A stretch of 55,815 nucleotides of DNA, from IMG/VR virus record IMGVR_UViG_3300013126_000040, positions 1 to 55,815 of that record, one strand, 5' to 3'. Origin of the DNA: a virus. A program made the position numbers and the translations under genes. Positions 1-55,815 of the stretch are shown here, piece by piece; position 1 is the stretch's first letter, and every line of letters begins with the position of its first letter. The notes beneath the pieces were generated by a model. It was not told where the DNA came from. It saw only the letters and a program-made list of their open reading frames with translations, and did no database searches.

Positions 1-123
1 ACTGGAGCAACTGGTGCAGTAGGTAATATTGGAGCGACTGGAGCAACTGGTGCAGTAGGTAATATTGGAGCGACTGGAGCAACTGGTGCAGTAGGTAATA
101 TTGGAGCGACTGGAGCAACTGGT
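1..123 (+). repeat. Perfect 36-bp tandem repeats coding collagen-like units
   Basis: Three identical 36-base units (1-36, 37-72, 73-108) are followed by a partial fourth (109-123). Each codes for TGATGAVGNIGA, that is four Gly-X-Y triplets in frame. The array starts at the window edge, so its true length is unknown. Perfect nucleotide identity suggests recent expansion or slippage. Confidence 0.95.
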
Positions 124-1629
124 TCTGGTGCAACTGGTGCGACAGGAGCAATGGGTTCAACAGGAACAGCTTTTAAATACGCTTCGAATGTAAACGATTC
201 TTATCCTGGAGGAGGATCAAATGATCCTGTAGGATATCTTAATTATTACTTCCCAACGACTCAGATCAACGCTACTGTGCTTGATGGTTTTACAGGAGAC
301 ATTTGGTATTATATTGGTGGAACTCCAGGTTTCGAGTGGACGTTAGGTTCTAATGTTAAGGGGGCTACTGGACTCAGAGGAGCTACAGGTGCTACTGGAC
401 CTAGAGGAGCTACTGGCGCAACAGGTGCTATAGGTCTTAGTGGATCAACAGGTGCCACAGGCGCTGGAGCAACTGGAGCTACTGGTGCTGTAGGAAACAC
501 TGGGTCTACAGGCGCGACTGGTCCTCAAGGAATTCCTAATACAGGAGAGTTAGATTTAAGGTACGTTCAGCTAACAGGTAATCAAATTATTTCTGGAAAT
601 AAAAATTTTATTAATAATGTAACAATACAAGGAACCGGAATATTTAATTCTTTAGATTTAAGTAACGCTGCTCAACTTGAATTTTCTGGAGTAGACATTA
701 GACTAATCAATTCTATTGTTAGCGGACTTATTATTACGGGATCTCGTCCTATAGTTAATGGCACTGGAGTATTACTTAGCGGAGAAGCTGGTATTCTTCC
801 TACGCTTACTCCAAATCAAGTACTTTTCACTAATAATTTAGGGAATATCACTGGATCTAATGATTTTAGATATTTAAATGCAGGATTATATGGTAGCGGA
901 ATATATATATCAGGAAATATATTTGCAAATCAAACAGGAATATTTAATGCTCTGGATATAAATAATATTGATACGCTTTCATTATCTGGATTAGAAAGTT
1001 TAAGTATAATTAATAGCACCGGTTTTTCAATAATAAATAGTGATCTTGTAATATCTGGATCAAATGTCAATTTAAATGTTAGACCAAGAGTAAATGGTTC
1101 TGGCGTGTTATTAATAGGCGAAGCGAATATACTACCTTCAACTATAGTATATACAACAGGAGTACAGACTATAACATCTAGTAAAAATTTTACTGTTAGA
1201 CCAACAGTTCAAGGAACAGGTGTTATACTTAGCGGAGAAATTGCAGCCCTTCCATCAACAGTAGTTTATACAACAGGCGATCAAAACATATTTGGTTTAA
1301 AAACATTTAATATTGATGATAAAAAAATAATATTAAATCCAACTGGCTCTCAAAATGTATTTTATTTAGCCGCAACCTCAGGCATTTCTATTTTTGATTT
1401 GATAGGTACTCAAAATGGTATAGATTATGAGCTTTATGCAGGGCAAAATACTCCATTAATTAGTGGTTCTCCTAAACTTGATATCGTCAGTAATATATTA
1501 ATAGCTAGTAATCCACCATCAACTACTGGGGATCTTGGCTTAAAAGGAAGTATTACTTGGGATACAGGATATTTATATATATGTATAGATTCTAATAGCT
1601 GGAAAAGGATCGCTTTAAATACATGGTAA
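1..1629 (+). CDS. Collagen-like tail fibre protein (5' end outside window)
   Basis: The frame is open from the first base, so the gene is truncated at its 5' end by the window. The first ATG in frame, at 151, lies inside the collagen-like region and is unlikely to be the true start. The visible 542 residues contain a Gly-X-Y tract (TGA, TGP and GAT triplets) from base 1 to about 165, a globular insert of about 60 residues (bases 165-360), a second Gly-X-Y tract (about 360-535), then repeated beta-rich modules. These modules carry a recurring motif of the type RP-V-GTGVLLSGEA with about three copies between 740 and 1250. The C-terminus (GDLGLKGSITWDTGYLYICI) looks like the trimeric tip of phage fibres. 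Triple-helical collagen-like stalks are well known in phage fibres. The function, host attachment or a virion appendage, is inferred from composition. The next gene repeats the same LSGEA motif, so the two probably work together. Confidence 0.85.
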   Translation, partial: TGATGAVGNIGATGATGAVGNIGATGATGAVGNIGATGATGSGATGATGAMGSTGTAFKYASNVNDSYPGGGSNDPVGYLNYYFPTTQINATVLDGFTGDIWYYIGGTPGFEWTLGSNVKGATGLRGATGATGPRGATGATGAIGLSGSTGATGAGATGATGAVGNTGSTGATGPQGIPNTGELDLRYVQLTGNQIISGNKNFINNVTIQGTGIFNSLDLSNAAQLEFSGVDIRLINSIVSGLIITGSRPIVNGTGVLLSGEAGILPTLTPNQVLFTNNLGNITGSNDFRYLNAGLYGSGIYISGNIFANQTGIFNALDINNIDTLSLSGLESLSIINSTGFSIINSDLVISGSNVNLNVRPRVNGSGVLLIGEANILPSTIVYTTGVQTITSSKNFTVRPTVQGTGVILSGEIAALPSTVVYTTGDQNIFGLKTFNIDDKKIILNPTGSQNVFYLAATSGISIFDLIGTQNGIDYELYAGQNTPLISGSPKLDIVSNILIASNPPSTTGDLGLKGSITWDTGYLYICIDSNSWKRIALNTW

Positions 1630-1631
1630 AG

Positions 1632-1646
1632 GTGTAATATATTTAT
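1632..1646 (+). promoter_or_regulatory. GTGTAAT element upstream of fibre-tip gene (candidate late promoter)
   Basis: GTGTAAT at 1632-1638 is followed by an A/T run and an ATG at 1647, only 8 bases later. The same heptamer, or one base away from it, occurs before seven other structural genes in this window. There is no Shine-Dalgarno sequence between the element and the ATG, so any transcript from it would have almost no leader. Confidence 0.45.
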
Positions 1647-2357
1647 ATGTCAACGCAAAATGTAAAAGATTTTAATACAGTTAGTCTTTTAAATCTACGA
1701 ACTGATTCTATATTATCAATACAAAATAATGAATTGATTCGTTTAAATGCAGATAATACGACTATTAGTGGTGTTGGTAATTTAAGTACAAATAATATTA
1801 ATATTACTGGTTCTTTTACATCTTTAAATCGTCCCGTTATTAATAATACTGGAGTAATGTTAAGTGGAGAAGCTCCTCCTCCTAATATAGAAGCTGCCTC
1901 TTTCTCTTGGAGCTCATCATATGCAAATTTAACAAATAATACAGATACCACTATGCCATTAAATTTAACTTTGTTTAATACAGATGCAAGCACGTATATT
2001 CTTAATAACAATAGAATTGGGATTAGATCTACAGGATGGTATGAATTTACTACAAACTTAAAATTTTATGATATGCATACAAATGTTGTATTTTTAACAA
2101 AACTAATGTATTCGCCCACTCCTATCTCTGCATTAACTATGGTTACATTAATGAGCAGACAAATCGGGAATGGAGTTGCTCCTATCGCAGGAGTTGCTCA
2201 ACCAAGTGCAGAAAGAGGTTGGTCAGATACAGTATTAGTCCAAGTAGCTTTAACTGGACATTATGCAATAGTTCTTAATCCAAACAGCAATTCTCCTTAT
2301 CCTTCAAATACGGACTCAAGTGAACCAAGAGTGACCGTGAAAAAAATACATTATTAA
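1647..2357 (+). CDS. Fibre tip or fibre-associated protein
   Basis: This 236-residue protein has two parts. Residues 1-75 repeat the module of the preceding fibre, including RPVINNTGVMLSGEA. Residues 75-236 form a beta-rich domain with a GWYEFTTNLKF-like strand. That pattern resembles the trimeric jelly-roll (C1q/TNF-like) heads that cap collagen-like stalks, but the match is by eye only. The gene starts 17 bases after the collagen-like fibre and has its own GTGTAAT element. Its likely role is a second fibre subunit or the receptor-binding cap of the collagen-like fibre. No catalytic motif is visible. Confidence 0.6.
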   Translation: MSTQNVKDFNTVSLLNLRTDSILSIQNNELIRLNADNTTISGVGNLSTNNINITGSFTSLNRPVINNTGVMLSGEAPPPNIEAASFSWSSSYANLTNNTDTTMPLNLTLFNTDASTYILNNNRIGIRSTGWYEFTTNLKFYDMHTNVVFLTKLMYSPTPISALTMVTLMSRQIGNGVAPIAGVAQPSAERGWSDTVLVQVALTGHYAIVLNPNSNSPYPSNTDSSEPRVTVKKIHY

Positions 2358-2361
2358 TTTT

Positions 2362-2571
2362 ATGAAACTATACGGCATTTTTAATTTAAACGATAATAAT
2401 AAATTATTAAGATATTCAACAGATCTTCAAGCAGAAAGAACTTACATTTGGAATGATCCAGTCTCCAAGTCTGAATTAACAATACATGAGATCTGTCTCC
2501 CTGATATAGAATATTCAGAGCAATATATTGGTAAAAAATATAATATAGAAACTGGCATTTTTGAAGAGTAA
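2362..2571 (+). CDS. Small protein of fibre operon, possible assembly factor
   Basis: A 69-residue protein begins 4 bases after the fibre-tip gene. The sequence is polar with aromatic strands and ends in KYNIETGIFEE, which is reminiscent of small proteins that follow tail fibre genes. No family can be assigned with confidence. Its position suggests fibre assembly or attachment. Confidence 0.6.
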   Translation: MKLYGIFNLNDNNKLLRYSTDLQAERTYIWNDPVSKSELTIHEICLPDIEYSEQYIGKKYNIETGIFEE

Positions 2572-2610
2572 ATTTATTCTCTGATAGTAATTATCTAATA
2601 TAATAATATA

Positions 2611-2627
2611 GTGTAATTTAATATACT
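2611..2627 (+). promoter_or_regulatory. GTGTAAT element upstream of neck gene chain
   Basis: GTGTAAT at 2611-2617 lies 10 bases before the ATG at 2628, in a 56-base A/T-rich gap. It belongs to the same recurrent element as at 1632, 6286 and 8653. It stands at the head of a chain of overlapping genes (2628-5048), as expected of a promoter. Confidence 0.45.
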
Positions 2628-3140
2628 ATGACTAATAAAATTGTTGATATAGCAGACGAGCTTTTTCGTGAACTTGGCGAGCCAGATGATATAAGTGTTC
2701 CTTCTATAGCTTTTTGGCTAAGAACCAACATTGGCGCTTTAAATGTCGTTTTAAATAAACCTTATACTATTAATATTTCATCTCTTGAAGTAGAAGACAC
2801 ATCAACCGACCCATTTGGAATAAATGAAAAAGTAATATTTAAAAAATTATATACAATACATTATTATGACCGTCAATTAAGAAAAACTCTTGTTAGCGTT
2901 AATCTTGATAGTGTTGTTAGCATTTCTGATGAGGGTAGTTCTGTTACAAAAGTAAATAAAAATGAATTAAGCAAAACCTTTGCTAGTATTAAAAAGCAAG
3001 AGATGCTTGAACTATCTGATATGCTCAAATCTTATTCAACTAATGAGATTACTCCGTTGCAAGTTGTAGGAGACGATACAATTCCTGGATTATCAACTGG
3101 GGGAGATCAATCTGTTAATATCTATAATAGGTCAATATAA
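2628..3140 (+). CDS. Putative head-tail adaptor (neck) protein
   Basis: The protein has 170 residues. The N-terminal 35 residues are helical (ELFRELGEPDDISVPSIAFWLRTN) and look like the start of head-completion or connector proteins, where LG-P-D-S-I-WLR-N patterns are common. A beta-rich middle and a helical end follow. The gene heads a chain in which each stop overlaps the next start (TAATG or ATGA). Its place before stopper, completion and terminator candidates and the tail tube fits the usual siphovirus order. The assignment rests mostly on order. Confidence 0.5.
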   Translation: MTNKIVDIADELFRELGEPDDISVPSIAFWLRTNIGALNVVLNKPYTINISSLEVEDTSTDPFGINEKVIFKKLYTIHYYDRQLRKTLVSVNLDSVVSISDEGSSVTKVNKNELSKTFASIKKQEMLELSDMLKSYSTNEITPLQVVGDDTIPGLSTGGDQSVNIYNRSI

Positions 3141-3583
3141 TGCCAAGCCTTCTTTCAGATATAGAGATTACAAACGCAACAGGAGTAATGGGTGATCTTT
3201 TTGATACATTCTCTAGGCCAATCATAGTCTACAAAGAACCAAAAAAAATAATTAATCAAGTAGCTACAAATAGCCTTCCTGGATATGGAGAAGCAGCAAT
3301 TAAACAAAATATAACTTATATTCCTGTTAGTGGCGTTTTTGAAGCTAAAGTAAAATATAACCCAAAACAAGAGCTTGAACTCTTGCCAGAATTAAAAAGT
3401 AGAGTCAGCAAAGGTATAGTAAAAATCAGAGTTCAAAGAGAAGCTAGAGATTTTATTGTTAAAAATGGTAAAACAGAAAAAATCATGATTGATAATAAGC
3501 CATTTAATGTTGTAACAGATGATACTATGAAGCGTTTTCTTACATCTGAATATTTTGTTTTTTTCTTAGAGGCTGCATCATAA
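3140..3583 (+). CDS. Putative head-tail stopper (neck) protein
   Basis: A 147-residue protein whose ATG overlaps the previous stop (TAATG). It is rich in beta strands (RPIIVYKEPKKII, VSGVFEAKVKYNP, GIVKIRVQREARDFI), and the pattern resembles small head-closure or stopper proteins of siphoviruses. The start at 3140 is fixed by the overlap. The function is inferred from the position between adaptor and tail-completion candidates. Confidence 0.45.
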   Translation: MPSLLSDIEITNATGVMGDLFDTFSRPIIVYKEPKKIINQVATNSLPGYGEAAIKQNITYIPVSGVFEAKVKYNPKQELELLPELKSRVSKGIVKIRVQREARDFIVKNGKTEKIMIDNKPFNVVTDDTMKRFLTSEYFVFFLEAAS

Positions 3584-4200
3584 TGAAATTTAAATTAAAT
3601 AGAAATGCATTATCTAAATCAGTATCCACAAATTCAAGAGTTGTGAAAATTATTCGCGAACAAGTAAAACAATTAGTAGAAGAATATGTAGAAAAAAATA
3701 AACAACAAATGGTAGATGAATTTGACAATCATCCTGTTACAAAAGAGATTGATAATGGTCCAGATGCAACAAATATATCTAATACTCTTGGTGGAGAAGG
3801 AAATCTTTTCAGTTATATAGGATTTAATGAGGGGAGTAATCCAACAGAGATTATAAAAGATATTCTTACTAATGATGTAAGAGTAGAAAATAAACCCACA
3901 ATCCAAACCGCTGGTAAAGATTTAAAAATAAGTTTCCCCATATCTGGACCAACTTTAAATGAAATAGAATCTGTTACTCCTATGCCATTTGAAGGCGGCA
4001 GAAGTTGGGTTCGCGGAATTGAAAAGGGTATTTCTGGATTTAGTTACTATGTATTTAAAAAATATCTTAAAGGTAGTCGTTCTGGTACAGGACTTCAAGG
4101 GGAATATGAAATCCGCACAGGTTCATTTAAACCTACATCATATGTGTCAGCAATTTTAAAGAAATTTTATTCAAAGGTTAATGCTAAATTTAATGTATGA
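3583..4200 (+). CDS. Putative tail completion (gp10-like) protein
   Basis: The protein has 205 residues and starts in a TAATG overlap. It has a basic N-terminal helix (about 20-45), then HPVTKEIDNGPDATNIS and a GEGNLFSYIGFNEGSNP stretch. The latter resembles HK97 gp10-like neck or tail-completion proteins, which carry a G-NLFSFIGF-type motif. The C-terminus is basic. It sits in the third slot of the neck gene chain. Translational coupling through TAATG on the 5' side and ATGA on the 3' side suggests matched expression with its neighbours. Confidence 0.5.
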   Translation: MKFKLNRNALSKSVSTNSRVVKIIREQVKQLVEEYVEKNKQQMVDEFDNHPVTKEIDNGPDATNISNTLGGEGNLFSYIGFNEGSNPTEIIKDILTNDVRVENKPTIQTAGKDLKISFPISGPTLNEIESVTPMPFEGGRSWVRGIEKGISGFSYYVFKKYLKGSRSGTGLQGEYEIRTGSFKPTSYVSAILKKFYSKVNAKFNV

Positions 4201-5048
4201 AAGCTCAATTTGAAAACATATTAATGAGTAGCATGATACTTTGGTTTGATCATACATTGGTCAAAAAGGGCGAAGCATTTTCTAATTATGATAGTGAATT
4301 TTATCCTATTACAAATATATTTAATGGATATTATAGTTATGGTGCTCCTTTTAGAAACTTAATTAGAGATGAATCTATAACTGGCGCTAATATTATTAGT
4401 GGTGTTTATATTAATAATACATTTATTACTACTGGTCAAAGTGGGCTAGTAGCTATTAATGCAGATCAAGGACAATTATATTTTGATACTGACCAATCCT
4501 CTGAGACTATAAGCGGAGCTTATGCTGTTAAAGATTATGGCATATATCTTACTAACGAAAATGAAGAAAAGATATTATTTGAAACAAAATTTAATTTAAA
4601 TCCAAAGACATTTGAAAGTCCTACTGGTTTACCTATTAATTCTCAAACATATCCAGCAATTTACCTCAAAAATAATGGCGGTAATAATGAGCCATTAGCT
4701 TTTGGTGGTTTAGATAGCACTAATATTAATGTACGAGCTATAGTGATATCAGACTCTATATTTAGTATGGACGCAGTTACTAGCATATTTAAAGATGTGG
4801 TTCGCACATATATTCCTCTTATTCAGCCAAATGAAATGCCTTTTAATAGCTTAAATGGTCTTAAATCTGGCTATAATTATGATCTTTTAACCACAGGTAG
4901 AGCAGGCACCTCTAATAGCGCATATATAAAAAACATATATATTAGCAAAAATGTAGTTAATAGAAGTCAATATCAAGATCTTAATCCAGATGCAATATCT
5001 TCATTTATTGATTTTGAGCTAGAAGTCTATAGATATCCAAGATTATAA
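4197..5048 (+). CDS. Putative tail terminator or neck protein
   Basis: The 283-residue protein starts in an ATGA overlap with the previous gene. It is mostly beta and ends with DFELEVYRYPRL, a strand typical of small tail-terminator folds. The protein is longer than most terminators (about 130-180 residues), so it may carry an added domain between about residues 60 and 180. It lies last in the neck chain and directly before the major tail tube gene, the usual slot of the tail terminator. The family is not recognised by sequence; the call is from position. Confidence 0.4.
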   Translation: MKAQFENILMSSMILWFDHTLVKKGEAFSNYDSEFYPITNIFNGYYSYGAPFRNLIRDESITGANIISGVYINNTFITTGQSGLVAINADQGQLYFDTDQSSETISGAYAVKDYGIYLTNENEEKILFETKFNLNPKTFESPTGLPINSQTYPAIYLKNNGGNNEPLAFGGLDSTNINVRAIVISDSIFSMDAVTSIFKDVVRTYIPLIQPNEMPFNSLNGLKSGYNYDLLTTGRAGTSNSAYIKNIYISKNVVNRSQYQDLNPDAISSFIDFELEVYRYPRL

Positions 5049-5082
5049 GTATAAAAAAATAAGTTAAAATACAAGAAATTAA

Positions 5083-5108
5083 GTGTAAATAAAGTAAATA
5101 TAGGAGAA
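5083..5108 (+). promoter_or_regulatory. GTGTAAA element and ribosome binding site before tail tube gene
   Basis: GTGTAAA (5083-5089), one base different from the recurrent GTGTAAT, is followed by an A/T-rich stretch and by AGGAG (5103-5107), 8 bases before the ATG at 5116. The gap of 67 bases before this highly expressed structural gene is one of the larger intergenic spaces here. Confidence 0.45.
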
Positions 5109-5115
5109 TTTTAAT

Positions 5116-6219
5116 ATGGCAAGAAATAGAATTATTTATCAATCTGAAGCCCTCTATGCAGGACCAAGTCCAGCAACGGGTAATCATTTTACAGACCAAC
5201 AATTAGAGTCTGGCACTTTAGTTAAACAATTACATCGTGTTCAAAGCGCTAATTACAGTTTCAATATAGCTCGTCAAGACGTTAACCAATTTGGTGAGCT
5301 TGCAGCTATTGACCGCGTTATTCTAGAGTCACCAACAGTTTCTTTAGACTTTAGTTATTTACTAAATAGTTTAGCTAACGAAGAAGAACTTGGTTTTGCA
5401 CCACTAGACGGCAGCTCTTCTTGTATTTCTGGAATCTTAAATAAAACTCAAGACGAAAGAAATTATTTTATTCGTACAGTAAGTGAGGGCACAGACGCTC
5501 TAGGAGTTGGTTCTGGCTTAGCTAATCAAAGCGTTATCGGTATTGGTAACGGATTTATTAGCTCTTATTCTACAGAAGGTTCTGTTGGTAATTTCCCAAC
5601 AGTAACAGTTAATGTAGAAGCTCTTAATATGGCTTTTGATGCAGGTGTCACAGGAAATCACATTCCAGCTGTTGATCCAACAAACGGAGCCAAACTTACT
5701 GGTATTAAATATGCTCTATCAAATGCTGTAAGTTCAATCGGCGCTGCAGGCGTTAGTGCTCTTCGTCCAGGAGATATTACTCTTGAGCTAGGAGAGTTTG
5801 AAAGCGATAATAATGCCGGAACAAAAATTAATGATGCTAAGATTCAAAGTTATACATTAAGCTTCGATCTTGCTCGTGAACCACTCCAAAAGTTAGGCAG
5901 CAAATTCGCATTTGCTCGTGAAATTACATTCCCAGTAACCGTAACATTATCTGTTGACGCATTGCTCGGTGATCTAACAACTGGAAATCTATCAGATATC
6001 GTTACTGCAGATAAAAATTATGATATGAGTGTTACCCTAAGAAATCCAACTGATTCTACAGTTGCAGCAAAGTACACACTCAAGCGCGCTAAACTAGATA
6101 GTCAAGAGTTTAGTAGTTCTATCGGTGATAACAAATCTGTAACATTAACATTCTCTTCTCAAATTGGCGGTCCAAATCAAACTGATCGTGGATTGTTCAT
6201 GAGCGGAGTTAAAGATTAA
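5116..6219 (+). CDS. Major tail tube protein with duplicated tube domain
   Basis: A 367-residue protein preceded by AGGAG. Two halves align with each other: about residues 38-95 (VQSANYSFNIARQDVNQFGE then a strand ending VSLDFSYLL) and about 245-290 (IQSYTLSFDLAREPLQKLGS then a strand ending VTLSVDALL). Each has the strand, loop and strand order of phage tail tube domains. The position between neck genes and tape measure is the classical slot for the tail tube. A duplicated tube domain in one chain is known in phage T5 (pb6), where rings are trimers with pseudo-sixfold symmetry; the same is inferred here. Codons look less A/T-biased than in neighbouring genes, and a strong terminator follows. 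Both fit very high expression. Confidence 0.75.
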   Translation: MARNRIIYQSEALYAGPSPATGNHFTDQQLESGTLVKQLHRVQSANYSFNIARQDVNQFGELAAIDRVILESPTVSLDFSYLLNSLANEEELGFAPLDGSSSCISGILNKTQDERNYFIRTVSEGTDALGVGSGLANQSVIGIGNGFISSYSTEGSVGNFPTVTVNVEALNMAFDAGVTGNHIPAVDPTNGAKLTGIKYALSNAVSSIGAAGVSALRPGDITLELGEFESDNNAGTKINDAKIQSYTLSFDLAREPLQKLGSKFAFAREITFPVTVTLSVDALLGDLTTGNLSDIVTADKNYDMSVTLRNPTDSTVAAKYTLKRAKLDSQEFSSSIGDNKSVTLTFSSQIGGPNQTDRGLFMSGVKD

Positions 6220-6248
6220 TATATAGATAGATAAATAATTAAACTTAA

Positions 6249-6284
6249 TACCCCGTCAAGATAAACTTGGCGGGGTATTTTTTT
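6249..6284 (+). terminator. Rho-independent terminator after the tail tube gene
   Basis: A 12-bp stem (TACCCCGTCAAG with CTTGGCGGGGTA, one G-T pair) closes a 5-base loop (ATAAA) and runs directly into seven T residues (6278-6284). It lies 30 bases after the tail tube stop. The next GTGTAAT element begins 2 bases after the T-run, giving a terminator-promoter boundary. Confidence 0.9.
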
Positions 6285-6285
6285 G

Positions 6286-6311
6286 GTGTAATCTATAGTA
6301 AGGAAAAAGGT
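6286..6311 (+). promoter_or_regulatory. GTGTAAT element with ribosome binding site, head of tail-chaperone operon
   Basis: GTGTAAT at 6286-6292 follows the terminator at once and is followed by AAGGAAAAAGG (6300-6310), which serves as ribosome binding region for the ATG at 6320. The place directly behind a terminator is strong contextual evidence that the element starts transcription. Confidence 0.55.
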
Positions 6312-6319
6312 AAAATATT

Positions 6320-6550
6320 ATGGAAAAAGGTGACCCAAAATTAAGGGAATATGTATTATTCCAATTTCGTAGAAAAATTACTAATTTATATAAACATTGT
6401 CTTTTTATTCTTGAAGATGCTGTAAATTCTCAATATAATATGGATAATGAATCGTATCAAAAATATCGCAAAAGAATATTGGATCACGGAAATGATACTA
6501 TTCGAGAAATAGAAGAGGAACTGGAGAAATTTGATTTTAATCTAAAATGA
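6320..6550 (+). CDS. Small helical protein of tail operon
   Basis: A 76-residue, highly charged, probably all-helical protein (RKRILDHGNDTIREIEEELE). It lies between the tail tube and the chaperone and tape measure genes, starts after AAGGAAAAAGG, and overlaps the next gene by ATGA. No family was recognised. A minor tail or assembly role is inferred from position only. Confidence 0.6.
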   Translation: MEKGDPKLREYVLFQFRRKITNLYKHCLFILEDAVNSQYNMDNESYQKYRKRILDHGNDTIREIEEELEKFDFNLK

Positions 6551-6822
6551 AGAAAATGTTCTTTAAATTTTCAGAAGAAGCAGTTATTCGTAATAATCTT
6601 GAATTGCAAACAATTCAAAGATCTCTTAAAGAATATGGGGTGCTAAAACCCACTTTTGAAGTGATAACAAATCCAAATTTTTTAAGTAAAAATTACGACA
6701 GATGGAATAAGGATAAACAAAATAAATTTATATCTCTACTAGGAGGTAGAGTGCAATTTAAAAAAATAAAAAAATATATAGAATCAATTGAAAGGAATAA
6801 GGAATATGAAAAAGCTATTTGA
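6547..6822 (+). CDS. Small basic protein of tail operon, unknown
   Basis: A 91-residue basic protein that starts in an ATGA overlap with the previous gene. It is lysine- and asparagine-rich, with FLSKNYDRWNKDKQNKFISL in the middle. Its last 17 bases overlap the next gene. The ribosome binding site of the next gene lies inside this one, so the two are translationally linked. No family was recognised. Confidence 0.55.
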   Translation: MKKMFFKFSEEAVIRNNLELQTIQRSLKEYGVLKPTFEVITNPNFLSKNYDRWNKDKQNKFISLLGGRVQFKKIKKYIESIERNKEYEKAI

Positions 6823-7603
6823 ATTTATTGTACCAAAAGAGATCGAAGTCGAAGAGACCGAGATCACAAAAAATGAAAAAGGCGAAGAAATCAAAACGAC
6901 TAAAAAAATTAAAAAGAAAGAGCAAGTTAAGATTTTTCTTCGCAAACCAACTCGTGCACTTTTTGACGAAGCAGAGTTGTTTTATGGTGTTCGTTTATCA
7001 GAAGGTATTAAAGCTGGTCTTTTAACTAGAGCTTTATTGTCTAAAAGATTCACTAATGATGGCGGAGTTCTTAGCGAAGAGGAAAAGAATGTGTACGCAA
7101 CTTTGTACGTTGCTCTTTTTGAAAGACAAAACGAGTTCCAAAAACTTAGCATTAAAGATGAAAGCGAAAAAACAGAACAAGAAAAAGCTAGATACAAAGA
7201 AGTTGTTGCAGAGCTAACAGAATTACGAACTCAAATTCAAGATTTTGAAACAGCTCAAGCAAGTCTTTTTGATCAAACCGCAGAGAATAGAGCAAGGAAT
7301 AAAACTATCCTCTGGTGGGTATTACAATTAGCTTATGCTATTGATGATAAAGGTCAAGAATATCCTTTCTTTGGAGAAGGTGATTATTTTTCTAAAATAA
7401 GAATTTACGATACTATTGAGGAGAGTGGAAACGAATTTGAAGAATTAGTTTGTCGTAAATTAGCTTATTTCGTTAGTTTTTGGTATGTGGGTCGTGCGTC
7501 TTCTCAAGAAGAATTTGAAAGACTTGCGGCTGCTACATTAGAAGTAGATGAGTCTTCAATACAATCTAAAGGCGAAGCTAAAATTACAGACAAGAATGAA
7601 TGA
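6806..7603 (+). CDS. Putative tail assembly chaperone (gpG-like position)
   Basis: The protein has 265 residues from the ATG at 6806. An upstream TTG (6788) would add six residues, but the ATG is preceded by AAGGAATAAGGA, the same leader seen before the gene at 33782, so the ATG is preferred. The N-terminal 45 residues are lysine and glutamate rich. The rest is helical, with a coiled-coil-like stretch (about 95-165) and an aromatic WWVLQLAYAIDD helix. It sits two genes before the tape measure, where siphoviruses encode the G and G-T chaperones. No slippery heptamer was seen at its end; instead the next gene starts by an ATGA overlap. Confidence 0.45.
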   Translation: MKKLFEFIVPKEIEVEETEITKNEKGEEIKTTKKIKKKEQVKIFLRKPTRALFDEAELFYGVRLSEGIKAGLLTRALLSKRFTNDGGVLSEEEKNVYATLYVALFERQNEFQKLSIKDESEKTEQEKARYKEVVAELTELRTQIQDFETAQASLFDQTAENRARNKTILWWVLQLAYAIDDKGQEYPFFGEGDYFSKIRIYDTIEESGNEFEELVCRKLAYFVSFWYVGRASSQEEFERLAAATLEVDESSIQSKGEAKITDKNE

Positions 7604-8610
7604 CCGATCCAAATCTAAAGATTATTTTTTCTGAAATAATCAAGGGATATTCTAAAAAGAATATCGAAGGGATTGGGACTTTATTTTTTAAGCATATAAA
7701 TAATCATGACTCTGCTGATATAGACATTTATAATCAGCAATTTTCTGATAAAGCTAAGGCAATGGGTTTGCCTACATCCAAAGAGCAAGAAGATTATTTG
7801 ATAAAAGAAGGTCTTTGGTCAGAAGATAAAAATAAAAGAATAATAGAATTACAAAAATTTATATCTAATCTAAAAACTACTAAAAGCAAGCTCTTTTTAA
7901 AAGCTCAAATAGATCAAATTAATAATGAAATAGATAAAAATGATGCAGAGTTAAAGGCTTTAAAATATGAAAAGAAAGATCTCATAGGATATACAGTAGA
8001 AGAATATACATTTAAAAAGATAAATGAATATTATATGTATGTTTCTTTATTTAAAGATGAGAAATTAAATCAAAGATTCTTTAAAGAAGAAGACTACGAA
8101 GAGTTAGATAACAAAGATATAGCTTTATTAATTAAAGGTTATAATGAAGTTAATGATAAATTTAATGATAGAAATCTAAAGAAGATAAGTTTGGCTGGAT
8201 ATTTTTCTAATGTATTTTATTTAAGCAATGATGATCCATATGTATTTTATGGAAGACCTCTCGTAGAATTAAGTTTTTATCAAATTGAGCTATTTAGCTA
8301 TGGTAAATATTTTAAAGCTATTATTTCAAATGCAAAAACAAAGCCTCCTCAATATTTAATGACTGATCCTGATGGATTAATAGAATGGTTTGAAGGAAGC
8401 AAAAATGTTGAAGATGTACTTAACAAGAACAGCAAGTTAACTCAAAAAGATAATGTTGCCTCTTCTATTGTAGGAGCTACAGAAGAAGATCTTAAGAGGT
8501 TAGGTATTAAAAATGATGATAAATCAACAGATATTGATCTAGCCAAGGAAGCAGCTAAAAAGGGCGGAAAATTAGACATGCAAGACCTCATAAAATTGCA
8601 TGGTTTATAA
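7600..8610 (+). CDS. Putative tail assembly chaperone or minor tail protein
   Basis: A 336-residue, strongly charged and mainly helical protein coupled to the previous gene by ATGA. Residues about 60-130 look like a coiled coil; the middle is aromatic (PYVFYGRPLVELSFYQIELF). The C-terminus is polar. It directly precedes the tape measure gene, the usual place of the second chaperone (T of lambda G-T). Unlike lambda it has its own start codon, so separate translation is more likely than a frameshift fusion. No family is recognised. Confidence 0.4.
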   Translation: MTDPNLKIIFSEIIKGYSKKNIEGIGTLFFKHINNHDSADIDIYNQQFSDKAKAMGLPTSKEQEDYLIKEGLWSEDKNKRIIELQKFISNLKTTKSKLFLKAQIDQINNEIDKNDAELKALKYEKKDLIGYTVEEYTFKKINEYYMYVSLFKDEKLNQRFFKEEDYEELDNKDIALLIKGYNEVNDKFNDRNLKKISLAGYFSNVFYLSNDDPYVFYGRPLVELSFYQIELFSYGKYFKAIISNAKTKPPQYLMTDPDGLIEWFEGSKNVEDVLNKNSKLTQKDNVASSIVGATEEDLKRLGIKNDDKSTDIDLAKEAAKKGGKLDMQDLIKLHGL

Positions 8611-8652
8611 GCAGAATATTATATATACTAGCCTAATATTTTTCCAATAAAT

Positions 8653-8678
8653 GTGTAATTTATGATAGGAAAAAGGTT
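8653..8678 (+). promoter_or_regulatory. GTGTAAT element with ribosome binding site before tape measure gene
   Basis: GTGTAAT at 8653-8659 is followed by AGGAAAAAGG (8667-8676), then the ATG at 8682. Spacing and ribosome binding sequence closely match the copy at 6286, which supports one shared late element. Confidence 0.5.
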
Positions 8679-8681
8679 ATT

Positions 8682-11600
8682 ATGGCTCAAAATATTGGCG
8701 AAGCGCAGATTAATCTATCAGTTAATACTTCCCAAATGGAAAGGGAAGTCTCAGCAGCTTTAAAAAGACTAGAAAGTAGAGGGTTTAATTTAGGACAAGG
8801 AATTAATTCTAGAGCTTTTACTCAACCTTTAGGTAGAATTACAGGGGCAGCAAATGAGTTTCAAAAATCGTTAGATGCATCTAATGCTCGTGTTATTGCA
8901 TTCGGTGCTTCTGCAGGAGCAATATATAGTGTTCAAAGAGCATTTACAGCTTTAATATCAAGTACGATAGAAGTACAAAAATCATTAACAGATATTAATG
9001 TTATATTAAATGCGGGCACAAAGACTTTAAGTCAATTTGGAGATCAATTATTTGAGATCGCGAAAAATAGTGGTCAAACATTTGCTACAGTCGCTACAGC
9101 AGCAGGAGAACTTGCTCGTCAAGGTTTAACCTTGGAGCAGACATTAAAAAGAACTAGTGATGCTTTAATTTTGGCGCGTCTTTCAGGTTTAGATGCAGCT
9201 TCGAGTGTAGAAGCTTTAACAGCTTCAATTAATTCTTTTAATCAATCTGCTTTAGATTCTACTCAGATTGTTAATAAATTGGCTAGTGTTGATGCGGCTT
9301 TCGCAGTCAGTTCTGCAGATCTTGCGGAAGCGTTAAAGCGAGTTGGTAGTTCAGCTCAAGACGTTGGTGTTAGTTTTGATGAGCTATTAGCTATTGTTGC
9401 AAGCGTTAATCAAACAACTGCAAGAGGTGGAGCAGTTATTGGAAATTCATTAAAAACAATTTTTACAAGAGTACAAAGAACAGATGTATTAGATCAATTA
9501 GAAGCTCTTGGAATAGCTGTTAGAGATTTAAATGGAAATACAGCTCCAGCAATTCAAATTTTAACAGGTCTTGCTCAAAAATTTGATCAACTTGGAGATG
9601 CTCAAAGATCTCAACTTGCAGAACTAGTTGGCGGTGTTTTTCAAATTAACGTTTTAAAAGCAGCTTTAGGAGACTTAAGCAAAGAATATTCTATATATGG
9701 AAATGCGCTAAAAACAGCTACAAATGCAAGTGATGAAGCTATTAGAAGAAATGAAGAATTAAATAAAACTTTAGCAGCTTTATTAAATAAAACTCTTGCA
9801 AATTTAACAAAAGTTGGAAGTGAGATTGGAGCTTTAAGTTTTCAACCAGCAATAGAAAAAGTTTTAGGAGGACTGAATACAGCTTTAGAATCATTTGATG
9901 TAAAAGGAGATAGTATTGGAAGCAAGATAGGCAAAGGCATTTTCGAAGGAATTGGTTCGTTTATCTCTGGTCCTGGACTTGCATTATTAATTGGAGTATT
10001 TGGAAAAATATTCTTAAATCTTGCAAAATTTACTACAGACGCAGTAAAAACAGTCTTAGGTTTAAATCGAGAAGCTCAAACTCAAGCGCAATTACAAGAA
10101 AGAATTAATTCTATACTAGCTCAAAATCCAGCTCTTGTTCAAAACATCTTAAACAAACAAGTATCTCTTTTACAAGTGGAAAAAGATATTCTTACGATCA
10201 TACAAGCTCAAACCCAAGCTCGTCAGCAATCTACTGCAATTGCTACTACTCTAACTCGTGGTTTAATTTCTAAAGGAGTAACATCTGAAAAAGGTGTTAT
10301 TAGATCTAAGAGTAGAGGTTTTATTCCTAATTTTAGTACAAATAAAGAAATTATGGGAGCAATATCTGGTGGTTATATGCCTGGACAAGTTAGATCAATG
10401 AATATTCCAAATTATGGTAGAGTTATATATAATGATGCAGAAACAGTAAAAAAATTCTCAGGATTAAAACAACCAGGTATTATGCCTCCAGAAGGTAGTG
10501 ATGCTGGCAAAAATTATAAACAAAAATTTAAAGATAAGTATGGCATTGATCCTTATGCAAGCAGCGGGTTTATTCCTAATTTTGCAGGTAGACCTGCAAC
10601 AAATTCTCAAATTGCCAGCATGATTGATCAAGGATATGTAAGAGTTACAGGCAATGAATTAAAAAGCTATTTAAAAGGTGCAGGTGGAGTGCTTGATCCA
10701 AAAAAAGCTATTCAATTTGGAGCAATAACAAGATATGATGAAACTTGGGTACCAGAAAGAAAATTTAATAAATTAGTTTATTCATCTAAAGCAGATTTAG
10801 AATCAATTGCAAAAAAGAAAGGGGGCGTTTTTGAAGATAAAGGAGGAGTACCTTTAGATTATGCTCTTGTATATCCTGGTTTCCAAGAAAGCAACAGATT
10901 TCCTACAAAAGGCAAAACAAGTAGAGGAAAAAATATAGGATTTTATGCTGTGCCATTTCCAGGACAATTAAAAAATAAGAAAAATGCTTTAGTTGGACCT
11001 GGAGTTTATGGTAATGCAATTAATGCTCTCGTAGATTCATCTGCTAGCTTTTTAACTGGTCTTGCTGGAGTTAGTCCAAGTGTTGTTAATTCTTCTAAAT
11101 TTAAAAGATATTTAAAAAGTAATATAACTCAAGATCAGCTTGGCACTCTCGTAGGAAATGTTTTTGAAGGAGGTATTCTTGCTGCGCTAGAAATCGCTCC
11201 ATCTGATCGTACAAGAGTGCTTGATCTAACAGCTGGAGAACTTCAAAAGGTAGGACAAACATTTAAGATTTCTTCTTTATCTGCTGGAGATTTTCTTGGT
11301 GGAGATTTTAAGAATTCTCTTTCAGTTGGAAATCGCAATAGTATGGCAGATAAAATTGTTAATAGTGGCATGAGAAAAGCTCTTGGTTTTATTCCTAATT
11401 TCTCTCCAATAGAAAAAGCTTTAAAAACAGAGAATAGGATGGGTGGTAAAGGAGTTTTAGATTATCAACAGGGAGTCGGATTATATGTAAGAGATGGTAA
11501 AACTCAACCAAATTTTGCAGCAGTAATGAAAGATCATCCAGAAGGCATTCAAAATGCAATTCAAAACTCTAGACAAATGCAGAAATTAGTTTCAAATGGT

Positions 11601-14600
11601 TTTATACCTAATTTTGCGCCAGCTGGGTTTGACCCAATGACATTATTTTTTACTATGCAAAGCTTTATGGGTATGGGGCAAAACGATATGAGCGAAGCCG
11701 TAATGAAAGAAGAGAGGAATAAGCTCGCTCAAATATTAAGAGAAAGAAGAGCTGCACAACAATTATTAGCTCAGGCAGAAAAAGCAGAGATTAAAGATCA
11801 AAAATTAATAACAACTCTCACAAATGAAAAAGCAGAATTTGAAGCGGCTGAAAGTAGGCAACGATCTTCTATGCAAAATCAAATGGGAGTTCTAGCAAGA
11901 AACCCAAGAGGCAGAATAGTTGGAGGTTTTGGAGGTGCAGCTGGTAGATTTGCTGGAAGATATGGCACAGGAATAGCATTAGCTGCTCCATTATTAACTG
12001 GAATAGCTAGTGAATTCGTTGGAGATGATGTTACTCGCGGTGGTAGAGCAACTAAAGCTGGAGTGACAGGCTTAGGTAGTATAGCTTCTTATGCTGGTAT
12101 TGGAGCAATGATAGGAAGCGCTATACCAGGTTTAGGTACAGGTGCAGGAGCTTTAATTGGAGGTGGATTAGGAGCAATTTCTGCAACGACTAATGCGATA
12201 AAAGAATTTAATGACATAATGCCAGAGTTGAAAGCCAAAGCAGAAAAAGCTCAAGAAGGTTTAAATAATGTAAATGCAGCTACTCAACTACTTTCTACGT
12301 CTTTAGAAACTCTTTCCAGTATTCAAAATAATACGTCTTTAAGTTCAGAACAAAGAGTAAGACTACAAGAAAAAGCAACTGAAGATCTTGCTAATAGTAT
12401 AGCTAAATTGAATGAAGCTCTTCCAGGATCAGCAGCTGAAATAGAAAATCTTTATAGAAAAGTCGGAGATACCGCAGAATTAAGGACTAAAATTTCAGAA
12501 CTTCAAGCAGAAGCTCAAAAATCTTCTCAAGCAATATTATCCGGTACAAGAGCTGTTGCAAGTTCGAAAAAATTTGAAGATTTAGTTGGGCCTGGATTTT
12601 TTGAAGGATTTTATGGTTTACTTGGAGAAACAGAGACTGTGCAAGAGAGGTATAAAGGATTAAAACCATCAGAAAGAGCCCAACTTAATCAAGATATAAC
12701 AAGTGGAGCAGAGAGTATATCTGGATTATTTAATAATTTAAGTAATACAGAAAGAAATATTCAAAGTTCAAAAATTCAGGAGTTAGTAACAACATTTAAT
12801 TCTAAAGGTCTTACAGGTCTAAAAGACCTTATATCTGGGCTTGTAAAAAATGGAGAAGATGCAGCGTATATAACAGAAATACTTAATGAAATTAATCCAG
12901 ACGCATTAGAGAGGTATTTTAATAAATGGCTAGAATTACAAAAATCTGCAGAAAGAACAGAAAAGTTAATAGCCGATACAAATGCAAAATTTGCTAGAGG
13001 TGAAGTACCTATAACTAGAATTGAAGATCTTCAAAGACAATTTGCTTTGCCTGGAGGAATTACTCCTGCTGCTTTAGGAAGAATTGATTTTAATAAAATG
13101 GAGCAAAATTTAAGTGGTCAAAAAAATCTAAACTTTGCTGAGCAATTTGCTACAGGATATAGAGAATTAAGTGATTCGTTAGGGTATGGAGCAGATAGAA
13201 TAAAATATTTAAGTGAATATACACAACAAGCCGCAGAGATACAAAAAGATTGGAATAATGGAGCAATTTCAACTACTCAAGCTTTTGAAAGATTAAAAAT
13301 AGCAATAGATAAAGTTAATTTCGAAAAAAATGCACCATTTATGTTTTCTGGGGAAAGAGCCCAAGCAAGACAAGGTATATTAGAGAGACAATTAAAGCAG
13401 GGTAAGTTTGCTGAAGGATTAGATCCATTAAATTCATTCTTTGATCGTTTTGGAGATAACGCAGCTACAACAGCAGATAAAATAAATAAATCTTTTGGTA
13501 ATTTAGCAGAAAACTTACAAACTGGATTTGAAGACGCATTTGGAGCATTTGTTGATGGAACAAAAACTGCCGACCAAGCATTCAAAGATATGCTATTAAG
13601 CATATCTCAACAGATTATTAAAGAACAATTTAGTATTGGCATGAGAAGTCTTCTTGGAGCATTTACTGGAGGTGGTGGTTTTGGTTCTACTGGTGGTGGA
13701 AACACAGGAGGATTTCTAGGTGGTATATTTAATAGTATATTTGGTGGTAAAGCAAAAGGTGGAATTATCAAGAAGTATAGTGGAGGAGGTTATGTAGATG
13801 GTGGAAGTGGAGTAAAAGATGATGTACCAGCTATGCTTACAGATGGAGAATATGTATTGAGAAAAAGTGCTGTTAATAAGTATGGGATTAATGCGCTAAA
13901 CATGTTAAATCAAGGAGGAATGATTAAAGGATATGCGGGGGGAGGTGGAATAGAAGGAAGAGGTTATCAACCTAGACCAGGAGAGAGAACTATGTCAGCA
14001 TATATTAACTCTATCTTTTCTCGTGGAAGGGATGTTTCCAGCTATTTAAATGATCGATTTTTACAAGCTAACAATAACATGGTATATAGAGGCGGTAAAG
14101 GTGGAGATATGTTAAGTAAACCTGTCCCTTTTGAAAGGAGATTATCGCAAGGGGACGCCGTGGGTCGCTTGGCAGGCTTAGAAGGCAAGATAATTAAAGG
14201 CGAAGCTTTACATAGTACTCCGATGTTTAAACAGGCCGCAGGTTATGCAGGAACTTCACTTAATATATCATTTAGGAATATAGCAGGAAAACAATTTAGT
14301 GTTAGTAGCTCAACAACTGATCTACCACTAGCATCAAGAGCAGATATGGTTCAAAGTTTTTATAATTTAGGAGATTCACTTGTGATGCGTCCTGGACCTG
14401 GAGGAGGTTCTGTATATACTCAAGCTATGGGCATGGATGTATTTGGAATAAAACTAAAAGATTATATAAATGCACAAGTTTCAGATACGGTTTTAAATAA
14501 TTTATCCCCAGAGGAAAGAAGACTTACTTCAATGACTTATACTGATGGATTAGAATTAGAGGCTAAAGGAGGGAGAAAAGGTCAAGCATTTTTAGTAAGA

Positions 14601-17600
14601 AGATATGGTGATGAAGCTGTACGATTGCCAGCACCTGCAAGAAAACGAATCAACCAAGAGATTAAAATGGGAAAAATATCTCAGCCAAGTTATATGCCCA
14701 AACCTCAAAGAGGCGCATATTTGGATAGTCAAATTCTCGCTAAATCTGCTAGAGGTTTAGGACCAACTTCAACGTTTTTTGATGATCTTGATATGGCAAG
14801 AAGTTATAGTGGCATAGGACAAACAACATTAGGTCCAAAACCTAATCTTGCTTCAACCATGGCGCCGTCATTAATGCAAACAGCAGCAAAACCTTCTTTA
14901 TTAAGCAGAGGATTAAGTTTAACAAAAGGTTTAGCAGGAGGATTATTTCAAGGTTTAGCTTATGGACCAGCAACAGAATTTTTAAATCCATCTTCTTTAG
15001 GCCCGATTCAGGGAACATTACCATATCAATTAGAAACAGGTCAAATATCAATGAAACAATTTGGATTATTATCTAATATTGAAAAATCTGATAGAGCTAT
15101 TTTTAATGCCATGAATAGACGATCTGCTGGCGGTAGAATTAAAGGATATGCAACAGGTGGAAGTATTAACGCTTTACTCGCAAATACTTATGATTTTTAC
15201 GGTGCAGCTGGAGAGAAATTAAATGAATATTATATGCCTGAAGCGTTTAAAACAACCGTAAATGCCCCAGGAGAATTATCTAATGTTCCGGCTTTAACTG
15301 GTAGATTTAATATATCAGATTTATTAAGCAGCAGAAGCTTAATGGATGAAAATAATCCAATGAATGCACTAAGAACTCAGAGATTTCTTGGAATGCAAAG
15401 TTATCAAGAGCAAGCAGCTAATTTCAAAACTGGATATAATGAACAATATCGTCAAGTTGAAGAACAAAGAAAAGAAGCTCAACGTTTAGCAGACGAAGAA
15501 AATGCAAGAAGAAGAGCAGCTTATAATCAACAAAGAATGGGAACACTTATAGGTGGATTACTGAGCGTAGGATTTTCAGCGATTTCACCATTTCTAGGAG
15601 GTATGGGCGGAGGTGGAGGAGGAATACTTGGAGGAATACAAAATATAGCTCAGAATGTTGTGTCAGGTATATTTAGTGGCGCTGGTCAAAGTGGCGGATC
15701 TCAAACTATGAGCGCTTATCAAAAAGAAATGATAGCTAAACAAAATGAACAAGCCATAACCTCGTACCAAAATTATGGATTTAATGATTTTAGAAAACAA
15801 GCGAACCTTTTTCCTCAATTTGGAAATCAAGGTGGATTTGGAGGCGGATTTGGTGGCGGAATGGGAGGATCAAATTTTGCACCAACTTCAAGCATTGGAG
15901 GTTTTCAATTTGGAGTTGGATTAGGAGCTCCAGCTGGTTTTCAAACTTATTTTCAAAATGCACAACAAGATTATCTTTTAAATTTTGCTTCTCCTGTGGC
16001 TCCAATTGCTCCTGGTCGCAGTAATCTTGTTTATGATTTTCTAAATCAAAATACAAACCCTTTTGGTTATAGCAGAGGATATGCAAAAGGCGGATTAATT
16101 AGAGGATATCAAGATGGAGGAATAGCGAATCAATATTTACCTTCAAATGCTCTAAATTTACTAGTCAAAGGATCAGATGGAAAAACTTATACATTGGCTC
16201 AAATGGGTCTTACAACAAATAATACTTATGCAGATTTAGAAAGAATGGGAGGTCAAGCTTTTGGTGGAGGTTATAATAATCCAGAGCTAATTTATTTATT
16301 AAATGAAATGCAGTCTGGATTAGGATCTCAATTTAATAGAGTAACAGGAATCAATGATTTATTTCATATGAAAAAGCGAGCTCCTGGCACATCTCACAGA
16401 ACAGGTTATAAAGCAGATTTTACTTTAAATGATTATAAAAATGGAAAAGAAAATATTATTAATTTCTTAAAAGGAAGAGGATTAAAACAAGGACAAGATT
16501 ATGCTTTAACATATGAAGGCCCAGGAACACCTGGTTCTACAGGAACACATTTTGATTTTAAATTAAATAAGACGGGAGTAGCTAAGGTTGCTGCAATGAT
16601 GAGTGGTATGCCTGTAGAAAATATAGCTATGATGCAAACTAACAGGCCAGTCATTGCGGGCGGTATACCATCAAGAACGGATTTACCTAATTATTTAGAT
16701 TTACCTCTTTCTCCTAGCGCATCTTTTCCTGGGGCAAGCACTAATAATATAGCAGGAACTAATATATCTACTATTGGTCCTCAAGCTAATCCTTTCACTA
16801 GAATAAATCCAATTACTCGCGCTTTAACTCCGGATGGTCCAAGTCGTTCTAATCGTCCATATATTGGAAGTAGAGGAAGCCCAGTGGGTTCATTAATGAA
16901 TCCAAATAAACCTACAGGTATACCTTCTCCTTTTTCATCTCGGGGAGTATTACCAAGTATGGGAAATCGAGGAGTTTTGCCAGCTAATCCAATTCAGCCT
17001 CAAACCGGAGATTTTCCTACTCGTGGAGTATTACCAAGCATGGGAAATCGAGGAGTTTTGCCAGCTACTCAGATTCCTGACATATCAAATCCTTATTTTG
17101 GCCCCACTAGAAGTCCTATTATGTATGATATGGGAGAAAATATTACAACAGCACCCAAAACAGTACAACCTTCACAGCCTCCTATGGGACCTAGCGCAAG
17201 AGCAACCACGCAGAACTTTGCTAAAAAAGTTAGTGAATATTTTCGTGATCCATTGGGTATACTTCCATCTGGTGGAGGATTAGGAAAAGGAGCGATTCCT
17301 ACTATTTTCCCAGGTAGGGGTAATATTCCTACGATTGAATCTCCAGCTAATCTTCCATCAGCGGCGCAAAAGAATGGATTACCTTCTTCTCAAGTCAATG
17401 TTCCAGGAGCAAATCAAACACCGCTTGATCTTAGCGATCCAATCATAGCCGAATATGTAAAAAGTCAATCTCAACTTTTTGAAGAAGCAGCTCAGAATTC
17501 TATGATGCAACTTCCATATTTTAGAGACTTAAGAAATATGGTAGATATGGCGACTGGAAATGCACCAACCCTTTATCAAAGCATAGGAAGTTTATATGAT

Positions 17601-18545
17601 GTAAAAAATAAAGGAGATTATGGTAAGTTAGCGGCAAGATTCTCTTCATTTTATGGTAATGATTTTAAAAATAGATACTCTTCATTTGGAGAAAGAGGAT
17701 TTAATAATTATTTAAATTATATTGGTGCAAGTCCATTTTCATCCTTATCACAATTTAATGCATTTAAGTTCCCAATGACACCAAATATGTATAGTCCATT
17801 TGCATTCGGTAGTAGATATTTTGGCGGCTTTGGTGGAACAGGATATCAATCTGGTTTTAATTCATTAGGAACGCCATTTAGTAATTGGTTTTCTACAGGT
17901 AGCCGATTAGGAATAACTCCAAGTTGGGCAAGTAGAGCAACTGGAGGTATGATATATGGTGGTACATCATATAAAGACGATGTTCCAGCTATGCTAATGG
18001 GTGGAGAATATGTGATCCGCAAAGATGTTGTAGATAGAATGGGAGAGCCTTTTTTTAATCGTCTAAATAGAGGACAAGCGCAAGGATTTGCAGAAGGAGG
18101 CCCAGTAGGAACGAACTTGCCATCCGTTGGTATGGGACAAAATACACAGCAAGATAATTCTAGGAACCAATTTGTAGAATCAATTACTAAATTAGTTAAG
18201 TCTTTAGAGCAATTAAATAAAGGAATAGAAGAGCAGAATAGAGAAGGCAAAAATCAAGCAGAAAAAACAGCGGACAGTTCAGAGGCTGCTGGAGGAGTTA
18301 CAAATAATATTAATATTAATGTTAATGTTGATCAAAACGGGAAAACAACAGATTCAACTACGCAACAAGATCAAAACTCTGGAACAGATCAAGAGACAGA
18401 TCAAGAGAAATTTAAGAAAACAATGGAAAGATCTAGAGTCCTCGCAGAACTACTAAGACAACAAATATTAAAAGTACTAGTCGAAGAACAACGTCCAGGT
18501 GGAGTATTGTATCAAGGTACTAAAGGAAGAGACTTAGGACGTTAA
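8682..18545 (+). CDS. Giant tape measure protein with M15-like peptidase domain
   Basis: At 3,287 residues this is by far the longest ORF. Residues about 90-350 form a TP901-type tape measure core (helical, with AGELARQGLTLEQTLKRTSD). Hydrophobic stretches lie near 425-445 and 1125-1165. Four GFIPNF motifs (546, 629, 902, 973) bracket inserted segments. Two tape-measure motifs of the form DDVPAML-GEYVLRK lie near 1710 and 3100. Residues about 2530-2640 look like an M15-type zinc peptidase: H2572 and D2579 in the H-x6-D motif (SHRTGYKADF), plus H2623 in GTHFDF. Tape measures set tail length and are ejected at infection; the peptidase would cut peptidoglycan at entry. At the usual 0.15 nm per residue the maximum tail is about 490 nm, less if folded insertions do not count. 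Its stop overlaps the convergent gene. Confidence 0.9.
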   Translation: MAQNIGEAQINLSVNTSQMEREVSAALKRLESRGFNLGQGINSRAFTQPLGRITGAANEFQKSLDASNARVIAFGASAGAIYSVQRAFTALISSTIEVQKSLTDINVILNAGTKTLSQFGDQLFEIAKNSGQTFATVATAAGELARQGLTLEQTLKRTSDALILARLSGLDAASSVEALTASINSFNQSALDSTQIVNKLASVDAAFAVSSADLAEALKRVGSSAQDVGVSFDELLAIVASVNQTTARGGAVIGNSLKTIFTRVQRTDVLDQLEALGIAVRDLNGNTAPAIQILTGLAQKFDQLGDAQRSQLAELVGGVFQINVLKAALGDLSKEYSIYGNALKTATNASDEAIRRNEELNKTLAALLNKTLANLTKVGSEIGALSFQPAIEKVLGGLNTALESFDVKGDSIGSKIGKGIFEGIGSFISGPGLALLIGVFGKIFLNLAKFTTDAVKTVLGLNREAQTQAQLQERINSILAQNPALVQNILNKQVSLLQVEKDILTIIQAQTQARQQSTAIATTLTRGLISKGVTSEKGVIRSKSRGFIPNFSTNKEIMGAISGGYMPGQVRSMNIPNYGRVIYNDAETVKKFSGLKQPGIMPPEGSDAGKNYKQKFKDKYGIDPYASSGFIPNFAGRPATNSQIASMIDQGYVRVTGNELKSYLKGAGGVLDPKKAIQFGAITRYDETWVPERKFNKLVYSSKADLESIAKKKGGVFEDKGGVPLDYALVYPGFQESNRFPTKGKTSRGKNIGFYAVPFPGQLKNKKNALVGPGVYGNAINALVDSSASFLTGLAGVSPSVVNSSKFKRYLKSNITQDQLGTLVGNVFEGGILAALEIAPSDRTRVLDLTAGELQKVGQTFKISSLSAGDFLGGDFKNSLSVGNRNSMADKIVNSGMRKALGFIPNFSPIEKALKTENRMGGKGVLDYQQGVGLYVRDGKTQPNFAAVMKDHPEGIQNAIQNSRQMQKLVSNGFIPNFAPAGFDPMTLFFTMQSFMGMGQNDMSEAVMKEERNKLAQILRERRAAQQLLAQAEKAEIKDQKLITTLTNEKAEFEAAESRQRSSMQNQMGVLARNPRGRIVGGFGGAAGRFAGRYGTGIALAAPLLTGIASEFVGDDVTRGGRATKAGVTGLGSIASYAGIGAMIGSAIPGLGTGAGALIGGGLGAISATTNAIKEFNDIMPELKAKAEKAQEGLNNVNAATQLLSTSLETLSSIQNNTSLSSEQRVRLQEKATEDLANSIAKLNEALPGSAAEIENLYRKVGDTAELRTKISELQAEAQKSSQAILSGTRAVASSKKFEDLVGPGFFEGFYGLLGETETVQERYKGLKPSERAQLNQDITSGAESISGLFNNLSNTERNIQSSKIQELVTTFNSKGLTGLKDLISGLVKNGEDAAYITEILNEINPDALERYFNKWLELQKSAERTEKLIADTNAKFARGEVPITRIEDLQRQFALPGGITPAALGRIDFNKMEQNLSGQKNLNFAEQFATGYRELSDSLGYGADRIKYLSEYTQQAAEIQKDWNNGAISTTQAFERLKIAIDKVNFEKNAPFMFSGERAQARQGILERQLKQGKFAEGLDPLNSFFDRFGDNAATTADKINKSFGNLAENLQTGFEDAFGAFVDGTKTADQAFKDMLLSISQQIIKEQFSIGMRSLLGAFTGGGGFGSTGGGNTGGFLGGIFNSIFGGKAKGGIIKKYSGGGYVDGGSGVKDDVPAMLTDGEYVLRKSAVNKYGINALNMLNQGGMIKGYAGGGGIEGRGYQPRPGERTMSAYINSIFSRGRDVSSYLNDRFLQANNNMVYRGGKGGDMLSKPVPFERRLSQGDAVGRLAGLEGKIIKGEALHSTPMFKQAAGYAGTSLNISFRNIAGKQFSVSSSTTDLPLASRADMVQSFYNLGDSLVMRPGPGGGSVYTQAMGMDVFGIKLKDYINAQVSDTVLNNLSPEERRLTSMTYTDGLELEAKGGRKGQAFLVRRYGDEAVRLPAPARKRINQEIKMGKISQPSYMPKPQRGAYLDSQILAKSARGLGPTSTFFDDLDMARSYSGIGQTTLGPKPNLASTMAPSLMQTAAKPSLLSRGLSLTKGLAGGLFQGLAYGPATEFLNPSSLGPIQGTLPYQLETGQISMKQFGLLSNIEKSDRAIFNAMNRRSAGGRIKGYATGGSINALLANTYDFYGAAGEKLNEYYMPEAFKTTVNAPGELSNVPALTGRFNISDLLSSRSLMDENNPMNALRTQRFLGMQSYQEQAANFKTGYNEQYRQVEEQRKEAQRLADEENARRRAAYNQQRMGTLIGGLLSVGFSAISPFLGGMGGGGGGILGGIQNIAQNVVSGIFSGAGQSGGSQTMSAYQKEMIAKQNEQAITSYQNYGFNDFRKQANLFPQFGNQGGFGGGFGGGMGGSNFAPTSSIGGFQFGVGLGAPAGFQTYFQNAQQDYLLNFASPVAPIAPGRSNLVYDFLNQNTNPFGYSRGYAKGGLIRGYQDGGIANQYLPSNALNLLVKGSDGKTYTLAQMGLTTNNTYADLERMGGQAFGGGYNNPELIYLLNEMQSGLGSQFNRVTGINDLFHMKKRAPGTSHRTGYKADFTLNDYKNGKENIINFLKGRGLKQGQDYALTYEGPGTPGSTGTHFDFKLNKTGVAKVAAMMSGMPVENIAMMQTNRPVIAGGIPSRTDLPNYLDLPLSPSASFPGASTNNIAGTNISTIGPQANPFTRINPITRALTPDGPSRSNRPYIGSRGSPVGSLMNPNKPTGIPSPFSSRGVLPSMGNRGVLPANPIQPQTGDFPTRGVLPSMGNRGVLPATQIPDISNPYFGPTRSPIMYDMGENITTAPKTVQPSQPPMGPSARATTQNFAKKVSEYFRDPLGILPSGGGLGKGAIPTIFPGRGNIPTIESPANLPSAAQKNGLPSSQVNVPGANQTPLDLSDPIIAEYVKSQSQLFEEAAQNSMMQLPYFRDLRNMVDMATGNAPTLYQSIGSLYDVKNKGDYGKLAARFSSFYGNDFKNRYSSFGERGFNNYLNYIGASPFSSLSQFNAFKFPMTPNMYSPFAFGSRYFGGFGGTGYQSGFNSLGTPFSNWFSTGSRLGITPSWASRATGGMIYGGTSYKDDVPAMLMGGEYVIRKDVVDRMGEPFFNRLNRGQAQGFAEGGPVGTNLPSVGMGQNTQQDNSRNQFVESITKLVKSLEQLNKGIEEQNREGKNQAEKTADSSEAAGGVTNNININVNVDQNGKTTDSTTQQDQNSGTDQETDQEKFKKTMERSRVLAELLRQQILKVLVEEQRPGGVLYQGTKGRDLGR
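16944..17066 (+). repeat. Internal duplication in tape measure gene
   Basis: A 42-base segment coding GVLPSMGNRGVLPA occurs at 16944-16985 and again at 17025-17066, 81 bases apart, with two base differences in the visible alignment. Each copy itself contains two GVLP motifs. It lies in a Pro/Gly/Ser-rich linker between the M15-like domain and the last DDVPAML motif. Confidence 0.85.
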
Positions 18546-21500
18546 ATATTTTGATCGTTAATAAATACAAAAGTTTGAGATAATATATCTCCACTCTTAT
18601 CAACTAAATGGATTTTAACAGCAAACATGTTACCATTCTTAATCCAAGAATCATAGTCTTTTGCAATCTTATCAAATAACTGAGTGCCTTTTTTAGAGAA
18701 CGAAAAATCTGGAACAGATAAGTAAATAGGATATGTTTTAACAATATCATCAAATATATATGAGTCAATTAAGTCTGATCCTTTCCATGTGATATTATTT
18801 ATATTATCTATATTCTTCATATATATTAATATCTTATCTAATCCTACATTATGCTCTGGATAGCAAACTATACCAAAATTAAGCGTATTATTTGAAATAG
18901 TTGGTTTCTTGTATTTTATTTGATGAATAGATTCGCTATAATCGAAAACTCTATATCTCCACGCTGCAGATCCAAAAACTCTATTTATAGTTCCATCTAT
19001 TTTGCCAAAAGGATAATTATTTCCTTTCTGATCACCTATAAATTGTGATAATATATAAAATTGTTTATATGGCGCTCTAAGAACTATAGGATCAAAATCT
19101 TGAACACAGCACCCCTTTATACAATCTGTATTATTATTTAATAATGTATAAGGGCATTCCTTTAATATACTAAATTGATTATTATTTAGACTTGTAGCTA
19201 GAAGATAGATATCACCAAAGAAAGGTACATCATCTGGATCTTCAATAACTTTAAATTTAGTTGGGTATACCAAGAATGATATCATTTTCTTTGAATCAAC
19301 TATGTTTTTTTGGTCTATAGATATTCCATCTAAAACAGGATCTGTATCTACCCCACAGGAAGATATAAATTTTGCTACAAAATAATGATAATTTGTTCCA
19401 TTTACTTCTTTGATGCCTTTTTCTAGAATAGTATCTGTGCCCGATATACCTTGAACTATAAAATCCTCTGCGTCTGGAATATCTAATATGAATTCTACTA
19501 TTGCATAAGCATCATCTTTTTGAATACCAGCACTAATAAATTTAACTGCTAGTATATTTTTTGCTTTAAAATAGTTTAAATCATAATTCACGCTTTTAAA
19601 ATCTGCAGTATTTGGAGATTCTAAATCTCCTATATTACCAGGGTCATAGACTCCTAGGTAACTTTCACTGCCATATATTCCTGTGGTAGGAACATCTTCT
19701 GGCGCAAGGAATTCGTATGTGGCATTACTGATATATTTATAAGAATCTAAACATCTATAAGTAGTTTTATATTTATCTCCTATTAAGAAATTGTTATTGT
19801 CTTGAGCGTTAGCTAATGGAAAATAATCATAGAATTCTGGTCCAGAAGCAATTCCGTCGTATTCAAAATCTAACATTCTTGCTCCGCCTTTTTTAAGATA
19901 AGAATCTCTATAATTTTGATTAGGCCAAGCAATATAAGGAAAACTTTCTGGCGTAAAGAAATAAACAATTCCTTGATAACTTGCGGCAATCGTAGAAGTA
20001 TAATTCTTTGTGTCTTTAATAAACTTATTTAAGGTTATATATTTATCAATTAGCTCTGTATTTTGAATATAATATTCTAAACCTTCATTTGTAAATCCAA
20101 TTTCACTTAAATAAGCGTATAAAGAATATGATTGTATAGCGTTCAAGTAGTATATTTTTGCAGAGAAAATATTATCTTTTAGTAAAACACTATCTGGATT
20201 TAAATATGTTGTGATTCGATATTTAGTTTCTGTTTGAGAATCTATTAACTCAACAGAATAGTTCTTCTCCGTATTATTTTCTATTTTATCTAAATTTTTT
20301 AAGAATATAAAATCGTCAGAATAACTCTTAGTTTGTTTGATGTTTATATTTTGTTCATATTTTTGAGGTATAATCACTATAGATTCTAAACCAATATCAA
20401 CAGGAAGCATATCTCCTTTGATTTCAAAAATAATCTTATTATCTTCTAATCTTTTATAATTCTTAAACATTTTTGTTACATTATTTCTAGAGATACTATT
20501 ATGTTGTATTTTTACTATCTTATATCCATCTTGATTTGTATATCTTTCTATATCATTAGCTCTATTAATATTCCCACCAGCAGAAGAGAAGCCGTCTTCA
20601 TCTATTGCTTCTGCAGTTATGTAATATGAATTATAATGACCTGGTTCACTTACTCTTATGTAATCGGTTGGTCTTTCTCCAGTCGTTCCGGTTAGATTAA
20701 GTCTCTTATGTAAGAAAGATTCGGGTGTATCCATCTCTGGATTAAACAATATCGTATTTTCCTCAGAAGAGCCTTTGATATATTTAGTATTAGAAGTTAG
20801 AAATGAGCTATAATTACTACTATAATCAAAAATAAAATATCTATTATTGTCCGAAGGTATCGAAGTGTATTCTGGGGAGCGAATAATATTCGTATCTGAA
20901 ATGGAAATACTCTCATTTACAGAGAAATCTTTATTTATCGAATTACCAGCGGATTGAAAAGCGTAGACATCATTTGATGTGTTTCTTAGTATAGTTTGAT
21001 CAAAAAGAATACCGCTGTTATTTTCTAAGGCTGGAATTACTCGATTATATATTCTAGTATATTTATTTTTAAAATAAGGAGAGAAGTCTTTGTAGAGAAA
21101 GCCTTCGACATTTGCATATTCTGGAGTTGTAGGAGAAGAATAATTTATTTGATATCCTAATAGAGCATAAGGCTCGTTTATAGTAACCACACTTGAATTG
21201 TTACATGATTTCATCGAGCCACTAGAATAATAATTTAAATTTTGTAGACTAACTTCTTTTATTAAATTTTGATAGGGAATCAGACCAGTAAATAAGACCC
21301 CAGAAGATTCTAATCCTAAATTATTCTTAGCAAAAACTGTCAAATAATGTAAACCTGTGTTTTTAGGTATATAATAGAAATATTGATCTGTTTCAGAAAA
21401 CGGTAGTTCTTTTATCAAAAAATTAGAAGGATTATTATTGGGCTCTAAATTGTAAGTATAGTCGCTAAGATATATATTATAACCTTCTCTATTTTCTTTG

Positions 21501-21985
21501 CTTTGTATTGGTTTAATTCTAATTTTAAAGCCTTGAGTATTTTTAGTAATATTAATTACATCAGCTTCTATGGATGGAATATCGGTATCTAAAACCTGAA
21601 ATTCTAAAACATAATTAGCGTCGGAACCTAGCTGCTGTACTCTCAATGTATAATTACCAGGATTATAAGGTGCTGCAACTGATAAAACTTCTTGATTTAT
21701 ATTTCCCGATCCAAAATGCTGTTGGGCCAACATTAAGCCAGGATTATCTCCTACAGTCCATGCGGAACCAGATTGAATGCCCAACCAAGCAACATTATCA
21801 GAAGAACTATAACCTCTAAGAAAAATTTTATCTAATATTTGATTATTCTTTACAAGGAAGGTAAAATAATCACTATTTCCAGCTACAAAACCAATGACAA
21901 AGTCATTACCGTTATTTAAAGTTACAACAGTTGGCGAATCCGTAGAATTAGAAAAAGGGCCGTCTATATTCTCATCCCATATCAT
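18542..21985 (-). CDS. Large tail-tip beta-sandwich protein
   Basis: A 1,147-residue protein preceded by AGGAAAAGGAG. Residues about 20-130 resemble a bacterial pre-peptidase C-terminal (PPC) beta-sandwich, with FVAGNSDYFTFLV followed by GNYTLRVQQLGSDANYVLEF. Residues about 135-240 look like a fibronectin-III-type module, and further beta-rich modules follow with no catalytic motif. A CPYTL-CIKGCC cysteine cluster lies near 960. It follows the J-like gene in the minus-strand tail-tip operon, the place of a central fibre or distal tip protein in lambda-like tails. Receptor binding is inferred. Its stop codon overlaps the stop of the convergent tape measure gene, leaving no room for a terminator. 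Confidence 0.6.
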   Translation of the reverse strand: MIWDENIDGPFSNSTDSPTVVTLNNGNDFVIGFVAGNSDYFTFLVKNNQILDKIFLRGYSSSDNVAWLGIQSGSAWTVGDNPGLMLAQQHFGSGNINQEVLSVAAPYNPGNYTLRVQQLGSDANYVLEFQVLDTDIPSIEADVINITKNTQGFKIRIKPIQSKENREGYNIYLSDYTYNLEPNNNPSNFLIKELPFSETDQYFYYIPKNTGLHYLTVFAKNNLGLESSGVLFTGLIPYQNLIKEVSLQNLNYYSSGSMKSCNNSSVVTINEPYALLGYQINYSSPTTPEYANVEGFLYKDFSPYFKNKYTRIYNRVIPALENNSGILFDQTILRNTSNDVYAFQSAGNSINKDFSVNESISISDTNIIRSPEYTSIPSDNNRYFIFDYSSNYSSFLTSNTKYIKGSSEENTILFNPEMDTPESFLHKRLNLTGTTGERPTDYIRVSEPGHYNSYYITAEAIDEDGFSSAGGNINRANDIERYTNQDGYKIVKIQHNSISRNNVTKMFKNYKRLEDNKIIFEIKGDMLPVDIGLESIVIIPQKYEQNINIKQTKSYSDDFIFLKNLDKIENNTEKNYSVELIDSQTETKYRITTYLNPDSVLLKDNIFSAKIYYLNAIQSYSLYAYLSEIGFTNEGLEYYIQNTELIDKYITLNKFIKDTKNYTSTIAASYQGIVYFFTPESFPYIAWPNQNYRDSYLKKGGARMLDFEYDGIASGPEFYDYFPLANAQDNNNFLIGDKYKTTYRCLDSYKYISNATYEFLAPEDVPTTGIYGSESYLGVYDPGNIGDLESPNTADFKSVNYDLNYFKAKNILAVKFISAGIQKDDAYAIVEFILDIPDAEDFIVQGISGTDTILEKGIKEVNGTNYHYFVAKFISSCGVDTDPVLDGISIDQKNIVDSKKMISFLVYPTKFKVIEDPDDVPFFGDIYLLATSLNNNQFSILKECPYTLLNNNTDCIKGCCVQDFDPIVLRAPYKQFYILSQFIGDQKGNNYPFGKIDGTINRVFGSAAWRYRVFDYSESIHQIKYKKPTISNNTLNFGIVCYPEHNVGLDKILIYMKNIDNINNITWKGSDLIDSYIFDDIVKTYPIYLSVPDFSFSKKGTQLFDKIAKDYDSWIKNGNMFAVKIHLVDKSGDILSQTFVFINDQNI

Positions 21986-22008
21986 CTTTTAACTCCTTTT
22001 CCTGTTCA

Positions 22009-25000
22009 TTAAATATTATCTCCTAAAGCGTATTTTGTTTCATCATATTGTAAAGCTGTTACTTTATATCTATATTCTTCTTGCTCTTCAATATCTAAAA
22101 TTCTAAATTTTTGGGTTTTATCTATATATGGCTCTAATGCTGCTCCTGGATATTTAACTCCAGGATCACTAAATCCAGAAACACTTGGGCTTTTATTGTA
22201 ATCATAACTATCTGGATCTATTTCTATTGTCCAGACTGTATTTTGCATTAAAGTATGTTCTGTGTCATCTAAAGATTGTCCACCAAAATAAATTTTTGTA
22301 TATCCTTGAAAATTACCTGTTGGTTCTATAGTTACATAATTTCCAAATACATTTGTTCCTACAGGATTCGAAATTGAATAATCTGTTTCATATTTTATTG
22401 TTTGAATTTGTTTTTTCCTTATAAGAGATGTATCTAAACCTGAAATTAAAGTTCTTTGTCCGTCAGATTTAGCTACAGTAAATGGTCTATTATTATCCGC
22501 TCCAAACTCTATGACTGCATTTCCAGTTTCTGTGCCTATTTCAACGTTTCCTGCGGGAGTTAATACATTAAAATTACATCCATTTATTGCTGGTAAAAAT
22601 CCAGAAATATCTTCGTATTTAATATCTAAGATAGCATAATTTTTCTCTAATAAATATGTTCTTCCTCCTAAAATTTTATTTTGTCTATTTTGGTCTTGTA
22701 CATACACAATGTCTCCAGGTTTTAAATACATCGCTGGCAAACTGGTCTCAAAAGTAACTAATTCTGACTCTAAATTTTCTGATAGTAATGTCCATTTTCC
22801 TAATCTTTCGGCTTGTCCTTCGCTTGTGCAACCAAAAGCGCTTACTTCTATTTCTTTTATACCAAACCTAATTAGACCTTCTCTACTTTCTACATATTTT
22901 ACTGCTGGCTTATAAAAATTTTCTTTATCATTATATCTAACTAGCGCGACATTTCTTCTTACTCTTTTACTTGTATTACTATATGTAAATTCGCCATCTT
23001 TTACATTACTATTATTAAATATATATAATGGCTCTTTAGGCTTGTCTTGAGAAGTAAATATTAATCCAGCATTATAGAAAACAATTGCTCTAAAAATACT
23101 AGCCATGTCATTAACTACTTTATAAGCATCTTCTCTTGTGCTAATTAATACGTTACAAGTAAATCTAGGCTCCATTCCATCTCCTGCTCCTCCAGAGCTG
23201 ACTAATTGATCACAATATTTTGAGATCTCATAAAGAGTCCATTTATCTGTTAAATCTGGATCTACATATTTACCCAGTCCATATCTTTTGTTTGTTATTA
23301 AATCATAGAAACACCAAGCTGGGTTGTCTGTCCATCCTAAATTAAAATTTCCATCCCAAATTCCGGTATAAGTTCTAGAATAAGGATTATAATTGCTAGG
23401 TATTTTTACTTTTAATAATCTTGTATCATAAGCTCTTTGTGGAATACTGGTAAAATATCTAGAATCAAAAGTCGTTATAACTCCTGCGGTATGTGGTAAG
23501 ACTAAGAAATCATCATATATTTCAGTTACAGAATCTATCGCACTTTTTACAACTATATTTGGGTCAACACTCTCATCATAAACTGGTTCAATTTCTATTT
23601 CCCATCCCACAGTTGTTGATCTTACATATCGATTTAAACCAGTCCATTCAAACGTTTCGATATATGGTCCTTGATTTAATTTACCCGCAATTGTTAATGT
23701 TGAATAATCTCTAGCTTCTCCGGCTAATAATCTTTGTCTTTTATTAATATAATCCTCTAAAGATGTACGAAAATCACGTTGTAATTTATTAACGTCATTT
23801 GCGTATGTTGTATATACTTTGCCGTCATGTCTATGAGAATAAGTAGTTCTTCCATTAATAAATTCTGTGAAATTAGCTGGTTGTCTTTTGTATCCATCGG
23901 GTCCTGGTCCACCTCCTGGAGAATCTGGAGGCCAGAATAAAGATAATACATCATTTTCTTTACTGTATACAGTATTGTAATATGTTTCTTCGCTTATTGT
24001 AAATGTACCTGATGAGGCTCCAGTATAATTTGGATTTGGTATAAGAGTTACTTGTTTACCAATGTTTGGTATATAATCTATTCTCTTTAAGTAAAGATAA
24101 AAAGTCATTTCCTGACGGTCTACTCTTCCACTTACAGAATTTTTTGAGGCTTGATCTGCGCTGTCCCAAATAGTTAAATCAATAATATTTTTAAACAAAC
24201 TCAAAGCTTTTATGTTAAGTCTTAGCCCATATAAATCTTTAGTTAAGATTGTTAATGATTTTTTATAAGTTCTATAACTTCCATCTTGGAATTTTCTTCT
24301 ACCAAATAATTTAGTACCTACGACTTTTGTATTTGTTAGTCTACGTGGCATCTTTATTTTTGATAGTAAGGTATTTGAATTTTGATCATATAAAGATACA
24401 GTATCTAAATATTGTCCATTATTAACTTTTCTTGCATAAAAAGGTTCTTCTAGTTTTATGTTTCTTAATTCGCTTAATCTCGTGTGTCTTGGAGCAGAAT
24501 CACCATAATCATAAGCTAATCGAATAAATTCAAAATTTAAACTACCTCTTTCTGGAAAGGTATTGTCTGCAATAGGTATTTCATTCCAGTATATTGATCT
24601 TAGCAAAGAGTCTGTTCCTTGATATTTGACTATTCGAACTCCATTTTTATATCCTATATCTCCTATTTGTGCTCCTACATTTGGTACTATTTCATAGTCT
24701 ACAATACCTTCAATAGGCCCTTCTCCAAGAACATCTAATAAGGATATATTTGTTAAAGAAGTGATACCTATATCTTTTGTATCTTTTAATTTATTTCCAT
24801 ACCTAAATGCATAGTTATTTATTTGCTGCTTATCTCCTGCTCTGCTTACTATAGTATGACAATTGGCTGGAACTTTAGAATTTGGCAATTTATAATTATC
24901 ATTCCAGTTTCTAGTGCCTTTTCTATTTGCTCCATAACGATTATGAACAAATATACCTTCTGCGATATAATTATGATATTTCTCTACTTCGAAATTATAT

Positions 25001-27375
25001 ACTTTTTCAAATCCATCGGGCTCTATTGTAATAATCTTTAATTTCTTTTTATTGAAAGTATATAAATAGTCTCCAACTTTTATATCTAAAAGTAATTTAT
25101 ATTCATTATCGTTTGTTAAAAATGGATGACATTTTGTGCATCTTATTTGTGATCCATCTTCTAATACTACTTTAGTAATTGGCTCCAAATCTTGACCTTC
25201 ATCGAAAATTTCAGATATTTTAGATATTTTTAAATCTTGAGTATAATCATCATAACCATAGACTTCATCATCTTTCTTTAATTCTTCTATATTTTTTAAT
25301 CCGCTTGGAGTATATACTTTAGTTCCAGCTGGAAAGCATCTGCTAGAATACGAACATGAATATACATCTCCTGCTTGTGTAGTATATGTACCTATATACA
25401 TAGTAAATCTAGTGAATACCTTGTTAAAAGCACAAGTATCAGCTATATGTACATAAAATGTATATGTACCATTTGCATTTGGTATGCCATTAGGATATCT
25501 TAAAAGATTACTTTTTGATAATCTTGAATTTGCTGTTGGAGAACTTCTTTCTAAAGAACCTCCATCAAATATTACTTGATGTTCTACTTGAGTTGGACTA
25601 ATTGTAATAGTCGGTACATTTTCTGCTTGATTTGCGCTAATGGAAGTTCTAATAGTATTCGTTGCAACTACTGATAAATCTTCTACAAATGGAGTAGATG
25701 CAGGTCCACTAGCATTTGCGTCTGGAGTATAACAAACATTCCCTAAACGATCTGCTTGATTTGTTAAAGCAAATTGAATAGCATAATTTCCTCTAACAGA
25801 AGTACTAAATTCTCCATTTCTTGCGTTTGCAGCCGTTGGATCATCTATTTGTAACCAAAAACAAGTTTCTGGGTCTACTCCTTGTCCAGGAGAAAAAGTG
25901 GTATTTGGAACAGTGGCGCCTATATTTGTAATACCACCAGGTTTTCCATCTTTTCTTATAGTTTCAAATTCATTTCTATTTATCTTTTTAAAGCTTAAAA
26001 TTTCGTCTCCGTTACTAGCTAAATTCAAAACAATTTTATTATTTTTTATAATATCAAAATTCCATGATGGTAATCCAATTCTGCTTGGATAACTATTCGC
26101 TGCTGTAGGTCTATTATTTACTGTATATGGATTAAAGTTGAATGTTAATGTAGCTGTTGAACTTGATCCTTTAGCATTAGAGCAACTAGCGTAAGCATAA
26201 AATGTACCTGCATGCCTTGGAGTTCCTGTGATATGTTTGCTTGTGGAATTAAATACTAATCCTTCTGGCAAAGAAGATACAGCGAGAATTGTATGTTTAT
26301 TATTTAATCCAGCTAAAGTTTGATTTCCAATCGCTGTTCCTACCGTGCCTGTAAAAGTTTTAGCTGATACAGTTGGTAAGGGGTCAGTAGTTTTTTGCAC
26401 GCCATATAGTATAGACAAATTAAAGTCTTTTCTATTACCTGCGTCTGAATTTGGTCCATAGACTTTAAAACTTAAAGTTGCAGTTTTAATATCTGCGCCA
26501 ATGCTTAAAGATACTGATCCACTAATAGTTTTAGTATTTGGATTCCATGTTAGCCCTAGATTTTGTAAAATATTTAAAGAATTTGAATCTAAACTGGCAC
26601 TATATTGATTGCTTGGTATATTTGTAGTTAAACTATAACTAAAGGCTTGACCTCTAAAAGCATGTGTAGTTGGGGCACTAGTTACATTAATTGGATCATT
26701 TCCATATTGATCTGTGCTTTTTATTGTTAAACTTTTAGAAGCTTTGAATGTTTCTAACTGCGATGTTTTATTTTTACCACTACCAACGCTAATAAATCTA
26801 TTACCATTTAATATAGATTCAATAATTCCAGTATAATATCCAACATAATTAATTCTATCTTTTACAAATGCTATATTCGTACTATTTCCATTTGCAAATC
26901 TTAATCTATCACTAGAATTTAAATCTGCTAATACTCCAAAATCTGTATAATTTAAATAAGATACTACTTGTTCCAATTGGACATTAAAAGAAAAAGCTGT
27001 GCCCACTCTTGATGTTGTTGTCGCTGAACTTAAAATAGCAGCAGCGGTTGGATTTACTCCTGGAGTACCATACATAACTAATCCATTCACAAAACTCCAA
27101 ACAAACCAAAATCCATTTCCTCTATCTACTCCTTCAATACTAACTTGATTAGTTGATGATTCAGGTAAAGGATTAGGATAAGTCGTGCTTGCTGAAAAGA
27201 TTGGATTATATGCGTCTACTAAATCATCTACATCTGCTAAAGTAATATCACTTGAACTAGGTTTTCCTACATCATTATATATTGCATATCCATCGTAAGA
27301 AACGCCATTTTTACCTCTCCAGGCTAGCCCTTCGATATATTTATTTGGATCACAATCTTTACATTTCTTTGCCAT
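22009..27375 (-). CDS. J-like central tail-tip protein with N-terminal Ig-like extension and intein-like domain
   Basis: A 1,788-residue protein. Residues 1-20 hold a CKDC pair. Residues about 20-675 are an extension of beta-sandwich modules; one resembles a putative Ig (He_PIG-type) repeat with GTPRHAGTFYAYASCSNAKG. Residues 680-812 are an intein-like domain (CFPAGTKV to FVHN). Residues about 815-1788 are the gpJ-like core, with the marker SLLDVLGEGPIEGIVDYEIV near 870 followed by beta-rich tip domains. gpJ-type proteins close the tail tube and carry receptor binding at their C-terminus. The gene follows the I-like gene by 3 bases, as in lambda. The long extension before the core is unusual for gpJ. 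The intein-like domain sits exactly between the two parts, so cleavage would free the extension. Confidence 0.85.
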   Translation of the reverse strand: MAKKCKDCDPNKYIEGLAWRGKNGVSYDGYAIYNDVGKPSSSDITLADVDDLVDAYNPIFSASTTYPNPLPESSTNQVSIEGVDRGNGFWFVWSFVNGLVMYGTPGVNPTAAAILSSATTTSRVGTAFSFNVQLEQVVSYLNYTDFGVLADLNSSDRLRFANGNSTNIAFVKDRINYVGYYTGIIESILNGNRFISVGSGKNKTSQLETFKASKSLTIKSTDQYGNDPINVTSAPTTHAFRGQAFSYSLTTNIPSNQYSASLDSNSLNILQNLGLTWNPNTKTISGSVSLSIGADIKTATLSFKVYGPNSDAGNRKDFNLSILYGVQKTTDPLPTVSAKTFTGTVGTAIGNQTLAGLNNKHTILAVSSLPEGLVFNSTSKHITGTPRHAGTFYAYASCSNAKGSSSTATLTFNFNPYTVNNRPTAANSYPSRIGLPSWNFDIIKNNKIVLNLASNGDEILSFKKINRNEFETIRKDGKPGGITNIGATVPNTTFSPGQGVDPETCFWLQIDDPTAANARNGEFSTSVRGNYAIQFALTNQADRLGNVCYTPDANASGPASTPFVEDLSVVATNTIRTSISANQAENVPTITISPTQVEHQVIFDGGSLERSSPTANSRLSKSNLLRYPNGIPNANGTYTFYVHIADTCAFNKVFTRFTMYIGTYTTQAGDVYSCSYSSRCFPAGTKVYTPSGLKNIEELKKDDEVYGYDDYTQDLKISKISEIFDEGQDLEPITKVVLEDGSQIRCTKCHPFLTNDNEYKLLLDIKVGDYLYTFNKKKLKIITIEPDGFEKVYNFEVEKYHNYIAEGIFVHNRYGANRKGTRNWNDNYKLPNSKVPANCHTIVSRAGDKQQINNYAFRYGNKLKDTKDIGITSLTNISLLDVLGEGPIEGIVDYEIVPNVGAQIGDIGYKNGVRIVKYQGTDSLLRSIYWNEIPIADNTFPERGSLNFEFIRLAYDYGDSAPRHTRLSELRNIKLEEPFYARKVNNGQYLDTVSLYDQNSNTLLSKIKMPRRLTNTKVVGTKLFGRRKFQDGSYRTYKKSLTILTKDLYGLRLNIKALSLFKNIIDLTIWDSADQASKNSVSGRVDRQEMTFYLYLKRIDYIPNIGKQVTLIPNPNYTGASSGTFTISEETYYNTVYSKENDVLSLFWPPDSPGGGPGPDGYKRQPANFTEFINGRTTYSHRHDGKVYTTYANDVNKLQRDFRTSLEDYINKRQRLLAGEARDYSTLTIAGKLNQGPYIETFEWTGLNRYVRSTTVGWEIEIEPVYDESVDPNIVVKSAIDSVTEIYDDFLVLPHTAGVITTFDSRYFTSIPQRAYDTRLLKVKIPSNYNPYSRTYTGIWDGNFNLGWTDNPAWCFYDLITNKRYGLGKYVDPDLTDKWTLYEISKYCDQLVSSGGAGDGMEPRFTCNVLISTREDAYKVVNDMASIFRAIVFYNAGLIFTSQDKPKEPLYIFNNSNVKDGEFTYSNTSKRVRRNVALVRYNDKENFYKPAVKYVESREGLIRFGIKEIEVSAFGCTSEGQAERLGKWTLLSENLESELVTFETSLPAMYLKPGDIVYVQDQNRQNKILGGRTYLLEKNYAILDIKYEDISGFLPAINGCNFNVLTPAGNVEIGTETGNAVIEFGADNNRPFTVAKSDGQRTLISGLDTSLIRKKQIQTIKYETDYSISNPVGTNVFGNYVTIEPTGNFQGYTKIYFGGQSLDDTEHTLMQNTVWTIEIDPDSYDYNKSPSVSGFSDPGVKYPGAALEPYIDKTQKFRILDIEEQEEYRYKVTALQYDETKYALGDNI
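24940..25338 (-). other. Bacterial intein-like (BIL/Hint) domain inside the J-like protein
   Basis: This is a 133-residue domain at residues 680-812. It begins with CFPAGTKV (C680, block A), contains T747-x-x-H750 (block B, TKCH), then VYNFEVEKYHNYIAEGIF, and ends with H811-N812. The following residue is R813, not Cys, Ser or Thr. There is no endonuclease insert. These features fit a BIL-type Hint domain that can cleave at its ends, with canonical splicing disfavoured. Confidence 0.9.
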
Positions 27376-27378
27376 AAA

Positions 27379-28698
27379 TTAAATTGATAATGAATTATCT
27401 CCTATTGAATTTCCTTGAATGTCTTGAATATTTATAGGATATCCTTGATGAGAAAAATAAAAGCTTTTTGTAGGATAATTTTTTTCTCCTGCGCCAACAC
27501 CAATCGGAGCTTTACCATCGCTTTCATATTTATTTGCTCTTGATTGAATTCTGTATAATTGATCGTAAGAACTAAAAATTTGTTGACTACCTATGATTAG
27601 TCTACCATAGCCAATTGGTACTGGACCTCCTTCTCCAATAGTATTAACTGGACCATTAAATGTATAAGATGGTTCTCCACCTCCTGTATCTGGAGATGCC
27701 TCAAAATCTGCTGAAGGATTTGCTATCTGTTGAGGACTAACCATAGGTGGCGGTTTCATCAACAACATAGAAACTCCAAGAGCTACTAAACCTAAAATAG
27801 CTGGCGCCAACAGTCCTAATATACCCAATGAACCTCCACCAGATACAGGAGCTAATAATATACTTAAAAATACAGCAAAAATACTTTTAAATCCACCTCC
27901 ACCACCTGCCCCCTTGCCTCCACCGCCACCTCCTTTTCCTCCTCCTCCATTATGCACCAAAATATTATTGGCTATGTAAGTATGATTTTTCATTACATGA
28001 AAATTATAAACTTTTTCATTTCCATCTTCTTCTATTCTTTCAATAGGCATTACATCTCCACTTTTATGAATTAGAACGTCTCCAACTTTAAAATTTTCAA
28101 GAGGACTAAATCTATTGTATTCATTAAAAAACCAATGATTTCCTGTGCTTCTAATAATTGATCCATCCCATAATGTAATTTTTAGAATTTTATTGTTCTC
28201 GTGCTCAAATACTTTTTCAATGATATCAATTTGTATATTTTTGTCTTTATCAAAAGATAAAATTTCGTCTCCTTCTTTTAAATCTTCTATATTTTTTTCT
28301 CCTTGAGGTGTTGAAACTTTAGTGCCAGCCGGAAAGCAACCTTGTGGTCCTCCGCCTCCTCCGCCACCTGCCCCTTCTACTATTGGTATAATATCTATAG
28401 TTTTTAACATAGATCCAAAGTTCATAAACATTTCTGATTCAGATAATTTTGCAAAATGTTTTTTATTAACGTCTTTATAATCTAGAGGCATTTCTTCTGC
28501 CTCTGGAACCCATAATGGACGATGATTAATTAATATTTCATATTTAGCGTTTTTCTCAGACTGATCGATGAAAAGCTTTGTTAGTTTGTTTGTGTTAGCT
28601 TCTATAGCTCTAAAAGCTTCTGCTACACTAGAGACATTTAGATCCCATTCCTCACCAATTTCTTGGCCCAAGTATCCATGTAGTTTGACCTTAACCAT
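27379..28698 (-). CDS. I-like tail assembly protein with intein-like domain
   Basis: A 439-residue protein. Residues 1-105 resemble the N-terminal beta-grasp domain of lambda gpI-type tail assembly proteins. A glycine-rich linker (110-120) leads to an intein-like domain (121-250). After it come a second glycine-rich stretch and a hydrophobic segment (about 275-320, LGILGLLAPAILGLVALGVS). The gpI-type tail has PSYTFNGPVNTIGEGGPVPI and GYGRLIIGS. Without the inserted domain the protein would be about 309 residues, somewhat longer than lambda gpI. It starts after AAGGAG, overlaps the K-like gene by 8 bases, and is followed by the J-like gene 3 bases later. Gene order and sequence support the family; the function of the cleavage domain is inferred. 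Confidence 0.85.
   Translation of the reverse strand: MVKVKLHGYLGQEIGEEWDLNVSSVAEAFRAIEANTNKLTKLFIDQSEKNAKYEILINHRPLWVPEAEEMPLDYKDVNKKHFAKLSESEMFMNFGSMLKTIDIIPIVEGAGGGGGGGPQGCFPAGTKVSTPQGEKNIEDLKEGDEILSFDKDKNIQIDIIEKVFEHENNKILKITLWDGSIIRSTGNHWFFNEYNRFSPLENFKVGDVLIHKSGDVMPIERIEEDGNEKVYNFHVMKNHTYIANNILVHNGGGGKGGGGGGKGAGGGGGFKSIFAVFLSILLAPVSGGGSLGILGLLAPAILGLVALGVSMLLMKPPPMVSPQQIANPSADFEASPDTGGGEPSYTFNGPVNTIGEGGPVPIGYGRLIIGSQQIFSSYDQLYRIQSRANKYESDGKAPIGVGAGEKNYPTKSFYFSHQGYPINIQDIQGNSIGDNSLSI
27949..28338 (-). other. Bacterial intein-like (BIL/Hint) domain inside the I-like protein
   Basis: This is a 130-residue domain at residues 121-250. It begins with CFPAGTKV (C121), has T185-x-x-H188 (TGNH, block B) and VYNFHVMKNHTYIANNIL, and ends H249-N250. 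The next residue is Gly251. It lies between two glycine-rich linkers. It is clearly related to the domain in the adjacent J-like protein (same start, same end, many shared residues). Confidence 0.9.
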
Positions 28699-29437
28699 TT
28701 GCGCGCTCCTTGTACCTCAGAACATAACTAGTATGCTTCTTGAAGAAGTTATCATATATATTTACACAAGAAAAAGAATTAAAAGGCTGGTGTAAAATTA
28801 ATCCATCACCAATATATACTGCCGCATGAGTAGGAAATTTATCAGAAACCCCAGGAAACATCATCATGATTCCATCTGATTTATTTAATTTAATACCTTT
28901 ATCTAACTTAATAAAACCTTGATTTTTAAAGTTTGTTTCATATAAATCTTTTATATCGTCTAAATGTCTTGGATATGTTAAATCTTTAGGGAATTTAATA
29001 TGAACTTTCTCTTCTTTTAAAGCATATTCTTGCATTAATGTAAAACAATCTGATTTACCTAAAACAAATGGTCTTCCTATATATGGATTATTCTCTTTAT
29101 TTGGAGAATAAAAATTAAATATATCATATTTTATATTATATAATATATAGTGAATATTATATGCATTACTATTACTTTTATCAATTTCACTAAACTCTAC
29201 GCTTTCATTTACATGAGAATGATAACAAGCCACAATCTTACCTAGACTAGAACAATTTAAATAATCTTGAGGAGATATAATAAAATTATTTATTTTATTT
29301 TCTGCTCTGTTTTTACATGGAAATATATCAAATTTATATTCTTTTTCTTTAAAGTAAATAAATCCGCAGATTTCTTCATTAGTCTTTTTAAGTGCAAGAT
29401 TTTTAATATAGATTTTAATTTGAGAATTAAATTCCAT
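28691..29437 (-). CDS. K-like tail protein: JAB/MPN plus NlpC/P60 peptidase
   Basis: The protein has 248 residues and two catalytic domains, as in lambda gpK. The first (1-115) is JAB/MPN: a Glu in EEICGF (21-22) and a full JAMM motif with H73, H75, S83 and D86. The second (120-245) is NlpC/P60: C131 in GKSDCF and H204 in HAAVYIGDG, with a further His/Gln near 216. The NlpC/P60 part is expected to cut peptidoglycan peptides during entry; the JAB part may act as a protease in tip assembly. It lies between the L-like and I-like genes, in lambda order, and overlaps the latter by 8 bases. All key residues are present. Confidence 0.9.
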   Translation of the reverse strand: MEFNSQIKIYIKNLALKKTNEEICGFIYFKEKEYKFDIFPCKNRAENKINNFIISPQDYLNCSSLGKIVACYHSHVNESVEFSEIDKSNSNAYNIHYILYNIKYDIFNFYSPNKENNPYIGRPFVLGKSDCFTLMQEYALKEEKVHIKFPKDLTYPRHLDDIKDLYETNFKNQGFIKLDKGIKLNKSDGIMMMFPGVSDKFPTHAAVYIGDGLILHQPFNSFSCVNIYDNFFKKHTSYVLRYKERANG

Positions 29438-29441
29438 ATAT

Positions 29442-31751
29442 TTATGGTCCTTGCATGCTTTGTTGAGATTGAAATTTTCCTTCTACCGATGGGAACCCGC
29501 CAAAAGGTAATACTCCCATCAATTGAGTTCCGTCTGCTGCTAATGGAGCTCTAACTTCGAATTTTAATAAAGTATCAGCAATGTTTTCGTTTGGACCAAA
29601 CATATGATTTACTGCTAATGTTTTTACTGGAAAATTAATATTTTCTTTCCATCTTAATCTGCATCCAATTAAAGTCTTTGAACAAGCGTCTGACTCCCAA
29701 TATTCTGTATTAGGTGGAGAATTGATAAAATCTGCTGTATGCTCTGATTTGCAAACAAAATAATATTTTATATTATTTTTTTCTATATGAACATAATTTC
29801 CATAGCGATAGTTTACGCCTTGCTGCCAAGCGTTTCTATCTATCCATTCTCCTTGTCTATATTGAGAAAAAGTTGCATCAGATGCGTTTGCTACTGGTGG
29901 AGCACTTTGTAATCCTTTACAAGACTGAGATGTAGAGACGCTTACTCTTGACATTCCATCGGATCCAGCAGTACTATTTGCATTTATCACAGAATTTACA
30001 ACTCCAAACACTCCAGAATGCATTTCATTTAGTCTATCGTGTCTTTCATAAACGCATCCCTCTCCTCTATATGTAAATGGGCAATTTTTAGATAATAAAA
30101 TTCTCGCTGGCAGTTTAACTCCTTCTATATCCAATAGTGAGGCTAATTCATATACAACATTTTGAGAATCTTCTTGAACTTTTCTATCAATATAGTATAT
30201 ATCAGGCGTAAGCTCTACTTCGTAAATATCAATCTTTTTTTGATTTATTTGATCTAGATAATCTCTTGCCATATTTTGATATGATGTATATATTTGCGTT
30301 GAATTTGGACTTGTTAATTCTTCTGTTATATAATCTGTAGCAACTAAGTGAATATTTTGAGTTTGTAATTGAGCATTATTTCCTGTATGAGTTGCAACGA
30401 ATGTACAACCACTCGTACTAATGTTTTTTAAATATTGATTATATAAAAATCCTGCACTTCCCCAGCTATTAAATAATATCTTTGGTGTGGTAGAAAAAAC
30501 AGTAGGAAAAATAATATTATGTTCGCCTGACGTAGCTGATCCAAAATTAGGATTTAATTTCAAAGCTATAAATTTTGCATTTTCATTTGAATATGGATTA
30601 ACGCCTGTATAATTTCCGGTAGGAATAGTCAAATAATTTATATCAAAATTATTATTTAAAGGTTTAGAGAAAGCTGCAGTAAAACTTGTAGAAGTTTGTG
30701 TTGATATAGAATAATTAAAACTTTCAGCAATAGTTTCATTTGGTGCTCTCAAAGATAGAAAAGTAATTAGTTCTGAACCATTTTCAGAGAATGAAACTGG
30801 ATAGTTTATAGTTGAGGTCGAGCTATTGCTAAAAGATACTGAATTAAAGTAACATAAAACTTTTATTGGCGTATTTAAATCTTTTTTTCTAAACTCTTTC
30901 TCGGACATCGGAATAATGTTTGTGTATGTATTTTGTGCTGGTATTATAAAGACATCAGAAGAAAAAGCGTCAATTACATCAGAAGTCTCATTTACCTTTT
31001 CATTTACAAAAAGATTAAAAAAATCTAAAGAATTTAAATGATAAATTTGCCTTTGCAGGTTAATATCTAAAGTCTTTAATCTATCGTCTGTTCTTGAACA
31101 TGTAAATATTTTATTTGAAATCTGAATTGGTTTGACTCCATAAATTAACCATTTAGCAAATCCTATTGGAACTCTTTCTAAAGACCTAACAGTTAAAACC
31201 TCTCCGTCTCTCGATGCCCATGGCGTATCTGAGAAAGTATTAAATGGATTTACCGCTGCTGGGAAATTGTCTGGACTTAAATATCTTACAAAAGTTTTTC
31301 TTCTAGTAACTTTTGATCCAACAATATCTTTTAACTCTTGAATCTGCATTCTAATATATTTATAGAAAGAGTTAAATTCATCATCTAAAAATTGACTAGA
31401 AAATTTTACTTTTGGAGTTGGAATTGTACCATTAGAAGTTATATCAAACTGTTCTCCGTAGACTGGAAAAGGAAAATAAAGATTTCCTCGCCATTTTATA
31501 ATTCCTCGGTTAATATTAAAAAGATTAAAATCATTATGTATTCTTATAATTCCGTCTCTTACTGGACCATTTCGATTGGGATAAGTGATGGTAGCAGGTT
31601 TAATTTCATTTAAATCTATTTCATATAGAAAAATTGGGGTTGTAGGTTCGATCTCATGGATATGAGAATTAATCGATCTTTGAGCTTCTAAAGCTTGTAA
31701 GAAATATTCACTAGCTTGAACGACTTGATTAGGGCTCGATCCCATTCCCAT
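29442..31751 (-). CDS. L-like minor tail protein with Fe-S cysteines and inserted modules
   Basis: A 769-residue protein; lambda gpL is about 230. Residues 1-200 match the gpL N-terminal pattern (FLYEIDLNEI, IIKWRGNLYFPFPVYG, RRKTFVRYL). Residues about 250-470 are inserted beta-sandwich modules resembling H-type lectin repeats. Residues about 500-560 return to gpL (VVYELASLLDIEGVKLPARI). Four cysteines, C557, C566, C690 and C697, correspond to the cluster ligands of gpL-type proteins. A segment of about 120 residues between the second and third carries a CBM5/12-like aromatic pattern (YRYGNYVHIEKNNIKYYFVC, then EYW). It begins MGMG, as does the M-like gene before it. It probably forms part of the tip ring and adds glycan-binding surfaces. 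Confidence 0.85.
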   Translation of the reverse strand: MGMGSSPNQVVQASEYFLQALEAQRSINSHIHEIEPTTPIFLYEIDLNEIKPATITYPNRNGPVRDGIIRIHNDFNLFNINRGIIKWRGNLYFPFPVYGEQFDITSNGTIPTPKVKFSSQFLDDEFNSFYKYIRMQIQELKDIVGSKVTRRKTFVRYLSPDNFPAAVNPFNTFSDTPWASRDGEVLTVRSLERVPIGFAKWLIYGVKPIQISNKIFTCSRTDDRLKTLDINLQRQIYHLNSLDFFNLFVNEKVNETSDVIDAFSSDVFIIPAQNTYTNIIPMSEKEFRKKDLNTPIKVLCYFNSVSFSNSSTSTINYPVSFSENGSELITFLSLRAPNETIAESFNYSISTQTSTSFTAAFSKPLNNNFDINYLTIPTGNYTGVNPYSNENAKFIALKLNPNFGSATSGEHNIIFPTVFSTTPKILFNSWGSAGFLYNQYLKNISTSGCTFVATHTGNNAQLQTQNIHLVATDYITEELTSPNSTQIYTSYQNMARDYLDQINQKKIDIYEVELTPDIYYIDRKVQEDSQNVVYELASLLDIEGVKLPARILLSKNCPFTYRGEGCVYERHDRLNEMHSGVFGVVNSVINANSTAGSDGMSRVSVSTSQSCKGLQSAPPVANASDATFSQYRQGEWIDRNAWQQGVNYRYGNYVHIEKNNIKYYFVCKSEHTADFINSPPNTEYWESDACSKTLIGCRLRWKENINFPVKTLAVNHMFGPNENIADTLLKFEVRAPLAADGTQLMGVLPFGGFPSVEGKFQSQQSMQGP

Positions 31752-31775
31752 GTTATAAGTTCTCCAATCTCTTCA

Positions 31776-32366
31776 TTATGCAGAAACTTCTTCAAGTTTT
31801 GCTCGAACAGAATAATTTTCTTTAAATGTAAAATTTGTTTCCCATTCTCTACATACATATTTTGTTCTATACGTTTGTTCGGAATATATGTCTCCAGGAT
31901 TATAAGCAAAAGCATAAACACCAGACCTTTGCTTTAGAAAATGGACTATTGCTCGCGCTTCTCTAGATGTTCTTTGATCAAAATTTAATTGAAGAGTTTT
32001 TAAATCTGGATTAATACTTTTTGCTATTCTTTGTTCATATCCATTTCCGAATCTAATTGTAGTTACGCTAGGTTTATGTTGAATTGTAGAAGTATAAGAA
32101 GGAGTCCAAACAAATTTTGTAATTCTTATATTATTAGATAAAGTTATTACTCCTCCCCAATATGCGCCTCCAGAATTTGTATCTGGTTCACTTTCTACTG
32201 TTTTAAAATGATCCTTTAAACAATACCAAAAGTCACCTTTGTATTTCACAATATCATTCTTTAAAAAATTATGTCCTAGGGATTTATTGGCCCATTGAAC
32301 CATAGGGTCATTAATAGAGCCCGTATCCTCTTGTCTCAAATCAATTCTTGGTATGCCCATGCCCAT
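31776..32366 (-). CDS. M-like minor tail protein with carbohydrate-binding-like insert
   Basis: A 196-residue protein whose C-terminal 115 residues match lambda gpM-type proteins: WTPSYTST, TTIRFGNGYEQRI, a strand ending LQLNFDQRTSREA, and FVCREW-type KYVCREWETNF. The N-terminal 80 residues are an addition holding a CBM5/12-like pattern (NDIVKYKGDFWYCLKDHF, then AYWG). Ribosome binding site AAGGAAA. gpM-type proteins form a ring at the distal tail tip. It is the first recognisable gene of the minus-strand tip operon in M-L-K-I-J order. Confidence 0.9.
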   Translation of the reverse strand: MGMGIPRIDLRQEDTGSINDPMVQWANKSLGHNFLKNDIVKYKGDFWYCLKDHFKTVESEPDTNSGGAYWGGVITLSNNIRITKFVWTPSYTSTIQHKPSVTTIRFGNGYEQRIAKSINPDLKTLQLNFDQRTSREARAIVHFLKQRSGVYAFAYNPGDIYSEQTYRTKYVCREWETNFTFKENYSVRAKLEEVSA

Positions 32367-32381
32367 ATATTTTTTCCTTAA

Positions 32382-32876
32382 TTATGAAGTATAATTCAAA
32401 ATCTTATCAATTAATACGCTCATGTCTTTTAATGTGATTTTTACTTTATGGCCTTTTTTATAATATAAAAGTAAATCAGCTGGAGTTAATTCGTTTGTGC
32501 TAATATTAAATCTATTTTTAGCCCATTCAAATGCGAACTTCATATTTTCTATTTTTAAATCATCAATCTTCTCTATTTTATCTACAAGTAATTCACAGTA
32601 AAATATATTACCATCTGGCCTATGTAAATTATATTTTGTAATTTGATCTACATTAGGTATCTCTGGATGAAGATAATCTGGGAATTCGGCAATATCATTA
32701 GAATTTAGCTTCCTAATAAAAACGACTTTTTCTATGGCCCCATCTTGGTTTCTTTGAATATGATATAAATTATTCTCTATATACCATGTTAACCAATTTT
32801 TAAAGCAGTAAACCTTCGCCTCCTCTACATTCTCAGATAGTAAGAATGTGTATAATTCTTCGTATATTCCTTGCAT
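32382..32876 (-). CDS. Unknown protein heading the tail-tip operon
   Basis: A 164-residue protein preceded by AAAAGGAG. It has charged helical ends and an aromatic N-terminal part (NWLTWYIENNLYHI). No known family was recognised. It is the first gene of the minus-strand tail-tip operon, 15 bases before the M-like gene, and faces the divergent block across a 65-base region with two GTGTAAT elements. A structural or assembly role in the tail tip is inferred from position. Confidence 0.6.
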   Translation of the reverse strand: MQGIYEELYTFLLSENVEEAKVYCFKNWLTWYIENNLYHIQRNQDGAIEKVVFIRKLNSNDIAEFPDYLHPEIPNVDQITKYNLHRPDGNIFYCELLVDKIEKIDDLKIENMKFAFEWAKNRFNISTNELTPADLLLYYKKGHKVKITLKDMSVLIDKILNYTS

Positions 32877-32896
32877 AAACCTTGCTCCTTTTATAG

Positions 32897-32928
32897 TAAT
32901 AATTACACTTAAAGGGGTGTAATTATTA
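32897..32928. promoter_or_regulatory. Divergent pair of GTGTAAT elements (inverted repeat)
   Basis: A perfect 12-bp inverted repeat, TAATAATTACAC (32897-32908) and GTGTAATTATTA (32917-32928), is separated by 8 bases. Each arm places GTGTAATTATTA in front of one of the two divergent genes (32876 minus, 32942 plus). It lies in the only divergent intergenic region of the window. It can be read as two back-to-back late promoters or as a single palindromic operator. Confidence 0.65.
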
Positions 32929-32941
32929 TCAGGTATAAGGT

Positions 32942-33748
32942 ATGTTATCTAGATTTACAAGAGAATTCAATAGGATTTATATTAATGATGTGCCTGTCAC
33001 AGGCGCTCAATCTATTGCTGCTAGTTATGATCTACCTATAGAAAATGTTAAATATTTAGGATGTAATAATAATCATCTAAATACTGTGCCTATTGGCATG
33101 TTTGTTGGGGCTTTGAATTTAGACTCTTTATTTATTAATTCTGATCAATTTATTGAATACACCGGAGAAAAAGCAGCAAATTTAAAGATACAATACGATA
33201 ATAATACATTCGTAATGAATAGTGGTTATATGGCTGAATATCAATTTTCGTGTGGAGTAGGTACAATACCAACTTTAGCTACAAAATGGAACTTTTACAG
33301 TGATTTTGGTAATGCAACCTCTTCAAAATTACCATTCATAATGGATGAAAGTAAATTAAATATCGTTAATCCAGGGGATATAGAAGTCAACTTTAACGAA
33401 TTAGATTCAGAAAAAATTAATAATCTAAGCATAACTATTAGATCTAGTAGATTGCCAATTTTTGATGCGACTGCTGTGAAACCAATAGATGTCAAATTAC
33501 AATATCCAATAATAATTAGTACTAGCTTTTCCATCTCTTTGCATGACTATAAAAATAAAAGCCTATTTGATTACCCTGCCAAAGAAAATGTATATAGCTT
33601 TGATATTAATCTAAAGAAAAATAATTCATCTACTGTAGTTAATTCTTTTAACATAGTAGATGCGCTGCTCGTAAAAGAAGACTACAATACAGATGTAGAT
33701 GGCAGCGCTTTAATGCAATTAACTTATGAAAGTACTATCTCAAGATAG
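32942..33748 (+). CDS. Tail-tube-like structural protein 1
   Basis: A 268-residue beta-rich protein. Its N-terminal part (IYINDVPVTGAQSIAASYDL, then about 20 residues and a strand GALNLDSLFI) has the same strand-loop-strand order as the two following proteins and the major tail tube protein. Residues about 195-245 may hold a second, weaker copy. Similarity is by pattern and needs structural confirmation. It heads the divergent plus-strand block behind a GTGTAAT element and ATAAGG. It may cap or extend the tube, or form the base of the large fibre. Confidence 0.5.
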   Translation: MLSRFTREFNRIYINDVPVTGAQSIAASYDLPIENVKYLGCNNNHLNTVPIGMFVGALNLDSLFINSDQFIEYTGEKAANLKIQYDNNTFVMNSGYMAEYQFSCGVGTIPTLATKWNFYSDFGNATSSKLPFIMDESKLNIVNPGDIEVNFNELDSEKINNLSITIRSSRLPIFDATAVKPIDVKLQYPIIISTSFSISLHDYKNKSLFDYPAKENVYSFDINLKKNNSSTVVNSFNIVDALLVKEDYNTDVDGSALMQLTYESTISR

Positions 33749-33778
33749 TGTAATTTTAATAGGTAAAAAGGAATAAGG
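33748..33778 (+). promoter_or_regulatory. GTGTAAT element with ribosome binding sequence
   Basis: GTGTAAT at 33748-33754 begins with the last base of the previous stop codon. AGGTAAAAAGGAATAAGGA follows before the ATG at 33782. The AAGGAATAAGGAATATG leader is identical to that before the gene at 6806. Confidence 0.5.
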
Positions 33779-33781
33779 AAT

Positions 33782-34612
33782 ATGTCTAGAATATATTATG
33801 ATCAGTGCGAGGTTAGGATTAATAATACAGGAGTATTAGCTATATCTGCTAATTTTAATTCAGATATAACTATGGGCCCAGTTTATACTTTAGGTAAAAG
33901 AAAACCATTCAGAAGACAAATAACTACTGGACCAAGTTCAAGCACTTTTCAAATCTCATATTTAATAAATCCAACTGGTGATCCAGCTTTTAATACTGTG
34001 AAAGAAATTAAAAATTTCATTTCTGCTCCACAAAATTACAATGGCGTTAATATAGGTTTTGCAGGTATTACAGGTCAAAAATGTTATTTAAATAATTATA
34101 GTCTTAAAGTTGAACCTAATAATGTAATTACAGCGCAAGCAAGTTATATAACCTATGAACCAGTAATCACAAATGCATTGTTTCCTGTCCCAAGAAGTTT
34201 AGCAAATCCTAATAATGCTTCTGCAGATAGCATTGCTCATAGTTCAAAAACGAATTTAATATCTGGAAGAAATATATTCGCAAAAGGAACCGCGAGCGAA
34301 TTAACCGCCGATTTGTATAGTCTAAATTATACTTTTAGCTGCAATCTAACACCAATTTACGTTTTGGGACAACAAACCCCAGTAGAAGTTAAACCTATTA
34401 GAGCTCAAGAGACAGTAAATATGACAGAAAGTTTATTTACAAAACTTGTTTATACTGGTGAAAATATACCTCTGAGAATACAAATGTCAGGACTTTTAGA
34501 TTCAAATAATTTCACTATAGAAATGCCTGATGCATTCGTTAATAATTCTACAGTAGAATCAAATCTAGACGATATTGTGAGAGCAACAAAAACAATAGTA
34601 CAATACTACTAA
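33782..34612 (+). CDS. Tail-tube-like structural protein 2 (duplicated domain)
   Basis: The 276-residue protein has two related halves. Residues about 10-65 have VRINNTGVLAISANFN, PVYTLGKRKPFRR and STFQISYL. Residues about 175-225 have LYSLNYTFSCNLTPIYVLGQ and a strand ending VNMTESL. This PVYxLG pattern is also found in the next protein (SPYIEIGQR) and, more weakly, in the major tail tube protein (VNQFGELAA). A tube-like or ring-forming structural role is inferred. It is followed after one base by its relative, so the pair is co-translated. Confidence 0.55.
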   Translation: MSRIYYDQCEVRINNTGVLAISANFNSDITMGPVYTLGKRKPFRRQITTGPSSSTFQISYLINPTGDPAFNTVKEIKNFISAPQNYNGVNIGFAGITGQKCYLNNYSLKVEPNNVITAQASYITYEPVITNALFPVPRSLANPNNASADSIAHSSKTNLISGRNIFAKGTASELTADLYSLNYTFSCNLTPIYVLGQQTPVEVKPIRAQETVNMTESLFTKLVYTGENIPLRIQMSGLLDSNNFTIEMPDAFVNNSTVESNLDDIVRATKTIVQYY

Positions 34613-34613
34613 T

Positions 34614-35585
34614 ATGTTTTATAACGGAAAAAATGTAAATTTAGAAATAAATAATCAATCGATTATTGCTACTGAGGCTCAAATGGCTTATGAAGCTCAA
34701 GTTTCTCCTTATATTGAAATTGGTCAAAGATATTCAGATGAAATTAGACCTAATAATCCAATACAAGGATCTTTAAATTTTAGTTATTATTATACTGGCT
34801 CAGATCCAATTAAAAATTTATTAAATCTTGATGATTCTGTTAACTTTAATTTCGGTGGTATTAAAGAAAAAGGTTATATTAAAAGCTTTAATGCTAGATT
34901 TGCTCCTCATAATCCAGTAGTTTGCACAACTGAAATTATTTTTTTTAAAGCTCCTACTGGAAATTTTATACCTATATATGATAATGTCAATGTTTTAGAT
35001 TCTGTAGTGCATGTTAATGAAATAAATATTACCAATTTTAATAATCAAAATTTAACTGGGACTTACTTAAATGCAAATTATAGTTATACCACAGATATAA
35101 GACCAGAGATATATATTGGAGATGTTTCTGAAAGAAGAGGAGTTTTTGGTCCAAAAGAAACTACATTAACAATAAGTTGCGATAATTTAAATCCTTTATT
35201 AGAGATATCTGGCTCAAAAGTGGGTGTTGTTTTGGGCACAGCGCCATTTGGAACTTCTCTAATCACGCAGGGGTATGGAGTAACAGGCTTTTTAACTAAA
35301 AAAGCTTTTCAAGTTAGAGCTGAAGAATTTTTAACAAATGAATTAACTATAAAACAATTTAATGTTATAGAAGAAGCTTCTATATCTGGCTTTTCTCCTA
35401 CTTCTGGACGTTATAAAGATAAAATTTTAATTTCTGGAAGTAATTTTAATTATGTTGCTCAAGTATTTTTTGGAGAATATGAGGCTGACGGTTTTACTGT
35501 TATCAACAATAACAATATATCTGCAATTGTTCCTCGTGTTAAAAATATCACTAATCAACAAATAAGGATGCTTACTTTAGCATAA
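34614..35585 (+). CDS. Tail-tube-like structural protein 3 ending in an IPT/TIG domain
   Basis: A 323-residue protein. Residues 1-70 and about 140-200 hold two copies of the tube-like pattern (SPYIEIGQRYSDEI with GSLNFSYYY; RPEIYIGDVSERRG with TTLTISC). Residues about 255-323 are an IPT/TIG module (ISGFSPTSGRYKDKILISGS, then SAIVPRV) that stops just before its last strand. The stop is TAA. The next ORF begins two codons further on in the same frame and continues the TIG pattern. The protein may anchor the following fibre to the tail through its tube-like part. Either the stop is sometimes bypassed or the two products assemble side by side. Confidence 0.6.
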   Translation: MFYNGKNVNLEINNQSIIATEAQMAYEAQVSPYIEIGQRYSDEIRPNNPIQGSLNFSYYYTGSDPIKNLLNLDDSVNFNFGGIKEKGYIKSFNARFAPHNPVVCTTEIIFFKAPTGNFIPIYDNVNVLDSVVHVNEINITNFNNQNLTGTYLNANYSYTTDIRPEIYIGDVSERRGVFGPKETTLTISCDNLNPLLEISGSKVGVVLGTAPFGTSLITQGYGVTGFLTKKAFQVRAEEFLTNELTIKQFNVIEEASISGFSPTSGRYKDKILISGSNFNYVAQVFFGEYEADGFTVINNNNISAIVPRVKNITNQQIRMLTLA

Positions 35586-35591
35586 ATATAT

Positions 35592-37304
35592 ATGGGACTT
35601 ATCACATCTACAGGACTCTTTAGATATATACCTCCAAACCCAAAGATTACCTCTACGTCTAGTCCAACTGGAAACTTAGGACAAATTATATCTATATATG
35701 GAGAAGATCTAGATTATGTTGATACTCTTTCGTTTGCTGGAGAAAATTTAAATTTCGCATTAATAAATGGTACTCAAAGAATGGATTTTTTAGTTCCATC
35801 AAATCCAGATACTGGAAGATTAGCGATAGCTTCAAATACCTTTCAAATTACGGGTCAAAATAATTTACCATTTTTGCCTATATTTACTTTTGATAATTTT
35901 AATCCTAAAAACGGTTCAGAAAGTGATACGATTGAGGTTACTGGTAAGGTATTAACATCTATAATTACTGGATATATTTCTGCTTCTCCTATATTAGATG
36001 ATATAAATTATTATTTTAGTGGAGATAGAAATATTTTTAATGTTCCAATGTCTACAAAAAGTGGAGTCGCAGAAATTACTTTAACTCAAGATTTTAATTT
36101 AACCCCAGAAATTAATGATTTTAAATTACTTGCAATAAATAATTTTACTTATAGTAGTGGAAAATCAATCAATCTTAAATATGATATTCCTGGAAATTTA
36201 TCAAATAAATATTATCAAAATCATCTTTTATCTATGTCTGGTTTTATTTCTTCAGGTTTTCAAGCTTTTAGTACTGGCATAGCTTCTGGAGTTTCTAGTC
36301 AAACGATTAATTTTCCTTATAAATATAATGACACTAATTATGCAGTTTTTTATAATATAATACAAACTGGATTTGATCATGAAGATTCTTATATAAGCCA
36401 TAAAACTACAGGATCTTTTAATTTAAATACAAGCAATGCTCTTAATTATGCGACAAAAATTAATGTTTTACTAATGAAAAGTAGTGGGTTTATTTTTGAT
36501 TCTGGTTATTTTGAGAGAAATTATTTCGATGTGAACCAAAACTATTCTAGTCAAACAATATATTTTGATCGGTTAAGCGGTATAGATAGAGCAGATAATT
36601 TATATTCTCCGTTTTTATTCGCAAATATTGAAAAAATTGAAGGTACAGACATAGGATCAAGCTATGCTTCTGTAAATATATACGCTTTAGAAAAAAACTC
36701 TTTTCAAATTGCTATTCCAAATGCTTCAAATAACAAAGCTTTTAGATTAAATTATTTTACTATATCTAATACTGGCACAAATTTATCTACATTTACTTAT
36801 GATGGAAATTATTCTTATTATAAAAAAATTTATTTATTAACTGGCGATGCAAGTACATTTCAAGAATCTATACCTTTAAAAAATTTAGTTATAAATGATA
36901 AAAATAATTTATCTTTTCGAATACCATCAACAGAATATTATATTAATGGAAAAATTAGATTAATTAATAGCACTGGAATATCAAAAATTTCAGAAAATAA
37001 TTTTACAGAAACTCCTACGCCTTTAGCTGTATTACCTAATAGCGGATATAGAGGAAGCAATATTATGATACAAGGAGAAAGTTTTAAGAAACCAATCTTA
37101 ATCGATAATCCATATCAATATGATAGCTGCTTTGTGCGTTTTAAATATTCTGATAATATATATCAAGAAAATAAAAGCACATTTCAAACTGCTTTTAGAA
37201 TTATAAATAAAAAGTTATTAAGCGGTTCAATTCCATTAAGTAATATTCCTACAGGCAGATATACCATACAAATGATGTCTGAAGACGGAGGACTTTTCGA
37301 ATGA
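35592..37304 (+). CDS. Fibre segment with IPT/TIG and lectin-like modules
   Basis: The protein has 570 residues. Residues about 15-80 and 95-130 are IPT/TIG-like (PKITSTSSPTGNLGQIISIY). Residues about 200-390 hold repeated beta-sandwich modules of H-type lectin pattern (INFPYKYNDTNYAVFYNIIQ and similar). Residues about 475-570 form another TIG module (LAVLPNSGYRGSNIMIQGES, then TGRYTIQMMSEDGG). There is no clear Shine-Dalgarno sequence before the ATG, and the frame is the same as that of the preceding gene. The end overlaps the next start by ATGA. It is probably one section of a long host-binding fibre shared by three ORFs. Confidence 0.7.
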   Translation: MGLITSTGLFRYIPPNPKITSTSSPTGNLGQIISIYGEDLDYVDTLSFAGENLNFALINGTQRMDFLVPSNPDTGRLAIASNTFQITGQNNLPFLPIFTFDNFNPKNGSESDTIEVTGKVLTSIITGYISASPILDDINYYFSGDRNIFNVPMSTKSGVAEITLTQDFNLTPEINDFKLLAINNFTYSSGKSINLKYDIPGNLSNKYYQNHLLSMSGFISSGFQAFSTGIASGVSSQTINFPYKYNDTNYAVFYNIIQTGFDHEDSYISHKTTGSFNLNTSNALNYATKINVLLMKSSGFIFDSGYFERNYFDVNQNYSSQTIYFDRLSGIDRADNLYSPFLFANIEKIEGTDIGSSYASVNIYALEKNSFQIAIPNASNNKAFRLNYFTISNTGTNLSTFTYDGNYSYYKKIYLLTGDASTFQESIPLKNLVINDKNNLSFRIPSTEYYINGKIRLINSTGISKISENNFTETPTPLAVLPNSGYRGSNIMIQGESFKKPILIDNPYQYDSCFVRFKYSDNIYQENKSTFQTAFRIINKKLLSGSIPLSNIPTGRYTIQMMSEDGGLFE

Positions 37305-40300
37305 GCGTATTTTTTACAATACAATCTGCTCAACCAGTTATAACTTCTCCAACTGGATTAGTAGCTATCAATGGAGAAACAATTTTTATATCTGGAGAAC
37401 AATTTAAAAATAATATTATAAAAATATCTGGAGAAAATCTATACAAATCTACATTAAATTTTTCTATTAATGGACTTAATAATCGAAATATTTCTGGCGT
37501 AAATAATACATTAAGTGACAATGTTGTTGGATTTACTTTATCTGGAATTACTCCTTCAAAATATAAAATTTACGTTTATAATGACGCAAGTATTTCAAGT
37601 AATTATATTAATCTAAATGTTCTGAACGTGCCTTCTATAAGTGGTTTTGATGATGTGAATGTGTTACCTGGACAATACGTAAGAGTATCTGGTAGTGATT
37701 TTGTTCCAGGAGCAAATATAGCATTCATAGATAACAGTGGCAATAAAATAGTTCCGTCTTTCCAAGAGACAGGGTTATATAGAATAACAGGAGCCCAAAT
37801 TCAAAGTTATGGCTCTGGATATAATATCGGTAATACATTTCATTTACAAGGTCTTAAGAATTATACTCCAAATTCATATGGAGTACTAACAGTAACTACT
37901 ACTGGAATAAATGGATCTTTAGGTAGTTTTAACATAAATAATTCTGGTATTTTCACTGTACCAAATCAAAGCTCTGGTATTGAATTTATTCCTAATAATG
38001 GCGCAGGTAGAAATGCTTTAATCGATGTGTTTTATGAAAAATATGAAAATACCGGCTTAATACAATTCTTAGAATTTCAAGTCCCATACAACATTCGAAA
38101 ATATCAAAGCGGTATAGTAGAGAATCTAAAATATAGAGGAATTTCTAGTGGGGCAAAATTTAGTAGTTTTTATATAGCTGGATATCCAAATATATATGGA
38201 TTTTATCCTCAAACAGGACTAATAGAATCAACGCAAATATTATTGAGTGGAGATAATTTATCATTTGTACAAAATATCAAAATCGGAGAGAAATCAATAT
38301 TTCCTTATGATATAATAGGAGATACAGGAATATATTTTAATCTCCCTAATTATAGTTCGTCTGATTATATTGATTTGTCTGGTGTTTATGGTTCAGATAA
38401 AAGTAAAAATATTTTAAATGTTTTTTATCCTCCAGTTCTGGCTAGCGGATTTACCCCAAATGATGTGTTAGCTGGAACAGGAACTCTTGTCAATATAAGT
38501 GGAAAATATCTACAACGTATTAATTATATAAATCTAGGACAACCAAATGTCTTGAGAAAAGATATAACAGTAAACGCTAATGCAGATAGAGCTTCATTTG
38601 TATTACCTAACAACTATACTACAACATCTCTTCGTATATTTTCCGTAGACTTTCCAGATTCTGGGACATTAATAGCATCTCCTAGTTCAAATAATCTTTT
38701 AATTTCTACTGTTAGATTATCAGAAAATAATGTTAATATAAGATATTTGTCTGGAATACAAGGAGCAAAGTATTTAGATGAAATTGAAATTTATAGTTCT
38801 AGTGGAACATCTGGAGATTATGGCAATCTAACTAATTCAGATGTATTTTTCCTTGGAATTACTGGTCATTTAGACGCGCCAAATGATTATTTGATTAGTG
38901 GCATTAAAACTCATAATTCTGCAACTGGTATTAGGTTTAGAGTTCCACGAGAAGTAAGAAATCCTCAAGCAAGAATTAGAATTAAAAGAAATCGTTTTGG
39001 AGAGAGTTATATACTGCCCTCAAATAAATCAATTGATATTTTGCCAACAATTCATAGTTGTTCTTCTTCAAATACTTTATATAATAGTCTCGGATACATA
39101 ACGATTTCAGGAATTAACGCTTCAAATGCTAATTTAATATATTTTAGTGGTTATCCAGGAACTCAAAATCTTTTAGGTTACAAAGAGATAAAAAATTTTC
39201 CATTAGAGATTGTAAATAAAGATTTAACTCAAATCACAGGGGTTAATGGTGTTGGAGGAAATAATCTAGATGGATATTCAGTATTCGAAGCTAAATTAGG
39301 AGGCGATATTACTGGGTCAGGGGAACTATTTTTGTTTAATAATTATTATGACACTGGAATTGGATATGAAGATTTAATCATAACAAGAAATAGAAACGTA
39401 AGAGTATCAGCTATAAGTGGGTTTAGACCTCCTAATTCAGATATATTCACAAGTCCTGGTTATGTTTCCACTCCATTAGAAAATCCATTTTTTTATCAAA
39501 TACAAACAAATTCAAGAGCAACTAGATTTGAATTTTCTGCAACAACTATTTCAGGAGTTGGAGATGGAGATTATCCAACTGGTATAGAAACATATTTAAA
39601 TAGTGCAAATCAAATATTTGGTCAGCCTTTAGTTGGAGGAATTTTTTATCTAAAGATTCGGGCTTTAGATGGAGAAAGACCAAATGAAGGCATGATATTA
39701 AATCTTGCGGTTGGATATTCTGGTAGATCATTGAGCGGTCCAGGTATCACATTTAGAGGTCCATGGAAATATGGAGTAGGATATGTAGGCAGTAATTTAA
39801 GAAGAGATGTGGTAAAATACTCAAGAGAAGGAGTAAATCACTGGTATGCAGCTTATACAAATATAGATTCAGAGCCTCAAGCAGGAAATCCAAATTGGAT
39901 TCCATTCACTAACGAATTTGCAGCAACTGCTACTCAAATATTGCTTGCTGAAGAATCAAACATTACCAATGCATTAAATATAGGTCAAGAAGGAGTTCCA
40001 AGTGGATATATTAAAACTGTTAATGACAAAAATGTAGATGAGGGCAGCGGATTTTATTTAGGTTACGACAATAGATACAACTTTGGAAAACCAAAATTTA
40101 GAGTTGGAAACCAAGATGGATATATTAAATTTGATGGAGAAGGTTTAGATATTCTAGGTCCTTTATCTGGAGTTATTACAACTTCTAAAAATATTAAAAA
40201 TGCAAATAATATTGTTGAGGCAGATTCTTCCGTAGCTTTAGGAATTAATAATAAAATTGATAGGAAAACCGACAATGTATTTATATTTGGAACTTCTAAT

Positions 40301-42808
40301 ATTATAACAGGCTCCAGAAGATGTAGTATTGTAGCGGGTAAAGATAATAAGATATCTACAGTACAAAATTTTTATAGCGATAGTTCAACTATAGGTGGGG
40401 GTGAAAGTAATATTATATATGGTTCTTATTGCAATATTATGGGCGGTTATGGAAATATTGTTGATGCAACTTCAACAGGACTATCTGCTATTGCAAACGA
40501 ATCATTTATTACTAAGATTAGTGGTGGAAATGTATTTCTAATTGAATATATTGCTCAAATTTTCACAAATGATCTTTCATTTTTAATTAATTTAGAAAGC
40601 AATAAAGATATTTATCAGATTGAAAATGTCTCGGGCATCAAAACTACAGATTATACTTTAGATATATATCCAGCTTTAGAGCAAGACAATGTTCTCAAGG
40701 TTCATAATTGGATCAGTCTACTATCTGAAAATTTATATTCTGGATCTTTCGTAGCGGCAGATGGAACGAATAAAATATGTGAGTTTAAAACTGCAAGAAC
40801 AGGTTTAGACATAGGCGTAAAAAATCAAAGAGTAAAATTTAATAAAAATTATGTAAATTATACTGGAGGAAATGATTTAGTTCTATTAGATTATACAATA
40901 TCAAATGATGGAAATTATAAATTATCTACAATTAGCGGGATTGATCGTAGTGGATTTAATATAGAACTTGCAAATAGTTTAAATGCTCCTGGAAATATAA
41001 ATTATTTTGTTGGTCCCACAGGTTATTATACAGGCACAGATCAGAATATTGGTTCTTCTCTAGAAATTTCTTACAAATATCCTTTTGCAAATTTACTTAC
41101 AGGAAATAAAACTTATTTTGACTTAGATCTAAAGTCTAGATCCAGAATAAACTTCTTTAATTTATATGATCGAGGAACAGAATATTTTTATCTTGCTCAT
41201 TGCTCTGGCTCTGGAGATAACAGATTAAAATTTAATTTGGCGACAGAAATAAACCCTGCAAGCGACGGATATTTAGGCATTAATGTATTAGGCTATACAG
41301 GCAATGTTTTCAATAATAATATCCAAATTTATCAGACCGGCATAGCTCCTGGTTCTAATATTTATCAAATCAATTTAATATCTGGAATAACTGGATTAAA
41401 CCAAGACTATGCAACATTTATAAATATTATTCAAACAGGTTCTGCTTTAGAAAATTATTACAATCATTATACATCTGGATTACAAACTGGACGTTTTTCT
41501 TTAAATTATACAGAAAAAATAAAAGAAAATCACACATTAAATATTGGAGTATATAGAACTGGATATTACGCTTTTGATAATGCTAATTTTTATGTTAATA
41601 AAATTACATGCGCCGGTAATTATAATAATAATATTGTTCCTATTAATTTTAATAGGACTTTAACAAATGTGCCTACTGTATTTTTATCTGTAGAGAATAT
41701 AAATTCAGATAATAATTATTTATTAAATTTAGATCATATTTCTAAAACTGGTATGTTTGTAAAACTTTCTAATAAAATTAACCCTGGAGAATCTATAAAG
41801 ATAAATTATTTAGCTATAGATAGAACAGGAAGTAATTCGTTTAACGCTAGATCTTATAAAATTACAGATCAAAATATAAATTTTACAGGCAAAGCTTATA
41901 TCGATTTACCTGCAGAGTTCAATCATTCTGAATTGAGAATATTCGGCAAAGCCTATAGTGAAAACTTTGTATACTTGCATAATATATACGAAAAAGATAA
42001 TAATAGTTTTTCATTTACATTATCAGATAAGTTATCTTATAGTGCAATGACAGGTTTAAGATATGATTATATGGTCACAGATCTTGATAGAGATTTTAAT
42101 GTGGCGAAAGCAAATTTAAGTATATTTAATTATGCTCGTTTAGCGGCATTTGGATTTAATGATATAGGTAGTTCTACTATAGGCGGTGGAACAGGGAATT
42201 ACATTAAAGGGTTAGTATCAAGTATCGCAGGTGGGGTCAATAATACTATCGTAGGTGATTTCAATCTTATTCCTGGAGGAAGAAGCAATGGTATTATTGA
42301 CGCAGCGAATTTAAATTCTCAATATCCTAAGAGCGCATTTTGTACAGTCGTTGGAGGAAGCAATAATTTAATTACTGGTAATCTACAGTATACAAATATT
42401 GTTGGAGGTTCTGGAAATTTGATAGTTAATAATGATCAGATAGAAGAAAGGGGTTACTCTTCGATAATAGGAGGTACCGCAAATATATTATCTGGAATTT
42501 TTTCTAATATCTTAGGTGGATCAAATAATTTAGTAAGTGGAGCTTATAGTAATGCTTTAGGTAAAAACATTAATATTACAAGTTCGGGATCTACAGTTTT
42601 TAGTGATGCTTCTAGTGGAATTAAAAACATATCTCAAGCAAATACGATGGTACTAAATTTTGCTAATGGAGTTTATATCACTGGAAATAGAACAAATATG
42701 TCTCCAATTATTTTAGATGTAACTAAACTACCACAGCACACAAATACATCTTCTTTACCAGTAGGTGGAGTATATCGTAGCGGCAGCTTCTTAATGATTA
42801 AAAATTAA
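37301..42808 (+). CDS. Giant tail fibre with IPT/TIG array, lectin-like repeats and YadA-like beta-rolls
   Basis: The protein has 1,835 residues. Residues 1-450 are successive IPT/TIG-like modules (for example IYGFYPQTGLIESTQILLSG). Residues about 820-880 carry a CBM5/12-like pattern (HWYAAYTNIDSEPQAGNPNW). Residues about 975-1065 and 1610-1770 have repeats of the xxIxGGxxNxI type, with SVALGINNKI and SSIIGGTANIL, resembling trimeric YadA-type head beta-rolls. Residues about 1330-1600 hold lectin-like beta-sandwich repeats. The C-terminus (LPVGGVYRSGSFLMIKN) resembles fibre trimerisation tips. It should be a long trimeric adhesin that binds cell-surface glycans. The start overlaps the previous stop, and its stop overlaps that of the convergent gene. 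Confidence 0.8.
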   Translation: MSVFFTIQSAQPVITSPTGLVAINGETIFISGEQFKNNIIKISGENLYKSTLNFSINGLNNRNISGVNNTLSDNVVGFTLSGITPSKYKIYVYNDASISSNYINLNVLNVPSISGFDDVNVLPGQYVRVSGSDFVPGANIAFIDNSGNKIVPSFQETGLYRITGAQIQSYGSGYNIGNTFHLQGLKNYTPNSYGVLTVTTTGINGSLGSFNINNSGIFTVPNQSSGIEFIPNNGAGRNALIDVFYEKYENTGLIQFLEFQVPYNIRKYQSGIVENLKYRGISSGAKFSSFYIAGYPNIYGFYPQTGLIESTQILLSGDNLSFVQNIKIGEKSIFPYDIIGDTGIYFNLPNYSSSDYIDLSGVYGSDKSKNILNVFYPPVLASGFTPNDVLAGTGTLVNISGKYLQRINYINLGQPNVLRKDITVNANADRASFVLPNNYTTTSLRIFSVDFPDSGTLIASPSSNNLLISTVRLSENNVNIRYLSGIQGAKYLDEIEIYSSSGTSGDYGNLTNSDVFFLGITGHLDAPNDYLISGIKTHNSATGIRFRVPREVRNPQARIRIKRNRFGESYILPSNKSIDILPTIHSCSSSNTLYNSLGYITISGINASNANLIYFSGYPGTQNLLGYKEIKNFPLEIVNKDLTQITGVNGVGGNNLDGYSVFEAKLGGDITGSGELFLFNNYYDTGIGYEDLIITRNRNVRVSAISGFRPPNSDIFTSPGYVSTPLENPFFYQIQTNSRATRFEFSATTISGVGDGDYPTGIETYLNSANQIFGQPLVGGIFYLKIRALDGERPNEGMILNLAVGYSGRSLSGPGITFRGPWKYGVGYVGSNLRRDVVKYSREGVNHWYAAYTNIDSEPQAGNPNWIPFTNEFAATATQILLAEESNITNALNIGQEGVPSGYIKTVNDKNVDEGSGFYLGYDNRYNFGKPKFRVGNQDGYIKFDGEGLDILGPLSGVITTSKNIKNANNIVEADSSVALGINNKIDRKTDNVFIFGTSNIITGSRRCSIVAGKDNKISTVQNFYSDSSTIGGGESNIIYGSYCNIMGGYGNIVDATSTGLSAIANESFITKISGGNVFLIEYIAQIFTNDLSFLINLESNKDIYQIENVSGIKTTDYTLDIYPALEQDNVLKVHNWISLLSENLYSGSFVAADGTNKICEFKTARTGLDIGVKNQRVKFNKNYVNYTGGNDLVLLDYTISNDGNYKLSTISGIDRSGFNIELANSLNAPGNINYFVGPTGYYTGTDQNIGSSLEISYKYPFANLLTGNKTYFDLDLKSRSRINFFNLYDRGTEYFYLAHCSGSGDNRLKFNLATEINPASDGYLGINVLGYTGNVFNNNIQIYQTGIAPGSNIYQINLISGITGLNQDYATFINIIQTGSALENYYNHYTSGLQTGRFSLNYTEKIKENHTLNIGVYRTGYYAFDNANFYVNKITCAGNYNNNIVPINFNRTLTNVPTVFLSVENINSDNNYLLNLDHISKTGMFVKLSNKINPGESIKINYLAIDRTGSNSFNARSYKITDQNINFTGKAYIDLPAEFNHSELRIFGKAYSENFVYLHNIYEKDNNSFSFTLSDKLSYSAMTGLRYDYMVTDLDRDFNVAKANLSIFNYARLAAFGFNDIGSSTIGGGTGNYIKGLVSSIAGGVNNTIVGDFNLIPGGRSNGIIDAANLNSQYPKSAFCTVVGGSNNLITGNLQYTNIVGGSGNLIVNNDQIEERGYSSIIGGTANILSGIFSNILGGSNNLVSGAYSNALGKNINITSSGSTVFSDASSGIKNISQANTMVLNFANGVYITGNRTNMSPIILDVTKLPQHTNTSSLPVGGVYRSGSFLMIKN

Positions 42809-43593
42809 ACTTTTTTAAGTCTTTCTATTAATTCAAATACTTTGCTTTTAGGAATATCTTTAATAGAATTTAAAGATTCTGCATTCTCAAATTTTTCTTT
42901 TACAAGTTTTTTCTTTAAAATTTCAAATGTAATATTTTTTTCTTGCATAATTTTTTCCAAAAGAACCGTGGGATTCATTGGATTTTCTTTTTCTACGTCT
43001 TCTTTCGCTACTAATCCGAGTTTTGCGTCTCCTAACTCTTCTTGAGACACGATATTAATTTTTAAAAAGTTACGAACACATCTTACAAACGCTCTATTCT
43101 CTGCGATTGCGGCGAGAAAATATCTGGCAAAATCTTTTGTATTAACAAGCGAAGCATCTGCAAGCGCTTCAAATACAACTGGACGATTTTCTGTTTCATA
43201 ATTTGGAATCCAAGTGATTCTACAAGAAGTAGCGAAATAGTTATCTGTAGCTGTTATCACTTTATATTCGACACTTGTAAAACCTCTTATTTGAGATAGC
43301 TCTTTAATTCCGCCTAAAAGTATCAGCAGATCTTTATCTTCTAATTTTGATACGTCTGTCTCTTGGGTCCTCTGTCTATTTGGCACAAGATATTGTTGTT
43401 TTACCATTGCTCTCCAGTTTATAGAACCATCATCATTAAATTGATAAGATATATTATCGTTCTCTAATAGACCATATTGATTTCTAATAAATAGTTTTGG
43501 AGGAGTTATTTTTGATTGAGCCATAGTAATCTCTGTTTTAATTGTGTTTAATTTGCTAAGTTCCGAACTGCCCAATGAAATTGTTTCTTGCAT
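42805..43593 (-). CDS. Possible single-strand annealing protein (Rad52/ERF-like)
   Basis: A 262-residue protein. The middle (about 105-190) runs GFTSVEYKV, a strand with TSCRITWIPN, FEALADAS, then a helix AIAENRAFVRCVRNFLKINI. This strand order followed by an A-E-R-A-R-R helix is reminiscent of phage annealing proteins of the Rad52 and ERF type, but the match is weak. The C-terminal 60 residues are lysine-rich and helical, with FELIERLKKV at the end. It lies alone behind its own leaderless promoter in the replication block. An unknown DNA-metabolism protein is the safe description. Confidence 0.4.
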   Translation of the reverse strand: MQETISLGSSELSKLNTIKTEITMAQSKITPPKLFIRNQYGLLENDNISYQFNDDGSINWRAMVKQQYLVPNRQRTQETDVSKLEDKDLLILLGGIKELSQIRGFTSVEYKVITATDNYFATSCRITWIPNYETENRPVVFEALADASLVNTKDFARYFLAAIAENRAFVRCVRNFLKINIVSQEELGDAKLGLVAKEDVEKENPMNPTVLLEKIMQEKNITFEILKKKLVKEKFENAESLNSIKDIPKSKVFELIERLKKV

Positions 43594-43599
43594 TTTTTA

Positions 43600-43628
43600 A
43601 TATTACTATATATTTAAATATTTGTCAA
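43600..43628 (-). promoter_or_regulatory. Sigma70-like promoter, leaderless, for the 262-residue gene
   Basis: On the minus strand TTGACA (43628-43623), a 17-base spacer and TAATAT (43605-43600) are followed by 6 bases and the ATG at 43593. The predicted transcript start falls at or beside the ATG, leaving no space for a ribosome binding site. The -35 lies inside the end of the preceding gene. Confidence 0.7.
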
Positions 43629-44795
43629 CTCAAATATATATAAATATTTTGCTTCTTCCCAAAACTCTGGGGTATCAATTATTCTAATAGGTTTTCCTTC
43701 AAATGGCACTTTCTTTAAATATGCAGCTTTAGAATTATATATTTTACCTTCACTAATAGTTATTTTATTACATTTATAATATAGATTACTTATAAGATCT
43801 TTATTATCTTTCATTTTCTTAATGTCTTCTTTCGTGGTTTTATTTAATTTTAATACTTGGGCAGAATCAATATAATCTAATTTTATTGATTTAATAAAAT
43901 CTTCAGATAGAAAACTAGATAATACAAATGGTTTTCCAAGTTTTTTAAGATCTTTTGCAAAATTTGGACTGTGGTCTTCATTAAGATCACAGATAATCTG
44001 AGAAATATTATTTTTATATTTATTCAATAAATCATATCTTATAGGTTTTGAGGTAACTATAGAGCAGTTATTTCTTTTTAATTGCTCTTCTAGAACCTCT
44101 TCATTAAATTCATAATCCATTCTCATAATTAATGAGTTGACTCCTAATTTAGATATATCTGCTATGACAGAATTTGGTACGGATTCTATTAATTTCCTAT
44201 TGTAATCTTGGCCTAAATGTACAGTTTTAATATTGCATTTATCTAAATTCAAAAATTCCAATACAGCATTAGCTATCTCAATTGGATCTATCTCATTAAT
44301 TGTCTTGGGTGATTCTTCTGCTGAATAGCTTGGTTTTCTATTTTCTTTATCTATTTCTAAAATTTTAACGTTATTTTTAGAACTAAAATATGGCCCTGCA
44401 TTTTCTGGTCTACTATTAGAATATAATACAACTATAGGCTTATCATAATTACTAGCTATATGAACCCCAAAACTATCTGCACCAAAATGTAACAAACTTC
44501 TTTTAATTACATATGCTGCCTGATTAATTGTTGTCTTGCCTTGTAAATGATAACAATTTTCTATTGGTTTTTCATCTTTCCCACCGATTTGTATAATGTG
44601 AATATTTTTCTCGTTTAATTTTGGAATTAATTGGTTAATTACTTCTTGCCAAAAATCATAACTTTTTGAAGTATGTTTACTGCAGGGTTGAAAAGATATA
44701 TATTGATCAAAAGGGATTGGGCAATATTTTTCGTATATAAATGGTTTATCAATTTTTAAGCCACAATTAAGAGCGTATGTTTCAACTAGATGCAT
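43614..44795 (-). CDS. C-terminal half of GT9 (heptosyltransferase-like) glycosyltransferase plus extra domain
   Basis: A 393-residue protein. It begins with HLVETYALNCGL, which in GT9 (ADP-heptose:LPS heptosyltransferase-like) enzymes lies between the two Rossmann domains. Residues about 30-185 form the C-terminal sugar-nucleotide binding domain (ISFQPCSKHTSKSYDFW, IIQIGGKDEK, LLHFGADSFGVHIAS). Residues about 190-393 are a second alpha/beta domain not recognised. The N-terminal half of a GT9 lies at the end of the preceding ORF, in the frame one base away, with a 14-base overlap. The two ORFs therefore encode one split enzyme, need a +1 frameshift, or reflect a sequence error. Confidence 0.65.
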   Translation of the reverse strand: MHLVETYALNCGLKIDKPFIYEKYCPIPFDQYISFQPCSKHTSKSYDFWQEVINQLIPKLNEKNIHIIQIGGKDEKPIENCYHLQGKTTINQAAYVIKRSLLHFGADSFGVHIASNYDKPIVVLYSNSRPENAGPYFSSKNNVKILEIDKENRKPSYSAEESPKTINEIDPIEIANAVLEFLNLDKCNIKTVHLGQDYNRKLIESVPNSVIADISKLGVNSLIMRMDYEFNEEVLEEQLKRNNCSIVTSKPIRYDLLNKYKNNISQIICDLNEDHSPNFAKDLKKLGKPFVLSSFLSEDFIKSIKLDYIDSAQVLKLNKTTKEDIKKMKDNKDLISNLYYKCNKITISEGKIYNSKAAYLKKVPFEGKPIRIIDTPEFWEEAKYLYIFELTNI

Positions 44796-46701
44796 ATTTG
44801 TAATCCTTGTAAGCTATGTTAGTCTTTCCATTATGAAGATAAGTTAAAACTCTTTGAGTCTGAGTATAGGGCAAAAATGCTATATCAAAATACCCTTTAT
44901 GAGGTCCAATTCCTTCAAGCCAAACTAAACTGTCCATTTGAGATATGTATTGAATCACCTTATGAATATAAGGATTCGCTTCTAGCACCTCAAAATATTC
45001 TGGTTTTGTCGCTACGTACAGATTGTATTCTGGATATTGTTCTTTAATAGATTTGAATAAGCTAGTAGATAAGAATACATCGCCTATACTTTCTGGCATC
45101 ACATAAAGTAGTCTTTTTCCTTCATCGTCTTTATCTAGAAGATCTTCAAAAGATATAGATTTATTTTTATTATTATCTTGCAAGGCGACTTGTCGAAAAT
45201 AGTTTTCTATGTCTACTCTTTTTGTACCCTTACTAATTTCATTCATCCAATATCTGTGTCCTTCATCACCCTCGTTAACATCTTTCATTTTTAAAATATT
45301 ATGATACATAAATTTTAACCAGTCTGAATCATTTTTTATATCTGGTATTTGGACATAGGGATCTTTTTCTTCTGTTTTGAAACTGATATCTTTATCTAAA
45401 AAAGAACAAGAATCAATAAAGTCTTCAATAAATTTACCTATAATTTCGACTGAATAATTATTTATTGTCCATTCTCTAGCTTGTTTTCCAAGCTCTCTTC
45501 TTTCTTGTAAACTCATCGAGTAGACTATCTTTAGATTTTCTGCTATAGAATTTGGATCGGTTGAAGCTTTAATAAATTCTGTTCCATGCTCTCTATATTC
45601 AAACCAATTCAGTGCTAAACTTCCTGCTTCTTTTTTGCACATTTCTTCTCCACAGCTATAGTTCGTGACTAGGGTGATCAACTCTGTTAATTTTGCTTCT
45701 TGAATAGGAATCTCTTGTCCTCCGCTAGTAAATGGATGACAGTAAACATCCATCAAATTATATATTTCATTTAATTCTTGTTCTGAGACCCCTAATCCTA
45801 CATTAGTTGTAGTTAAAGTTTTCTCTGCTCCGCAAATATCGCAATTCTGCTCTTGTCCTACGAAATTTTTAACTTTATATGATCCACATGATTTACATAT
45901 ATATGTTGTATAAATATCTTTTTCATCTATATGATACTCTTTTGCCAATTTCATTATATTCCAGCCTTCTCCAAAACTAGTATGTAAAAGTAGTCCAGAA
46001 TTTATTATATTATTTTCTTTCTTCCATTTTGCATATCCTTCTAATAGATTAGGAACGCTCTTTCTTAATTGATTTCTAAACACAAATCCAACAATAAATT
46101 TATCTTGATTGATTTCGAATTTTTTTCTAAGGCTTAACCTTTCTTGATCAGACAAGCGATAGAAATTCTCTGTATCTAAAGCTCCATGAACAGTTTTAAC
46201 ATGATTATGTCCTGCTTTATGTAATTCTTTTGTAGCAAAATCGCTCCAAATCCAATAATTTTTGACTTTAGGTGCACATTTTACTGCGGAGTCTAGTATA
46301 GGTAAAGAATCTAAAGTGGTCCAAATGACTGAATTAATTTTCCCAAACCATGGCTTATCAATAGCAAAGTCTACTCCCCATATATCTTGGACAGCTATAT
46401 ATACGTCCGGCTTTTCATCTTTTATAATTTCATCTAAAAGATACGCTCCATAGCTTGCTAGCCTAGCTAAATGTGGGTCCTTATTTAATTTTTCGACTTC
46501 TTGTTGGGTATTTGGTAATGCACCACAACTTTTCCAAGGAGTTCTTTCTAGTTGACCATTTCCTTTTTGCATACCGCAACAGTAATGAACTATATCATAT
46601 TTTCCAGTTTTATATAAATGTTTTAAAATTGCTTTAGCATTCCTGCCAAAGCCTGTTTTAGCTAATGAAAAATCCGACTGAAAAACAATCTTTTTTCGCA
46701 T
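44782..46701 (-). CDS. GT4-like glycosyltransferase with zinc ribbon, fused to N-terminal half of a GT9
   Basis: The protein has 639 residues from the ATG at 46701; a TTG at 46713 would add four and overlap the previous stop. Residues 1-430 follow the two-Rossmann plan of GT4 enzymes (SDFSLAKTGFGRNAKAIL at the start; HPFTSGGQEIPIQEAKLTEL as the nucleotide-sugar E-x7-E region). A four-cysteine zinc ribbon is inserted, C269 and C272 with C287 and C290. Residues about 530-639 are the N-terminal half of a GT9 enzyme (LLYVMPESIGDVFLSTSLFK). The pair with the next ORF suggests phage-encoded glycosylation, of DNA, virion or host envelope; the substrate cannot be told. It is the second gene of an operon led by the SSB-like gene. 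Confidence 0.7.
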   Translation of the reverse strand: MRKKIVFQSDFSLAKTGFGRNAKAILKHLYKTGKYDIVHYCCGMQKGNGQLERTPWKSCGALPNTQQEVEKLNKDPHLARLASYGAYLLDEIIKDEKPDVYIAVQDIWGVDFAIDKPWFGKINSVIWTTLDSLPILDSAVKCAPKVKNYWIWSDFATKELHKAGHNHVKTVHGALDTENFYRLSDQERLSLRKKFEINQDKFIVGFVFRNQLRKSVPNLLEGYAKWKKENNIINSGLLLHTSFGEGWNIMKLAKEYHIDEKDIYTTYICKSCGSYKVKNFVGQEQNCDICGAEKTLTTTNVGLGVSEQELNEIYNLMDVYCHPFTSGGQEIPIQEAKLTELITLVTNYSCGEEMCKKEAGSLALNWFEYREHGTEFIKASTDPNSIAENLKIVYSMSLQERRELGKQAREWTINNYSVEIIGKFIEDFIDSCSFLDKDISFKTEEKDPYVQIPDIKNDSDWLKFMYHNILKMKDVNEGDEGHRYWMNEISKGTKRVDIENYFRQVALQDNNKNKSISFEDLLDKDDEGKRLLYVMPESIGDVFLSTSLFKSIKEQYPEYNLYVATKPEYFEVLEANPYIHKVIQYISQMDSLVWLEGIGPHKGYFDIAFLPYTQTQRVLTYLHNGKTNIAYKDYKYASS

Positions 46702-46706
46702 TCTTT

Positions 46707-47291
46707 TTACCAAAGATCATCTTCTTGTTCTGAAAGATTACCTTCTTCTGTTAGATCTTCCACATCGTCTTTTTGCTTTCTACTTTCTATAGCTTTTGAC
46801 TTTGCATTTTTAAGTTTTTTAATTTCTTCGCTGCGTTCCGTGGAAAATATATGACTCAATCCAAATTTAATATATTCCGCAACCATTCTAGCTTCTGCAA
46901 ATGTAAAGCCAATAAGAAAACTGATCGCTGGTTGTGTAGTCTGGGCTTTTGAATTTTTAATTACATTAAGGCTATACCCAACTTGCTTGTCTTCTCTAAT
47001 ATAAGGAGAGAATTTAATCCCTAGTTTTTGATTTTCTGAATTATGAAAAAAATCTGCTGTTCTATTATTATCTAGAGCATCTAAAATACCACAAACTTCG
47101 ATTTTTGATAATTTAACTACCACTTTCTTCTCTGGATTCTGAGCATTTTCTGAGAAACTACCAATTTTCTTTTGGTCATTCCAGGACGCTTGTTTAATTA
47201 AATTTAAATAAAAATTGCCATCTAAATTATTAAATGAAAAGCTGCAAGCTGTTCCGGTGTTGCGAGGAGTTGGTTTATAAATTTGTATCAT
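46707..47291 (-). CDS. Putative single-stranded DNA binding protein
   Basis: A 194-residue protein. Residues 1-115 are beta-rich (TACSFSFNNLDGNFYLNLIK, VVVKLSKIEVCGILDAL, GYSLNVIK) and resemble small phage proteins of the PC4 or SSB-like ssDNA-binding kind. A charged helix follows, and the C-terminus is acidic and ends in an aromatic residue (EEGNLSEQEDDLW). Such an acidic tip is a hallmark of SSB proteins, which use it to bind replication partners. It lies just after the polymerase gene and has its own promoter. The fold assignment is by pattern, not certain. Confidence 0.5.
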   Translation of the reverse strand: MIQIYKPTPRNTGTACSFSFNNLDGNFYLNLIKQASWNDQKKIGSFSENAQNPEKKVVVKLSKIEVCGILDALDNNRTADFFHNSENQKLGIKFSPYIREDKQVGYSLNVIKNSKAQTTQPAISFLIGFTFAEARMVAEYIKFGLSHIFSTERSEEIKKLKNAKSKAIESRKQKDDVEDLTEEGNLSEQEDDLW

Positions 47292-47298
47292 ATATTAT

Positions 47299-47327
47299 AT
47301 ATTATCACATACTAAATAATAAATCAA
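47299..47327 (-). promoter_or_regulatory. Sigma70-like promoter, leaderless, for the SSB-glycosyltransferase operon
   Basis: TTGATT (47327-47322), 17 bases, TAATAT (47304-47299), 7 bases, ATG at 47291. No ribosome binding site can fit after the predicted start. Confidence 0.65.
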
Positions 47328-47328
47328 A

Positions 47329-49866
47329 TTATTTTTCTTTAATTTCTCCAAGTTTCATAAATATTTTATGATCTTGAACCGCTATTAAATCAGCAAATAC
47401 AGCGTCTTCGCTCTTTTTCTTTCCTTTTACAATTACTATATTATTCTCCGCTGGCATATGACTATTCATTTCTTTGCATTCTTCAATCTTATCATTAAAT
47501 ATTAAAGTATTAATCTTAGCATTTTCATCTTCTATATTGAGTCTTAAATACCTAGTCTTTTTAGCGTTATTAGAAACGCCTAGATAATCCTCTTTAATTA
47601 CTCCAATAAATAATACTGGCAGTCCTTGAGGAGCTTCATTTACCTCTCTAATGCTAAGAAGATCTGGCTTTTGATCGGAGAATATATCTTTTAATGTAGT
47701 ATTATATGTATAGCCTAATAACTTGTTTTCATAATACCAGTTTGCAAATCTTTCATTCTTGCTATTTTGTTCATATATTTTTTTGTAAGGCTCATATGAT
47801 TTTCTAATGGTTTCTAATCTGGTATCTTTAATTATAAATTTACCTTTTTCATCTTTAGTGGCATTTAGGAATTTAATGATTTTAAATAGATCATAATCAA
47901 ATTTTTCACCATACATAACCGCATATTTTTGTTCTGTTTGATTTAAAACATTCCAAAGTTGAGCCTCTAGAACGACTTTGCTTCTTGATTGTTTAAAATT
48001 CTCTAATGCTCCAGCTTGAATTAACGGAGACAATACTCTGATTGACAGCTTAGCCTGTTGAGCAGATTTGAAAACATCAAATTTGGTCGCATATTTATTT
48101 CTAAAATTATTTAGTCTTTCTATAGATTTATCTGATATCCCTTTAATTGATAAAAGACCAAATCTTATATTTTTACCTTCGACGCTGAAATCCATTTCTG
48201 ATTTGATAATATGTGGTGGTAATAATTGTATATCAAATAAATCCATTTCTTTATGAATCTTTGATATCTCTGTAATCGGATCTGGCTCAAATCTAGTCAT
48301 TTTCAATAAGGATAAAAAGAATTCTCTAGGATATTTAAATTTTAAATATATAGTAATCGCAGCTAATGCTGCATAGCTTTGACTATGACTTGCGTTGAAT
48401 GAATAGTTTGCAGAATCTTCTAAAATTTTCCATAGCACTTCGGCTACTTCTTTTGGAAGATTATTCTTAATACATTTCTTCTCAATCTTTTCTTTCCAAG
48501 ATTTGATTTCTTCTACCTTTTTCTTTCCCACGATTCTTCTAAGAATTTCTGCTTCATCCAATGTGAAACCTATTTTATTCGCCATTTGCATTAGCTGTTC
48601 TTGATACAAAGCTACTCCACCCGTACGCTTTAAGATATCGTCAAAGAAAGGATGAATTGATTGGAACTCTCCAGTTTCAATATATTTAGCATACTGGTCA
48701 ACAAATTGTAAGGCGCCAGGTCTAGCCAGTGCGAGAACAGCGCTTAATTCTTCGGAATTCCTAGGCTTAACTTTTCTACATACTTTAAAGTTTGTATCTG
48801 CTTCGATTTGAAATAAACCATGTGGACTTTTTAAGTCTTGTAGTTGTTGATATATAAAAACATCTTCTATATCAATATCTTCAATATTTTTATTGATCAT
48901 ACTGCAGACATCATAAACTACAGATACGCTTCTTAAGCCTAACAAATCCAGTTTTACATTAAATTGACTTATATCATTCATATCGAATGCGCTAACAGAT
49001 TCTTTATCCGAGGATAGTTCTAACGGACAGGTATCCGATAATGGACTATGAGATATTTGAATACCCGAAGGGTGTACGCCTTTATTTTTAATAAGATTTC
49101 TTAATTTTAAAGCTATATTATATATTTCTAGGTTTTCGTCACACCATACTTTAAATTTTTCTACTTCATTATATGCTTCTGAAATATCTTTTACTTGACC
49201 AAATATTTTTGGTATAAGCGCACTTACGCCAGTCATTTCGGTCTCGCTTTTCTCGTCAATTATCTTTCCACATTCCTTTATTAATAGTTTTCCACTGAGA
49301 GTATTAAAAGTTAAGATTTTACTAATTCTATTTGGGAAAATTTCATTAAGAAAATCAACGACTTTGTATCGATTATAATAACAAATATCAAGATCTACGT
49401 CACACATTAAACTGCCGTCCAAATAAGTTATTCCATCAACAACCTGCTTTTTAGCGCGAATCTTGGATATAAATCTTTCAAAATAAAGGTTATGTCTAAT
49501 TGGATCAATCTTTGTGACACTTATAACATAAAGAATTAGGCTTCCTGCTGCGCTGCCTCTGCCTAATCCAGTAGGTATTTTATTTTCTTTACAATAATTA
49601 ATTACAAGCCATACCAAAATGATATAATCAATAAACCCTAAATCTTCAATAATATCAAATTCGTGATCTAGTCTCTTTTTATATTCCTTGCCATTTGGTA
49701 GATTTGAGTAGGCGAGTTTTTTAAGAAAGTCCGTGTTCGATGCGTCTTCAGACAAACCTAAATTTCTTTTATATTCAGGTTTAACCTTAAACTCTGGTAA
49801 TCTTATACCATACAAAGGCAGATCAATTTTCTTAAATGAATTGGCAAAATCAATAGTCTTCGTCAT
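47329..49866 (-). CDS. dnaE: DNA polymerase III alpha core without PHP domain
   Basis: An 845-residue protein; the ATG at 49866 is preferred to a GTG one codon earlier. The C-family polymerase core is complete in its visible motifs: GLGRGSAAGS near 100, CDVDLDIC with the catalytic aspartates near 157-161, and KLDLLGLRSV with the third near 315. Further C-family signatures are ARPGALQFVDQYAKYIETGE and SFNASHSQSYAALA. Near 720-830 an OB-fold segment (PVLFIGVIKEDYLG) is visible. Cellular DnaE is about 1,160 residues and begins with a PHP domain, which is absent here. That domain is encoded separately at 50770-51531. The first 20 bases overlap the small gene before it. It is the replicative polymerase of the phage. 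Confidence 0.9.
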   Translation of the reverse strand: MTKTIDFANSFKKIDLPLYGIRLPEFKVKPEYKRNLGLSEDASNTDFLKKLAYSNLPNGKEYKKRLDHEFDIIEDLGFIDYIILVWLVINYCKENKIPTGLGRGSAAGSLILYVISVTKIDPIRHNLYFERFISKIRAKKQVVDGITYLDGSLMCDVDLDICYYNRYKVVDFLNEIFPNRISKILTFNTLSGKLLIKECGKIIDEKSETEMTGVSALIPKIFGQVKDISEAYNEVEKFKVWCDENLEIYNIALKLRNLIKNKGVHPSGIQISHSPLSDTCPLELSSDKESVSAFDMNDISQFNVKLDLLGLRSVSVVYDVCSMINKNIEDIDIEDVFIYQQLQDLKSPHGLFQIEADTNFKVCRKVKPRNSEELSAVLALARPGALQFVDQYAKYIETGEFQSIHPFFDDILKRTGGVALYQEQLMQMANKIGFTLDEAEILRRIVGKKKVEEIKSWKEKIEKKCIKNNLPKEVAEVLWKILEDSANYSFNASHSQSYAALAAITIYLKFKYPREFFLSLLKMTRFEPDPITEISKIHKEMDLFDIQLLPPHIIKSEMDFSVEGKNIRFGLLSIKGISDKSIERLNNFRNKYATKFDVFKSAQQAKLSIRVLSPLIQAGALENFKQSRSKVVLEAQLWNVLNQTEQKYAVMYGEKFDYDLFKIIKFLNATKDEKGKFIIKDTRLETIRKSYEPYKKIYEQNSKNERFANWYYENKLLGYTYNTTLKDIFSDQKPDLLSIREVNEAPQGLPVLFIGVIKEDYLGVSNNAKKTRYLRLNIEDENAKINTLIFNDKIEECKEMNSHMPAENNIVIVKGKKKSEDAVFADLIAVQDHKIFMKLGEIKEK

Positions 49867-50098
49867 CACTCTTTCTTTTTCTTCTCTTCTTATGTTTATT
49901 TATTGATTTATCTAAATTTTGTTGAAATTCTGTAAGACCTTGTTTTAGAGCAGCGAAAGATTTTTCTTCGTTATTCAATGAATAAAATACATCCGCTTTA
50001 CTATTGGTTTTTCCGTGTTGCAAAGTGATTAAAAGATAATCAATATTTTCTTTCTCGAATTTATTGAGAATGTCGTATATAAAATCCATTGATGCCAT
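49850..50098 (-). CDS. Small protein before polymerase gene, unknown
   Basis: An 82-residue protein with a mixed alpha/beta first half (FIYDILNKFEKENIDYLLIT). It has a very basic stretch (NKHKKRRKRKSDDEDY) at the end that turns acidic at the last residues. It overlaps the polymerase start by about 20 bases and has its own leaderless promoter. A polymerase or DNA accessory role is possible from position. No family is recognised. Confidence 0.65.
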   Translation of the reverse strand: MASMDFIYDILNKFEKENIDYLLITLQHGKTNSKADVFYSLNNEEKSFAALKQGLTEFQQNLDKSINKHKKRRKRKSDDEDY

Positions 50099-50106
50099 AA
50101 TTAGTT

Positions 50107-50135
50107 ATTATAATCCTTTCTTATATAGAATGCAA
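50107..50135 (-). promoter_or_regulatory. Sigma70-like promoter, leaderless, for the polymerase operon
   Basis: TTGCAT (50135-50130), 17 bases, TATAAT (50112-50107), 8 bases, ATG at 50098. The -35 ends directly at the stop codon of the preceding gene. Confidence 0.65.
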
Positions 50136-50777
50136 TCAAATGTTGACCATATATTTAATTTTATTCCAAACTTTAAAATTAAGCTCAAGATCTGAGAGTG
50201 CATTATGCAATGAATCATAATCGTGATTAATATCTAAATCTTTTCCTGCAGTTGTTAAATTTGTCCTTACGTTTTTTACTTTCGTATGATATAATTTATA
50301 CATATATTCTGATAGATTTTCTTTTTTGGGATCATATGCTGAGGAAGTTTTAATTCCTTTATATAATAGATTAGTATCTATACTCTTAGCCAAAAAGTCA
50401 ATAGGCTTTTCTCCCATAAATTTATAATATTCGTTAAGAATATAAAGATCAAATCCTATAATATTATGCCCAACAATATAGTCTGATTTTTCAATCCAAT
50501 CCTTAAGAGTTGGGAAAAAAGCCTCTGGATCGATACCGTTTTTTTCAATATATTTGGGATCGAATCTTGTTATCCTTGCCGCATCTTTACTAATTTTTAA
50601 ATGAGTCTTCCACTTAATATAAGCGTTTTTGGAATCAATAATTCTATCTCCTTGACATTTTAACATTGCGATTTGCCAAGGTAAATTATGACAGAAATTT
50701 AAACAAAGATTAAATGTTTCGCAATCTATAAAAAGAAATGTTTTATCTTTATTAAATCTTAAAAGATGTTCATCCAT
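50136..50777 (-). CDS. DnaQ-like 3'-5' exonuclease (DEDDh)
   Basis: A 213-residue protein with the full DEDDh set: D18 and E20 in FLFIDCETFNL, D110 in VGHNIIGFDLYIL, and H191 with D196 in HNALSDLELN. The length matches single-domain proofreading exonucleases such as the epsilon subunit. The gene overlaps the end of the PHP gene by 8 bases and lies before the polymerase core, so it is very likely the proofreading subunit of the phage replicase. Confidence 0.9.
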   Translation of the reverse strand: MDEHLLRFNKDKTFLFIDCETFNLCLNFCHNLPWQIAMLKCQGDRIIDSKNAYIKWKTHLKISKDAARITRFDPKYIEKNGIDPEAFFPTLKDWIEKSDYIVGHNIIGFDLYILNEYYKFMGEKPIDFLAKSIDTNLLYKGIKTSSAYDPKKENLSEYMYKLYHTKVKNVRTNLTTAGKDLDINHDYDSLHNALSDLELNFKVWNKIKYMVNI

Positions 50778-51531
50778 GATTTTGTTCTTTCCAGCTTTCT
50801 ACGCAGAATTCATTGCTCGACATATGCTCCATCTCTGGCTTGTTGAGACTAGTTCTGCTGTTAATGCATTTAAAAGTTAAATAACTTTTAAAATCTTTTC
50901 TATTTTTATAATAAATACTTTTAGTTTTAATAACCTCTAGTTTATTTGTTTCTGCAAATTTTAGCATTTTTGATTTTAAAAGCGGGTCAAATATTAAATT
51001 ATTTTCTTCGGTAAATACCACTGGCTTATAATTTTCTACAAACGGAAGACACTGATATCCTCTCAATGAATTGTTAAATATAAAATTATCATAGAATGGT
51101 ATTGCTAATCTAATATGCTCATTGAATACATCTTTTAATACTTGCATATCTAATCTTGGGGTATAATAAAATCCTTCTGTGCTTGCTTTAGTCCAAAGCT
51201 TGATTAAAGTCTTGTATCCTTCATTGCCATCAGCAAAGATAATTAGTTTATGATGCTTCTTAAGCTCTTCTTCATTTTTATTATTAATATTATCACAAAA
51301 TACAAATTTAACGCCAAATATAAGATCAATGTTGTTTTCTTTTAAATGTTTATATGCTTGAAGAAATCCACTAAAACAATCTTCTACAAGAAAAACTTTT
51401 TTAAGTTTATTGTCTTTTGCAATTTGTATAATAGAATCTGGTTCATTATCCTCATCATTCTTCTCTTCAAGAGTAAGAATACTCTTACCTATTGAAAAAT
51501 GGCTTTTAAATAATGGCAGGACTTTATACAT
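50770..51531 (-). CDS. Detached, degenerate PHP domain of DNA polymerase III alpha
   Basis: The 253-residue protein follows the N-terminal PHP region of DnaE: LFKSHFSIGKS at the start, SIIQIAKDNKLKKVFLVEDC, YKHLKENNIDLIFGVKFVFC, and ADGNEGYKTLIKLWTKAS. The normal metal ligands are changed: the H-x-H of the first motif reads F-K-S, the T-D-H of the second reads V-E-D-C, and the G-x-E of the third reads G-V-K. The domain is therefore probably structural rather than catalytic. Its length plus that of the separate core (845) is close to a full DnaE. The gene has its own leaderless promoter and is coupled to the exonuclease gene. Confidence 0.75.
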   Translation of the reverse strand: MYKVLPLFKSHFSIGKSILTLEEKNDEDNEPDSIIQIAKDNKLKKVFLVEDCFSGFLQAYKHLKENNIDLIFGVKFVFCDNINNKNEEELKKHHKLIIFADGNEGYKTLIKLWTKASTEGFYYTPRLDMQVLKDVFNEHIRLAIPFYDNFIFNNSLRGYQCLPFVENYKPVVFTEENNLIFDPLLKSKMLKFAETNKLEVIKTKSIYYKNRKDFKSYLTFKCINSRTSLNKPEMEHMSSNEFCVESWKEQNHG

Positions 51532-51537
51532 GATATA

Positions 51538-51566
51538 TTTATACTATATCTTAATTTAAGTGTCAA
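51538..51566 (-). promoter_or_regulatory. Sigma70-like promoter, leaderless, for the PHP-exonuclease operon
   Basis: A perfect TTGACA (51566-51561), 17 bases, TATAAA (51543-51538), 6 bases, ATG at 51531. The -35 overlaps the stop codon of the preceding nuclease gene. This is the strongest of the five sites. Confidence 0.75.
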
Positions 51567-52555
51567 GATAAATCATCAAAAACATCTTTGGTTTTTGATG
51601 ACATTTCCTCTAAAATATCGTCAGTAGATTGGTTTATAGATACATTGTTAAATCTTGGACATCCAGCGTATTTTCTTTTTTCTATTTTAAATCCTTTTAT
51701 TTCTTTAAATTTACCATCAAAATTTGATTCTACGATTTCATCCTTCTCATTTAATTTAACATAGTATTCAAATGAATCCTTATATGGACATTTCCAGTTT
51801 CCTACTCCGCACATCCATTTATTCTTTGGGTTATCAGATGCAAAATTAGATTCTGCGCTATTAATATTAAAATTATTAATATGGGCATTTACATACTCTA
51901 AATAATGCTCAAATCCTTTAATTTGATCATCATCAAATTGCAATTCTTGAACTGGCTGCTTTGGGAACCTCAAGAATAGAAATCTTACTATAGGCTTTAA
52001 TTTAGGCCATAATTTTTTACTAGCCAAGCTATACATCATAGCTTGAATATTGGCTTCTAGGTCATCACCCCTAAATTTAGCTTTCGAGCTTTTGTAGTCG
52101 ATTATAAGCATTTTATTTTTGGTCTTAATAGGCTTATCTATAAAGCCCTTAACATGGTATTTTGGGCTCTCGCTTTTAATTTCAAATGCATATTCTGGCG
52201 ATACGATTTTACCGTCTTCTCCGTAAAAATCATGTTTTAATCCTACTAATATCATTTCGTCAATAATTTGAAAATTACTCATGTCTAATGGAGCTTGATT
52301 AATAAGCTTTTTTGTTAGTCTTTCTATTGCTTTGCTGCCCTTAATTGAATTATTTTTTATAATTGATGTAAAATGTTTCTTATGCTTTTTATTTAATAAA
52401 ATTTCAAATATTTTATGGCAAACTGTTCCTCTTAGCGCTCCATCATTTTGAGTCTGTGGTATTTTAGTGTGATAGTTATTCCAATATACCCAAGAGCAGG
52501 TCTCTAAAGTTTTAATTCTAGATGCGGATAAAATTTTTAAAGGTTTGTTGTCCAT
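51563..52555 (-). CDS. Cas4/RecB-like PD-(D/E)XK nuclease with cysteine cluster
   Basis: A 330-residue protein. The RecB-like motifs are in order: GTVCHKIFE (His), VKGFIDKPI (Asp), LIIDYKSSK (Asp and Lys) and a Q-Y helix (NIQAMMYSL). Four cysteines, C20, C249, C256 and C299, have the spacing style of Cas4/AddB Fe-S nucleases, one before the core and three after it. Such enzymes process DNA ends in replication or recombination. The gene starts 19 bases inside the primase gene, so it belongs to the helicase operon. Confidence 0.85.
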   Translation of the reverse strand: MDNKPLKILSASRIKTLETCSWVYWNNYHTKIPQTQNDGALRGTVCHKIFEILLNKKHKKHFTSIIKNNSIKGSKAIERLTKKLINQAPLDMSNFQIIDEMILVGLKHDFYGEDGKIVSPEYAFEIKSESPKYHVKGFIDKPIKTKNKMLIIDYKSSKAKFRGDDLEANIQAMMYSLASKKLWPKLKPIVRFLFLRFPKQPVQELQFDDDQIKGFEHYLEYVNAHINNFNINSAESNFASDNPKNKWMCGVGNWKCPYKDSFEYYVKLNEKDEIVESNFDGKFKEIKGFKIEKRKYAGCPRFNNVSINQSTDDILEEMSSKTKDVFDDLS

Positions 52556-53445
52556 TGTATGATTTCTTCTTTTGTCATCTCACCAAAATCTTTTTTTGTT
52601 GGAAGCGTTATTGATATTTGATGTTTATCAAAATGCTTTAATAGTTTTTCTTTCGTTTTTTCTGCTGCTAGGTTACCTGCATTGTTTTTTGAACTGTCAT
52701 TATTGAATGATATATAGATTTTATTTGGATTTAATATCAATAGTGTATTTAAAATTCCGGTACTTAAATTTAATCCAAAGGTCACTATTGTATTTTTTAT
52801 TCCAGCTTCCCATAAGGCAAGCATATCACCAATACTTTCAATAAGAATAACGTTTTTAGATTCCGATAAAATTTTTGAATTTATTTGAAGCGGATATTTC
52901 CAATTCGATTTATCACCTACTAATTTCCATTTTGGACACATTTTTTCATTTCTATTTAAAATATCTCTACCTGCAACCCCGATCAATTGTTTTTCTTTAT
53001 TAAAGATAGGAAATACATATCTGCCCTTCATTCTTCCTTCTTGTAAAATTCCTCCTTCAAATATATTTATAGTTTCATCAGATATATTTCTTTTATTCCA
53101 AAATGTATGATCTTTTACCAATTTAGACAGTACATCAGAGGGATAACATTTTACTTGTTTGATTTCTGGCTTCTTGTATACTGTAAATGTATTTGTATTT
53201 GGAGTTTTTTGATTAATCCATTCTTTAGCTTCAATATTGTTTGGCAAATTTAATGTCATTCTTACTAAATCTTGCAAAGTCCCTGTGGTATTTTCTTTGT
53301 AGTCTATCCATTTCCCGCTGTCCTTATAAATAACTAATACATTTTCGTTATCTGAATCTCTATATAAAGGTTTTGTTCTATACTCTTTCGAGTATTCTTT
53401 TAGATTATAACCAAGATTAGATAATATTTCTTTTACGTTTTCCAT
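52537..53445 (-). CDS. DnaG/TOPRIM-type primase without zinc-finger cysteines
   Basis: A 302-residue protein. The N-terminal 60 residues keep the outline of a CHC2 zinc-binding domain (PLYRDSDNENVLVIYKDSGK, TGTLQDLVRM) but lack its Cys/His ligands. Residues about 115-190 form the RNA-polymerase-like part (GRYVFPIFNKEKQLIGVAGR). The TOPRIM domain has its glutamate in VILIESIGDMLALWEAGI. The usual D-x-D reads N-N-D in FNNDSSKNNAG. It lies between thyX and the nuclease, coupled on both sides. Primer synthesis for the phage fork is the likely role; the altered residues leave activity open. Confidence 0.8.
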   Translation of the reverse strand: MENVKEILSNLGYNLKEYSKEYRTKPLYRDSDNENVLVIYKDSGKWIDYKENTTGTLQDLVRMTLNLPNNIEAKEWINQKTPNTNTFTVYKKPEIKQVKCYPSDVLSKLVKDHTFWNKRNISDETINIFEGGILQEGRMKGRYVFPIFNKEKQLIGVAGRDILNRNEKMCPKWKLVGDKSNWKYPLQINSKILSESKNVILIESIGDMLALWEAGIKNTIVTFGLNLSTGILNTLLILNPNKIYISFNNDSSKNNAGNLAAEKTKEKLLKHFDKHQISITLPTKKDFGEMTKEEIIQWTTNL

Positions 53446-54089
53446 TGTAAAGCTTCGCTAATTAAAGGAAATTCTTTAATAAATATTTTTTTACATCTAT
53501 CCGCAATGATTCTATGTTCTTTTTGAGTATTTTGTTCTGTCCTTAATTCAAGATAATGAATCCAGCTTCTTAAAGAACCTTTCATATACATGGTTGTTTC
53601 TGTTGTTAATGGCAAAATCATTCTTGCTACTTCTTTCGCTACTCCATTTTCAATCATAGTCTCGTAACAGTGATGAGATAATGATATTGACTCTGCAATA
53701 AGATTGCTAATATTTTCATATGCAGGATTTGTTACTGGCATAAGATTTTCCCCAACTTGTCTATTTTTATCTCCTTGTAATCTTAATTCAATATCTTCAA
53801 ATTCATTTGCAATACTATACCTTTGACTAAATTCTTGAAATGAAAATGATCTATGTCTTAGTATTTGCGCTGCGATAGCTCTGCTAGTTTTAATTTCTAG
53901 TGTCATGTCAACTAATTCAAATGGAGACCAATGCTTATGCTTAATTAAGAAGCCTAATAGTTTTGGCGCAGTTTCTGTGCTCATCTGGTTTGATGGATTA
54001 CTAACTCTGGCACAATAAGCCACTAAATCTTCTGCATTGTTAATGCCATCAATATATGGTTGAGTAATTGATATTAATTTAACATTCAT
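53433..54089 (-). CDS. thyX: Flavin-dependent thymidylate synthase
   Basis: A 218-residue protein of normal ThyX length. The family motif RHR-x7-S is present at R78-H79-R80 to S88 (RHRSFSFQEFSQRYS). KHWSPFELVDMTLEIKTSRA upstream and SWIHYLELRT with a late arginine-rich helix downstream are also typical. It makes dTMP from dUMP with FAD and methylene-tetrahydrofolate, and so supports phage DNA synthesis. It overlaps the helicase gene by 4 bases and the primase gene by 13. Confidence 0.97.
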   Translation of the reverse strand: MNVKLISITQPYIDGINNAEDLVAYCARVSNPSNQMSTETAPKLLGFLIKHKHWSPFELVDMTLEIKTSRAIAAQILRHRSFSFQEFSQRYSIANEFEDIELRLQGDKNRQVGENLMPVTNPAYENISNLIAESISLSHHCYETMIENGVAKEVARMILPLTTETTMYMKGSLRSWIHYLELRTEQNTQKEHRIIADRCKKIFIKEFPLISEALQWKT

Positions 54090-55576
54090 AATAATTCTCC
54101 GTCTTCATTTTGACCACCTTCATCAAAATCTAGTCTTTCATTTTCTGCATCTACAATCTCTCTTAAAGTGCCTCTTTCTTCTACATTAAAATTGTTTACT
54201 TCAAAATTAATATAATTATTAAAATATTTAAATTCATTTTCTCCAACTCTTCTACGAACAAGATCGTGATGACCTGCGCCGTCTCTGCCTTGGAATCTAG
54301 TTTTAATCGCTATTAACTTATGAGTTCCGAATTGCTCACCATCTACTTGTATTTCGTCTTGAGTTTTTCTTCTAAAAATTCCCACAAATGACGCAAACCA
54401 TTGCATACGATCAGATAAGGCGATAGCAGAGCTATCATCTGTAACTTGATTTGCGCTTCTATTAAAGTTTTCTCCAGTTCTATTTAATTGCATGGCAGTA
54501 ATAACTGGGCATTTAATTTCTTCTGAAATTCTTTTTAGTTTATCAATCTTATCTCCAATAGCTTGATGTTCTGCCCAATTTTGACTTACTTTTTCTCCGG
54601 TCAATTTAATATAATCATAAACTATAAGAGCTTGATTGCCTCTTCCTACTTTAGTATAATACCACCTTCTAATAATCGATGCAACTTCATCTACATTTTT
54701 ATTTGCTACATGATAATGATAATGAGTCATTCCTTTAACTTTAGGCCAAGCATCTCTTACCTTTTGAATCATTTCTGGATTTTTTCTCCAATTGCCAGTT
54801 TCAATGAACCAAAGTGGAACGCCAGATATGCTAGAAACGAGTCTCATTTGAGTGTCTAAAGTAGACATCTCTGTATCTAAAATTAAAGCTTTTGTGTTTT
54901 TATTATGAACATTTGCTGTTTTATAAGCAATATCATTAAGCCATGTGCTTTTGCCCTGTCCAGGTCTACTTACTATAGAATAAATATTCCCCTGTTTTAG
55001 ACCTCCATATAGATTATTAAAATTGTTATAAGGAGTTTTTAATCCAGTCTCTTCTCTTGGATTATTACCAATCTCTTCAATAATATTTTCCATTTCTTCA
55101 AACAAGTTGATTGGTTCGCCTTCAAGGTAATATTGACTTACTTTATTATTATAAATCTCATCTACTTTAGACACAATAGAGTCTATGCCATCCTCTGCAT
55201 TTTCTTTAACGAATTTTTTAACATTTTCTGCAGTTTCAAACAGCTCTCTACGAACTTTAATTTTACTTAATTCTTTGCAAGCATTAATGGTCCCTTGAGT
55301 ATTAATTTGAGTAAGAGCTAAAGCATCAATATATGAAAAAATATCAATTTCATCTTTAAATGATATTCCTAGATTTTTAATCTTTTGAGCAAGCAGCACT
55401 TTATCTATCTTATTATTCTTATTTAGTTCGTCTTTGATACAAGAAAAAATAGTACTGTGCACATCATTAAAAAAATCTTTTTCAGATATAAATTTTGAAA
55501 CATCAAAAAATACCTCTGGATTCCTAATGAGTCCGCCTAGAACATGTCTTTCGACCTGTACAGAATAAATGGGCAT
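54086..55576 (-). CDS. dnaB: DnaB-type replicative helicase
   Basis: A 496-residue protein. Residues 1-105 are the DnaB N-terminal domain (VQVERHVLGGLIRNPEVFFD). The RecA-like domain has Walker A (SRPGQGKSTW, near 203-212), DTEMSTLDTQMRLVSSISGV and Walker B (ALIVYDYIKL). QLNRTGENFNRSANQVTDDS and KTRFQGRDGAG correspond to later DnaB motifs. It is expected to form a hexameric ring at the fork and to work with the adjacent primase. The ATG lies 8 bases after a -10 hexamer with no ribosome binding site. The start fits the family N-terminus. Confidence 0.95.
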   Translation of the reverse strand: MPIYSVQVERHVLGGLIRNPEVFFDVSKFISEKDFFNDVHSTIFSCIKDELNKNNKIDKVLLAQKIKNLGISFKDEIDIFSYIDALALTQINTQGTINACKELSKIKVRRELFETAENVKKFVKENAEDGIDSIVSKVDEIYNNKVSQYYLEGEPINLFEEMENIIEEIGNNPREETGLKTPYNNFNNLYGGLKQGNIYSIVSRPGQGKSTWLNDIAYKTANVHNKNTKALILDTEMSTLDTQMRLVSSISGVPLWFIETGNWRKNPEMIQKVRDAWPKVKGMTHYHYHVANKNVDEVASIIRRWYYTKVGRGNQALIVYDYIKLTGEKVSQNWAEHQAIGDKIDKLKRISEEIKCPVITAMQLNRTGENFNRSANQVTDDSSAIALSDRMQWFASFVGIFRRKTQDEIQVDGEQFGTHKLIAIKTRFQGRDGAGHHDLVRRRVGENEFKYFNNYINFEVNNFNVEERGTLREIVDAENERLDFDEGGQNEDGELL

Positions 55577-55584
55577 AACATCTA

Positions 55585-55613
55585 ATTGTAGTATCTATTT
55601 AATTTTTAGTCAA
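55585..55613 (-). promoter_or_regulatory. Sigma70-like promoter, leaderless, for the helicase operon
   Basis: TTGACT (55613-55608), 17 bases, TACAAT (55590-55585), 8 bases, ATG at 55576. It would drive the overlapping chain of helicase, thyX, primase and nuclease. Confidence 0.7.
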
Positions 55614-55815
55614 CTAATCTTTTTTCTTGCGTTTCTTTTTACCAATCTCCGCAATATTTTGTATTGTGCATTCAATATTTAGTGAATTCATTGCTTCTGC
55701 CCAATAATTTACATATTGCTGTAAAGCCATAGCATTTAATTGATTATCAAATTTTGTTGTGACTTGAGGATCGCCTTCGGAATTAAAATTAAATAAAATA
55801 AATCCTCCAAATGAG
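55614..55815 (-). CDS. C-terminal end of an unknown gene (5' end outside window)
   Basis: On the minus strand an open frame runs from the window edge to a TAG at 55614-55616, giving about 66 residues. They include EGDPQVTTKFDNQLNAMALQ, an aromatic helix QYVNYWAEAMNSL and a lysine-rich end (KKKRKKKD). The stop directly precedes the -35 of the helicase promoter. No family can be named from this piece. Confidence 0.65.
   Translation of the reverse strand, partial: SFGGFILFNFNSEGDPQVTTKFDNQLNAMALQQYVNYWAEAMNSLNIECTIQNIAEIGKKKRKKKD

Follow-up and report, generated by a model that had tools for sequence, protein, structure and literature searches.

Type-A bacterial intein-like domains in the adjacent gpI-like and gpJ-like tail-tip proteins of a metagenomic phage

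The tail-tip genes and their two Hint domains

The window analysed here is the complete IMG/VR virus record IMGVR_UViG_3300013126_000040, with a length of 55,815 bases. Its minus strand contains M-, L-, K-, I- and J-like tail-tip genes, and the identities of gpI and gpJ within the L-K-I-J run are supported by PHROGs and Pfam (Table 1). The gpI-like protein has phrog_32 at residues 1–114 and phrog_4554 at residues 300–374 (lambda tail assembly protein), and its residues 266–372 match the PDB tail assembly proteins 9l9p and 25vf. The hub signature of the gpJ-like protein (phrog_31; 1.7e-122) starts at approximately residue 1226.

Several other features of the genome were noted. The tape measure gene (8682–18545, plus strand) encodes a very long product of 3287 aa and faces the tail-tip genes (18542–32876, minus strand), an opposite-strand arrangement that differs from the one-strand order of lambda. 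The gpL-like protein (29442–31751, minus strand; 769 aa) has signatures at residues 24–165 and 517–570 with ~350 extra residues between them. A protein of 1835 aa (37301–42808, plus strand), whose residues 1446–1506 form an H-type lectin domain, is probably a receptor-binding structure. The DNA Polymerase III alpha subunit is encoded by two minus-strand genes, one for a PHP-domain protein (50770–51531) and one for the polymerase/finger part (47329–49869).

Table 1. Coordinates of the tail-tip genes, intein-like domains and flanking regions in the window.
Feature	Coordinates	Strand	Basis
gpK-like protein, JAB (JAMM) + NlpC/P60 peptidase	28691..29437	-	Pfam Prok-JAB, NLPC_P60
gpI-like tail assembly/plug protein, 439 aa	27379..28698	-	phrog_32, phrog_4554, PDB 9l9p/25vf
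gpI ubiquitin-like beta-grasp domain, residues 1–106	28381..28698	-	AlphaFold2 model, strand/helix order
I-BIL, type-A bacterial intein-like Hint domain, C121 to N250, 130 residues	27949..28338	-	
I-BIL C-flank, Gly/Lys-rich (GGGGK...GGK)	27889..27948	-	alignment
gpI C-terminal part, transmembrane-like helices + plug	27382..27888	-	model; T1-like tail assembly protein match
gpJ-like tail-tip hub protein, 1788 aa	22009..27375	-	phrog_31, Phage-tail_3
gpJ N-terminal extension, residues 1–679, tandem Ig/cadherin-like	25339..27375	-	
J-BIL, type-A bacterial intein-like Hint domain, C680 to N812, 133 residues	24940..25338	-	
gpJ hub core behind J-BIL, residues 813–1788	22012..24939	-	phrog_31, phrog_2589, Pfam Phage-tail_3

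A preliminary description of this DNA had placed an intein-like domain in each of the neighbouring I-like and J-like proteins, and its coordinates, open reading frames and residues are all correct. As it stated, both bacterial intein-like (BIL) domains begin with CFPAGTKV, contain a T-x-x-H block B (TGNH in the I-BIL and TKCH in the J-BIL) and end with VHN; an endonuclease is absent, as none fits within 130 or 133 residues, and the +1 residue is Gly after the I-BIL and Arg after the J-BIL. The nucleophile for canonical splicing is thus missing as described, although splicing is not thereby ruled out, because type-A BILs can splice (PMC4031507).

Pfam matches of both domains are far beyond chance, the J-BIL matching Intein_splicing at 5.8e-13 and the I-BIL matching PT-HINT at 7.2e-11. 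When a profile built from 16 of the I and J domains was searched against the PDB, the best match was a Clostridium thermocellum type-A BIL (2lwy; 2.8e-19). In an AlphaFold2 model of gpI built from a 17-row alignment, the Hint domain at residues 121–250 is confident (mostly pLDDT 80–96), and Foldseek returns 2lwy as the best match of the modelled I-BIL (1.2e-12; TM 0.86 over target), followed by BIL2 of the Tetrahymena BUBL1 locus. The Hint fold of the J-BIL is assigned from the sequence profile only, and that of the I-BIL also from the model. The type-A signature is a C-terminal His-Asn without a +1 nucleophile, and these domains yield mostly cleavage products with splicing as a side reaction (PMC4031507). 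Judged by sequence, and for the I-BIL also by predicted fold, both phage domains belong to the type-A BILs, and their active sites are intact and conserved. They share with type-A BILs such as 2lwy the Hint fold, C1, TxxH and C-terminal His-Asn, the absence of a +1 nucleophile and endonuclease, and a variable Gly-rich setting; unlike other type-A BILs, their hosts are conserved phage tail-tip proteins.

Conservation and distribution of the domains

Relatives of the gpI-like protein are present at 24 IMG/VR loci, with two more, both truncated, from a profile scan. All 17 distinct complete I proteins have a 130-residue BIL with Gly-rich flanks, Gly at +1 and all catalytic residues, and none of the 17 distinct genomes has lost the I-BIL. 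C1, TxxH and His-Asn are invariant in 36 distinct I and J BILs with identities as low as ~34%, a set obtained with scan patterns requiring neither C1 nor His-Asn. The +1 residue in this clade is Gly in the I-BILs (17/17) and Arg, Gly or Met in the J-BILs (9/9), and is never Cys, Ser or Thr. Values of dN/dS (Nei-Gojobori) are 0.04–0.26 for I-BILs and 0.08–0.30 for J-BILs, and are similar for the flanks. Because the catalytic residues are invariant and dN/dS is far below 1, both domains appear to be maintained in working order. One fragment of a gpI relative (L028 5685–6122) has an in-frame stop within the ubiquitin-like domain just upstream of the BIL, which may be either a mutation or a sequencing error.

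Within the clade the J-BILs cluster together (96/91), with the I-BILs outside this cluster. The I-BIL and J-BIL within one genome have 35–50% identity and do not track each other; a recent duplication or gene conversion between them is rejected, because they are so little alike and each groups with I or J BILs from other genomes. The two domains are old and have been inherited separately, so the paired device proposed in the preliminary description is too strong a term: the I-BIL is constant (17/17 distinct), whereas the J-BIL is present in only 9 of 16 genomes, and other phages combine a J-BIL with a BIL-less gpI. A fair wording is that the same kind of device is used by two adjacent proteins.

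A search of phage I and J homologues, suggested in the same description, finds BILs in gpI in this clade only, among 85 distinct gpI proteins, whereas BILs in gpJ also occur in several other lineages. In those lineages gpJ carries such a domain at its extreme N-terminus, always together with a BIL-less gpI and always within a Gly-containing stretch (e.g. GAG-C..VHN-KGG). The +1 residue of these J-BILs is Thr (L154/L194/L071/L080), Lys (L125/L205–L207 and L120/L123/L208/L210) or Gly (L051); L203–L210 are also among the loci with a BIL at this position. L154 (8590–12673) and L158 (1984–5638) form a close pair with and without the domain, in which gpJ reads MSKKIIRGAGGGGG-BIL-TGSGEGRLTTVIRGAGGGGG-KGGGG and MSKKIIRGAGGGGG-KGGGG, respectively. 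An IRGAGGGGG motif flanks the L154 BIL on both sides, so that a gpJ freed by C-terminal cleavage would retain it, an arrangement that fits cleavage. In these other phages the N-extein is only 13–17 residues long, and domain separation is therefore not the purpose of their J-BILs.

No host or prophage copies of a gpI BIL were found in the GTDB genome contigs scanned, and at the loci examined from the BIL scan the only finds were bacterial Hint proteins of other kinds. A gpI or gpJ with a BIL was not found among the matches listed for annotated phages (50,697 records). The preliminary description took the system to be undescribed, and in agreement with this we found no open-access paper that links inteins to either protein. 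The use of type-A BILs in gpI and gpJ is real and conserved, and it is undescribed as far as the searched open literature goes.

Protein architecture at the two sites

The gpI-like protein has the layout of lambda-type gpI (TAPI), with a ubiquitin-like N-terminal domain, a Gly-rich linker and a C-terminal plug, and its gene lies between gpK and gpJ. The ubiquitin-like domain (residues 1–106) directly precedes the BIL (from residue 121). Behind the BIL, K255 and K262 are invariant in the 17 gpI proteins, and model helices at residues 272–281 and 291–313 lie in the expected membrane/plug part, although model confidence is low past residue 250. Both halves are recognisable in 85 distinct gpI proteins, 17 of which have a BIL, every one from the present clade. 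Among the 68 without a BIL, a '..P-[VI]-[LI]-x-G-[AS]-G'-like motif closes the ubiquitin-like domain, and in most of them a hydrophobic helix begins within a few residues; Lys is rare in this short spacer. The I-BIL is inserted directly behind the '..P(V/I)(L/I)EGAG' end of the ubiquitin-like domain.

Iyer et al. (PMC1779556) described the TAPI ubiquitin-like domain with its conserved C-terminal glycine and Gly-rich linker, and proposed in 2006 that the JAB peptidase of gpK (TAPK) frees the domain at that Gly. In the lambda virion gpI is modelled for residues 135–223 only (PMC10721106) or from residue 101, with the N-domain not resolved and two membrane-crossing helices predicted (PMC11101478), and T1 gp34 is modelled for residues 92–163 of 199 (PMC11945409). 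The PDB chain 9l9p (199 residues), which is probably T1 gp34, aligns to the gpI-like protein from residue 266, just past the BIL, so the I-BIL lies between the part not seen in virions and the part that is seen; the N-terminal domains missing from virion models may simply be flexible. The present gpI resembles that of lambda and T1 in its ubiquitin-like domain, Gly-rich linker and plug, and in adjoining a gpK with JAB and NlpC domains, and differs in that the linker also holds a BIL; in lambda and T1 the JAB peptidase is predicted to process in trans. The gpK JAMM motif (E..HSHVNESVEFSEID) is intact across the whole clade, so the BIL is rejected as a substitute for a lost JAB peptidase and would act beside it, not in its place.

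The nearest sequence match of the gpJ N-terminal extension is the SraP adhesin (2.7e-8), and a model and fold search of the extension, with low global TM-scores, supports a general Ig/cadherin-like type only. The extension is confined to the clade; no stand-alone gene for it was found elsewhere. The J-BIL site in 16 genomes contains the BIL in nine, a continuous open reading frame without it in six, where a variable linker occupies the site, and a boundary between two genes in one (L009). The first L009 gene ends ..GDVYSCRYT followed by in-frame TAG and TAA codons, and the second starts at an ATG lying 7 nt behind AAGG, exactly where the BIL would sit. Although L009 is a single metagenomic contig, the two in-frame stops and the ribosome-binding site make a mere frameshift error less likely. 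The state of the site has changed at least three times overall on a tree of gpI without the BIL plus the gpJ core. The preliminary description had the two proteins divided at matching points, which is not borne out: the gpI site is the joint of the ubiquitin-like and plug domains, and the gpJ site is the joint of the adhesin-like extension and the hub. Both BILs lie between domains that could sensibly be separated on structural grounds.

Probable cleavage and alternative fates of the domains

Both domains are probably active type-A BIL autoprocessing domains that chiefly cleave. For gpI, the expected chemistry is an N-S acyl shift at C121 together with cyclisation of N250, which would cut within the Gly-rich joint, release the ubiquitin-like domain with Gly at its end and leave a transmembrane/plug domain that begins with GGGGK and could enter the tail tip. 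In gpJ, equivalent reactions at C680 and N812 would part the hub from the 679-residue adhesin-like extension. We infer cutting itself, the ends cut, its timing and virion use of the pieces. Cleavage is favoured because 2lwy is the best match by both profile and fold and type-A domains mostly cleave (PMC4031507), because C1, TxxH and His-Asn are invariant with low dN/dS and the +1 residue in the clade is never Cys, Ser or Thr, because the I-BIL lies at the boundary of the predicted JAB cut and of the N-domain missing from virions, and because gpJ of L009 is split into two genes at the BIL site. Counted against it are the ability of type-A BILs to ligate (PMC4031507), the intact JAB motif of gpK throughout the clade, and the short N-exteins of 13–17 residues in the J-BILs of other phages. 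Separation of gpJ is not obligatory, since six relatives have the N-extension and hub in one frame without a BIL. The two domains, one of them exactly between the ubiquitin-like domain and the plug, suggest a tail tip matured by self-processing, with a separate protease needless at that step.

Excision of the BILs by splicing, in which the free amine of the C-terminal part attacks the N-terminal thioester to give continuous mature gpI and gpJ, is unlikely. Type-A BILs are known to splice as a side reaction (PMC4031507), the +1 Gly offers a small, unhindered amine, and a joined product would work, judging by the continuous BIL-less gpJ of six relatives and the 68 continuous BIL-less gpI proteins; however, every clade member lacks the +1 nucleophile, studied type-A BILs mainly cleave, gpJ of L009 is two polypeptides, and with no endonuclease there are no signs of mobility. 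A canonical intein is rejected on the absence of both the +1 nucleophile and the endonuclease, and the BIL sites are variable linkers and not the conserved essential host-protein motif expected of one. Variable linkers as insertion sites, and gain or loss of the J-BIL inside the clade, would also suit useless mini-intein remnants, degenerate or selfish, settled in tolerant Gly-rich linkers. Such an origin is very improbable given the invariant catalytic residues, dN/dS well below 1 for both domains, retention of the I-BIL in all 17 distinct genomes and the absence of an endonuclease. Polymorphic toxins have a related Hint domain, PT-HINT, which autocleaves between passenger domains, but here no toxin domain is present and the C-terminal part is the gpJ hub or gpI plug, so this identity is also rejected.

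The I-BIL could instead form a thioester with the ubiquitin-like domain and transfer this domain to a lysine, giving a branched isopeptide with K255 or K262 in its own C-flank or with another tail protein, a prospect somewhat more doubtful than splicing. BIL2 of Tetrahymena BUBL1 transfers its Ubl to lysines (PMC8616854); it ranks second among the fold matches and lies in the same order of ubiquitin-like domain, Gly and BIL. The BUBL loci of ciliates (PDB 6y75/6tmm) share with the phage protein a ubiquitin-like domain followed by a BIL of similar fold, whereas phage gpI has a single such domain, a membrane/plug domain as its C-terminal part and a place in an L-K-I-J tail operon, not a ciliate polyubiquitin locus. 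The invariance of K255 and K262, the rarity of Lys in the spacer of BIL-less gpI and the +1 Lys of another J-BIL family agree with transfer; however, BIL-less gpJ N-termini (e.g. L158) usually carry Gly-Lys repeats, so the lysines may be plain linker. It is conceivable but improbable that the I-BIL, like BUBL1 BIL2 in Tetrahymena, serves the phage as a ubiquitin-like transfer device, activating the domain as a C-terminal thioester and joining it to tail-tip lysines without ATP or E1/E2/E3; were it one, the neighbouring gpK JAB peptidase could remove the conjugated domain.

The 2006 prediction of a cut between the ubiquitin-like and plug halves of gpI in the course of tail assembly becomes concretely testable, as the presumed cutter is built in at the predicted place and its active site is known and easily mutated. 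The ubiquitin-like + BIL arrangement of ciliates is now placed in phage tails, and self-processing domains have entered tail-tip genes in several phage lineages. Phage BILs flanked by Gly-rich stretches would, if active, also serve as tools to ligate and release proteins.

Hint domains also occur in other phage proteins. Collagen-like tail fibre proteins ending in a Hint domain (..VHN + 10–13 residues) are encoded by isolated phages, namely Alcaligenes phage Afa-NA1 (L311 4032–5462), Erwinia phage pEa_SNUABM_5 (L312 3020–4453) and Salmonella phage Sen-NF (hit H70), and constitute another tail-associated BIL arrangement. Ruminococcus phage NatCom_3870 (L313) has three Hint-domain proteins (3378–5072, 5640–6437 and 7300–8853) with varying C-terminal domains, in the layout of a polymorphic toxin cassette.
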